A DNA stretch of 42,520 nucleotides from contig JABAAB010000057.1 of assembly GCA_014238945.1 (NCBI GenBank), positions 1 to 42,520 on the forward strand, written 5' to 3'. Shown in pieces: positions 1 through 42,520 of the stretch. The notes beneath the pieces are model-generated. The model had not been told where the DNA came from, did no database searches, and worked only from the letters and a program-made list of their open reading frames with translations. Position 1 is the first letter of the stretch, and every line of letters begins with the position of its first letter. The DNA is from Lysobacterales bacterium. Its GTDB lineage: Bacteria; Pseudomonadota; Gammaproteobacteria; Xanthomonadales; SZUA-36. The translations under genes and the position numbers were made by a program.

Positions 1-652
1 GAACCACTGCCAAATGAAAAGTGCGAACTATTTTTGACACTACCAATGCTGGCAATGATGCGTACATCACCACCGCATTCACTACAGGTTTCTATGTCTA
101 TATCGCCTAACCCGCATATTGCACGAAGGATTCGGAATTTGCAGTGTAGCTGGCAATACAGTTTGGTCGATCGTTCAAACAAGCATAGCCATAGCTATGG
201 TTTTTGAAGGATCGGCCGAAATGTGAAGCCAGATGCCGTGCAAAACCGGATAGGACAATCGGTATTTTTCGCATGGTAATCTTTTGGGCCATAAACCATT
301 AAATTTATTCATGAATAGTCATTTAATCGTCCGCCTTCGTGCAATATGCGGGCTAAGGGCGCCTACTCATGGACGATGTGGTAGAGCAGGGTGGTTTCGG
401 GGCGCTGGCGTACGTATCTTGCGGAAGATGTTGGTGGTGCCAGGGAAGGTGAGAATCTGGAAGATCCGGGCGGCCGCCCTTGAGTAAGAGATTCGTGCGT
501 GTGCAAACCGGTCGCTCAAACAAATACTGGCAGTATTCGTTTGTGGCCCTGGCACTCACAATGGCTTTATTCTCAAATCAGCGTAGGTAAAGTGCGCGTT
601 GCGGGAGATTTGCGTGAATCAGTTGCGCACAGTTGTGACCCAATACTCCTAC
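1..652. other. Region without a recognisable gene
   Basis: No convincing coding region is seen. A short plus-strand frame ending at about 109 (beginning VRTIFDTTNAG) could be the tail of a gene broken by the window edge, but an in-frame stop lies just upstream, so it is at best a remnant. The stretch from 350 to 500 is more GC-rich than its flanks and contains the perfect palindrome GGGCGGCCGCCC at 468-479. Its overlapping short frames match nothing I recognise. Confidence 0.5.
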
Positions 653-1294
653 TCATTGCGGAAAATCCAATATCTGGATCTTGATGGCTTTACATGAATG
701 GTCATTCATGGCTGACTTGTCATCCGGGCATACTGAAACTGCCACTAACACATCCATCTCAGCCTGAAACTCTATGAAGTCACCTTTTTCACTTCGCGGT
801 GGGTCGATATTTATGGTGCCGTCACCCTGTGGGTCGATTTGAACATTGGCAAAAGCATTAAGTGTGCTGGGACTGTAGATGTCTTCATGTCGCAAGCCAA
901 ACTCTCTGAGCGCGTCAGAAAAATTATCGCTACAACTACGGTGCCCGGGAGCACCCCAGATCTCCATCATTTTTTTTGTACAGTGAGGACCAAGGAAATG
1001 GTCGCCAATTTTATTATGAGTAACTGACAACATCACGTTCTCATATGGTACCTTGGAATAGAGTTTGCTCAGTCTGTAATGACTACCCAAACCAGAGGGA
1101 TGAAAATAATTCAGACCTCCGGAGAATTCTGCCATGAACTGTTCTTTATAATTATTTGCGTTGAAAAACATGAGACTGGCAACCTGTTTCCCTTCAATTT
1201 CTATGACACGAAAGAGTTGACCCTTGCGGACTTTGAAGGCCTTTCCCATGCACTTGGGGATAACAAATTCATTAATAACTTTTGATGACATCAT
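653..1294 (-). CDS. DUF1989 protein (urea carboxylase-associated family), copy 2
   Basis: A 213-residue cytoplasmic protein with no signal peptide. It carries the family hallmarks: an N-terminal half with VRKGQLFRVIEIEGKQV, the central block YENVMLSV followed by a Cys (GPHCTK), the CSDNF motif, and the C-terminal GDFIEFQAEMDVLVAVSVCP. DUF1989 proteins accompany urea and guanidine carboxylases, and known pairs (CgdA/CgdB) act as carboxyguanidine deiminase. Here no carboxylase is present, so that activity is only a suggestion. It is the last gene of a five-gene unit and starts 31 bases after its paralogue. ATG codons at 1294 and 1291 are both possible starts. The two copies are clearly related but well diverged, which would suit a heteromer. 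Confidence 0.88.
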   Translation of the reverse strand: MMSSKVINEFVIPKCMGKAFKVRKGQLFRVIEIEGKQVASLMFFNANNYKEQFMAEFSGGLNYFHPSGLGSHYRLSKLYSKVPYENVMLSVTHNKIGDHFLGPHCTKKMMEIWGAPGHRSCSDNFSDALREFGLRHEDIYSPSTLNAFANVQIDPQGDGTINIDPPRSEKGDFIEFQAEMDVLVAVSVCPDDKSAMNDHSCKAIKIQILDFPQ

Positions 1295-1325
1295 TCATTA
1301 CTCTTTCAAATGTACAGACCTGTGA

Positions 1326-2003
1326 TCAGGAATGAGTTTCAAGCCCCGCTTGAGCTTCCTGTTCCAGGATCTGGAACCTCAAGGCTTTAGCTTCGAAATC
1401 ATTGCAGGGACTCGATTCATCCGGACATACCGAAATTACGGCAACAAGATCCATCTCTGCCAGAAAATCTATGTAGTCACCCGTCTCAGCAAGAGGCGGG
1501 GCAAAGTTCATGCCACCATCTTCACTAATCCAGGACTGCATCCAAACATTGAAGATTGTCTCGTCATAGGTATCTGCCTGCTCCAGGCCAATTTCTCTGA
1601 AAGCATCGGCAAAATTGTCACTGCACGTCCGGGCCCCAGGGCTTCCGAGGTGCTCCACCAACCGTTTTGAACAATGGCACATCATAAAATGACCCGCTCT
1701 GTCCCCCCCTCTTGCTCCACCACCCACCGAGTCATCGGTGACGGTCGCCATAACATTCTCGTAAGGAGGCTTGGAGTAAAGCTTGCTGAGCCGGTAATAG
1801 CCACCTATTCCCTGCAAACTGTTTAGAACTGCGGAGTACTCGGCAGCGAAGTGTTCTTTATAGTTCCGTGCATTTAAAAAAGTAAGGTCTACTACCTGTT
1901 TCCCTTCATGTTCTATGACACGAAACACCTGGCCCTTTTTGACCCTCATCGTCTTACCAGTCGCTTTAGGAACCACAATGTCCTGAATGACTTTCAATTC
2001 CAT
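1326..2003 (-). CDS. DUF1989 protein (urea carboxylase-associated family), copy 1
   Basis: A 225-residue soluble protein, paralogous to the following gene. It opens with MELKVIQDIVVPKATGKTMRVKKGQ and has YENVMATVTDD, the Cys-containing block MMCHCSKRL, the CSDNF motif and the C-terminal block GDYIDFLAEMDLVAVISVCP. The start ATG at 2003 is preceded by a purine-rich AGGGGAAAG. The family includes subunits of carboxyguanidine deiminase, so hydrolysis of a C-N bond in a guanidino- or ureido-type compound is plausible but not shown. It lies 24 bases after the small protein gene upstream and 31 bases before copy 2, within the M24-LLM operon. Confidence 0.88.
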   Translation of the reverse strand: MELKVIQDIVVPKATGKTMRVKKGQVFRVIEHEGKQVVDLTFLNARNYKEHFAAEYSAVLNSLQGIGGYYRLSKLYSKPPYENVMATVTDDSVGGGARGGDRAGHFMMCHCSKRLVEHLGSPGARTCSDNFADAFREIGLEQADTYDETIFNVWMQSWISEDGGMNFAPPLAETGDYIDFLAEMDLVAVISVCPDESSPCNDFEAKALRFQILEQEAQAGLETHS

Positions 2004-2027
2004 GGATTCTTTCCCCTGTTTCTCATA

Positions 2028-2381
2028 TTAGGCCGTATTCTCAGCCGACGACCAGTCAAAAATGAGTCGCGGCGGCGGTCCAGGTGGCGGTTGAGTCAGA
2101 TCAATACCCAGCGTTTCCTTTAGAAATTTCTTTTGCCATACAGGGAGTTCATCCTCTGACTTTGCGAATTGCTCAAGCATGTCTGCCGGATCATCGGCCT
2201 GAAATACCAGAATCAGTAAATCTCCTTGAGGCGACTCCTGCAAGTGCCAACTCTCGTGCTGGATACCAAAGCCATTTAGCGTGGCTTCGAAGTCTTTGTG
2301 CTTAACCGCTTCCGAAATATGTCGCTCCAAGGCTTCTGTTGCCCCTGGTGGAACCGGAACTGCCATTGCAAGGACGGTCAT
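2028..2381 (-). CDS. Small dimeric alpha-beta-barrel-like protein (DUF6176/EthD-like)
   Basis: A 117-residue soluble protein. The layout is a beta strand, a helix, then a WHLQESPQGDLLILVFQADD strand pair and a helical PVWQKKFLKETLG segment, which fits the ferredoxin-like fold of small ABM, EthD or DUF6176 proteins. The last 20 residues are proline-rich (PPPGPPP). The start ATG at 2381 has an AAGGAG ribosome site seven bases upstream. Its role is unknown. Such proteins often assist an oxygenase or remove an unstable intermediate, and here it directly follows a flavin oxidoreductase by 31 bases, which supports a partner role by context only. Confidence 0.7.
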   Translation of the reverse strand: MTVLAMAVPVPPGATEALERHISEAVKHKDFEATLNGFGIQHESWHLQESPQGDLLILVFQADDPADMLEQFAKSEDELPVWQKKFLKETLGIDLTQPPPGPPPRLIFDWSSAENTA

Positions 2382-2412
2382 GGGTCACTCCTTTTGCGCT
2401 CGATAATGATAC

Positions 2413-3306
2413 TTAATGTGCCGGTGGGCCAGCCTGAATCTGTGCGCGCACCTGTTGTAAGGTTTCCGGCCTGCCGCAATCCAGCCATTCACACCACCAT
2501 GTGGCACCTGCGTTCTGGTAGGCTCTCAACCTGCTCGCCGCCTCGTCCTGATCCAGTCCGTACGTGACTCCGGAAGCAACGACGTCGAACGGATCGTTCG
2601 AGTCACGCAATCCCGACGTGAACGCAGTGACTTCCCTAATCTGTTCCGGACTCGGGGAAAACGCGATTCGCAGGTCAAGACCCGACGTGTCTTGCGTTTC
2701 ATCCAGATTTGGCGGCATCACATGAGGCATGATGCCATCCCAGCGCGCGGCCCTGCGCTGACCGGCTTTAAAAGGCAACATGGCTGCCACCCAAACCGGG
2801 ATACGTGGTCGCTGTTCCGGGCGCGGCAGTAACCTGGCATTTTTGAGATGGTAGGTTTCGCCATCGTAGTTGATGGCCTCGCCGGTATGCAGCTGCTCTA
2901 TGATCTCCATGCCCTCATCCGTTTTTCCTGCCAGGACTTTCTTATCAGGGTCTTCGCCAAAGTTGGAAAACTCCTGGTCCAGCCCACCGAGCCCAATGCC
3001 GATGCGAACACGACCATTCGATAGCTGGTCAAGTGTCGCGAACTCTTTCGCGAGCTTCCACGGACGCCTTCTGGAGATGGGCGTTACCATCGACCCGATA
3101 ATGATCTTTTCTGTAACCGCAGCGATTGCTCCAAGTGCGATGCTGGGGTCTGCCAGCGGCAGCCAGCCTTCGGGGTCCAGCAGCAGGTGGTCACAGATGA
3201 AATAGCCGTCCCAACCTGCACCCTCCGCCATTTGGGCAAGATCGACCAGGATTCTCGGGTCAGAATAGTCGTGAATCGTCGGTGCTACAAAAACCGCCAT
3301 CTTCAT
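2413..3306 (-). CDS. LLM-class (luciferase-like) flavin-dependent oxidoreductase
   Basis: A 297-residue TIM-barrel flavin monooxygenase or reductase of the bacterial luciferase superfamily. The N-terminal MAVFVAP strand, the GAGWDGYFICDHLL segment and the block GRVRIGIGLGGLDQEFSNFG are typical of the group. I chose ATG 3306 (MKMAVF) because GGGAG lies eight bases upstream and the extra 14 residues from 3348 do not resemble the family. Relatives such as RutA open nitrogen heterocycles using FMN and oxygen, while others use F420. The substrate cannot be read from sequence. It lies 34 bases after the creatinase-like gene in the same operon, so it probably acts on the same compound or its product. 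Confidence 0.87.
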   Translation of the reverse strand: MKMAVFVAPTIHDYSDPRILVDLAQMAEGAGWDGYFICDHLLLDPEGWLPLADPSIALGAIAAVTEKIIIGSMVTPISRRRPWKLAKEFATLDQLSNGRVRIGIGLGGLDQEFSNFGEDPDKKVLAGKTDEGMEIIEQLHTGEAINYDGETYHLKNARLLPRPEQRPRIPVWVAAMLPFKAGQRRAARWDGIMPHVMPPNLDETQDTSGLDLRIAFSPSPEQIREVTAFTSGLRDSNDPFDVVASGVTYGLDQDEAASRLRAYQNAGATWWCEWLDCGRPETLQQVRAQIQAGPPAH

Positions 3307-3340
3307 GCGCGATGCTCCCTTTGACCGGTCCTGCCATTCA

Positions 3341-4570
3341 TTACACACCCAGGCTCGTTATGTCTGTTGGGAAGGTCGGCAAAGGATCACACCCATCCTT
3401 CGTGACATGTACATAGTCTTCGCCGCCATAAACCCGATGATGGCCATTGGCATCCGTTTCGAAATACCAGCATTCAAGCGCCAACACCATATTTTCCTCA
3501 ACCTCGAATGTTTCTCCCAGGGCAATCGCCGGGGGTTCTTGACCGTCAATTCCAACACCGTGTCCACCCTGATCGAGAGAGCACTCCAAGCCACCCTCCT
3601 GTAATGTGTCGTTGATCGCATCCATGATGTCGCCGGTTCTTACACCCGGTTTTGTCATCTCGGCAGCGACCTGCCGCCCACGGTCCAGCACCTGTGCCTT
3701 GCGAATCTCCTCGTCCGGTGCCGGACCCATGTGGAATGTTCGACCGGAGCTGCCCCAGTACCCCTTGACTTGTGGTAGCGGTTCGAGCACCAGGCGATCA
3801 CCTGGCATCAATGGAATACCTTCATCCCAGGCCGGGATGTCCGCCATGAACACCTCACGCCTGCTGGCCATACAAAGATTCGGCAGACATTCCTCCGCGT
3901 ATTCCAGAAGCTTCTTCCGGACAAACAGACCGACGTCTTTCTCGGTCCAGCCCCATTCGAACTTGGCAATCAGATCGTGGTAGGCCTTGACGTCTGCTGC
4001 ACAAGCGATTCTCAGCGCTTCGACCTCAAGTAGTGATTTAATCATGCGGACGTTCCATATCTGATCCGCAGCATAGACGAACTCGACTTCCGACAGCGCA
4101 GCCCGAAATTCATCAATATCATTGAGTGGTCGTGGAACAGCCATACCTCCCTTGATACCGCCTTCGATGCCAACACGGCCCTTGCTGCTCCCCATGAGTT
4201 CCTTGGTCACCTCCGCCACCTCTCTGGGCATTCCCCGCAGGTTCTTTGTAACGTGCGGGTTATGTTGGATGCGAATGTCGTTGACAAAGGTGTAACCCTC
4301 TACCACACCCTGAAAAAAGTTCGGCACAATCATGACCGGCTCTTTATCCATTGCCACGATCAGCACCGCAGGGCATACCGTAATGGGTGGAAAGTGATTA
4401 GACAAAAAACCGGTGAAATAGCGGATATTATTCTCTCCCCACATCACTATTGCGTCGAGTTCAGCCGCTTCCATTTCTTTTTTTAGGCGATCAATGCGAT
4501 CCTCAAACTCCGGTCGTGGAAAGGGCGCATACGGGGGCAGTTTGTAAAAACGTTCAATCTTGTCAAGCAT
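3341..4570 (-). CDS. M24 (creatinase / Xaa-Pro peptidase) family protein lacking metal ligands
   Basis: A 409-residue cytoplasmic pita-bread-fold protein with an N-terminal creatinase-N domain (about 25-170) and a C-terminal M24 domain (about 180-405). In metal-dependent members two Asp residues sit before the GY and RTF landmarks; here they are Glu (VLEPLPQ) and Ser (GYWGSSGRTF). The usual His-Glu of the HExP motif is Gln (GIDGQEPP). The GGHGVG His and the two C-terminal Glu (EENMV, GGEDYVHV) remain. Creatinase itself is a metal-free M24 enzyme, so a creatinase-type C-N hydrolase is more likely than a peptidase. The start ATG 4570 has AGAGGT upstream. It is first gene of the operon read from the promoter at 4727-4771, with a leader near 150 bases. 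Confidence 0.88.
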   Translation of the reverse strand: MLDKIERFYKLPPYAPFPRPEFEDRIDRLKKEMEAAELDAIVMWGENNIRYFTGFLSNHFPPITVCPAVLIVAMDKEPVMIVPNFFQGVVEGYTFVNDIRIQHNPHVTKNLRGMPREVAEVTKELMGSSKGRVGIEGGIKGGMAVPRPLNDIDEFRAALSEVEFVYAADQIWNVRMIKSLLEVEALRIACAADVKAYHDLIAKFEWGWTEKDVGLFVRKKLLEYAEECLPNLCMASRREVFMADIPAWDEGIPLMPGDRLVLEPLPQVKGYWGSSGRTFHMGPAPDEEIRKAQVLDRGRQVAAEMTKPGVRTGDIMDAINDTLQEGGLECSLDQGGHGVGIDGQEPPAIALGETFEVEENMVLALECWYFETDANGHHRVYGGEDYVHVTKDGCDPLPTFPTDITSLGV

Positions 4571-4726
4571 TTGTGATGTACCTCTCGTAATGGTGGTTCA
4601 ATTTTTCCTATTACGGCTCATGGGGGTATTGCATGATTTCCACTCGGCGTTTACTAACTCGTTCTGCCCGGACGCGTTAACCCGGCAACCCCGGCAATGC
4701 GTGCTACCTCGTCGACCACGACAGAA

Positions 4727-4771
4727 AGTTTACAACTTCCGTAATCCGTCACAATTGGCCAAAAGTTAGAT
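4727..4771 (-). promoter_or_regulatory. Shared box plus promoter, site 1 (M24 operon)
   Basis: On the minus strand the box ATCTAACTTTTGGCC-AATTGT (4751-4771) is followed by 18 bases and the -10 element TAAACT (4727-4732). TTGTGA at the box edge can serve as -35 with a 16-base spacer. The core is a dyad, AC-N2-TTGGCCAA-N2-GT. It is 180 bases upstream of the M24 start. The same arrangement recurs before four other units and, in degenerate form, before a sixth. Confidence 0.8.
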
Positions 4772-4818
4772 GTCTTCATTTCAACGAATTCAAAGCATTA
4801 AGTTGAAGCTGTACGGGT

Positions 4819-5904
4819 CTAATAGATATCACCGTCCATGGCAGAATAGATTTCGCCTTTGAAACCTGCGGCTCTTACCTCCTCCATCAGGGCCGTCGCT
4901 TGGTAGTCTTCACCGCTATTGTAATTTTGTTCATGCGCAAGAACGATGGCCCTGACATTGGCCTCGTTGGCAATCCTGGCCAACACGCCGGGCGAGAAAT
5001 GGAAACGGAATATCTCCTTTTTCTTTTCCTCCACTGTGTTGCCACCCCAGGGTGCATATTGAATATTTTCTTCCGTAACGGTCTCGGTTACCAGGACATC
5101 AGCGTCTTTTGCCGCCCTGACGATATTTGCATGATAGGGCCCGCCATCACCGCTAAACACCACGATTCGGTCCTTGCTTGTGAATCGATAGGCAAACGTG
5201 TCACGCAGCGATGCATGCCGGGTTCGAAATGCCTCGACCCTGACATTGTCATCCCGATACACCAGACCATCTTCCGCAAAAAGGATATCATGTCCCGTCG
5301 CGCGACCGCCGGCGGGGTCGTGGCCATCGCTGATGGCCGCATCAATGTCGATTTTCCAGGCTGAAAAAATATGCTTCACCATGGCTTCGGTGCCTTGCGG
5401 ACCATAAATTTCCTGCTGGATTCGGAATATCCAGTTCAGCGGATTAAGGAGTAATGAAGGAATTCCAACCGTGTGGTCTTGATGCAGGTGGGTCAAAAAA
5501 AGATAGTTAAGTTTTTCCGGAGACAGGCCCGGAGTGAGTACGTCACCGTTGATTAATGCAGCCTTTGCAATCGATCGCCAGATGCCCTCACCGGCATCAA
5601 TCAGGTAGGGCTGGTCATTGACAATCAATAGGTGGGAAGGTCCGGCGCGATATGGGTTGGGCGACGGCATGCCGGTCCCGAGAGTGACCAGTTTGGTTCG
5701 GGTCGTGGCGGGGCTCCGGTTTAGCGGGTTTCTTCCTATGTTCGTTGGCCACGCATCCGGCAGGGTGAGCGGCGTAATGACTGCCGGTTTGACGAACGGA
5801 TCGTTGTTGTATTTGCTCGAGTTGTCGTCGGTCTCAATGTTTGACGGTGTGCACGAACCGAGGGTCAAACTGACCAGCAGCAAAATAATGTGGAAATTGC
5901 GCAC
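4819..5904 (-). CDS. MBL-fold metallo-hydrolase lipoprotein
   Basis: A 361-residue metallo-beta-lactamase-fold hydrolase of the RNase Z-like layout, exported as a lipoprotein. The N-terminus VRNFHIILLLVSLTLGSC has a hydrophobic core and lipobox LGSC with Cys18. Zinc ligands are visible in THLHQDH (His139, His141, Asp143, His144), in the later SGDGG Asp and in VLAHEQN. I chose the GTG at 5904 because it overlaps the stop of the MFS gene as TAGTG and puts the signal peptide at the start; there is no clear ribosome site, which fits translational coupling. The frame extends to 6015, but the added residues lie inside the MFS gene. Coupling to a transporter suggests hydrolysis of the substrate in the periplasm. 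The substrate is unknown. Confidence 0.85.
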   Translation of the reverse strand: MRNFHIILLLVSLTLGSCTPSNIETDDNSSKYNNDPFVKPAVITPLTLPDAWPTNIGRNPLNRSPATTRTKLVTLGTGMPSPNPYRAGPSHLLIVNDQPYLIDAGEGIWRSIAKAALINGDVLTPGLSPEKLNYLFLTHLHQDHTVGIPSLLLNPLNWIFRIQQEIYGPQGTEAMVKHIFSAWKIDIDAAISDGHDPAGGRATGHDILFAEDGLVYRDDNVRVEAFRTRHASLRDTFAYRFTSKDRIVVFSGDGGPYHANIVRAAKDADVLVTETVTEENIQYAPWGGNTVEEKKKEIFRFHFSPGVLARIANEANVRAIVLAHEQNYNSGEDYQATALMEEVRAAGFKGEIYSAMDGDIY

Positions 5905-7319
5905 TAACCCGGAGCCAGGGATGCTCTTTCTTCGCTGACTTTCAGTAGCAATATAGCACCGGTTACAATGAGTATGAGGAGTGACGCAAATCCTATTCGT
6001 TGGGACTGGAACCAACCCGTCATGGTTGCCACCATTAATGGCGCAAGAAATGCCGTCACTGTTCCACTTAGGCCGTAAAGTCCAAAAAACTGGGTTGTTC
6101 TCTCTGGCGGCGATATACGCGCCATCAATGTGCGAGACGTAGAAAGACCTATTAAGGAAAATGCAGCAAAAAACTGGAATGTCAAGAAATAGGTTATTTC
6201 AGCAATTGTTCTGAACACAGGTGCTGCCCAAACGGGTTCTGTGCTGACTCCAATTGTAAATAAAACCGCGTCAGGCTGTACCGATATCAAGATTAGTAAA
6301 AGCAACGACATCATTCCGACGGCAAATTTTAGCGTTACCAGGGAGCCAAATCGATCATCGAGAAAACCACCGATAAATACTCCGGTCATTGCGGATACGG
6401 TTGTACATAGCCCTAATAGCAATAGTGATGTTGTGTCCCATCCAAAGATGCCTGATGCGTAAACACCGCTGAAAATCACAACACCCATCATGCCGTCATT
6501 GAAGAACATGCGAGCCAGCAGGAAGATAGCAACATTTGCATAATGCTTTAGCTGCCTAATTGTGGCCAAAACATCCTGCAAGCCCGAGCGCACATCAGCC
6601 GATAGAGATCGCTTGGACGCCTCGCCATCCGGGGTAAACAACATCATGGGTAACATCGCCAGGAACAGCCAAGCGCCACCAACAGGGCCGACGATTCGAT
6701 CATGTCCATGGGTAGACCGATCAAGACCAAAAAGCGGCTCGTCTGGTATAAAACTCAATTCCATTACACCTGGTAATGCAAACGCAAACAAGACGAAGAG
6801 CAAAAGTATAATTCCACATAAGTTGGCGAGAGCAAATCCCAATCCTGAGATCAACCCGGTCTTCTCCACGGGAGCAACGCTGGCGAGCATGGAGTTGTGA
6901 AAAACCTCGGCGTATCCGAAGGCTACCAAGAACACCAGTATCAGTGCGGAACCCAAGGTCACACCAAGGCCCTCGCCGGCGGGAAGAATCCACCACAAAC
7001 CTATCCCGGCTGCGCCCATAATGCAGTAGCTGACGAGTATCCACGGTTTGCGCCGCCCGATTTTGTCAGCGATCGCACCCATGAACGGCACGGTAAATGC
7101 CATAAAAAGGCCCGCACTGGCGTTGAGCGCTCCAACCACTGTTTGGCCACGAACCGGATCGCCAATCACAACATTACTAAAATATGGAAAGAAGATATAG
7201 ATGACTACGATGATAAATAGCGGCTCGCGCGCTGCTTGTCCTAGCATCCAACTGCTGTAGCCGAGCGGTGATGCCGCCGGCGTTCCCGCCAATGAGAGGG
7301 CTGTGCTCGATTTAGTCAA
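5904..7319 (-). CDS. MFS transporter
   Basis: A membrane protein of about 470 residues with twelve hydrophobic segments. The MFS loop signature appears as GAIADKIGRRKPW between helices 2 and 3. The N-terminal segment (PLGYSSWMLGQAAREPLF) resembles the group of MFS carriers related to Atg22/UMF1. The start is uncertain: an upstream ATG at 7412 lies inside the regulatory box and ahead of the predicted transcript start near 7370, so I use TTG 7319. No good ribosome site precedes it. The stop overlaps the GTG start of the MBL-fold gene. It probably moves the regulon's substrate or a product across the inner membrane. Confidence 0.78.
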   Translation of the reverse strand: MTKSSTALSLAGTPAASPLGYSSWMLGQAAREPLFIIVVIYIFFPYFSNVVIGDPVRGQTVVGALNASAGLFMAFTVPFMGAIADKIGRRKPWILVSYCIMGAAGIGLWWILPAGEGLGVTLGSALILVFLVAFGYAEVFHNSMLASVAPVEKTGLISGLGFALANLCGIILLLFVLFAFALPGVMELSFIPDEPLFGLDRSTHGHDRIVGPVGGAWLFLAMLPMMLFTPDGEASKRSLSADVRSGLQDVLATIRQLKHYANVAIFLLARMFFNDGMMGVVIFSGVYASGIFGWDTTSLLLLGLCTTVSAMTGVFIGGFLDDRFGSLVTLKFAVGMMSLLLLILISVQPDAVLFTIGVSTEPVWAAPVFRTIAEITYFLTFQFFAAFSLIGLSTSRTLMARISPPERTTQFFGLYGLSGTVTAFLAPLMVATMTGWFQSQRIGFASLLILIVTGAILLLKVSEERASLAPG

Positions 7320-7376
7320 CGTTTGGTACTGACATAATTCAGGGCCTTGTAATGCATTGAAGCCAACAGTGAATAC

Positions 7377-7421
7377 AGTGTACAAGATTACCAAACCGCA
7401 ACAATTATCCAAAAGTTAGAT
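7377..7421 (-). promoter_or_regulatory. Shared box plus promoter, site 2 (MFS-MBL unit)
   Basis: On the minus strand the box ATCTAACTTTTGG-AT-AATTGT (7401-7421) is followed by 18 bases and TACACT (7377-7382). TTGTTG at the box edge gives a -35 with a 16-base spacer. The predicted transcript start, near 7370, rules out ATG 7412 as the MFS start codon. Confidence 0.78.
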
Positions 7422-7527
7422 AAGGGCGGTTTAATACGCACGCTCCCCCCACATGTTGTTAAGTACTACGGACAATTGATCTGCATATGAGCTGTAGTAA
7501 AAAACACGCTTTAAAAATTATTAACCA

Positions 7528-7799
7528 TCAGTATTTACTCGATCGGTTCGAAATAATGATGCCATTTTCTCTGGCGCAGGGCGCCCAAAGTGTAACCATC
7601 TGTCGAATTTTAATCGCCTTTTCACCATCCAGATCGTATGGTTTAGCTGGATCGGTTTCCAGCTTGAACAATTGTCATTGGGTATCTTTGTTTGGCCCTG
7701 GCATATAGACAGGATATTGGGACGACTGCTCGGGGCGCCCGCATTCGAGCCTGCGGCATTTGCCAGACAGCCACTTGCCATGGTCACAACAACTCCCAA
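7528..7799 (-). pseudogene. Internally deleted sulfatase remnant
   Basis: The 5' part encodes a signal-peptide-like stretch ending ASGCLANAAGSN and then APSSRPNIL, matching the N-terminus of the intact sulfatase at 11320-13002 (DTPSSRPNILL). After SICQGQTK the sequence jumps, in another frame, to LFKLETDPAKPYDL and ends with RENGIIISNRSSKY, which matches the C-terminus of the intact gene (LFNVEVDLAEQHDL and RDNGVIISDPLSRY). About 450-500 residues, including the active site, are missing. It begins 29 bases after the amidase stop, so it was probably cotranscribed with the amidase. It is a dead relic of a second sulfatase. Confidence 0.8.
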
Positions 7800-7828
7800 T
7801 ATTGCTTTGCCAGGAACCCCTATTAATT

Positions 7829-9286
7829 TTATTGCTCATCGCCGTCAGGAGCAGACGCATGGACCCGAGGAATCCTGTCTGCCCAGGGGTACGCTCTCTC
7901 CAGTTGTCCGGCCAACTGAAACAGTGTGCCTTCATCGCCGTAACGGGCGGCAAACTGTATCCCCACAGGGAGACCCGTAATTGAATTAAACAGTGGCACG
8001 GACATGGCAGGCTGACCGGTTGTGTTGTAAATAGACGAAAAGGAACCAAACTCGCTGAGTTTGACAAACCACTCTTCGACGCTACCGGTAAAGTCGTTCA
8101 TTGAATAAAGACCATGTTCAATCGGTAGTTTTGATAAGGTCGGTGTTAACAAAATATCATAGTGATCAAAAAAAGGGGCTGCCTGGCGCGATATCTGGTT
8201 GACGGTTTCCAGGGCTTTGACAAAATCCTCTCCAGACACAGATTTGCCAAATTTATAGCTGGCCAGCGTGATCGTTTCGAGTGTGTCTGTGTCGATGTTG
8301 CGCCCGGTCAGTGACGCCATCATGTCGCTCATGGATGTACAATTTGCGGCCCAAAGAGTAGCGCTGGATTTGTTAAAGGCCTCTTCGTCCCACGCGGGCG
8401 CGGCCTGCTCGACGAAGTGGCCGAGTTCTTCACACAAGGCTGCGGCCTGCTCGACCAAGCCGGCAACTTCTGGATCGACGGTTTGACCGCCGTTGGGCAC
8501 CTTGCTAAAGGCAATCATTAGCGAAATGGGATCTTGTTGACACTCGTCCAGATATGGGCGTTGGGGAACTGGCGCCCCGTAAGGATCCCCGGGCAGATAG
8601 CCGTGGGTCATATCCAGGGCCGCGGCGCTGTCGCGCACAGTACGAGACAGCACGTGTTCAGTCGCCAATCCGTTGAAACCATCGCCCCCGGGTGCCAGAG
8701 AAATGCGTCCCCTTGTCGGCTTCAGGCCAAAGATGCCACAGCAGGCCGCGGGAACGCGGATGGAACCACCAGCATCGTTACCGTGGGCAAGTGGCACCAT
8801 ACCTGCAGCCACGCTCGCCGCCGCACCGCCGCTGGATCCACCGGCAACGCGCCCGGTTTCCCAGGGATTGCAGGTAGGACCACGCAAGACACTCTCTGTC
8901 GCACAGGAAAAACCAAACTCCGGACAGGTAGTCCGGCCCAAATTGTTAAAACCGGCCCGGTTGTAGCGCGTCATCAGTTCTGAATTGAAGGGAGCGACCA
9001 TGCCTTCCATCAATCGGCTCCCTGCCTCCATTCTCTTGCCCGCTTCCATGATTGCCAGGTCCTTGATCAAGAAAGGCACGCCATAAAATGCCCCATCTGA
9101 CAATTCGGATGCACGGACCGCCGATGCACGCTCCGGGTAGGTTTCAATCACCGCATTGATCTGCGGATTTATTTTGGCAATCGCATCCAGCGCAGTTTGC
9201 GCGAGCTCGTCGACGGAGACGACGTTGTTTCGAATAAGTTCGGCAAGACCGAGACCATCGTATTGAGTGTAGTCTGAAAGTTTCAT
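7829..9286 (-). CDS. Amidase (amidase signature family)
   Basis: A 485-residue Ser-cisSer-Lys hydrolase. Lys75 lies in FLIKD, the glycine-rich GGSSGG at 149-154 holds the middle Ser, and the nucleophile is Ser175 in DAGGSIRVPA. The family hydrolyses amides to acid and ammonia or amine and includes allophanate hydrolase, but no allophanate-specific domain is present. No signal peptide is seen. The start at 9286 (MKLSDYTQYDGLG) aligns with the usual amidase N-terminus; the 14 upstream residues overlap the promoter and are rejected. The predicted transcript begins only about seven bases before this ATG and there is no ribosome site, so the message may be nearly leaderless. It belongs to the boxed regulon. 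Confidence 0.92.
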   Translation of the reverse strand: MKLSDYTQYDGLGLAELIRNNVVSVDELAQTALDAIAKINPQINAVIETYPERASAVRASELSDGAFYGVPFLIKDLAIMEAGKRMEAGSRLMEGMVAPFNSELMTRYNRAGFNNLGRTTCPEFGFSCATESVLRGPTCNPWETGRVAGGSSGGAAASVAAGMVPLAHGNDAGGSIRVPAACCGIFGLKPTRGRISLAPGGDGFNGLATEHVLSRTVRDSAAALDMTHGYLPGDPYGAPVPQRPYLDECQQDPISLMIAFSKVPNGGQTVDPEVAGLVEQAAALCEELGHFVEQAAPAWDEEAFNKSSATLWAANCTSMSDMMASLTGRNIDTDTLETITLASYKFGKSVSGEDFVKALETVNQISRQAAPFFDHYDILLTPTLSKLPIEHGLYSMNDFTGSVEEWFVKLSEFGSFSSIYNTTGQPAMSVPLFNSITGLPVGIQFAARYGDEGTLFQLAGQLERAYPWADRIPRVHASAPDGDEQ

Positions 9287-9299
9287 AGTCAGCCGATAG

Positions 9300-9345
9300 A
9301 GTTTATGAGATTTAGCAAAGCGCGACAATTAACCGAAAGTTAGAC
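9300..9345 (-). promoter_or_regulatory. Shared box plus promoter, site 3 (amidase)
   Basis: On the minus strand the box is GTCTAACTTTCGG-TT-AATTGT (9325-9345), then 19 bases and TAAACT (9300-9305). TTGTCG as -35 gives a 17-base spacer. Two positions of the most conserved half differ from the other sites. The box sits within the 3' end of the MFS relic frame. Confidence 0.77.
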
Positions 9346-9575
9346 GTACTTCGCTTGTGCAATCCCATGCCAATCAATGTGAGCGCCGTGGGTGTAATCA
9401 CGCCATTCACAATACCGGTTATGATAAAAGGTGCTGCGGGCGTCCATGCATCGAATAGCAACCCACCGATCTTTGTAGCAAACGAAATTCCGATCGCGCC
9501 AAATAGTGTGAAAAGGCCACCAACGGCTCCTGTATTCAGGCAAGCAGATACGCCGCCCTTTTTCAATTCAGTCAA
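9312..9575 (-). pseudogene. MFS transporter C-terminal remnant
   Basis: The frame reads like the last two membrane segments of an MFS carrier: LFGAIGISFATKIGGLLFDAW, with the usual Gly-Gly-x-x-Phe-Asp turn, then APFIITGIVNGVITP. The preceding ten helices are absent from the upstream sequence on this strand, and the frame runs on into the amidase promoter box. It is a relic, probably of a transporter once paired with the amidase. Confidence 0.6.
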
Positions 9576-10084
9576 ACCCTGTTTTTGACCACAACTCCCT
9601 GTCGACCCACACCTGCCGCATTTTTCGCAACTTTTCCCTGACGCTCACGACAACGGCCCTTGGCCAATGCCGCCTGGGGCGGTTTGAAGCCGGCCCCTGC
9701 AGGCAGACTTCGCAGGGCCACAATCCTCCACTGCTCATGCAGTTTCTCATGCGCTCACCAGCCTGTCCCTGATCCAACTGATCGCATGGCTGCAACACAC
9801 GGGTGCTTATGCTCTCTACAGCTGTGATTTAAACTGTCTGCCTGTATCATGGTTTCTCCTTACCATGCGACTTGCCGGCTCACGCTTGGGAGTTCGTATG
9901 AGATTTCTGGAACGGTCAAACTCCGGCTGCCTCCCCAGCAGAGCTGGTGGGTGTCGCTTTCTTGCCGGCAGGGGAATTTCTCTTCTGAAAGAGAATTATG
10001 TGTCCAGGTAATGCTTATTGTATCAACCGAATCTTGAACATGATTAAATAACCTTTAACTGCTTTTAATCAGAGCCAGAGATAC
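9576..10084. other. Gene-free spacer between MFS relic and cytochrome c
   Basis: No recognisable gene is seen. Short frames on both strands (9568-9798 minus, 9849-10037 plus) are rich in Cys, Arg and Pro and look like chance or decayed DNA. This stretch, next to a truncated gene, may be the scar of an insertion or deletion. The promoter of the cytochrome gene should lie in its last 100 bases, but I see no strong consensus there. Confidence 0.45.
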
Positions 10085-11068
10085 GTGAACAAAATCATCC
10101 AGATTATTTTAGCTGCAATAGTTTTGCTCATCGCGTTATTTGCAAGCTATGTTCAATTTTCCTGGGATAAAGTGTATGACGCGCCTTACCCGGAAATCTC
10201 TGCAAGTACGGATCCTGCACTTATTGCCCGAGGGAAATACCTGGTTTTTGGGCCAGCCCGCTGTGCAACTTGCCATGTGCCAATGGATAAAATTGTTGAG
10301 GTAGATAAGGGATTGGAAATACCACTAAGCGGCGGTTGGGAATTGACTATTCCCGCAGGCACGTTCAGGGCACCCAATATTACACCTGATAAAGAAACAG
10401 GTATTGGAAATCTGAGCGATCAGGAGTTGGCCAGAATAATGCGTTATTCCGTGGGTAATAATGGCAGGGTCATCTTTCCGTTTATGCCCTTCCAGGAGAT
10501 GAGCGGTGAGGACCTTACAGCCGTCATCTCCTATTTACGCTCACAACAACCGGTGAAACATGAGGTTGAACGCTCAAAATTTACCTTTCTAGGAAAAGTA
10601 TTATCTACTTTTGGGCTGGTTCCACCAGTGCAACCAAACAGTCCCCCACCGGAATCAGTGGCTATTGATGCCACAATTGAATATGGCGCATATTTGGCCA
10701 ATAGTGTGTCTGACTGCGCTGGCTGCCACACCCAGAGGGATCAAAAAACCGGTGAACCAATCGGAGCTCCTAGCGCTGGTGGTTGGTATCTACCTGCGGG
10801 CATACAAAGCAACGGGTTCTCATTTGTTACCCCCAACCTAACACCTGATGAGGAAACAGGTATTATGGCCGGCTGGAATGAAACCGCTTTTATCAGCAGG
10901 TTCCGGGCCGGTAGGATTTATGCAGGTTCGCCAATGCCATGGGGTGCCTTTTCAAGAATGAATGAGGTGGAACTGAAAGCAATTTATAGATATCTTAAAT
11001 CGCTCGATCCAGTCAGCAATAAGATAGAGAAGGTTGTTTATGCGCCGGGGGAGGAAGTGCCACAGTAA
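10085..11068 (+). CDS. Membrane-anchored diheme cytochrome c
   Basis: A 327-residue periplasmic electron carrier tethered by an N-terminal membrane helix (residues 4-22). There are two heme c sites, CATCH at 60-64 and CAGCH at 211-215, each in a cytochrome-c-like module containing a PNITPDKETGIG or PNLTPDEETGI segment. This repeat layout is typical of the cytochrome subunits of quinoprotein or molybdenum dehydrogenases, which pass electrons to the oxidase. No matching dehydrogenase is adjacent. The start is GTG at 10085, which places the hydrophobic anchor immediately after MNK. It is the only plus-strand gene in this part of the window and has no shared box. Confidence 0.9.
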   Translation: MNKIIQIILAAIVLLIALFASYVQFSWDKVYDAPYPEISASTDPALIARGKYLVFGPARCATCHVPMDKIVEVDKGLEIPLSGGWELTIPAGTFRAPNITPDKETGIGNLSDQELARIMRYSVGNNGRVIFPFMPFQEMSGEDLTAVISYLRSQQPVKHEVERSKFTFLGKVLSTFGLVPPVQPNSPPPESVAIDATIEYGAYLANSVSDCAGCHTQRDQKTGEPIGAPSAGGWYLPAGIQSNGFSFVTPNLTPDEETGIMAGWNETAFISRFRAGRIYAGSPMPWGAFSRMNEVELKAIYRYLKSLDPVSNKIEKVVYAPGEEVPQ

Positions 11069-11319
11069 TTTTTTATCAAAGCAAAACAGGGTCAGATCGT
11101 ACCCCGTTACCGGCAATCAATCCAGCGGAGCAGTACATGAGTCATTGTGTATTGTGAGTTCCGCGAAGCCAGACCTGTAGGCCGCAACGCAAGTGAATCT
11201 GAATTAGCACCGTTAACCAAGAGAGGATGTTGATCCTCTGATCTGAGGGATCATATTTCCCATTCTATCGCCCCTCAATGCGCTGCTGGTTCTATCGCGC
11301 TACTGGAATCGCCTCACGA
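11069..11319. other. Convergent intergenic region with hairpins
   Basis: This separates the cytochrome gene from the sulfatase stop. It contains GGGTCAGATC followed by ACCCC near 11091-11105, a phrase often seen beside IS200-like or REP-associated transposase genes; no such gene is present. AGAGGAT and ATCCTCT (11222-11239) form a seven-base-pair hairpin without a T tract, and a second overlapping GATCCTC/GAGGGATC pairing is possible. A bidirectional transcription barrier is possible but not demonstrated. Confidence 0.35.
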
Positions 11320-13002
11320 TCAATAACGGCTCAACGGGTCCGAGATGATGACACCATTGTCTCTTTCGTAGTCCTTCCACAAATCAATCATTTGCTGGAG
11401 TTTTGCCGGTTGCTCAGCGGCTAAATCATGTTGTTCAGCCAGATCGACCTCCACATTGAACAGCTGCCACCGCGCATCTCTGTCGGGTTCCGGCATAAAC
11501 ACAATCTTCCAGTTGCCTTGGCGAATCGCGCGTTTGTTGAATAACTCCCAGCCCATCACCTCATTGGCGTCATGCACATACTCAGCCTCTCCCCGCAGAA
11601 AAGAAAGCATGGATTTGCCCTGCATGGGCAACACGTCTTTATTTTTGTAACGCGTCCCGGGATGCTCAATACCGGCCAACTCCAGAACGGTTGGCATCAC
11701 GTCCATTACCGATACAAAGTTGGCAACGACCTTTCCTTCTTTCACTACTTCAGGGTAACTGACAAACGCGGGAGCACGAATACCGCCCTCGGTGGTATAG
11801 GCTTTGTACCGGCTAAAGGGAGCCATCCCGGCCCGCGCCCAATTGGGACCGTACCAAAGGTAGGAGTTGGCCTTGCCCATGTTGGCATAACTGTTGTCGC
11901 AACACTGCTCGACCCAGTCACCAACTGCGGGCCAAATCCGCTCCAGTCGATGGCCTTCGGCGCCATTGTCTGACATAAAAACAATCAGTGTGTTCTCCAG
12001 CTGTCCGTTAGTGCGGAGCGTATCGAGGACACGACCGACATGATGATCGATGTCGTCCACCATTGCCGCGTAAATTTCCATCTTACGCGCCTCCACCTTT
12101 TTCTCGTGCTTGCTCAGCTGATCCCAGGGGAGCTCACCGTGCTCTCCCGGTGCGCCTATAACGTGCTCAGGTACGAGACCGTGAACCTTTGCACCCGCCA
12201 ACCGCTGCTCATGTAACTTGTCATAGCCTGCATCGTAACGACCGCGATATTTTTCTATCGAGGCATCCGGCGCCTGCAACGGCCAATGGGGAGCGGTGTA
12301 CGCCAGATAGGCGAAGAACGGCTTGTCAACCTGTCGCTGGTCGCGAACGAAATTCGCCTCAATATACTGGATCATTTTGTCGCTGTAGAACTTCGTCGAG
12401 TAAAAATCTCCAGGCAAATCAACCAGTTCACCATCCTCGCGGTATAGCGCTTTGCCGGGAACGAAACCCAAATCGTCAAAGTGTCCACCACCTGCCTGAA
12501 GCAAAACGAAAGATTTTTCGAATCCGCGAGCGGCGGGGCCTTGCGTTTTCGCGAGTCCCAGGTGCCATTTGCCTGTCATATAGGTGTGATAACCCGCGTC
12601 TCGAAGCAGTTCCGCAAGCGACACAATTCGGGAATTCAGGTAACCTTCGTAACCGGGCTGGCCCTTTTGATTGGGCATCAGTGACTCTGCCATGCCGCCC
12701 AGCCCCACCCGATGATGGTCGATACCGGATAGCAGCATTGCCCTGGTTGGCGAGCAGGTAGACGCGGTGTAGAAACTGCTAAAGCGCACCCCGGCGCGGG
12801 CCAATTTGTCCAGGTTCGGAGTATTGATCTCACTGCCGAAACTGCCCAAGTCGGTAAACCCCATATCGTCCACAACGATCAACAGGATATTGGGGCGACT
12901 GCTTGGGGTATCCGCTTTTACCGTCGTTACTGCGTTTGCCCAGCAGCAAATCCCCAGAGACAAAACAATCCCCAATCTGGCCTTGGCAGGAGTCCATTTC
13001 AT
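11320..13002 (-). CDS. Secreted arylsulfatase
   Basis: A 560-residue type I sulfatase of the alkaline phosphatase superfamily. A signal peptide covers about residues 1-30 (hydrophobic GIVLSLGICCWANA). The active-site motif CSPTR has Cys83, which must be oxidised to formylglycine; the maturation enzyme is not in this window. Calcium-binding and catalytic landmarks are VVDDMGFTDLG, GKWHLG and SDNGAEG. It should cleave sulfate esters in the periplasm. ATG 13002 gives a standard signal peptide, but no ribosome site is clear, and ATG 13023 or GTG 13038 remain possible. It follows the TonB receptor by roughly 100 bases with a hairpin between, so cotranscription is uncertain. Confidence 0.9.
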   Translation of the reverse strand: MKWTPAKARLGIVLSLGICCWANAVTTVKADTPSSRPNILLIVVDDMGFTDLGSFGSEINTPNLDKLARAGVRFSSFYTASTCSPTRAMLLSGIDHHRVGLGGMAESLMPNQKGQPGYEGYLNSRIVSLAELLRDAGYHTYMTGKWHLGLAKTQGPAARGFEKSFVLLQAGGGHFDDLGFVPGKALYREDGELVDLPGDFYSTKFYSDKMIQYIEANFVRDQRQVDKPFFAYLAYTAPHWPLQAPDASIEKYRGRYDAGYDKLHEQRLAGAKVHGLVPEHVIGAPGEHGELPWDQLSKHEKKVEARKMEIYAAMVDDIDHHVGRVLDTLRTNGQLENTLIVFMSDNGAEGHRLERIWPAVGDWVEQCCDNSYANMGKANSYLWYGPNWARAGMAPFSRYKAYTTEGGIRAPAFVSYPEVVKEGKVVANFVSVMDVMPTVLELAGIEHPGTRYKNKDVLPMQGKSMLSFLRGEAEYVHDANEVMGWELFNKRAIRQGNWKIVFMPEPDRDARWQLFNVEVDLAEQHDLAAEQPAKLQQMIDLWKDYERDNGVIISDPLSRY

Positions 13003-13071
13003 AGGGTTTGTTGTGCGAGGCATCCAGGGGTGAACCACACCATTTCAACCCTTTGTGACTGACAGGAAACA

Positions 13072-13100
13072 GGCAGCGGATGCTGCAAGCACCCGCTGCC
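13072..13100 (-). terminator. Possible terminator or attenuator after TonB receptor gene
   Basis: GGCAGCGG (13072-13079) and CCGCTGCC (13093-13100) pair perfectly over eight bases with a 13-base loop, just after the receptor stop codon. The downstream tract on the minus strand (TGTTTCC) is only weakly T-rich, so termination may be partial and let some transcript reach the sulfatase. Confidence 0.45.
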
Positions 13101-13107
13101 CGCCCGA

Positions 13108-15621
13108 TTAGTAGGCGCCACCGAGGGCGTAGGTTAGCTGCAGGCCGAATCGAGCACCGCGCTCGCGACCGATACCACCCGCGTCGAATACCGGGGCCAG
13201 GCTCCTGCTCAGGAAACTGAAAGCGTTGGTGTGTTGACGCCGCTCATCGGTGACATCACGACCATAGACGGCGACTTCCCACCTGCCATCCGGTCGGGCA
13301 ATCGCAAAACGCAAGTCAATACGCATCCAGTCATCCACCTCACTCAGCGGATCGCCATTAACGCCGGCGATAGAGTAGCCGTCACTGAAAATCATGTTTG
13401 CGCTGGCGCGGACTTCAAAGCCGCCCATCCTGGCATGGTACTCCGGTTGCAGGTTTAGCGACCAGTCCGGTGCGTATGGCAGGGTCAGGCCGGATGCATC
13501 CAGGTAGAACCCGCCCGGAACGTCCGGGTCGGGGATACACCTTTCCGTCGGGGCGATCTTGGCTTCCAGGCTATTGCACGTTGAACCAACGTAATCGTCA
13601 TATTTCGCCTCACCATAGGCGCCCGCAAAGCCGAGGGAGAAGTTCTCGGCAATCGCCCAGCGACCATCGATCTCAATACCCGTGGTATGTGCTTTCGCAG
13701 CATTCTGGGTCTCGAACTGCCCGGTGAAATTGTTGAGTATAGTGACCTGCAGATCGGTGAAGTCCGTGTCGTAGTACGACACGTTCAACGACAGCCTCCC
13801 ATCGAGCAGCAACGCTTTGATCCCAGCTTCCCAGCCTTCCGCCTGCTCCGGCTTATAACTAAACGGATTCGGAACAGCGCCACCAATTGGCGGCGACTTG
13901 ACGAATCCGCCGGCCTTCAGAGCTTCTGCGTATTTGGCGTAAATCATGACGCCATCGGTGGCGTCCCACTGAAAACCAACTTCCGGCAGAAAGTCGTTGG
14001 AATCGGCTGTTCCCGATACCGGCGGCCCAAAGGCGAAAGGTGTTTCGAACTCAGTGCCACCGATAGGCAGGCGCGCGAGTTGCGGGTTCTCGGTCCCGGT
14101 TTTGTCGATACTGGTATAACGACCACCAACGTTGATCCGGAAAGTATCTGTCACATTAAACGTCGTATTGAAAAATGCAGATATCCATCGGGAATTTTCC
14201 ACCAGCGGACCACCAAAGCTGACCGCACTCCACACGGTAGGATCCAGCAAGGGGTTCGGCGGAGCCCCAAAAAAGAAATTCGGAATATCAAACAACCAGG
14301 GCAGGTGCACGGCGATCGACGTCGTCAGATCATGTTCCTGATAATACGCACCGACCAGCCAGGAAAAGCGTTTATCCTGGGACGAGGTAAAACGGATTTC
14401 CTGCGAAATCTGCTCGAAATCTTCAGAGCGTTCGCCAACAAATACGGCGAAGCTACTCATATCCGGATCCAGGATGTCGTGTTTGTCGTATTGCACGAAG
14501 GAGGTTTGCGAAGTCATTACAATTCCGCTGTCGCCCAAATCCCAGTCAAACGCCACCAGCGCAACGTCCGTCTGCTGGTCACGCGCTTCTTCTTCATTGA
14601 AGATCCGCACGTTATTCAGACCACGGGCAACCGGGCTGAAAGGAAACGGAGCACCCCAGTAGTTAGGATCGCCGAACACGGCACCGCTGGCCGCATTAAG
14701 TGCATCCATCACCGCCCGCACATCCTGTGCGCCGCCAGAGCCGACTATACCGTCCAGCGTAGTCAAATCGATACCATTGTACGCAGCGTCCAGCGCACAC
14801 AGGGCGCTAATTCCCGGGGCAAGGGGGATGAAAGCGATACTGAGAAAAGGAGTTGTTTCGCAGCGGGTATATTCACGCGGCACACCAAGCTGGGAGACAT
14901 CCTGATGCTCATACTTGAATGTCAGTTCAAAATCGTCACTTGGCGCCCACACGCCGAGTACCCGTGCACCCCAGTTTTCCTTGACTCCGAGCTGCTCGCC
15001 GGTAAGCACATGTTCATAGCCGACGTCACCGAGTTCGTAGTAGCGTCCAGAAACGCGAATTCGGAATGTATCCGATAACGGACCACCGAAAGCGGCCTCG
15101 ATGCTCAGCTCTTCATCGGTGCCGTAGGACGCCATTGCATACCCTTCAGACTCCTCAGCAGGACGACGGCTGAAATAACTCAGTGCGCCCGCGGTTGCGC
15201 TCTGGCCGGCAAATACGGGCTGTGGACCACGCGCCACCTCGACACGCTCCAGGTCAAAGAAGCCGTTCTGGCTCAAATTATCGCGACCGTAATAAACCCC
15301 ATCGTGGAATTGCGCGACCGCCTGCTCAAAGGCCTCATTGGCAACCGTGGTACCGATACCACGCATAAAGAGATTTTGACCGGTAAGATCATCCGACATG
15401 AGCAAATTCGGCACGAAGGTGGACATATCCTCCATGTCGGAAAAACCGGCGGCCTGTATTGCTTCACCTGAAAACGCCAGTATCGATATCGGCACATCCT
15501 GTATACTCTGTTCACGTTTCTGTGCGGTAACGATGACCTCTTCCAGTTCCTGTGAGTATAGTGGAGATGCAATCAGGCCAGTTAAAATTAAACCCAAAGC
15601 AATCTTAACGTTCTTATACAT
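13108..15621 (-). CDS. TonB-dependent outer-membrane receptor
   Basis: An 837-residue outer-membrane transporter. A signal peptide (MYKNVKIALGLILTGLIASPLYSQ is broken here at position 20: MYKNVKIALGLILTGLIASP, then LYSQ) precedes the TonB box and plug start EEVIVTAQKREQS. The plug includes LFMRGIGTT and ERVEVARGPQPVFAGQSATAG. The barrel ends with FGLQLTYALGGAY, a final aromatic-rich strand. Size and plug motif match receptors that take up large or hydrophobic organic substrates, not only siderophores. It is read from shared box site 4 with a leader of about 168 bases, and is the natural entry point for the regulon's substrate. Confidence 0.94.
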   Translation of the reverse strand: MYKNVKIALGLILTGLIASPLYSQELEEVIVTAQKREQSIQDVPISILAFSGEAIQAAGFSDMEDMSTFVPNLLMSDDLTGQNLFMRGIGTTVANEAFEQAVAQFHDGVYYGRDNLSQNGFFDLERVEVARGPQPVFAGQSATAGALSYFSRRPAEESEGYAMASYGTDEELSIEAAFGGPLSDTFRIRVSGRYYELGDVGYEHVLTGEQLGVKENWGARVLGVWAPSDDFELTFKYEHQDVSQLGVPREYTRCETTPFLSIAFIPLAPGISALCALDAAYNGIDLTTLDGIVGSGGAQDVRAVMDALNAASGAVFGDPNYWGAPFPFSPVARGLNNVRIFNEEEARDQQTDVALVAFDWDLGDSGIVMTSQTSFVQYDKHDILDPDMSSFAVFVGERSEDFEQISQEIRFTSSQDKRFSWLVGAYYQEHDLTTSIAVHLPWLFDIPNFFFGAPPNPLLDPTVWSAVSFGGPLVENSRWISAFFNTTFNVTDTFRINVGGRYTSIDKTGTENPQLARLPIGGTEFETPFAFGPPVSGTADSNDFLPEVGFQWDATDGVMIYAKYAEALKAGGFVKSPPIGGAVPNPFSYKPEQAEGWEAGIKALLLDGRLSLNVSYYDTDFTDLQVTILNNFTGQFETQNAAKAHTTGIEIDGRWAIAENFSLGFAGAYGEAKYDDYVGSTCNSLEAKIAPTERCIPDPDVPGGFYLDASGLTLPYAPDWSLNLQPEYHARMGGFEVRASANMIFSDGYSIAGVNGDPLSEVDDWMRIDLRFAIARPDGRWEVAVYGRDVTDERRQHTNAFSFLSRSLAPVFDAGGIGRERGARFGLQLTYALGGAY

Positions 15622-15795
15622 GGATTACTCCCTGCTGATGTATGTGAACTGGATTTCCAATCCCGACAATTAATATTATCTTGGAAGTATAACCACAGAT
15701 TGAATATTCGTATTCCCATTTGATTTTCATGAAAAATGATTAATCTGTGAGTTTCATTATTGGTTCTGTCGCCCGATATTACAGGCAATAGGTTA

Positions 15796-15841
15796 AGTTT
15801 AGAAATTATTATAAGTCTGAACAATTGGCCAAAAGTTAGAT
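15796..15841 (-). promoter_or_regulatory. Shared box plus promoter, site 4 (TonB receptor)
   Basis: On the minus strand the box ATCTAACTTTTGGCC-AATTGT (15821-15841) is identical to site 1. It is followed by 19 bases and TAAACT (15796-15801). TTGTTC gives a -35 with a 17-base spacer. The dyad AC-N2-TTGGCCAA-N2-GT is intact. Confidence 0.82.
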
Positions 15842-15875
15842 ATAGGTATTGTTTGTTCAATTAAACAAACAGCAT

Positions 15876-17609
15876 TCATGGAACAATTCCGCTTTCAAAC
15901 ACGACCTTGCCTTCAAACACTGTAAGCAACACCCTGATTTCGCTCACCTCAGTAATGGGTATTGCAAATATATTCCGGTCCAGAACAACAAAATCAGCAT
16001 ATTTACCCGCTTCAATTGACCCGGAAACATTTTCCTTCTTCATCGCTACGGCCCCGTTGCGGGTATATATCTGAATTGCCTGTGCAAGCTCAATTGCCTG
16101 TTCAGCCCAAATCTGCTCTCCCGCATTTGTGTAAGGGTTTCGCCGTGTGACCATGGCTTCGATTCCGGGCCAGGGATTTGGATCAGGGGAAACGGAGGGC
16201 CAGTCGGATCCGAAGATTACCAATGCGCCTGCCTGCAGCAGGGATTTTATCGGGAAGATTCGCTTGCCCCTCATCTCGCCCACTGCCTTGCCCGCGGCAA
16301 TGCTAAGCGGGGATGGATACCAGATAACCGGAGACATCTCGGCGGCAACATTCAATTGTCTGAACCTTGGAATATCATCCGGGTGAATAAATTCCGCATG
16401 GGCTACTTCGTGGATTAAATCGCTATTGTTATTTGACTCACGTGCTGCCTCGATTGCATCCAGTGACACCTGTACGGATCGGTCACCCGTCGAATGAATC
16501 TTGACTGATAAACCCTGGGCATCAAGCTGGCTAACATCCAGTTTGAGTTGCTCCGGCGAATGAAGCAATATCCCGCTAAAGTTCTCACCATGGCTCTCGT
16601 CGGGTACATAAGGTTCGAGCATGGCCGCTGTCCGGGTCGGTGGAATACCGTCGAGGACGATCTTGGCAAAGTTGGGGTCATGTCTGTCCCCCTGATAGAT
16701 GGCCCGCTGCGCTATGTTGTCCTTCTCTTTTTCCGATGCTTCTGCCCACTCATTTTCAGTCGCTGCAGCCCAGGAATATTTCCAGGCCAAACTAGATGCG
16801 ACCCGCATCGTCAATTGCCCGGATTTATCCAGCGCACTGTATGCCCTCAGTGCATAATCATGGACGAGCGCATCCTTGGCTGAAGTCACACCCACTTTGT
16901 TCATCTCCGATATGGACCAGCGTAATGCCTCTATATTCTGGCTGTCGCTGTAAGCTGGGATAAGCTTCAACGCATCATAGGCTGCATTATTTTGTAACTC
17001 CCCCGTTGGTTCACCATGGGCATCTTTTTCAATTTCACTACTTCCCGGCGCCGAGCTATTTTTGGTAATTCCCAGGAATTCCAGGCCTTTGGAATTAAAC
17101 AAGGCGCCGTGCGATGTTAGAACGTACACGGGGTGATCGCGAGTGGCCTGGTCAAGCAGCGATTTATGCGGCACGATATTGGATTGCAAAAATTCAACCG
17201 GCCACCGTCCACCGCGTATCCATTGTCCTCTGGGAGTATTTTTGGCGCAGTTCTTAAGTGTATTAACGATTTCGTCGATGGTATGGGTAATCGGAAACCC
17301 GCATTGCAGGAGTTCCTTCTGGCCCGCATCCATGGGATGTGCATGTAAATCATTGATACCGGGCGTTACCATACGACCTTCGAGGTCAATGATCTCCGTG
17401 GCCGGTGTGATGAAGGCCTGTATTTCCTCCATGGACCCAACATGAACGAATTTACCATTACTTATTGCGACAGCCTGTGCCCAGTCATGGGAGTCGTTTA
17501 CGGTATATATCTTTCCATTTTTGTACACCACATCTGCTGATTGCGCATAAACGGAAGAACCCAACAGGAAAGTGCATAAAATGCTCGCGATCGTTAAAAC
17601 GTGATTCAT
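15876..17609 (-). CDS. Exported YtcJ-like amidohydrolase
   Basis: A 577-residue metal-dependent hydrolase of the amidohydrolase 3 group. A signal peptide (hydrophobic TIASILCTFLLGSSVYAQ) places it in the periplasm. Metal-site landmarks are DLHAHP with His89 and His91, KIVLDGIPPTRTAAM, the HSTGDRSV histidine, and GSDWPSV. Relatives hydrolyse exocyclic amide or cyclic C-N bonds, but substrates are poorly known. ATG 17609 is chosen because CAGGAG lies 11 bases upstream and the signal peptide begins there; TTG 17636 is the alternative. It is transcribed from shared box site 5, divergent from the LuxR-type regulator. Confidence 0.88.
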   Translation of the reverse strand: MNHVLTIASILCTFLLGSSVYAQSADVVYKNGKIYTVNDSHDWAQAVAISNGKFVHVGSMEEIQAFITPATEIIDLEGRMVTPGINDLHAHPMDAGQKELLQCGFPITHTIDEIVNTLKNCAKNTPRGQWIRGGRWPVEFLQSNIVPHKSLLDQATRDHPVYVLTSHGALFNSKGLEFLGITKNSSAPGSSEIEKDAHGEPTGELQNNAAYDALKLIPAYSDSQNIEALRWSISEMNKVGVTSAKDALVHDYALRAYSALDKSGQLTMRVASSLAWKYSWAAATENEWAEASEKEKDNIAQRAIYQGDRHDPNFAKIVLDGIPPTRTAAMLEPYVPDESHGENFSGILLHSPEQLKLDVSQLDAQGLSVKIHSTGDRSVQVSLDAIEAARESNNNSDLIHEVAHAEFIHPDDIPRFRQLNVAAEMSPVIWYPSPLSIAAGKAVGEMRGKRIFPIKSLLQAGALVIFGSDWPSVSPDPNPWPGIEAMVTRRNPYTNAGEQIWAEQAIELAQAIQIYTRNGAVAMKKENVSGSIEAGKYADFVVLDRNIFAIPITEVSEIRVLLTVFEGKVVFESGIVP

Positions 17610-17712
17610 ACGCGCAATTGCTCCTGAATTGGTCAATGTGATTTAGCCACGGGCAGCCCATGCCACAATCAATATAAACCTTCCACAAATTCCGTTCGAT
17701 GGTTAATGGAAA

Positions 17713-17758
17713 AGTTTAGAAAACTTTAATAACCGAAACAATCAACCAAAAGTTAAAT
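17713..17758 (-). promoter_or_regulatory. Shared box plus promoter, site 5 (amidohydrolase / luxR intergenic)
   Basis: On the minus strand the box is ATTTAACTTTTGG-TT-GATTGT (17738-17758), then 19 bases and TAAACT (17713-17718). TTGTTT gives a -35 with a 17-base spacer. It lies in the divergent region between the amidohydrolase and the LuxR-type gene, 57 bases before the regulator's start, so it could also control the regulator itself. Confidence 0.77.
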
Positions 17759-17814
17759 AACAGGACCCAGGAATCTTAACAAGAGTAATTTCCGGGCCAT
17801 ATCGGGAGGAAATG

Positions 17815-18663
17815 ATGTCCGCATTGCTTCTGGCTGAAAGTGCCATTAATTACGATGCAGTACACTATTATGTTAACCTTCAATGGCGATTAGAAAACTC
17901 ACCTGAGCAGATAAAATTAGAAGTTAACGCTGGATCTTATAGACCGATGATCAATTATCTACAACTAACTTCTCATGGTCGCCGACATAAAATAAAAACA
18001 ATCAAATTTGTTGAGAAAAGTATTGAAATGCTGTTCTCAGTTTCGCAGGCGAAATCAGCTGCTTTTTATCATATTGATGAGAACTATCAAACCAATGAGT
18101 TCACGCTGTACAATATTTCATCCACTATCCATGATGAGTATATAAATCGGTTTGCCGAACTGGATCCACTCAACCCCAAACTCCATGCAACAAATTCCAA
18201 CCGTGTTTTAAGCTATCGCAAGGTTGTGGAAAATAATTCTGACGGTTCAACATTTATTGAAGAGTTTCTGGAACACCACGGATTAGGTGATGCTGTGGAG
18301 ATGTTTTTTCGAAAAGGGGGTGCAATTTTTGCCGGTTTTTCACTTTTTCGGGGGGGCCAACCAAAGTTCAGTGCAGAAGATCTTGATCTGTTACGGCGCA
18401 TTCATCCTTTTTATGAATACACACTACAAAATATTTTTCTCCCTTACCGGGAATTGGAAAGAACCAGGCTTGCGGAAGATTATTCCCTGACACCAAGGGA
18501 AATCGACATTGTTGACTTGATACGATCGGGTGCTTCAAATAAACATATCGTCAGGTTTCTCGACATCAGCCTGGGTACAGTCAAGGCCCATTTGGTGCAT
18601 ATTTTTGAAAAGGTTAAAGTGAAAAACAGGACTGAATTGGTCTCAGTATTATTCCTTGATTGA
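17815..18663 (+). CDS. LuxR-family transcriptional regulator
   Basis: A 282-residue DNA-binding regulator. The C-terminal LuxR/NarL helix-turn-helix begins at about residue 225 (LTPREIDIVDLI) and runs through the recognition segment SNKHIVRFLDISLGTVKAHL. The N-terminal 200 residues have no receiver domain or ATPase motif; the FSVSQAKSAAFYHIDENYQ and AGFSLFRGG segments suggest a GAF-like or other ligand-sensing fold. ATG 17815 is favoured over 17812 because GGAGGA ends four bases before it. It lies between box sites 5 and 6 and is the only regulator gene in this half of the window, so it is the leading candidate to bind the shared box. Its sequence is visibly more AT-rich than the operons around it. 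Confidence 0.9.
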   Translation: MSALLLAESAINYDAVHYYVNLQWRLENSPEQIKLEVNAGSYRPMINYLQLTSHGRRHKIKTIKFVEKSIEMLFSVSQAKSAAFYHIDENYQTNEFTLYNISSTIHDEYINRFAELDPLNPKLHATNSNRVLSYRKVVENNSDGSTFIEEFLEHHGLGDAVEMFFRKGGAIFAGFSLFRGGQPKFSAEDLDLLRRIHPFYEYTLQNIFLPYRELERTRLAEDYSLTPREIDIVDLIRSGASNKHIVRFLDISLGTVKAHLVHIFEKVKVKNRTELVSVLFLD

Positions 18664-18670
18664 TTTTCCT

Positions 18671-18717
18671 CTCAACCTTTTGGCCGATATCTACCTTCCG
18701 TAAAGTAAATTTATACT
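18671..18717 (+). promoter_or_regulatory. Degenerate shared box, site 6 (MoaF-SDR unit)
   Basis: On the plus strand CTCAACCTTTTGGCC-GATATC (18671-18691) matches the box consensus at about two thirds of positions, including the CTTTTGGCC core, and has the same orientation relative to its gene. TATACT (18712-18717) follows one or two bases further away than the -10 elements of the other sites. The -35 is weak. Confidence 0.5.
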
Positions 18718-18773
18718 GTCTCTTCCTAACCATTGGGTCGTTTGATTGCAGAATTTGGAAGATTGCGCTGGTC

Positions 18774-19595
18774 ATGAAAAATAATGAAATAAAATGGGAA
18801 GAGGTTGAAAAAATTAAAGATAGTCTCGGTGAAAATAAGCTCCCAGCGACGGATCAACTGGCCGGACAGGGTTTTACATTTTATTTTTTAAACGATGGGT
18901 TGGTGATGCATTATGAAATCTCCGGTAAACATACACTGACCTGGAATACCCTGCATGGATTGAATGCAGGAGAATCGGGTGAGGAACACTACGAAGCAGT
19001 CTGTGTCGCCCCCGGCATTTTTCTAATCACCTATTCAAAAAGAGAAGACCCACTGGTCTCAGTATCCATTGCCATGGATCTTGAAAGCGGAAGGGCAACA
19101 TTCCTGATTGGCAGCATGCCAAAACTTGAAGACACCTATACGGATCTGATCGCCAGAATGAAACAAGATCTGGATTTAAGCCCTGTTAAAGTCAAATTTC
19201 TACATGCAAATGTAAATCCGGACTCCACTGACAAACCGGTCATTCCCCATGAGAGAACAAGTGACCTGGTCGGTAAGCGTATTAAGTATACCTACGGTGA
19301 TGAAGGTGTTTACGAGCATATTTATTTGAGCGAATTGTTTTTTACATGGCATTGTCTTTCCGGACCGGAAAAGGGATTGGCCGATACCGAACGATGTGAC
19401 TACATTAGTATCAGTCCAGAGGTTTATCTGTTTTCGTGGCGTGAGAAGACTGTGCCAACCTTGGGAGTTGTACTTGTCAATGTCAACGAAATGCATAGTA
19501 ACGGAATGCTCTTTGGTATAGACACCGATACTGGAGAACCGATCCATTTCAATGTTGGCGCAAAGTGTCAATTATTAAATATCACAAGCTATTAA
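18774..19595 (+). CDS. MoaF-like protein
   Basis: A 273-residue soluble protein with two similar halves. Each has a calycin-type small barrel pattern: GQGFTFYFLNDGLVMHYEIS with HTLTW and EHYEAVCVAPGIFLITYSK in the first, and VGKRIKYTYGDEGVYEHIYL with FTWHCLSGPEKG and YISISPEVYLFSWRE in the second. This matches the N- and C-terminal domains of MoaF, named from the monoamine regulon of Klebsiella, whose biochemical role is unsettled. ATG 18774 is used; the frame is open back to the LuxR stop, but those residues overlap the predicted promoter. It is followed by the SDR gene after 21 bases. Confidence 0.8.
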   Translation: MKNNEIKWEEVEKIKDSLGENKLPATDQLAGQGFTFYFLNDGLVMHYEISGKHTLTWNTLHGLNAGESGEEHYEAVCVAPGIFLITYSKREDPLVSVSIAMDLESGRATFLIGSMPKLEDTYTDLIARMKQDLDLSPVKVKFLHANVNPDSTDKPVIPHERTSDLVGKRIKYTYGDEGVYEHIYLSELFFTWHCLSGPEKGLADTERCDYISISPEVYLFSWREKTVPTLGVVLVNVNEMHSNGMLFGIDTDTGEPIHFNVGAKCQLLNITSY

Positions 19596-19616
19596 TATCA
19601 AATTAAAAAAATAGTA

Positions 19617-20411
19617 ATGTATAAACATCTCGACAAAAAAGTAGTGCTAATAACTGGCGGAGGTACTGGTATTGGTGCAGCTATCGCAAAAAGGTTTGCT
19701 GAAAGCGGGGCGTCGGTGGCCGTTACTGGACGGCGATCAGGGCCCATTGAGAAAATTGCTAAGGAACTTGATGGTCTTGCGATTACTGGAGATACGACCA
19801 AACAAGCTGATTGTGACTCTGCTGTTCAACAAACAATCGATCGTTTTGGTGGGCTCGATGTCGTGATCGCTAATGCAGGCATAATGGCTGTAGGCGATGT
19901 GGTATCGCAGAATCTGCATGAATGGGATGAAATCATTGATATCAATGTATCCGGCGTGATGCAAATTGCCCGATCTGCCATGCACGCCATGATTGACCGG
20001 GGAAAAGGTTCAATCGTTAACATTTCTTCGGTCGCAGGCTTATCAGCAGCTGCGGAATTGGCGGGTTATGTAACCAGTAAACATGCTGTCATAGGGCTAA
20101 CAAAATCCATCGCCATAGATTATGGAAAATACAACATCAGAGTCAATACACTTTGTCCGGGTTGGGTCAGAACACCCATGTCCGAAGAAGAAATGGCCAC
20201 ACTTGCAAAAAATAAAAACATTAGTAAACAGGCGGCGTATGATTTAACGGTCAAATACTTGCCGCTGCAACGCATGGCGGAACCAAATGAAATTGCGGCT
20301 TGTGCAGAATTCCTTGCTTCGGACGATGCCTCTTTTGTTACTGGAGCAACCTTGGTTGTGGACGGTGGAGGAGAAATAGTGGACGTAGGTACACTGTCTT
20401 TTTCACCTTAG
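19617..20411 (+). CDS. Short-chain dehydrogenase/reductase (SDR)
   Basis: A 264-residue classical SDR. The cofactor motif TGGGTGIG is at 13-20, NAG at 86-88, and the catalytic Ser138, Tyr151 and Lys155 are in place (NISSVAG and YVTSK). The C-terminal DDASFVTGATLVVDGG is standard. It should interconvert an alcohol and a ketone or aldehyde with NAD(P)H in the cytoplasm. RR at 39-40 after the second strand hints at NADP preference, which is inference. It is cotranscribed with the MoaF-like gene; SDR and MoaF-like genes often travel together in catabolic clusters. Confidence 0.92.
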   Translation: MYKHLDKKVVLITGGGTGIGAAIAKRFAESGASVAVTGRRSGPIEKIAKELDGLAITGDTTKQADCDSAVQQTIDRFGGLDVVIANAGIMAVGDVVSQNLHEWDEIIDINVSGVMQIARSAMHAMIDRGKGSIVNISSVAGLSAAAELAGYVTSKHAVIGLTKSIAIDYGKYNIRVNTLCPGWVRTPMSEEEMATLAKNKNISKQAAYDLTVKYLPLQRMAEPNEIAACAEFLASDDASFVTGATLVVDGGGEIVDVGTLSFSP

Positions 20412-20487
20412 AAAGCCCCATACCGCAGCTATGATTTTTACTCAATGCCAGAGTGCGTATTAAGGAAAACATAACAGGAGTTAATTC

Positions 20488-20895
20488 ATGGCAGACAATA
20501 TGGTACCAGCGGAAGCAGTCCTGAAACACCAGGACTCCCTGATGACGTCCGTCATCAATTCCATTCCCGACTTGATCTTCTACAAAGACCTTGAAGGGGT
20601 ATACCTGGGTTGTAACAAAGCCTTTTCAGAACTCATAGGGCGGCCCATTGATGAAATCGTAGGGAAGCTGGACGCCGATCTCTTCCCAGCGGATGTCGCC
20701 AGGTTTTTCCGTGAGAAGGACCAGGAGATGCTCGCCAGTCGCCATACCAAGCGTAATGATGAATGGGTGGACTACCCAGATGGGCGTCATGTCTTGTTGG
20801 ATACTCTGAAGACACCCTTGATCGATGAGGATGGAAAGCTTTGCGGTGTACTGGGTATCAGTCGGGATATCACCGGCCGCAAGGGCGCGGGTTAG
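20488..20895 (+). CDS. Stand-alone PAS-domain protein
   Basis: A 135-residue protein consisting of one PAS/PAC domain (about 12-130): VINSIPDLIFYKDLEGVYLGCN, then FSELIGRPIDEIVGK, and the PAC end GVLGISRDITGRK. The frame stops three residues after the position where a histidine kinase, GGDEF or chemotaxis output domain would begin in larger proteins. AGGAG precedes ATG 20488 by eight bases, and an intrinsic terminator follows within five bases of the stop, so it is expressed as a single-domain product or is a precisely truncated sensor. No transmembrane helix is present. Confidence 0.85.
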   Translation: MADNMVPAEAVLKHQDSLMTSVINSIPDLIFYKDLEGVYLGCNKAFSELIGRPIDEIVGKLDADLFPADVARFFREKDQEMLASRHTKRNDEWVDYPDGRHVLLDTLKTPLIDEDGKLCGVLGISRDITGRKGAG

Positions 20896-20899
20896 ATCA

Positions 20900-20934
20900 A
20901 GCAGTTAGTGCCACAGCTGCTAGCTGCTTTTTTC
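20900..20934 (+). terminator. Intrinsic terminator after the PAS gene
   Basis: AGCAGTTAG (20900-20908) pairs with CTAGCTGCT (20920-20928) over nine bases with one G-U, an 11-base loop, and a run of six T directly after. Confidence 0.8.
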
Positions 20935-21229
20935 TTTAAAACTACCGATGCGGGACTTTTGCGGGCACCCCATCCTCCGAGTAGTCCATCGGTTGTCTGT
21001 CGACCCGCAATGGTCACGCATCACTTATCCAGGGCCCCGGGCTTCCTTGTCAAACCACATGGTGACGAGCCAAGTCTTTTAGGTCACGCAGAAATCCCGC
21101 AGGAGCTTGTAAGCGATGCCGCAGTGCTATAGATGAGTACCTGGTTAGTAACTAAGTGGTCGAGAACGCCGCTACTTCTGTAACGGGAATGTACCCTTTG
21201 GTTATCAGCCACCCGTCAATTTCATTTGC
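20935..21229. other. Gene-free spacer
   Basis: About 295 bases between the PAS terminator and the flavoprotein stop. A short plus-strand frame (20908-21132) has no family features. Nothing else is seen. Confidence 0.5.
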
Positions 21230-23152
21230 CTACAGCAGGCCGGCAACTTGCTGAAATGCGCGACGCCCTTCATCCGCCGCCGGACCGTAGTGTTGGAGCC
21301 CGGCCAATTCAGAATGTGCAAATGAAATACGGCCGACATTTCTTCTCAGTACATCGCCTGGCCCTTGTCCGCTTGCACCCCCATAGAATCCGGGATACGG
21401 CACAGAGTAGGCGTGGCCCCAGCGGTTCAGTACCAGACCGGCGACATCCCTCTCCGGATCAAAGCCGGCGGATCCGAAAAGTCGAAGCATCTGCTTGAGT
21501 ATCTTCGATTCATATTGCTTGTAAGACGTGGACAACAGTTCTGCACGTCCCATCGCAACTTGAGCTTTCGGGTCAAGTCCGGGCCGGTGAAATGGTGTGT
21601 AAAACGACAACACGGCCGGCTGGTCAGGGTTAAGAGGGGGGTTGTATTGGCCAATCTGCATCGGGTTTCTAATGTTGCAAGTAAATCCGAATCCATCGTC
21701 GTCTCGGTCCCAGATCGCGGCTGTGCATCCCAGCTTATGCAGAAAGCGCCAATTCGTAAGTGCTACGTTTGCGACTAAAAATGGAGCGTGCAGAAAGTCG
21801 GAACATGCAGCCAGATGGGTTTCCGGAAGATCGCGGACAACATGCTTCGTTATCCAACTCCCCGTTGCCATAACGACTGCTTTGGCCCGAAGTCCGTAGT
21901 ACTTGCCGTCGCGCATGTAGATCAGTTTCACGGTTTCTGAATCACCAGGCTGACCATCGTGTGCTACAGACAACACAGTCGAACTTGTGCGCATTCGAAT
22001 CGGCTGATCCGGTCGGTCAAGTGCAGTTGGGTTGATCGGATTTGTAACGATTTCCTCGAATGAATTATCACCAACAATCGCGTCCGGGATGAGGTGTTTC
22101 AGAAAATGTCGGACAAATCCGGAGTTTCCGCCAGGAAACGAAACGCGCCGCGAATCTAATAGCGAAGAATCGAAGAGCCCAGGCATGGGAAGCTGGTAGG
22201 CGGCGTAGGCAGAAATCGCGTCGCTACCCAGCCCACAGGCTGATGCCAGGAAAAGATCGGCTTGTCGCGCGCCTTCGTCTCCAGCGCCTAACGCGCTCTT
22301 CAGGAATTCTTCATAGGACATAGTGTCCAGCTCACGCCGGGCGTCCTCGGCTGTCTCAAATTCTTTGAGATTGTCCGCGGCGAACCAGCGACCAAGGTTT
22401 TCCTTGGCTGTCGAACTTAGTGGCGTATCGGCAAGTTGATTGCTAAAGGGGTCAACGGCCCAGGTATCTTTGCGGCGGTTATTACCAGCGAAGAAATGTC
22501 CGGTGCTTGTCTTGCCTTGTAATCCTGCGACCAGGTATCCGTAGTTGTCTTTGCAAAAGTGCAATGGTTTCTGGTCAGCCGGCCAATCGCGAAAAGCAAA
22601 TTCTCGGGGTATTCCCAGTTTTGCGTAGTAGTACGGATCGCCGTAATCACCGGACGGCGGTGGCACGAAAAATCCGTTCGCCCCTTGCGGCGCAATTAGC
22701 CGTTCGCCATTGACGTTGAATTCGTTTTCTTTTGCTTCCCCACCAATCATTGGGTGGTTGTCCAGCAGGACGCAGGTTTGATCAGTCCCGCGTTTATCGG
22801 AGAACTCGAGCGCTGCGCCCAATCCAGCCATACCACCGCCGACAATCGCTAAGTCGCACTCTTCGGTATGCTCAACGTCAAACTCGTTCGGTAAACGCCT
22901 ATCGCGCAACAGGTGCGCGGTGTTCACTACCTCTGGTGTATTGCCATGGCTGCTACGGTACGTTCCGACGCCGCCATAGCCATACCAATCGTTACCGATG
23001 AGTTGTTGTTCGAACGATCCTGCGGTTTGCGCAAAAGCATGGCGCGTCTGTGGCATCACCACGCAACCGACGCCAACCGCAACGCCGTTCACGAAGTCTC
23101 GCCGAGTGATTTTTTCGCTAAATCCGGCTCGCAGCTTCTTGGTCTTCTTCAT
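21230..23152 (-). CDS. Tat-exported FAD oxidoreductase, spermidine dehydrogenase-like
   Basis: A 640-residue flavoprotein. A Tat signal (TRRDF at 16-20, then a mildly hydrophobic stretch to about 42) sends it folded to the periplasm. The dinucleotide motif GGGMAGLG begins at 105. The segments YRSSHGNTPEVVNTAHLLRD and LLDNHPMIGGEAKENEF are characteristic of the family containing Pseudomonas spermidine dehydrogenase SpdH. Members oxidise amines or related substrates; the actual substrate here is not known. It is the last gene of the six-gene minus-strand unit and starts 26 bases after the alpha/beta hydrolase. A PuuR-like regulator upstream makes an amine substrate attractive, but only by context. 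Confidence 0.82.
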   Translation of the reverse strand: MKKTKKLRAGFSEKITRRDFVNGVAVGVGCVVMPQTRHAFAQTAGSFEQQLIGNDWYGYGGVGTYRSSHGNTPEVVNTAHLLRDRRLPNEFDVEHTEECDLAIVGGGMAGLGAALEFSDKRGTDQTCVLLDNHPMIGGEAKENEFNVNGERLIAPQGANGFFVPPPSGDYGDPYYYAKLGIPREFAFRDWPADQKPLHFCKDNYGYLVAGLQGKTSTGHFFAGNNRRKDTWAVDPFSNQLADTPLSSTAKENLGRWFAADNLKEFETAEDARRELDTMSYEEFLKSALGAGDEGARQADLFLASACGLGSDAISAYAAYQLPMPGLFDSSLLDSRRVSFPGGNSGFVRHFLKHLIPDAIVGDNSFEEIVTNPINPTALDRPDQPIRMRTSSTVLSVAHDGQPGDSETVKLIYMRDGKYYGLRAKAVVMATGSWITKHVVRDLPETHLAACSDFLHAPFLVANVALTNWRFLHKLGCTAAIWDRDDDGFGFTCNIRNPMQIGQYNPPLNPDQPAVLSFYTPFHRPGLDPKAQVAMGRAELLSTSYKQYESKILKQMLRLFGSAGFDPERDVAGLVLNRWGHAYSVPYPGFYGGASGQGPGDVLRRNVGRISFAHSELAGLQHYGPAADEGRRAFQQVAGLL

Positions 23153-23178
23153 CGCAGGGCGGTCAATGGTCCGAACCT

Positions 23179-24123
23179 CTATTCAGTAATCACGTCAGAG
23201 AGAAACCCGTCTATGACAGCCTTTATCTCAGCGCTGTGGGTCTCGGGCATCGCGTGGCCCGCGCCTTCAATCGAGTGCAGGATGGCGCCTGGAATTTGTG
23301 TCGCAAGCGTTACGCTCTGCGCGTACTCAACGTTAACGTCTGCGGTGCCGTGGATGATAAGTGTTGGCACAGTAATCGAATTGGCGCCCAGGTTCAGGTC
23401 AGCATATTGTGCAACATCATTATCCAGTCCTGCCTGCCGTAGCGAAGTGGGCCAGTTGGCCCACATCATTGACGCCATCTTGGACTTCACCTCGGCGAGC
23501 TTGACCGGGTCGTTTAACAACTCCTGCTGAGTTTTGGGGTCGGGTACCATGGCCTTCACCATATCCGCCGGATCCATACCCTTGATCATCACGGAGAGGA
23601 CGGCCCACGAAAGAAAGTCTGAACGCATGAAGAAAGGAAGCTCAAACTCGAGAGCTTTGGACTGCGAGATGGGTTCCAGGACGATAAGCGCCGCGGTGCG
23701 GTCCGGGTGGCGCACGGCAAAGGCAATGGTAGAGGGGCCACCGCCGGATGAGCCCATGACAATAGCCCGCTTGATATCAAGGGAATCCATGAGGGCGGCA
23801 TAGGCGTCGGCTTGCTCCTCGGGTGTGCGCCCCGTTTCAATAGGGGTGCGCAGGTAGCCCGGCCGGGATGGTGCCAGCAGCCGGCGGCCTTCAATCGCCT
23901 TAGCTTTTTGGTAACCACCGGGGGTGCCGTGCAGTCTCAATACCACCGGGCCGCTGTCTCCGACTATTTGATATTCCACGGGTCCGGCAGCGGTATCGGC
24001 GATCTGGCTCCCGGATTCAAGGGCGCTTAAATGCGGCCCACTAAAGCTGAAGTAGGCAATGGCTATTGCGCCCGAGCCCAGTATGAGTAGTGCCAACAGG
24101 CCGTAGCCTATTTTTCGTTTCAT
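23179..24123 (-). CDS. Membrane-anchored alpha/beta hydrolase
   Basis: A 314-residue serine hydrolase with an N-terminal anchor or signal (IGYGLLALLILGSGAIAIAYF). HGTPGG forms the oxyanion loop, Ser126 in GSSGG is the nucleophile elbow, and Asp in HGTADVNV and His in GAGHAMPE complete the triad. ATG 24123 is chosen for the adjacent GAGGAAACACC leader and the clean signal; the frame extends to 24171 inside the neighbouring gene. It lies 16 bases after the amidohydrolase stop. It probably hydrolyses an ester, amide or peptide in the periplasm. Confidence 0.88.
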   Translation of the reverse strand: MKRKIGYGLLALLILGSGAIAIAYFSFSGPHLSALESGSQIADTAAGPVEYQIVGDSGPVVLRLHGTPGGYQKAKAIEGRRLLAPSRPGYLRTPIETGRTPEEQADAYAALMDSLDIKRAIVMGSSGGGPSTIAFAVRHPDRTAALIVLEPISQSKALEFELPFFMRSDFLSWAVLSVMIKGMDPADMVKAMVPDPKTQQELLNDPVKLAEVKSKMASMMWANWPTSLRQAGLDNDVAQYADLNLGANSITVPTLIIHGTADVNVEYAQSVTLATQIPGAILHSIEGAGHAMPETHSAEIKAVIDGFLSDVITE

Positions 24124-24139
24124 GGTGTTTCCTCTACGC

Positions 24140-25501
24140 CTAGCGGTATTCGATTCCGTTTTTGACGACATAAACCAGATTCTTGAGCGCGCTCATGTGT
24201 TCCAGAGGATTTCCATCCACCACGATAATATCCGCAAGTTTCCCAGGTTCGATCGTGCCGAACTGATTCGTGGAGGGGCCGCCGTCTCCTCGTCTTTGCC
24301 GCGACAGCAACCGAGCCGGCAAGCTGGTGGCGGAACTGATGACATGCATCGGGCTCATGCCGTAGCGCACCATCAGATCCATTTCGCGCCAGGTCGACTC
24401 GTGATGGAAGTTCATCGGCGTGCCGGAATCCGTGCCAACCAGAATCGGGATACCGGCCCTGTAAAGCTGCATTAGTTTCTTGGGGAAAGTATAAATCTCG
24501 CGCTTCGAACCCGAAAAATAAGTTAGGCGAGAGAAGTAATCCAGTGACCCGCGTACATCCCGATAGATGTCTTCCGGAAGGTAGCTCTTCAGCAACGGCG
24601 TGTCGAGGCGCGCAGGAAAGTCTCTCGTGATGTCATAGACATTGTCCACCATGAGGGTCGGCGTATAGTAGACGCGGCTTTCGGCCATTATTCGTAGGCT
24701 GTCGCTCGGGAACTCCTCATCGCCGATAGCGCCCATGTGTTCGATGGAATCGACTCCGGCATCGATGTCCGCTTTGATATCCCGGTAATCTCCTCCATGG
24801 GCCGCAACATGAATCCCCGCCTGGTGCGCTTCCTCCACGACCGCCTTTAACATCTCAGGGGTCGGTTGGCCCCATGGCTTGAGCAGGTCCACGCCGGCGG
24901 CGATCAGAGTCCGAGCGTGCGTTCTGGCTTCATCGGCATCTTTGGCGATCAACTGGAAATAGTGGGGCAGGCCGTTGTCACTGCGGCTGATAAACGGGCC
25001 GCTGACGAAGAGGCTTGGCCCCACCTTCTGCCCTTTTTTGATGGCATCCCGCAGCTCGATGGACTCCTTCAAGGGAGCGCCCATATCCCGCGCCGTGGTA
25101 ACTCCGTGTTTCAGCAAGACCTTGGCGCTGATCGTCATGATTTCGGACACCCGCTTTTCGTAGCGGGGCAAATACTCGCTATACTTACCATGCCCCACGA
25201 GCATCAGGTGGGCATGCATTTCTACCAACCCCGGCATCACAGTATAGCCATGGGCGTCAATGATATTGGCGTTGGGTGGGATTTCCACATCAACGCGCGT
25301 ACCCGCATCTATGATTCGATCCCCTTCAACAACAATGACGGAGTCATGGATAGGCAGGCCCTCGTTACCGTCAATCAGCATCCCTCCGACAATGGCGATC
25401 GGCCCGTTTCGTATCACAGGTTCGATGTCGTACGACGAAGCGCCAGCCAGGTCCGAGCAGAACCATGAGGAGACGAGGGTGAAGAAGATAATTCGTTTCA
25501 T
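24140..25501 (-). CDS. Exported amidohydrolase (imidazolonepropionase/prolidase-like)
   Basis: A 453-residue amidohydrolase with a signal peptide ending near ASSYD. Metal-binding landmarks are EMHAHL (His96, His98), a Lys in DLLKPWGQP that could be carboxylated, HVAAHGGD, SIEHMGAIGD and GTDSGTP. Relatives include Xaa-Arg and Xaa-Lys dipeptidases and imidazolonepropionase-like enzymes. The start overlaps the stop of the upstream TolB-amidohydrolase gene as ATGA, so the two are translationally coupled and likely act on related substrates in the periplasm. Confidence 0.9.
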   Translation of the reverse strand: MKRIIFFTLVSSWFCSDLAGASSYDIEPVIRNGPIAIVGGMLIDGNEGLPIHDSVIVVEGDRIIDAGTRVDVEIPPNANIIDAHGYTVMPGLVEMHAHLMLVGHGKYSEYLPRYEKRVSEIMTISAKVLLKHGVTTARDMGAPLKESIELRDAIKKGQKVGPSLFVSGPFISRSDNGLPHYFQLIAKDADEARTHARTLIAAGVDLLKPWGQPTPEMLKAVVEEAHQAGIHVAAHGGDYRDIKADIDAGVDSIEHMGAIGDEEFPSDSLRIMAESRVYYTPTLMVDNVYDITRDFPARLDTPLLKSYLPEDIYRDVRGSLDYFSRLTYFSGSKREIYTFPKKLMQLYRAGIPILVGTDSGTPMNFHHESTWREMDLMVRYGMSPMHVISSATSLPARLLSRQRRGDGGPSTNQFGTIEPGKLADIIVVDGNPLEHMSALKNLVYVVKNGIEYR

Positions 25502-28500
25502 GGTGATTCCTCAATGTGAATCTGCTTACTCTGCCACCAAGGTGCGGGAAGGTTTTTCTTATCCGGCCACTGTTGAGCAAGGGTCTCGGCATCGTATAAA
25601 ACGCCATTAACCATCACCCGGCTTATGCTGTTGGTGTGGGCAATATCGTCCAGAGGATTGTTATCCATCACCACAAGGTCGGCCAGTTTGCCCGCTTCGA
25701 TACTTCCGATATCAGTGTCGAGTCCAATGGCCTTGGCGCTTTCGAGTGTCGCTACCCGTAATACATTGTGATTGCTCATGCCGCCTGCCGACAAAGCGGA
25801 CATTTCCCAGTGAACCTGCAAGCCCTGCATTTCGCCATGCCCGCCGAGCCCAATATTGCCACCCGCTTCGAGTATCTCATTCGCACCGCTGGCGACCTCG
25901 GGGAAGATGTGATCCTCTGGTGCAACAATCCTTGTTCTCGAGATGCGTTGCTCGATCAGGTTGGCCGGCATAAATCGATGTAGCTTTTTATCCTTCAATC
26001 CAATTCTGTTGGCAGTGAAATGATCGACTGCGAATGGGCCGCCGAAACTAACCAACAGCGTGGGTGTATAGCTGATGCCAGACTGGGCATAGAGCTGAAC
26101 AATATCATCGTTTAAGGGAACGATAGGAATGGAGTGCTCAATGCCGCTGAAGCCATCCAGGGCAAAAGTGAGGTCCATCTTCGAGTCAGAGCCGCCTTCG
26201 GTTGTCACGAGAAGGTCAAGCTCGCGACAGGCTTGAATGACCCACTGGCGAACCTCCCGACTGCCGGCCAGGTAAGCTTTGACCAGGTGGGTGCGGTACT
26301 TCGTTTTGTACCGGGCGAGGACGGCATGGACTTGTTCATAGGATTGGAAGTTGTTGAAGAAGAATACGCCGCGACCGGTCGAGAATATTCTCGGACCGAT
26401 CATTTCGCCAGTCGCTACAGCATCGCTGTAGACAAATATGTCGGCAGTAAAGGTCTGGGGATCACGGATGGTCGTCACACCGTAGGCCAGGTTGGCGTAG
26501 GCATTGTGATCCTCGAGGTCCAATACCGACTGTTTGAGTTGCCAGTGGGCGTGGATATCCACAATGCCAGGCATGATGGTTTTGTTGTGAACGTCGACAA
26601 CTGTCGCCGTCTCCGGAATATTAACCGACCCGCGTTTGCCGACATCCAGAATACGATTGCCGTCGATCAGAATGTCGCCGTCACCGATGACCCTGTCACC
26701 ATCCATGGTAATTATGCGAGCGCCGCGCAGCACTATAGTGCCTGACGGCGTCTGCCGAGGTAGCTGAACAGTTGCTTCGATTTCAGTGACGACGTCATTA
26801 TCAGCCACCTTGCGGTACAAGGTGCTGCCCGCCGACCAGGCGAGTGTGCTTCCATTCGCCCAGGAAAAGTGGTCGGCGCCCAACATGGTGATTTTGGTGT
26901 AGGAACTGCCCGGTTCATAGACATTGACGGAGGGCTGTTCTGCCGGTACCGACGACATATCGATCAGGTAGAGCTGGTTTTCAACCGCCGCCAGCGCCTG
27001 GCGTCCGTCAGGGCTCAAGAGTATATCGTCGGCCATAGCGGGGAAGCTGGCTGCACTCGCTGACCCCGTCACACGGAGGTGAGTTTTTTGATCGCTACCG
27101 TCCAGCTTCCATGAGCTCAGGCCCAGGCCAAAGGAGTAGGCGTAAAAACGTTGTTCATCTTCGCTGAAATGGAGCCTGACAACGCCGCCTGCCGGTGCAA
27201 TTGCGACGGCGTCGCCGCCGTTGTTGGCGAGACTGACAATCTGCTCGGCTGCGGCCAGTGGGCCACGGGCGTTTTCCAGCCGCAGATCTTTCGGTGCACT
27301 TACCGCCAAAATCGTTTGACCGTCGCGGGACCATACCGGGTTGCGGTAATAGGCGTTGTCAGCCGTGAGCTTTTGCGCGGGTCCGGCGCTGTCCGCGCGC
27401 ACCTTCCAGATAGCCCCGCCCTCTGTTGCACTCCAGGTCACATAGGCCAGCCAGGTACCATCCGGAGACCACGCCGGGTGAAATTCCCCAAAGTCCGCTT
27501 GGGTGGTCAGTTTGCGGGGAGTCTGGTCGGCAATGGCCATTTTGTAGAGGCGGCCGAAAGCGGAAAACGCAAACTGATTGCCGTCCGGCGAGACAACAGC
27601 GCCCTTGGCCACCCTTGCGGTCACCGGCCCCTGATCGATAGTGACCGATGGAGCAATCCTCGGTGCAACTTCCATCTCCACGCGGACATGAAACGGAATC
27701 TCGATCACACCGCCATCGGCAATGCTGACACGGCGCATTTTGCCACCAAAGGCGATCACTACCGCATCGTTGGCAGCGGTGAAGGAAAAGCCGGGCAGCA
27801 TGTCCCGCGATGCCCAGGTCTCCAGTCCGTTGAAGCCGATATCCTGTAACAGCCAACGATCATCACCGAACTCCAGATTACGCAGCCGCAATCCGGTTTT
27901 TCCATCGTGCAAGGCGCCGTAGGCAAGCCATTTTCCGTCTGGCGATAGTTGTGGCTTGAAAGTCGACTCGCTACGGTCACTGACGGCTTCAACATCACCG
28001 CTTAACAAGTTGAGCTTCATGATTTCGGCACGGGGCTCAGCAGGTGGACTGTGCTGCCGTGTGACAGAGGCAGCGAAGTACAGGTCGCGGTCGTTTGCGG
28101 ATACCTGAGGCCCGTAGGCGCCAGGGGCAAAGGCGGAAACATACACAGAGCCTCGGCCCATATTCGGGGTTTCGACCCGTTCCGGCGTATTACCGTTTAT
28201 TGGGTAGGCCCAGATTTCAACGTTGGCGCTATTGGTGCGGCGGCTGGGCAGCTGCGAAACGTAAATGGTTTGACCATCGCTGGACCACGCCGGGGAAATT
28301 AACTCGCCATCGTGGCGTGTGCTGAGTTGTTTAGGTTCGCTGCCATCGGTATTGGCAAGCCACAGGTTGTCTTCGCCACTGCGATCGCTAACAAACACCA
28401 GCTGCGAGCCGTCAGGTGAATAGCGCGGCTGCGACGCAAAGTCACGACCGGTGATGATCTGCTTGGCGTCGCCACCTTCGATGGGCAATTCATAGAGGTC

Positions 28501-28671
28501 GCCCAGGAGTTCAAACACCAGGTACTCGCCGTTCGGGGCAACGTCCAGCGATATCCAGCTACCTTCATCCGTCCCAAAAACAATGGTGTTGGCGGGCGTC
28601 GATGGGGGTTGAGTGCAACCTGATGCACTCAAGAATAGCGTCAGACACAGCGCGAGCGATCTCACCATCAT
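25498..28671 (-). CDS. TolB-propeller / amidohydrolase lipoprotein
   Basis: A 1057-residue two-domain protein. The lipobox SASGC is at the end of the signal peptide (Cys19). The first 620 residues hold repeated beta-propeller blades of PD40 type, such as YSPDGSQLVFVSDRSGEDNLW-like units (SPDGSQLVFVSDRSGE, SPDGTWLAYVTW, SPDGRQALAAV). The C-terminal 400 residues form an amidohydrolase with DIHAHWQL, GIEHSIPI, GGHGEMQGLQ and LADLVVMDNNPLDD. The same architecture is common in secreted peptidase-like hydrolases. Both ends overlap neighbours as ATGA, upstream with the beta-lactamase-family gene and downstream with the amidohydrolase. Confidence 0.9.
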   Translation of the reverse strand: MMVRSLALCLTLFLSASGCTQPPSTPANTIVFGTDEGSWISLDVAPNGEYLVFELLGDLYELPIEGGDAKQIITGRDFASQPRYSPDGSQLVFVSDRSGEDNLWLANTDGSEPKQLSTRHDGELISPAWSSDGQTIYVSQLPSRRTNSANVEIWAYPINGNTPERVETPNMGRGSVYVSAFAPGAYGPQVSANDRDLYFAASVTRQHSPPAEPRAEIMKLNLLSGDVEAVSDRSESTFKPQLSPDGKWLAYGALHDGKTGLRLRNLEFGDDRWLLQDIGFNGLETWASRDMLPGFSFTAANDAVVIAFGGKMRRVSIADGGVIEIPFHVRVEMEVAPRIAPSVTIDQGPVTARVAKGAVVSPDGNQFAFSAFGRLYKMAIADQTPRKLTTQADFGEFHPAWSPDGTWLAYVTWSATEGGAIWKVRADSAGPAQKLTADNAYYRNPVWSRDGQTILAVSAPKDLRLENARGPLAAAEQIVSLANNGGDAVAIAPAGGVVRLHFSEDEQRFYAYSFGLGLSSWKLDGSDQKTHLRVTGSASAASFPAMADDILLSPDGRQALAAVENQLYLIDMSSVPAEQPSVNVYEPGSSYTKITMLGADHFSWANGSTLAWSAGSTLYRKVADNDVVTEIEATVQLPRQTPSGTIVLRGARIITMDGDRVIGDGDILIDGNRILDVGKRGSVNIPETATVVDVHNKTIMPGIVDIHAHWQLKQSVLDLEDHNAYANLAYGVTTIRDPQTFTADIFVYSDAVATGEMIGPRIFSTGRGVFFFNNFQSYEQVHAVLARYKTKYRTHLVKAYLAGSREVRQWVIQACRELDLLVTTEGGSDSKMDLTFALDGFSGIEHSIPIVPLNDDIVQLYAQSGISYTPTLLVSFGGPFAVDHFTANRIGLKDKKLHRFMPANLIEQRISRTRIVAPEDHIFPEVASGANEILEAGGNIGLGGHGEMQGLQVHWEMSALSAGGMSNHNVLRVATLESAKAIGLDTDIGSIEAGKLADLVVMDNNPLDDIAHTNSISRVMVNGVLYDAETLAQQWPDKKNLPAPWWQSKQIHIEESP

Positions 28672-29786
28672 TCGCTGTCGCCGTAAATTCTTTCGACCGA
28701 ATCAAATACCCGGTTCACGTTGCCTTTGAAACGATAGTTGCAAAGGGAAACCATGATTTCGTCGGTTTCCAGGATTCGGTAGGGGGCGGAGATAAAGCCG
28801 ACAAACCCGCCGGCGTGGCCGAAGAGTTTCCGATCTCCAAATTCCAGGTACATATTTCCGAAGGCGTAGTCGATAGACCAGTCTCGATACTTGGCGGGCA
28901 CCTCGGTATAGGTGGCCGGCGTTGTCAGGATATTCATGAGCTCATCTCCGCCTGGCAGGCGGTTGTCGGCAAAGTTGTTGTACCAGATCACCAGATCCTC
29001 AACGGTGGAGAACACACCACCGTCACCCACCACCTCCAGGTTGGTATTGTTCTTCTGCCACTGGCCATCAATTTCTGCGTAACCATCGGCACGATTCTCG
29101 ACGAGTTCACGGTGATTGTCGTGAAAATGGGTGTTGTGCATCCCCAGCGGTTCGAAGATATGTTCTTCTGCAAATTCACGCATGGTCTGGCCACTGGCCG
29201 ATTCGACAGCTTGTGCCAACAGTACGTAGGCTGAATTGCTGTAGGCGTAACGGCTGCCGGGTTCGAAGTCGAGGCGACTCATGCGGTATAGAAATTCCCG
29301 GTTCTTTTCACTGGGATAAAAATTGCCGTCCAGATCACCGTATACCGCTGCCAGGATCGGCATGTAGTCCGGGATGCCGCTGCTGTGGTTAACCATTTGG
29401 CGAATAGTCACCGGCGTACCGTAGTCGGGTAAATCCGGCAGTATCGTATGAATGTCCGCATCCAGATCCAGCTTACCCTGCAGTGACAACAAGGCGATGC
29501 TGGTCGCAACGAATTGCTTGGTCGTCGAGCCGACGCGAAAAACGGTGGTCGCGTCGATAGGAATATCATGTTCCAGATTGGCCATGCCAAATTGGCGTTG
29601 ATAGATCAACTGACCATTGCGGGCAAATCCGACAGCGCAACCCGGCCCATCGGTGCGGTCGAGATCCTGGTAGACGTCCTCTACCGCAGCGGAAATCATC
29701 TGTAATTTGGCCGATTCTGCAGCCGCAGTGCTGCATATCAGTGTCAGTAGCAGCAACAGGGCAATCACGGTTATCGCAGACTTCAC
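28668..29786 (-). CDS. Serine hydrolase, class C beta-lactamase family
   Basis: A 372-residue exported penicillin-binding-protein-fold hydrolase. The signal peptide is about residues 1-23. The catalytic tetrad STTK has Ser87 and Lys90, YSN is at 182-184, and the KTG-equivalent is HAGG in LFGHAGGFVGF. The family includes D-aminopeptidases, DD-peptidases and esterases as well as beta-lactamases. Given the D-amino acid genes across the regulator, a D-aminopeptidase-like role is a reasonable inference. Its stop overlaps the next ATG, and its own ATG overlaps the FKBP stop, both as ATGA. Confidence 0.9.
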   Translation of the reverse strand: MKSAITVIALLLLLTLICSTAAAESAKLQMISAAVEDVYQDLDRTDGPGCAVGFARNGQLIYQRQFGMANLEHDIPIDATTVFRVGSTTKQFVATSIALLSLQGKLDLDADIHTILPDLPDYGTPVTIRQMVNHSSGIPDYMPILAAVYGDLDGNFYPSEKNREFLYRMSRLDFEPGSRYAYSNSAYVLLAQAVESASGQTMREFAEEHIFEPLGMHNTHFHDNHRELVENRADGYAEIDGQWQKNNTNLEVVGDGGVFSTVEDLVIWYNNFADNRLPGGDELMNILTTPATYTEVPAKYRDWSIDYAFGNMYLEFGDRKLFGHAGGFVGFISAPYRILETDEIMVSLCNYRFKGNVNRVFDSVERIYGDSE

Positions 29787-30493
29787 TTCAGAATCTCAAG
29801 TAGTTCTACCTCAGTGATAAGTGTTTCGTTCGGCCCGATCGGTCCGCCGCCCTCCTCTCCGTAGGCAAGGTTTGGCGGGGAATAAAACACCCACTTTGCT
29901 CCTTCACGCATTAGTAACAGGATTTCTCTTAGTGCCGGCTTAACTTTGCCTACGGGAAACTCGGCGGGCTCGTCGCGCTTGTACGAACTGTCAAATTCCT
30001 CGCCATTCAACATCGTGCCCCGGTAATGAATCCTGGCAATGTCATCAGCACTAGGTCGTTCGCCGGTGCCGGGTCGCAGAATTTTGTAGAGTAGTCCGCT
30101 CTCTGTACTCACAACACCCGGTTCAAGTGCCATTGCTTTCATAAATGCGTTGCCTGCCTCGAGATTATTGTCCGACAACCCTTGCCAACGCGCCTCGAAC
30201 TCGGCGACTTTTTCTCGCTTGATCGTTACAATGCGAATGTACTCGGCCATTGACAGATTCGGTTGTACGCCAGCTTGTTCATCCCGGATGGCCTGGGCCA
30301 CCATATCCGGGTCCAGCACGAACCCTTGGCGCGATCGTTCTTCAAGCATTTCCATGCCCAGTATGTAGCTCAATTTTTGTTGATCGCTCGCATTATTCAA
30401 ATCTAGAGTGGCCGGGTTTGACGTTTGAGGGTCGGCGAACAGGATCTGCGGGAACAACGCTATCGTGGCAAGGCAGGCGAATCTGAGCAGCAT
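29783..30493 (-). CDS. FKBP-type peptidyl-prolyl isomerase (Mip/FkpA-like)
   Basis: A 236-residue periplasmic folding helper. A signal peptide (LLRFACLATIALFPQILFA) is followed by the helical dimerisation domain with SYILGMEMLEERSRQG, then an FKBP domain (about 125-236) with GTGERPSADDIARIHYRGTM-type start, FDSSYKRDEPAEFPVGKV and LAYGEEGGGPIGPNETL. It is first gene of the six-gene unit, which is unusual: a folding catalyst leading a set of secreted hydrolases may assist their folding or cleavage at proline-rich substrates. TTGCTC and TAATAT with a 17-base spacer lie about 40-65 bases upstream. Confidence 0.92.
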   Translation of the reverse strand: MLLRFACLATIALFPQILFADPQTSNPATLDLNNASDQQKLSYILGMEMLEERSRQGFVLDPDMVAQAIRDEQAGVQPNLSMAEYIRIVTIKREKVAEFEARWQGLSDNNLEAGNAFMKAMALEPGVVSTESGLLYKILRPGTGERPSADDIARIHYRGTMLNGEEFDSSYKRDEPAEFPVGKVKPALREILLLMREGAKWVFYSPPNLAYGEEGGGPIGPNETLITEVELLEILK

Positions 30494-30518
30494 GGCGGAT
30501 ATCTCGAAAGATGAAATT

Positions 30519-30534
30519 GGTTATTATATTATCC
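30519..30534 (-). promoter_or_regulatory. Operator-like AT palindrome at the FKBP operon promoter
   Basis: On the minus strand GGATAATATAATAACC agrees with 12 of 16 positions of the core of the perfect palindrome at 31193-31210. It overlaps the likely -10 TAATAT, whose -35 TTGCTC lies 17 bases upstream. A second binding site for the PuuR-like regulator is suggested. Confidence 0.45.
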
Positions 30535-30572
30535 GTAAGTCGCTTGCCGAGCAATGCTAAGGGCGCTGCCGG

Positions 30573-31127
30573 TCAGGCTGGCGGCGTACATGCGCTGACA
30601 ATGACGCAGTCAACTTCGCCCACATTGCGCATCTTATGTGGCAGGTGGGACGGAAACAGGTAACCCTCGTTTGCCTTCAGCACTCGGGTTCGATCGTCAA
30701 TTGTGAGTTCGATTTCTCCCTCGATGACGATTCCGCCTTCTTCGCCCGAGCGGCAGCGATAGGGGGTGCTCGCCGTTTCCGACCCTGGTGGGTAGCGCTC
30801 AAGCAGTATCTGCAGAGGCAGGCCATTCAGGTTTTTGCCTATCTGTAATAGGGATACGCCGCCTGAACCGACGTCGAGCAGGTCGTCCTCGGCGTAGAAA
30901 AAGTCGGTGTCCCTCTCGCCCTGATCGGAGAAAAAATCGGACAAGGTCATCGGGATGGCGTCTAGAATTTGGCGTAGCGTACCGATTGAAGGGCTGATCT
31001 TATCGCGTTCTATGTGCGACACGGTGCCATGGGTCAGACCCGCCTTATCGGCGAGCTTTCTTTGGGACAGGTCATAGCGTTTGCGCAGAGCCTTCAGTCT
31101 TGAACCAACATTTTGATGAATATCCAC
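30573..31127 (-). CDS. XRE-cupin regulator, PuuR-like
   Basis: A 184-residue repressor-type protein, the same length as E. coli PuuR (185) and similar to it end to end. The XRE helix-turn-helix is at about 8-62 (LSQRKLADKAGLTHGTVSHI), followed by LSDFFS and a cupin domain with GEEGGIVIEGEIELTID and FPSHLPHKMRN. PuuR responds to putrescine; effector specificity here is not readable. GTG 31127 is chosen because GGAG lies about ten bases upstream and this start matches PuuR; the open frame to 31229 covers the operator. It lies between the FKBP operon and the D-amino acid operon and may control both. Confidence 0.9.
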   Translation of the reverse strand: MDIHQNVGSRLKALRKRYDLSQRKLADKAGLTHGTVSHIERDKISPSIGTLRQILDAIPMTLSDFFSDQGERDTDFFYAEDDLLDVGSGGVSLLQIGKNLNGLPLQILLERYPPGSETASTPYRCRSGEEGGIVIEGEIELTIDDRTRVLKANEGYLFPSHLPHKMRNVGEVDCVIVSACTPPA

Positions 31128-31192
31128 AACCAATCTTCTCCAATCGTCTGTTTTCGTTGATGTGTTCCCGCACTTGCGATCATGCCTGTGAG

Positions 31193-31210
31193 TGTATAAT
31201 ATATTATACA
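31193..31210. promoter_or_regulatory. Perfect 18-bp palindrome, probable operator
   Basis: TGTATAATATATTATACA is a perfect inverted repeat in the divergent gap between the PuuR-like gene and the TonB receptor gene. It contains TATAAT in each direction, so a bound regulator would cover the -10 of either promoter. The -35 elements are not clear on either side. Confidence 0.7.
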
Positions 31211-31267
31211 GTCCACGGTGCCCAGACAATGCACTGCAAAATTATATAGTCTTTACGGAGAGACCCC

Positions 31268-33352
31268 ATGAAATCGGTAGCATCTAACCTTCAATTGTTC
31301 GCAACGGTTGTCATCACGGTGACACTATTAGGTAGCCAGGCTTCCGCTCAATACTCCGGCATGTTGGAGGAAATTATAGTCACGGCGCAAAAGAGGGAAC
31401 AGAGCCTGCTTGAAGTACCACAAGCTGTCACCGTGGTGGGAATGGAGGATATCAAAGATCGCGCTGTTAGGGACATCAAGGGCATGCAGTTCTCCATCCC
31501 CAGTTTGTATATTACTAATAATGGCCCTGGCCAAGACCGCATACAGATGCGCGGTATTTCCCCCGGCGCCCAGGGCCTGCCGGCCGTTGGGGTATACCTG
31601 GATGAAGTGGGTATTTCGCTCGACCAGGTTCAACGGAACCTGGCGGTTCCATTGGTCGATCTTGAGCGGGTCGAAGTACTTCGAGGGCCCCAGGGAACAC
31701 TGTACGGCCAGGGTTCGATGGGGGGTACCATAAAGTACATAACCCGCAACCCGGATATGGAAGGCGCGGGATTCGAAGGTGAAGCGGGCATTATGGGTGT
31801 GGATGGCGGAGGTACCGGTTATCATGCTTATGCCGTCGCAAACCTGCCCAATCAATCAAAAACCTTAGGTGTTCGCCTGGTGGCGGGTTATGAAGATACG
31901 CCCGGTTGGATTGATGATGCGATCACGGGAGAAAAGGACATCAATGGCAATACACAAGCCTGGTTTCGTGGAAAGGCATTATGGCAACCCAATGACACGT
32001 TTACCGGCACTTTGTTGTGGCAGCATTACGACCTTGAACAGGATAACCTGAACAGCTCTGACCCCGATGATCCGGACGTGGTCGCCCAGGCCCGTAGCAC
32101 CCCGGTTGAGGACAAATTTGACCTGATTAACCTGATTCTTGATTTTGACCTGGGCGGGGTGAACCTGATCAGTTCAACCGGTTACCTCGACCGTAATCTG
32201 AAAAGTGAACAAGATCTCACGGCCTTTTTTGGCTTCCTTGTGCCACCTGGTGGAACCATCGGCCTTGCTTTTGACACGGATTTCAAAGTTTTAACTCAAG
32301 AAATACGCTTGTCGTCACAGGGTGATGGACCTTTGTCATGGACCGCAGGAGTCTGGTACAGAGACGCTGAGTCCTGGGGTATCCGATCAACACCCGCAAC
32401 GCCCAACCCGGTGATGGGGGTTCTCGATTCTATGGCAACATCCCCTGTGGACGCCAAATCCTGGGCCGTTTTTGGAGATATCAGCTATGCGTTTTCTCCA
32501 CAATGGGAAGCTTCTGTAGGTGCCCGGTACTATGATGACAAACGCACACAAAAAGGATCCGCTGTCACGTTTTTCAATCCCACGGTATTCAACGATACGG
32601 CAAAGTTTGATTCTGTCGACCCACGATTCAATCTCTTGTGGCGATATAACGATGTCGGTTCGGCCTATATCAATGTTGCCAAGGGTTTTCGCAGTGGTGG
32701 ATTCAACGCCATTGGCCCACCGGATACCTATGATCCGGAAAAACTCTGGAACTATGAAATCGGTACCCGTACCGGACTGTTCGAAAACCGCGTAACCATC
32801 GACACCGCCATCTTCTATCTCGACTATACGGATGTGCAGGTTCTTGACGTTGCCCCGGGTGCCGTTTTTGCCAATACGACCAACGCCGGTAAAGCATCCG
32901 GTGCCGGATTCGAGTTTGCGGGAACGGCGCTGCTCACAGAGCAACTCATTCTGGAATTGAGCTACAGCAAAAACAACCTGGCTTTTGACAACACCACGGC
33001 AGACAAACAGAAGGGCGATCCCCTTGATTTCGTACCGGACCAGACCTGGTCTGCTGCCTTGACTTACCGGTTCAACTGGACATCGACCCTTCCTGGCATG
33101 TTCAGGGTTGATTACCAGGCTGCCAGTGGCTATGAATTGAACATTGCCTCTCAGGGCGTTCACATAAAGACGGACAGCACGGCTTTTTTGAATGCCCGTC
33201 TTGGAATGGAAAGAGCGCGTTGGCAGCTTTATCTGGAAGGTAAAAACCTGACCAATGAAGATACAATTTTGTTTCCTCCCGCTGGTATAGTGACCACGGC
33301 CACACGCCCGGTGCCGCGTACATTAGGCCTGCTGTTCCGCTTTCAGTACTGA
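31268..33352 (+). CDS. TonB-dependent outer-membrane receptor
   Basis: A 694-residue receptor with a signal peptide ending at GSQASA and a plug starting EEIIVTAQKREQS, followed by QMRGISPGAQG and LERVEVLRGPQGTLYGQGSMGG. The last strand ends TLGLLFRFQY with a terminal aromatic residue, as expected for BAM-dependent insertion. ACGGAGAG precedes ATG 31268. It is first in the plus-strand operon with DUF885, D-aminoacylase-DUF885 and dgcN, so it likely imports the peptide or acylated amino acid these enzymes process. It is shorter and clearly different from the receptor at 13108-15621. Confidence 0.94.
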   Translation: MKSVASNLQLFATVVITVTLLGSQASAQYSGMLEEIIVTAQKREQSLLEVPQAVTVVGMEDIKDRAVRDIKGMQFSIPSLYITNNGPGQDRIQMRGISPGAQGLPAVGVYLDEVGISLDQVQRNLAVPLVDLERVEVLRGPQGTLYGQGSMGGTIKYITRNPDMEGAGFEGEAGIMGVDGGGTGYHAYAVANLPNQSKTLGVRLVAGYEDTPGWIDDAITGEKDINGNTQAWFRGKALWQPNDTFTGTLLWQHYDLEQDNLNSSDPDDPDVVAQARSTPVEDKFDLINLILDFDLGGVNLISSTGYLDRNLKSEQDLTAFFGFLVPPGGTIGLAFDTDFKVLTQEIRLSSQGDGPLSWTAGVWYRDAESWGIRSTPATPNPVMGVLDSMATSPVDAKSWAVFGDISYAFSPQWEASVGARYYDDKRTQKGSAVTFFNPTVFNDTAKFDSVDPRFNLLWRYNDVGSAYINVAKGFRSGGFNAIGPPDTYDPEKLWNYEIGTRTGLFENRVTIDTAIFYLDYTDVQVLDVAPGAVFANTTNAGKASGAGFEFAGTALLTEQLILELSYSKNNLAFDNTTADKQKGDPLDFVPDQTWSAALTYRFNWTSTLPGMFRVDYQAASGYELNIASQGVHIKTDSTAFLNARLGMERARWQLYLEGKNLTNEDTILFPPAGIVTTATRPVPRTLGLLFRFQY

Positions 33353-33459
33353 TTCAAAATACATCAGAATGATAGCAAGGCGAGTGCCGTATGGGCTCTC
33401 GCTTAGCCCTTTCACTGGAATCAGTTAATCTCCAGGTTCACCTGAGGGCCATTTTAACG

Positions 33460-35388
33460 ATGTTAAGTCATAGAACACTCTTTCGGTTCAAAATTCTCAT
33501 TTCATTATTAATGATGATGGTTGCCTGCAAGATTGGGGCAGAGCCTGTTGATACTGTCAATTTTCAGACTGACGAAGGTACGTGGATGTCCCCTGTAAAC
33601 GGCTCGATGGGAAAGCCGGAAGTTTTAGTAGATGTATCATCTGCAGGTCATTTGTCGGCACTGGTGTCGTCAATTCCAACAGGGCCATTTGGTGCGGTGG
33701 CAGCACCTGCGGCACAGTTGCTGGATCTTAGCGATCGATTTCTGGCGCTCGCTGAGGCGAATGATGATTTCCTGAGGAATGGTTCAGGGAGCATAGAGCG
33801 CACTCTGCCGGACAGGAGCCTCAATGGTGTTAAACAGGCCGCTGCCCAGGCCGGGTTGCTGCTGGAGGAGTTGAACACCATACCGCGCCAGCAACTGTCC
33901 CATGAAGATGCATTGACTGCCGCACTGCTGCAGCGGGATCTTGAGTTATTGATCGAAGCCCCCGAGCACCACTGGCTCTATTTTGATGTCACCCCCTACA
34001 ACGGTGGTTACGTAATGGGCGCTGAACTGGTGCCTGCGCTGAACACAATTGATCTGGTGGCTACCGGGGGGGTTGAGCACTATCTGTCACTGTTCATCGA
34101 CAGTGGCCGCTTTATCAATGAGCTGGCCAACAAACTACAAGAGCAACAACAGCGGGGCATGCTGCTGCCAAAAGCAGCCATCCCCGGTATTCGCACGATC
34201 TATTCCGGGCTGCGTGACAATCTGGCGGGATTGGCCCGCTTTGACCCATCGAGACTGGAGGGGATGAGCCCCGACCAGATTCAGCGCCTTGAGCGTGATA
34301 CTTCCACCGCGCTGCAGGAGGTGCTTTATCCGGCCCTTGATCGGCTGCTGGAGACCTTGGGTGACGACTACCTGGCGCAAGCGCCGGAGGCTGCTGGCCT
34401 CTACCAATACCCCGGTGGCGAGGCGTACTACAAGTACCTGATACGGCGGGAAACCTCCCTGGATCTCACGCCGGATCAGACTCACCAGATAGGCCTGCAG
34501 GCGTTGGAAGGTATCCAGCAAAAGATGCAGGCCATCCGCCAGACGCTGGGCTTTACCGGCACTGCGGCGGAGTTCCATCAACAGTTGCGTGCCGATAAAC
34601 GGCTATATGCCAGCAGCCCCGAGGAGGTTGAGCAGCGTTACCAGGCTTATGTTGATCGGATTGAACCGCGCCTGGCGGAATATTTTTCGCAGCAACCGCA
34701 AGAGCCCTACGGGGTCAAGCGAGCCAGTCCGATGGCCGAGGTGAGTATGACCTACGGTTACTATCGCGGCGGCGCGGCGGGTGAAACCGGGTACTACTAT
34801 TACAACGGTTCGAATCTGGACAGCCGCCCGATGATATCGGCGGGTTTTCTGATCTATCACGAACTGGTTCCCGGTCACCACTTTCACCTCTCTCTGGTGA
34901 AGGAAAACCAACAACTCTCTGTTTACCGGCGAGGCGTCAGAGTGAATGCCTTTTCTGAGGGGTGGGCCAATTACGCCTCCCACCTGGCGCTGGAAATGGG
35001 CTTGTTGGATGATCCCTATGATCACTATGGCTGGCTGTTGTCCAACGCCTTTATCTCCGCCCGGTTGGTGCTTGACACGGGCCTGAACCATAAGGGCTGG
35101 AGCCTCGAGAAGGCATCCCGCTATATGTTGGAAAACACCTTTTCCAGCGAAAGCGAGGTGGCAACGGAAGTGCTGCGCTACTCCACCGATATTCAGGCCC
35201 AGGCGCTAAGTTACAAGCTCGGCTATGACAAAATACTGGAGCTCAGGCAGACAGCTAAAAAGGCTCTGGGTGAGCGCTTTGATTTGCGTAAATTTCACGC
35301 CGCCATGCTTTCCAGAGGCACTCTGGCCATGCCGGTGCTGGTGCAGCATATCCAGTGGTATATCGCCGAAGAATTAAAAAATCGTTAA
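33460..35388 (+). CDS. Exported DUF885 metallopeptidase-like protein
   Basis: A 642-residue protein with an N-terminal signal (FKILISLLMMMVACKIGAEP). The DUF885 domain occupies about 70-635 and carries the zinc motif HELVPGHH at 467-474, followed by EGWANYASHLALEMGL with a probable third ligand. DUF885 proteins are predicted zinc carboxypeptidases; substrates are mostly undefined. ATG 33460 gives a proper signal peptide; the frame opens at 33391 but the added residues do not look exported. It is 107 bases after the TonB receptor gene and 25 before the fused hydrolase, which has its own DUF885 domain. Confidence 0.9.
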   Translation: MLSHRTLFRFKILISLLMMMVACKIGAEPVDTVNFQTDEGTWMSPVNGSMGKPEVLVDVSSAGHLSALVSSIPTGPFGAVAAPAAQLLDLSDRFLALAEANDDFLRNGSGSIERTLPDRSLNGVKQAAAQAGLLLEELNTIPRQQLSHEDALTAALLQRDLELLIEAPEHHWLYFDVTPYNGGYVMGAELVPALNTIDLVATGGVEHYLSLFIDSGRFINELANKLQEQQQRGMLLPKAAIPGIRTIYSGLRDNLAGLARFDPSRLEGMSPDQIQRLERDTSTALQEVLYPALDRLLETLGDDYLAQAPEAAGLYQYPGGEAYYKYLIRRETSLDLTPDQTHQIGLQALEGIQQKMQAIRQTLGFTGTAAEFHQQLRADKRLYASSPEEVEQRYQAYVDRIEPRLAEYFSQQPQEPYGVKRASPMAEVSMTYGYYRGGAAGETGYYYYNGSNLDSRPMISAGFLIYHELVPGHHFHLSLVKENQQLSVYRRGVRVNAFSEGWANYASHLALEMGLLDDPYDHYGWLLSNAFISARLVLDTGLNHKGWSLEKASRYMLENTFSSESEVATEVLRYSTDIQAQALSYKLGYDKILELRQTAKKALGERFDLRKFHAAMLSRGTLAMPVLVQHIQWYIAEELKNR

Positions 35389-35413
35389 CTGGCCCGGATA
35401 AGGAAATGCTTAG

Positions 35414-38400
35414 ATGCCGTTAATTGCCAAGTCACTGTTTATCACATTATGTTCTGCTGTGGTTGTGGGGCTGTTGGGCTGTCAGGAAGGTCATCAAGAC
35501 GGTCATCAGTTGTCTGAGAATCCCGGTTTTCTAATTCAAAATGCCACCATTGTTGACGGCACCGGCGCGGCGGCTTTTCAGGGGGACATCCGGGTTGTGG
35601 GCGAGCGTATCGCCGAAATTGGCGATTCGCTTGAGCCGGCTGAGGGTGACCGGCTGATCGACGCCGCTGGCCTGGTGGTGGCTCCTGGCTTTATCGATAT
35701 GCACGCCCATGTGTCCAATATCCACGAATACCCGCAGGCGGAGAATTTTCTGCGCCAGGGCGTTACCACCATCGCCAACTCCCTGCACAGTCACGACCTG
35801 CCCTGGCCGCTGGATAAATACACCGCCAACCTGAAAATGGCCCCCAACATTGCCTATTTTGCCGGTCTTAACTGGACCCGCAAAACGGTGATGGGATTGG
35901 ACAACCGGCCGCCGACCGACACTGAACTGCAGCAGATGAAAGCGCTGGTCAGGCAAGCGATGGAGCAGGGTGCCTTTGGCCTGTCTTCCGGTATGGAGTA
36001 TGTGCCTGGCGTTTATGCCAGCAATGACGAGGTAACGGAACTGGCGAAAGTAGTCGCGGAATGGGGTGGGATTTACGTCACCCATATGCGTGACGAGGGA
36101 CCGAATCTGCTCGAGTCGATTAGCGACAATGCCGAAATCGGTAGCAAGGCCAACCTGCCGGTACACATCAACCACATCAAGACCACCGGCGTCAGTAATC
36201 ACGGCAAGAGCGCAGATGCCCTGCAGTTGATCGAAAACATCCGCGCATCCGGTGTGGATATGACCGCGGATATTTATCCTTACGCGGCCTTTATGACCTA
36301 TTCGGATCTACTGTTCCCGACCTGGAGCCTGGCCGGGGGGCCGGAGGCGTTTCTGGCCCGCATCAACGATCCGGCGCAACGACAAAAAATTGCAGCGGAA
36401 ATGAAAGCCATATTTCCACAGCAGGCGGGTAAGGACTTTGACAGTATTCAGTTTGAACGGTTGCCGCATATCGAAGGTTACGCCGGCCGTACACTGGGCG
36501 ATTACCTTCGTGATCACGCCATACCGGAAACCATGGATGCCGCCGTTGACGCCCTGATTGACCTTCAGTCCCAGGGTGGTTTTGCGGCGATCTACCACAG
36601 CATGGACGAGGCAGATATTGAAGAATTTCTGCTGTATCCGCATACCATGATCAACTCGGACGGCGACCTTGCCGTCTCCACGGACAAGCACTACCACCCG
36701 AGAACGTACGGTTCCTTTCCGCGCGTGCTGTCTACCTATGTTCGTGCGCGAGGCGTGCTGAGCCTGGAACAGGCCATTCACAAAATGACAGGGCAATCCG
36801 CACAACGGTTGGGATTGCGAGAGCGGGGCGTCGTACAGGCCGGAAACTTTGCGGACCTGGTGATTTTCGATGACGAGAGCATCACTGATCACGCCACTTT
36901 CCTTGAGCCCCATCAGTACAGCACCGGGGTCAGTCATTTGTTGATCAACGGTGAGTTGGTATTGCGGGATGGACAGCTAACGACGGCACTGCCCGGACAA
37001 GTGCTAAAACACCGGCCGGAGGAAAACGTCAGGGCCGAGATGCTGTTTGAAAGCATCTACCAGGCCCGCCTGGCACGTAGTCCGATCGACCAGGCGTTTG
37101 AGGGAATTCGCGATCAACAGGACAAATGGGACAACTATAGCGACGCCTACCTGCTTGAAAGCAACCGGCTGGACAAAGCACACCTCAAAAACCTGCAAGC
37201 GTTGAACCCGGAGTTGTTGAGCGATGCCAATCAACTGAATTTGCGTCTGTACAAACAGGAATTGCACGGCGCAATTGAGGAATTCGAGTGGCGTTTTCAC
37301 CGTTACCCAATCAACCACATGATGGGTATCCATACGGGCGTGGCCACCATACTGATTCGCCTGCATCGAATTCAGACAGTCGACGACGCAAACGACTATA
37401 TCAAGCGCCTGCATGGCGTAACGGAACTGTTCGACCAGGTGATCGACGGCTTACAGACGCGCGCGGAGATGGGCATTATTGCGCCCCAGTTTGTCTACCA
37501 GCAGGCTGTCGAAAGCTTGCAGCAAATCATTACCGGTCAGCCGTTCGTGGATAGTGCCTCGGACGATAATCTCCTGATGGCGGATTTCAAACGCAAGCTG
37601 GAAAGCTTGGATATTACTGCGCAGCAGAAACAGCAACTGCAGTCAGCCGCGGAACAGGCATTGCTCGAGTCTGTAGGACCGGCCTATCGAAAATTGATCG
37701 CCGTTTTGGAAGACCTGAACAGTCGGGCCAATGTTGAAGGCGGTGCCTGGACCTTCCCGAACGGTCAGGCGTTTTACCGCCACGCACTGCGCCAAACGAC
37801 CACCACTGACCTCGACGCAGAGGCGATTCACCGCCTGGGCCTTAGTGAAGTCGAGCGCATTCACGGGGAAATGAGGGCCATCATTGAACAAGCGGGTTAC
37901 GAGGGTAATCTGTCTGCGTTCTTCGCCTATGTGCAATCCGAGCCGTCTTTCTTTTATCCGCAATCAGCGGAGGGCAAGCAAGCTTACATCGATGAAGCAG
38001 AGCGGGTAATTGCCGAAATGAAGGCCCGTTTGCCGGAGGTCTTTGGCGTAATGCCCGAAGCAGATATCGTCGTAAAGGCGGTTGAGCCGTTCAGGGAAAG
38101 CGCCAGTGTCGGCAGCGCGTTTTACCAACCGGGCGCCCCGGATGGATCGCGCCCCGGCGTCTTCTATGTCAATACTTTTGATATGACGGTAATGCCCAAA
38201 TATTCCCTGCAGGCGATTGCCTATCATGAGGGCGTCCCGGGTCACCACATGCAGGTCGCGATCGCACAGGAGTTGGACAACGTTCCTCAATTTCGCCGCG
38301 CGGTCAGCTACGTTGCCTATGCAGAGGGCTGGGGGCTGTATTCCGAGTTTCTGCCCAAGGAACTGGGCCTGTATGCCGACGTCTACGCCGACTTCGGCCG

Positions 38401-38752
38401 CCTGTCCGCTGAGTTGTGGCGTGCCTGTCGCCTTGTGCTCGACACCGCACTTCACGACAAACGTTGGAGTCGGGAGGAAGCCATTAACTATTTAATGGAG
38501 GACTCACCAACGAACAGAGAACAGGCCACCAAGGCCGTTGAACGCTACCTGGTGTTGCCATCGCAGGCGACTGGCTACCAGATTGGTCTGCTGAAGATTC
38601 TGGAGTTGCGACAGCGGGCAAGAGACCAGTTGGGCGATCAATTTGATCTCCGAACGTTTCACGATTTGGTGCTTAAGAATGGAGCGCTTCCACTCAATAT
38701 TCTCGAAGAGATTGTTGACGAGTGGATCGATCAAGAGCGGGCGTCGAAGTGA
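35414..38752 (+). CDS. Fused N-acyl-D-amino acid deacylase / DUF885 lipoprotein
   Basis: A 1112-residue two-enzyme protein. The signal ends in lipobox LLGC. Residues about 35-535 form a D-aminoacylase of the amidohydrolase 3 group: FIDMHAHV (His97, His99), GLSSGMEYVPG, VTHMRDEG, HINHIKTTG, and the C-terminal QAGNFADLVIFDD. Residues about 545-1105 form a DUF885 domain with HEGVPGHH at 938-945 and YAEGWGLYSEFLPKELGLY. Both active sites look intact. I infer sequential action in the periplasm: peptide-bond hydrolysis by one half and removal of an N-acyl group from a D-residue by the other. The stop is three bases before the dgcN start. Confidence 0.9.
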   Translation: MPLIAKSLFITLCSAVVVGLLGCQEGHQDGHQLSENPGFLIQNATIVDGTGAAAFQGDIRVVGERIAEIGDSLEPAEGDRLIDAAGLVVAPGFIDMHAHVSNIHEYPQAENFLRQGVTTIANSLHSHDLPWPLDKYTANLKMAPNIAYFAGLNWTRKTVMGLDNRPPTDTELQQMKALVRQAMEQGAFGLSSGMEYVPGVYASNDEVTELAKVVAEWGGIYVTHMRDEGPNLLESISDNAEIGSKANLPVHINHIKTTGVSNHGKSADALQLIENIRASGVDMTADIYPYAAFMTYSDLLFPTWSLAGGPEAFLARINDPAQRQKIAAEMKAIFPQQAGKDFDSIQFERLPHIEGYAGRTLGDYLRDHAIPETMDAAVDALIDLQSQGGFAAIYHSMDEADIEEFLLYPHTMINSDGDLAVSTDKHYHPRTYGSFPRVLSTYVRARGVLSLEQAIHKMTGQSAQRLGLRERGVVQAGNFADLVIFDDESITDHATFLEPHQYSTGVSHLLINGELVLRDGQLTTALPGQVLKHRPEENVRAEMLFESIYQARLARSPIDQAFEGIRDQQDKWDNYSDAYLLESNRLDKAHLKNLQALNPELLSDANQLNLRLYKQELHGAIEEFEWRFHRYPINHMMGIHTGVATILIRLHRIQTVDDANDYIKRLHGVTELFDQVIDGLQTRAEMGIIAPQFVYQQAVESLQQIITGQPFVDSASDDNLLMADFKRKLESLDITAQQKQQLQSAAEQALLESVGPAYRKLIAVLEDLNSRANVEGGAWTFPNGQAFYRHALRQTTTTDLDAEAIHRLGLSEVERIHGEMRAIIEQAGYEGNLSAFFAYVQSEPSFFYPQSAEGKQAYIDEAERVIAEMKARLPEVFGVMPEADIVVKAVEPFRESASVGSAFYQPGAPDGSRPGVFYVNTFDMTVMPKYSLQAIAYHEGVPGHHMQVAIAQELDNVPQFRRAVSYVAYAEGWGLYSEFLPKELGLYADVYADFGRLSAELWRACRLVLDTALHDKRWSREEAINYLMEDSPTNREQATKAVERYLVLPSQATGYQIGLLKILELRQRARDQLGDQFDLRTFHDLVLKNGALPLNILEEIVDEWIDQERASK

Positions 38753-38755
38753 CCC

Positions 38756-39835
38756 GTGAAGGTTGAAGCGCATGAAAAAGACCTGATCGAAGCAGGCGAC
38801 AATGGTTTGTGTCGTCTTACTATCAGGTCGCCGTACCTGATTTTCCTCGGCGACACCCGAGAAATTGTCGACGCGAAGACTGGCTCAGGCTTGGTGCAGT
38901 GGTGCCCGGAAAAAGTCGCAGGCCAGCTCCGTTTCGACGGCTGTCCGGTCGACCTGGGCATTCCCGATCTGTCGATCGACCAGGCGAGGGCGCAGGGCGT
39001 AAAAAGCATTGTTATCGGTGTAGCGCCGACAGGTGGAACAATCAGTCGGCGTTGGATAGCAACGCTGGTGCAGGCGGCCGCAGCCGGTCTTGATGTGGTC
39101 AGTGGATCACATCGTCGGTTGGAAGAATTTCCGGAGCTTGTGGCCGCAGCGAAATCGTCCGGAGCTCGCCTGGTTAATGTGCGCACGCCGGCAGATCATC
39201 TGCCAGTCGCTACGGGCGAAAAACGTTCCGGCAGGCGTTTGCTGACGGTTGGAACAGACTGCGCTATCGGCAAGAAGTACTCGGCGCTATCCATCACTCA
39301 GTGTATGAAAGCACGGGGCATCAGCACCAGTTTTCGTGCGACCGGGCAAACCGGCATCATGATTGCAGGCCAGGGGGTGCCCATTGATACCGTGGTAGCC
39401 GACTTTGTTGCCGGTGCGGCAGAGGTGTTATCACCGGCCAATGCGGACGATCATTGGGACATCATTGAGGGTCAGGGATCGCTGTTTAACCCGTCTTACG
39501 CCGGAGTGAGTCTGGGGTTGCTGCACGGCTCGCAACCCGACGCCATCGTGGTGTGTCACGATCCAACCCGGGAGGTGATCGATACCGCCCGACATTTACC
39601 ATTGCCCAGCGTGGCTGAGTGCATTGACCTGCATTTGCGTTGTGCTCGCCTGACGAACCCCGACGTACGTTGTGTGGGCGTTTCCGTGAATACGTCTGGT
39701 CTTGATGCCGAAAGAAGGGTGTCCTATCTGGCAGATCTGTCGGCTGAATTGGGCCTGCCCTGTATCGATCCAATTCAGGACGGTTGCGATGCAATTGTTG
39801 ACAGGGTTTTTGCTGAGTTTGGGCGAGAGGGTTAG
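38756..39835 (+). CDS. dgcN: DUF1611 protein, probable D-amino acid N-acetyltransferase DgcN
   Basis: A 359-residue cytoplasmic protein with a P-loop motif GTDCAIGKK at 166-174 and the RATGQTGIMIAGQGVPIDTVV and EGQGSLFNPSYAGVSLGLL blocks of DUF1611. In marine bacteria DgcN N-acetylates D-glutamate and partners DgcA, which inverts the N-acetyl-D-glutamate; the pair lets cells use D-Glu. Start GTG 38756 lies three bases after the upstream stop and the ATG of the DgcA-like gene lies three bases after its own stop, so all three are tightly coupled. Placement beside a D-aminoacylase strongly supports D-amino acid use. Confidence 0.85.
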   Translation: MKVEAHEKDLIEAGDNGLCRLTIRSPYLIFLGDTREIVDAKTGSGLVQWCPEKVAGQLRFDGCPVDLGIPDLSIDQARAQGVKSIVIGVAPTGGTISRRWIATLVQAAAAGLDVVSGSHRRLEEFPELVAAAKSSGARLVNVRTPADHLPVATGEKRSGRRLLTVGTDCAIGKKYSALSITQCMKARGISTSFRATGQTGIMIAGQGVPIDTVVADFVAGAAEVLSPANADDHWDIIEGQGSLFNPSYAGVSLGLLHGSQPDAIVVCHDPTREVIDTARHLPLPSVAECIDLHLRCARLTNPDVRCVGVSVNTSGLDAERRVSYLADLSAELGLPCIDPIQDGCDAIVDRVFAEFGREG

Positions 39836-39838
39836 CTC

Positions 39839-40396
39839 ATGCGTCAGGTGGAGCTGGATATTGAATCCTGGCCATTGCTTGAGCCGTTCGTAATTACCGG
39901 TCACACCTGGACGCACTGTGATGTCCTGGTTGCGAGGATCACCGAAGACGAGGTCACCGGACGCGGCGAAGCGACCGGTGTTTACTACCTGGATGAAACC
40001 GCTGAAAGCATCTGTCAGCAAGCCCTCGGCATTCAACAACAACTGGAACAGGGCATCAGTCGTGAACAATTGCAGTCTCTGCTGCCTGCGGGAGGCGCAC
40101 GGAATGCCATCGACTGCGCACTCTGGGATCTTGAGGCGAAGAAATCCGGTCAGAGCGTATTTGAGTTAACCGGCATACCGTTGTCTCCGGTGAATACGGT
40201 AAATACGGTAAATACCGTAACGATTGGCACCCCTGAAGAGATGGCCAACAAAGCCGGGTCCATCAGCTCCCGTCAGATAAAAGTTAAGTTGGACGGCGAA
40301 CTGCCGCTGGAACGGATTACCGCCGTGTGTGGATTACACCGTCTACGCGTCTGGAAACGGATCCCTGCAAGATTTAAAGCTGTTCGCCCTGGCTGA
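39839..40396 (+). pseudogene. DgcA-like enolase-superfamily epimerase, truncated
   Basis: The first 163 residues or so match the N-terminal capping domain and start of the barrel of the dipeptide epimerase/DgcA group: VELDIESWPLLEPFVITG, GRGEATGVYYLDET, ARNAIDCALWDLEAKKSG and VNTVTIGTPEEM, up to QIKVKLDG and LERITAV. After about 40328 the similarity ends and the frame runs 23 unrelated residues to a stop. The barrel residues that bind Mg and abstract the proton are absent, so the product cannot be active. An intact homologue is about 320-350 residues. A three-unit NTV repeat lies at 40193-40219. Confidence 0.75.
40193..40219 (+). repeat. Three in-frame 9-bp tandem repeats
   Basis: AATACGGTA, AATACGGTA and AATACCGTA follow one another in the DgcA-like gene and encode Asn-Thr-Val three times, in the linker where one copy would fit the family pattern. 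Expansion by replication slippage is likely. Confidence 0.8.
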
Positions 40397-41144
40397 CGAC
40401 AACAGCGCACAAGCCACCGGCAATGTCAAAGTTCGGGTGGTGCATACCGCTCCATTTGGACCTACCCTGGAGTCAACAGAAGTTTCCATCAGAACTGCCG
40501 GTGGGGATCTGGTTGCCGGACTCACCGGTGTACCCTATGGCGTGTCAAGTGGTTACCTGGAATTACCCGAAGGCACGTACGACCTGAAAGTGGCTTCAAA
40601 TAATGGGCAAACCAACTTCATTGACCCGCTACCTGTTACCTTGCCATCAGGTACCATTGCCACGCTATTTGCGGTTGGCGACATGGTTAACCAGGATTTG
40701 TCCATTATCGCCACCCCTATCGCCGAGTTACCTCTTCGTGACGTCGTGGATGATTCCACCAACGGTGCCTATTTGCTCGACGGATTCGACGGGGAAGGCT
40801 TCTGGTTTACACCCATCCCGGCCCAGAACCGCGTCGTTGGCAGTTGGTACACCTACAACATGGACGGCTCAGCCACCTGGTTCACATTCGACAGCTGCAA
40901 TGGATCTGATGGTGCCGTTTGCCCCACACCCGGAGCATTTGATGGAATGGCCGCGATGACGACCCTTTATCAGAGTACAGGTGCGACATTTTCGGAAATG
41001 GGGATGACAGTCCCGGTAGGTACCATCGAATTCAATGTTGTGGATTGCTTCCTTATTGAAGCAGTTGTCACCGTGGCTGAAGACGTCACTGCATACGACG
41101 GAATTCGAATTACACCATCAGCTGCCTGTCCACCTGCGGAGTAA
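40329..41144 (+). pseudogene. DUF4397 secreted protein, 5'-truncated
   Basis: About 270 residues in a different frame from the DgcA-like gene. They begin inside a DUF4397 repeat (DYTVYASGNGSLQDLKLFAL), continue with a full one (VKVRVVHTAPFGPTLESTEV, YDLKVASN) and end in a beta-rich tail with GSWYTYNMDGSATWFTFDSC. The signal peptide and first repeat are missing, no ribosome site precedes the GTG, and the break coincides with the break in the DgcA-like gene. The original was an exported surface or periplasmic protein. Confidence 0.75.
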
Positions 41145-41276
41145 TCGGTCACTGAAAACCGGGTTATCCAATTGCATTAGAAGCTGTTGTCAGCCATTTG
41201 CTTAAGGTTTAGCACCAGTACATCAACAAGCCCCCGGAGTTTTTTCCATGCCCCCACCATGGGGAAAGCTTCTTGA

Positions 41277-41307
41277 CCGCCAGCCCCCGGGTTGGCGGTT
41301 TTTTTTA
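41277..41307 (+). terminator. Strong intrinsic terminator
   Basis: CCGCCA (41277-41282) pairs with TGGCGG (41293-41298), extended inward by CCC/GGG options, and a run of eight T follows. It lies 130 bases after the DUF4397 stop. Confidence 0.8.
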
Positions 41308-41370
41308 TGGGTACACGAGCGGCTCGGCTTTACCTTTACCTGCTGGTAGAAACGGGTTCGGGGCCAGAAG

Positions 41371-41499
41371 ATGGGCATCAGGAAGGTGTACGGCGGGTAC
41401 CAGTATCTGGATGAAAAGCGGGAAGCGCTTGAGGTGTGGGCAGGCTCATATCCCCCAACATTGTCCCAACACCACCCAAAGGGTAATCTTTGGCGGTAA
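41371..41499 (+). pseudogene. Tyrosine recombinase (integrase) C-terminal remnant
   Basis: A 42-residue frame contains YQYLDEKREALEVWAGSY followed by a short polar tail. This is the pattern after the catalytic tyrosine in phage-type integrases. The rest of the gene is missing. It marks past integration at this point. Confidence 0.55.
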
Positions 41500-41572
41500 C
41501 CCAAAGGGAACCCCATGTCAGAGTCCCCATTACCTAAAAGTCGATGTAAGTTACCTAAATCCATTGCTCTGG

Positions 41573-41770
41573 GCAGCGGAGCGTTGGCCAGGTAATTTGG
41601 TCAATGCGTCGGGTTGGCTGATTGTGATTGGAATACTTATATTCTCTGGTAGCCTTTATTTGGTGGCACTCAGCGGTGCGCGCTGGTTGGGCGCGATTAC
41701 GCCGATAGGCGGACTTTGTTTTATTCTCGGTTGGATAACCCTTGCCACGGCTGCGCTTCGGAGTAACTAG
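41573..41770 (+). pseudogene. DUF423 membrane protein, C-terminal remnant
   Basis: About 65 residues with two hydrophobic segments: GWLIVIGILIFSGSLYLVAL and the hallmark ARWLGAITPIGGLCFILGWI of DUF423 small membrane proteins. The first two helices are missing. The frame continues upstream through the integrase remnant region, but that part is unrelated. Confidence 0.6.
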
Positions 41771-41788
41771 AATGTTTATACGCAGCGT

Positions 41789-42094
41789 TTAAGATTCATC
41801 GCCTAACGCTTTGATGGCTAAATGTTTCCCATCGTGAGTAATGACTTTTACATTCCAAATTTCGCCATTAACAATCGCTTTGACCTTATGCACATAATCT
41901 AGGGAGTGAAACGCTTTAATCTCATGCAAATTACCGTGTTGATCAACTGCTTTGATTTCCATGGTCTGCTGCCCATCAGGTGAAATGGCCTTAACATCCA
42001 AAAGTTGACTTTGCGGTGGCACGGTTTCGGACTGGTCTGCGAACAGTAGTGGTGAGGCGAAGAGTAGTGCTGCAAAAAAGGATAAATATTTCAT
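41789..42094 (-). CDS. Small exported repeat protein
   Basis: A 101-residue protein with a signal peptide (YLSFFAALLFASPLLFA). The mature part has four related beta-hairpin units built around VKAI or IKA: LDVKAISPDGQ, MEIKAVDQHGN, HKVKAIVNGEI and VKVITHDGKHLAIKA. I do not recognise a named family. ATG 42094 has GGAAGGAA eight bases upstream. It is probably a periplasmic protein of unknown function, the only intact gene in the right-hand scar region. Confidence 0.75.
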   Translation of the reverse strand: MKYLSFFAALLFASPLLFADQSETVPPQSQLLDVKAISPDGQQTMEIKAVDQHGNLHEIKAFHSLDYVHKVKAIVNGEIWNVKVITHDGKHLAIKALGDES

Positions 42095-42520
42095 GATAAA
42101 CGTTCCTTCCGGTGGATTATTTAAGACCAGACACATCGTACAGAAGAATTCTTAGGCTTTCAATTACACCTAAGGTCCTCGCCTTAATCAGCGCTAGTAC
42201 CGCCTCGAGTGATGGATTTTACTACTGAATATGTACAATCACCAACTTGAAAATCACATGGTGGATAGGAAGTATAAACCACCTTATTTGCAATTCAGCA
42301 AAGTATCAGTGACCGTTGACCCCGTGCATATTTGACCTTTGCCGTCCCCGGGCCACCGGTGTACTGGTCATCGGTGCGCCTCAAACCGTCCCCTTTGGCC
42401 TCAAATGACTCCATTCCTGTAGCGCAGCCGATATCGGCCCCGGGCCAACCGCCCCCCAACATCAAACCAGCTTGAGCAGTCCCTCTGCAGGCCCCGGCGG
42501 TGCGCGCGCATCAGTGCCAA
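42095..42520. other. Right-end region without a recognisable gene
   Basis: No convincing coding region is seen. TGACCGTTGACCCCG and ATTTGACCTTTG near 42309-42340 form an imperfect direct repeat of the sort found at ends of IS21-like elements, but no transposase is present before the window ends. Confidence 0.4.

Follow-up and report, generated by a model that had tools for sequence, protein, structure and literature searches.

Six transcription units in an uncharacterised 20-kb island of a Lysobacterales genome begin with similar promoter elements, and the question is which protein reads these elements and with what effect. The DNA analysed, in the following called the window, is the whole stretch of 42,520 nucleotides that contains the island. 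An initial annotation made from the letters alone had proposed a local regulon read by the adjoining LuxR-type protein, bound beside RNA polymerase. Comparative evidence supports this proposal: a MoaR homologue is linked to genes for MoaF and an SDR, a motif learned without the window finds all six sites, and the operator-to--10 spacing is common to the family. We read the boxes as operators of the MoaR-family regulator encoded at 17812-18663, which would activate the six units together, and give this reading a probability of about 0.83. As the six promoters appear to carry one kind of switch, a form of the site that accompanies a widespread family of MoaR-type amine-regulon regulators, a single small regulator probably turns on the whole local group of catabolic and uptake genes, and the island becomes a defined candidate regulon.

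Table 1. Operators, regulator and genes of the candidate regulon; ranks are from the scan with the motif learned outside the window.
Feature	Position	Strand	Remarks
Operator 1	4751..4771	-	heads M24-LLM-DUF1989 unit; exact box, 18 bases to TAAACT; joint rank 6
Operator 2	7401..7421	-	heads MFS-MBL unit; exact box, 18 bases to TACACT; rank 9
Operator 3	9325..9345	-	heads amidase; 2 mismatches to the consensus of the initial annotation, 19 bases to TAAACT; rank 3
Operator 4	15821..15841	-	heads TonB receptor-sulfatase unit; exact box, 19 bases to TAAACT; joint rank 6
Operator 5	17738..17758	-	heads amidohydrolase, in divergent gap with regulator gene; 2 mismatches, 19 bases to TAAACT; rank 2
Operator 6	18671..18691	+	CTCAACCTTTTGGCCGATATC; heads MoaF-SDR unit; 20 bases to TATACT; rank 1; canonical family form
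MoaR-family LuxR/GerE-type regulator, 283 aa	17812..18663	+	Pfam GerE, E 1.5e-14
MoaF homologue	18777..19595	+	Pfam MoaF_C 1.9e-47, MoaF 2e-25
SDR dehydrogenase, MoaE-like	19617..20411	+	39.5% over 243 aa to annotated K. aerogenes MoaE
PAS-domain ORF, possible last member of MoaF-SDR unit	20488..20895	+	Pfam PAS_4; co-transcription suggested by position
Amidohydrolase (Amidohydro_3), unit 5	15876..17609	-	
TonB-dependent receptor, first gene of unit 4	13108..15621	-	
Sulfatase, Cys-type motif (CSPTR), second gene of unit 4	11320..13038	-	
Amidase, unit 3	7829..9286	-	
MFS transporter, unit 2	5904..7412	-	listed ORF start overlaps operator; real start probably further in
Metallo-beta-lactamase fold protein, unit 2	4819..6015	-	listed ORF start; overlaps MFS gene
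M24 / creatinase-like enzyme, unit 1	3341..4570	-	
Luciferase-like monooxygenase, unit 1	2413..3348	-	
117-aa ORF, unit 1	2028..2381	-	
DUF1989 protein, unit 1	1326..2003	-	
DUF1989 protein, unit 1 (second)	653..1294	-	

The five minus-strand boxes lie exactly where the initial annotation had put them, three matching its consensus exactly and two with two mismatches each. When the dinucleotides were shuffled 100 times, box matches averaged 0.01 (maximum 1). The -10 hexamer follows 18 or 19 bases past the box, as had been described, and reads TAAACT four times and TACACT once (7401); the two copies said to be identical are those at 4751 and 15821. The TonB receptor unit had also been recognised, but the sulfatase gene in the same unit had been missed. 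This sulfatase is 38-41% identical to the sulfatases of the loci in K. aerogenes and in a further genome, G910. In genome G934, an amidase 41% identical to the window amidase adjoins MoaF. Of 50 relatives searched, 5 have amidase matches (40-45%); a search of 50 relatives for the M24 enzyme at E<=1e-60 gave none, and the search for MoaF_C across 369 class genomes returned only the genome that holds the window. The sulfatase, amidase, amidohydrolase, TonB uptake and DUF1989 proteins may share one kind of substrate.

GerE is the only Pfam domain found in the regulator at E<=1e-3. Neither the autoinducer-binding domain of AHL quorum-sensing LuxR proteins, LuxR at luxI included, nor the receiver domain of NarL/FixJ-type response regulators was detected by Pfam, and NCBIfam matches fall in residues 175-282. 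Using blastp, nine relatives were aligned at 31-34.5% identity over 203-226 amino acids (E 9e-40 to 1e-27), with homology extending beyond the HTH and starting at about residue 57-86. The K. aerogenes 'monoamine regulon transcriptional regulator' is 34.5% identical to the window regulator over residues 82-282, and an alignment with seven relatives shows invariant residues outside the HTH, from Y86 to E163. The window protein has both the GerE HTH and the homologous N-terminal domain of MoaR-type regulators. Its linkage to moaF and a moaE-like SDR gene (18777-20411) recurs in homologous clusters elsewhere: the regulator genes of the relatives have MoaF, a MoaE-like SDR or both in their vicinity, and a sulfatase is also near in K. 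aerogenes, G910 and the window. The LuxR of plasmid pZM21, the tenth protein compared, gave no blastp match to the window regulator, and two genome-contig loci were dropped as relatives, their match being limited to the HTH.

Single-sequence searches for orthologues of the regulator returned only its own genome among 151 relatives (E<=1e-15), 398 genomes of the order (1e-12) and 369 of the class (E<=1e-15). This absence from the class samples holds at single-sequence sensitivity only, because an alignment profile matched in 18 of 398 phylum genomes, own counted, several of them of the same class. The viral contigs searched for the regulator gave no match.

The motif TCATCCTTTCGGTCGATA was obtained by de novo search upstream of moaF/moaE-like genes in other bacteria, the window being excluded. 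Training was on 18 upstream regions; 16 contain the motif and two lack it. Among 85,006 positions scanned, the six window sites take ranks 1, 2, 3, 6, 6 and 9, and none of 1000 column-permuted matrices equalled this ranking. Ten non-redundant regions gave the same motif; its log-likelihood was 86.7, whereas 12 resamples reached 47.0-56.2, and the six window sites fell within ranks 1-10. The initial annotation had called the sixth site degenerate. The reverse is the case: since the motif from other genomes ranks this site first, it is the canonical operator, and the five boxes, which score only 13-16 bits with the family matrix, are a diverged local form. A family operator thus stands before moaF in the window itself.

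The motif was also scanned in 22 MoaR-type loci, made up of 14 regions (13 of 17 plasmid records, four near-copies being omitted) and 8 places picked, mostly by score, from 20 non-own places found by profile search. Nine of the 22 have no site of at least 19 bits. In a control set of 43 loci there was one match of at least 19 bits, 60 bases upstream of moaF on pZM21, and four further matches at 15-19 bits, all in loci fetched for box similarity and two at those same sites. The MoaR-family operator is here a computed motif, and we do not claim it as a published defining feature. A description was not found in the literature searched; the original Klebsiella papers lay outside this search, and a published MoaR site is possible.

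For phasing, we used every match of at least 15 bits in the 22 loci, which gave 25 sites outside the window. These are partly redundant (Burkholderia), 21 being distinct, and two near-palindromic sites at one locus were counted in one orientation. Offset 21 had the highest mean -10 score, 2.8, with -4.1 at the runner-up, and NANNNT was found at offset 20-22 in 20 of the 25 sites, compared with 99 of 925 control windows. Because a -10-like hexamer peaks at a common offset in these outside sites, the operator is placed near -43 of the predicted transcript start. LuxR at luxI, which shares the GerE-type HTH, also has an operator overlapping the -35 region near -43, where the activator contacts polymerase; the family motif presumably differs from the lux box. 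In our proposal, the regulator would be bound near -43 with its DNA-binding domains against the -35 region, and would help RNA polymerase to use the TAAACT-type -10. The units moaF-SDR(-PAS), amidohydrolase, TonB receptor-sulfatase, amidase, MFS-MBL and M24-LLM-DUF1989 would then be switched on jointly, the inducer probably being an amine or an amine-yielding compound. The outcome is an operator and promoter geometry, open to experiment, for a family of LuxR-type regulators that adjoin moaF and amine-catabolism genes in proteobacteria.

The edge of the box, TTGT, had been proposed as the -35. The TTGT is present in each of the five local boxes but is not a general rule, as TTG occurs at this place in only 1 of the 25 family sites elsewhere; the other 24 promoters would therefore be weak unaided. 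The same protein at the same sites could instead be a repressor that blocks the -35 region and is released by an inducer, which we consider unlikely. The operator does overlap the -35, and TTGT in the five boxes would be usable as such an element. However, the weakness expected of outside promoters that lack TTG speaks against repression, and the fixed phase near -43 is typical of an activator, as for LuxR at luxI. MoaR itself is described as a positive regulator, with moaEF and atsBA as reported targets. A precedent for repression is the Pseudomonas LuxR solo PfluR113. It adjoins an operon of moa-like proteins and an operon with an oxidoreductase, a likeness by description; it is reported to repress one neighbour operon, in contrast to the activation proposed here, and solos of its type (subgroup D, fluorescent pseudomonads) are treated as relatives of AHL LuxRs (PMC8546723).

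It is still less probable that some other protein reads the boxes, or that an alternative sigma factor uses them as extended promoter elements, the neighbouring LuxR gene being incidental. In favour of such a reading, the five boxes are closer to each other than to the family operator, and parts of the -35 and spacer are common. Yet they are found by a motif learned beside MoaR-family genes of other bacteria, the regulator is the only family-profile match of its genome at E<=1e-20 (7 of the 22 first-look candidates scored), and the sites occur only in the surroundings of its gene. At up to two mismatches, the box occurs in its own assembly (4.85 Mb, 98% complete) at the five window places only, and the reversed control gives none. 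A looser pattern has five exact matches in this assembly, four of the boxes and the sixth site, with none outside the window; at one mismatch it has 14 (the 17738 box and 13 elsewhere), the same number as the reversed control. Many genomic copies unlinked to these gene families, which had been named as the finding that would overturn a local regulon, were looked for in this assembly and not found. A slightly degenerate box at up to two mismatches matches in 29 of 200 related genomes, own counted, and once in total in nine genomes of the same genus. That the five boxes, highly alike and with partly common spacer letters, stem from a small promoter element that was duplicated or is mobile, and share no regulator, is very improbable, as their similarity fades beyond the box-to--10 stretch, they sit at unit starts and nowhere else in the assembly, the sixth copy matches foreign operators, and an origin by duplication would in any case be compatible with an operator role.

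Returning to operators of the MoaR-family regulator, the dyad AC-N2-TTGGCCAA-N2-GT noted earlier occurs in no boxes but the two identical ones, and the family has a different symmetry. Across the 21 distinct family sites, axis 8.5 of the 18-mer gives a complementarity of 0.60 and three invariant pairs, whereas the GGCC-centred axis 12.5 of the initial annotation gives 0.43 and no such pair; for 19 of the 21 the values are 0.61 and 0.41. The five boxes are weakly symmetric on all axes tried (0.30-0.43), most of the family dyad being lost. The moaF site would retain the family operator, and the other five would have drifted into a local version that runs into the TTGT -35 at its right end. A second operator class at five recruited units would mean that one regulator reads two operator grades. 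Tentatively, and with the odds somewhat against it, this may be a rewiring in one lineage, with the family operator kept only at moaF, the recruited units placed on the -35-fused class, and possibly an ordered switching between the two grades. Two operator classes beside a single regulator make the island a natural case of operator divergence.

The closest known system is the MoaR monoamine regulon of Klebsiella aerogenes, which has a homologous regulator, adjacent moaF and moaE-like genes and a nearby sulfatase. Its moaE is preceded by an operator of the same motif and phase as in the window, and strong family sites lie before moaE in both K. aerogenes and G910. The window differs in its five diverged operators and in its further targets (amidohydrolase, amidase, TonB receptor, M24/LLM/DUF1989 and MFS/MBL). 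The maoCA genes are also a reported MoaR operon; around the copper amine oxidase genes in G910, no operator was seen, the best site in 12 kb scoring 10.1 bits. Sites upstream of atsB are weak in Klebsiella, only 7-9 bits with the family matrix, and a two-mismatch pattern that also finds one atsB site matches 6 times genome-wide against 4 in the control; the weak atsB sites lower our confidence slightly. The window sulfatase is the second gene behind operator 4. The sulfatases differ as well: the one in the window has a Cys-type motif, and the one in the Klebsiella-like G910 cluster has SAPAR and adjoins a radical-SAM gene.

The local regulon proposed in the initial annotation is real and sharply defined, and is of the kind controlled by MoaR, activator of the Klebsiella monoamine regulon, as seen from its sites, their confinement, regulator homology, a shared motif and promoter phase. 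Its predicted operators have partly diverged. All five 21-base boxes were recovered at the annotated positions, together with the hexamers and spacings described for them (Table), against a chance expectation of 0.01 box matches on average in shuffled sequence.

Predicted operators and associated features (positions in the window unless a comparison locus is named)
Feature	Position (strand)	Mismatches to box	Bases to -10	Hexamer	Family matrix (bits)
Operator 1	4751 (-)	0	18	TAAACT
Operator 2	7401 (-)	0	18	TACACT
Operator 3	9325 (-)	2	19	TAAACT
Operator 4	15821 (-)	0	19	TAAACT
Operator 5	17738 (-)	2	19	TAAACT
Sixth site, before MoaF-SDR unit	18671-18691 (+)				26.6
Operator 3 box region	9286-9345
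Sulfatase gene	11320-13038
Regulator gene (283 aa)	17812-18663 (+)
Rest of contig	21230-41770
Weak match	29699				13.9
Weak match	34512				13.3
XRE-cupin regulator	30573-31229
K. aerogenes NCTC10006 sulfatase, two pieces	L007 2522-4256
K. aerogenes NCTC10006 regulator, interrupted	L007 5915-6600
Near-palindromic operators, G1063	L069 7995-8012, 10405-10422
Enterobacterial operator relatives	L042 12302, L009 5674, L043 9859

The window is the entire contig C23 of an assembly of 4.85 Mb in 126 contigs, where the box at up to 2 mismatches occurs at just these five places. A looser pattern had exact matches at four boxes and the sixth site and nowhere outside the window; with 1 mismatch allowed it was found at 13 places outside, compared with 14 for a reversed control. 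When 200 related genomes, this one included, were searched with a slightly degenerate box and up to 2 mismatches, 29 had some match; nine further genomes of the genus together gave one. Four of the five local promoters have TTGTNNCG in common beyond the box, and the extra letters common to the five hint at common descent or extended contacts.

Pfam assigns the target genes to M24 peptidase/creatinase-like, luciferase-like monooxygenase, two DUF1989, MFS transporter, metallo-beta-lactamase fold, amidase, TonB receptor, sulfatase, amidohydrolase, MoaF, SDR and PAS proteins. Behind operator 4 the TonB gene is followed by the sulfatase gene, which the initial annotation had not included. The active-site motif of this sulfatase, CSPTR, is of the Cys type; an enzyme adjoining a radical-SAM gene in the compared genome G910 reads SAPAR. 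At operator 3 the predicted TAAACT lies just 13 bases ahead of the likely amidase ATG, so the amidase message would be almost leaderless. Operator 5 occupies the intergenic gap that also precedes the regulator gene, and autoregulation is therefore possible. The remaining part of the contig has hydrolase, FKBP and DUF1611 genes and, by eye, a further gene for a TonB receptor, divergent from an XRE-cupin regulator; the family matrix described below gave only weak matches there.

GerE is the sole Pfam domain of the regulator. Among the matches listed by tblastn against plasmids was the Klebsiella aerogenes 'monoamine regulon transcriptional regulator', whose locus order is moaF, moaE, arylsulfatase pieces, atsB, regulator; the window has regulator, MoaF and SDR, with a sulfatase about 5 kb off. 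Direct blastp against nine relatives gave 31-34.5% identity over 203-226 residues, well past the HTH. Plasmid records of Azoarcus, Pseudomonas, Klebsiella, Burkholderia and Paracoccus contain loci combining the regulator with MoaF and/or a MoaE-like SDR, as do other genomes, among them G910, G1063, G934 and G1093; in G934, amidase and MFS genes sit between regulator and MoaF. A single-sequence search found no relatives in the order and class genome samples, and regulator and M24 enzyme were absent from nine same-genus genomes at the thresholds used; the island may therefore have been acquired horizontally. The regulator of K. aerogenes NCTC10006 has a frame broken close to its start, and annotation splits that strain's sulfatase into two pieces; in G910 both genes are single intact frames.

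A window-derived matrix first pointed to a pair of copies facing outward in the Azoarcus interval that separates the divergent DUF1329 and MoaF genes, and later, in many loci, to matches ahead of moaF, moaE, permease or oxidoreductase genes. Because circularity was to be avoided, the family motif was derived by expectation-maximisation from 330-base stretches spanning the starts of 18 moaF/moaE-like genes, all outside the window and picked by protein homology. The best motif, TCATCCTTTCGGTCGATA (or its complement), was present in 16 of the 18 regions and missing from the K. variicola and Paracoccus SDR regions. Over the 85,006 window positions the sixth site ranked 1 and the five boxes 2, 3, 6, 6 and 9. 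None of 1000 column-permuted matrices equalled this, the worst rank of the best one being 1042. Ten non-redundant regions returned the same motif (log-likelihood 86.7 versus 47.0-56.2 in 12 resamples), with the six sites at ranks 1, 3, 4, 7, 9 and 10.

Promoter geometry was evaluated on 25 non-window sites (21 distinct) of at least 15 bits, selected on the 18-mer motif alone. The mean -10 score was 2.8 at offset 21 and at most -4.1 at the other of 43 offsets; NANNNT stood at offset 20-22 in 20 of the 25, compared with 99 of 925 control windows, and the window sites have the same offsets. The dyad axis of the family is at 8.5 of the 18-mer (9.5 of the box), not on the GGCC centre of the initial annotation, and is clearest in G1063, ATCAACCGTTCGGTTGAT. 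Given a transcript start seven bases beyond the hexamer, the dyad centre would fall at about -42.5 to -44.5, adjoining the lux box position at luxI. It is chiefly the right half, RATTGT, that sets the five boxes apart from the family form. This supplies the TTGT proposed as -35; TTG stands at that position in just 1 of the 25 family sites and not in the sixth site.

Most likely the regulator would sense an amine or related compound, bind as a dimer near -43 and recruit polymerase at six promoters. Judging from its targets, the regulon may serve uptake (TonB, MFS), the stripping of sulfate and acyl groups (sulfatase, amidase, amidohydrolase) and further breakdown. A LuxR solo adjoining moa-like genes is reported to repress a neighbour operon (PMC8546723), so control by the regulator may, less probably, be negative.

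Among 22 MoaR-type loci, 13 hold 22 sites of at least 19 bits (0.3 expected in resampled sequence); in eight of the nine loci with no such site, the stretch retrieved shows no MoaF match. The one match in 43 control loci lies ahead of a moaF gene. A single G910 cluster has operator-like sites upstream of FAD oxidoreductase (22.8 bits), amino-acid permease (12.4), atsB-sulfatase (8.9) and moaE-moaF (19.7), and K. aerogenes has them ahead of moaE (19.2), a transporter (19.9) and, weakly, atsB (7.2). The G910 amine oxidase locus yielded no operator. Operons reported to be under MoaR are moaEF and atsBA, both positively controlled, and maoCA; the link to them is therefore good for the first, weak for the second and absent for the third. 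On another contig, G1063 has a second MoaR-type regulator, with near-palindromic operators ahead of permease and porin genes. Weaker relatives (12.8-15.8 bits) occur in clusters of enterobacteria, including some for 4-hydroxyphenylacetate; the L042 site is ahead of a deacetylase-like gene.
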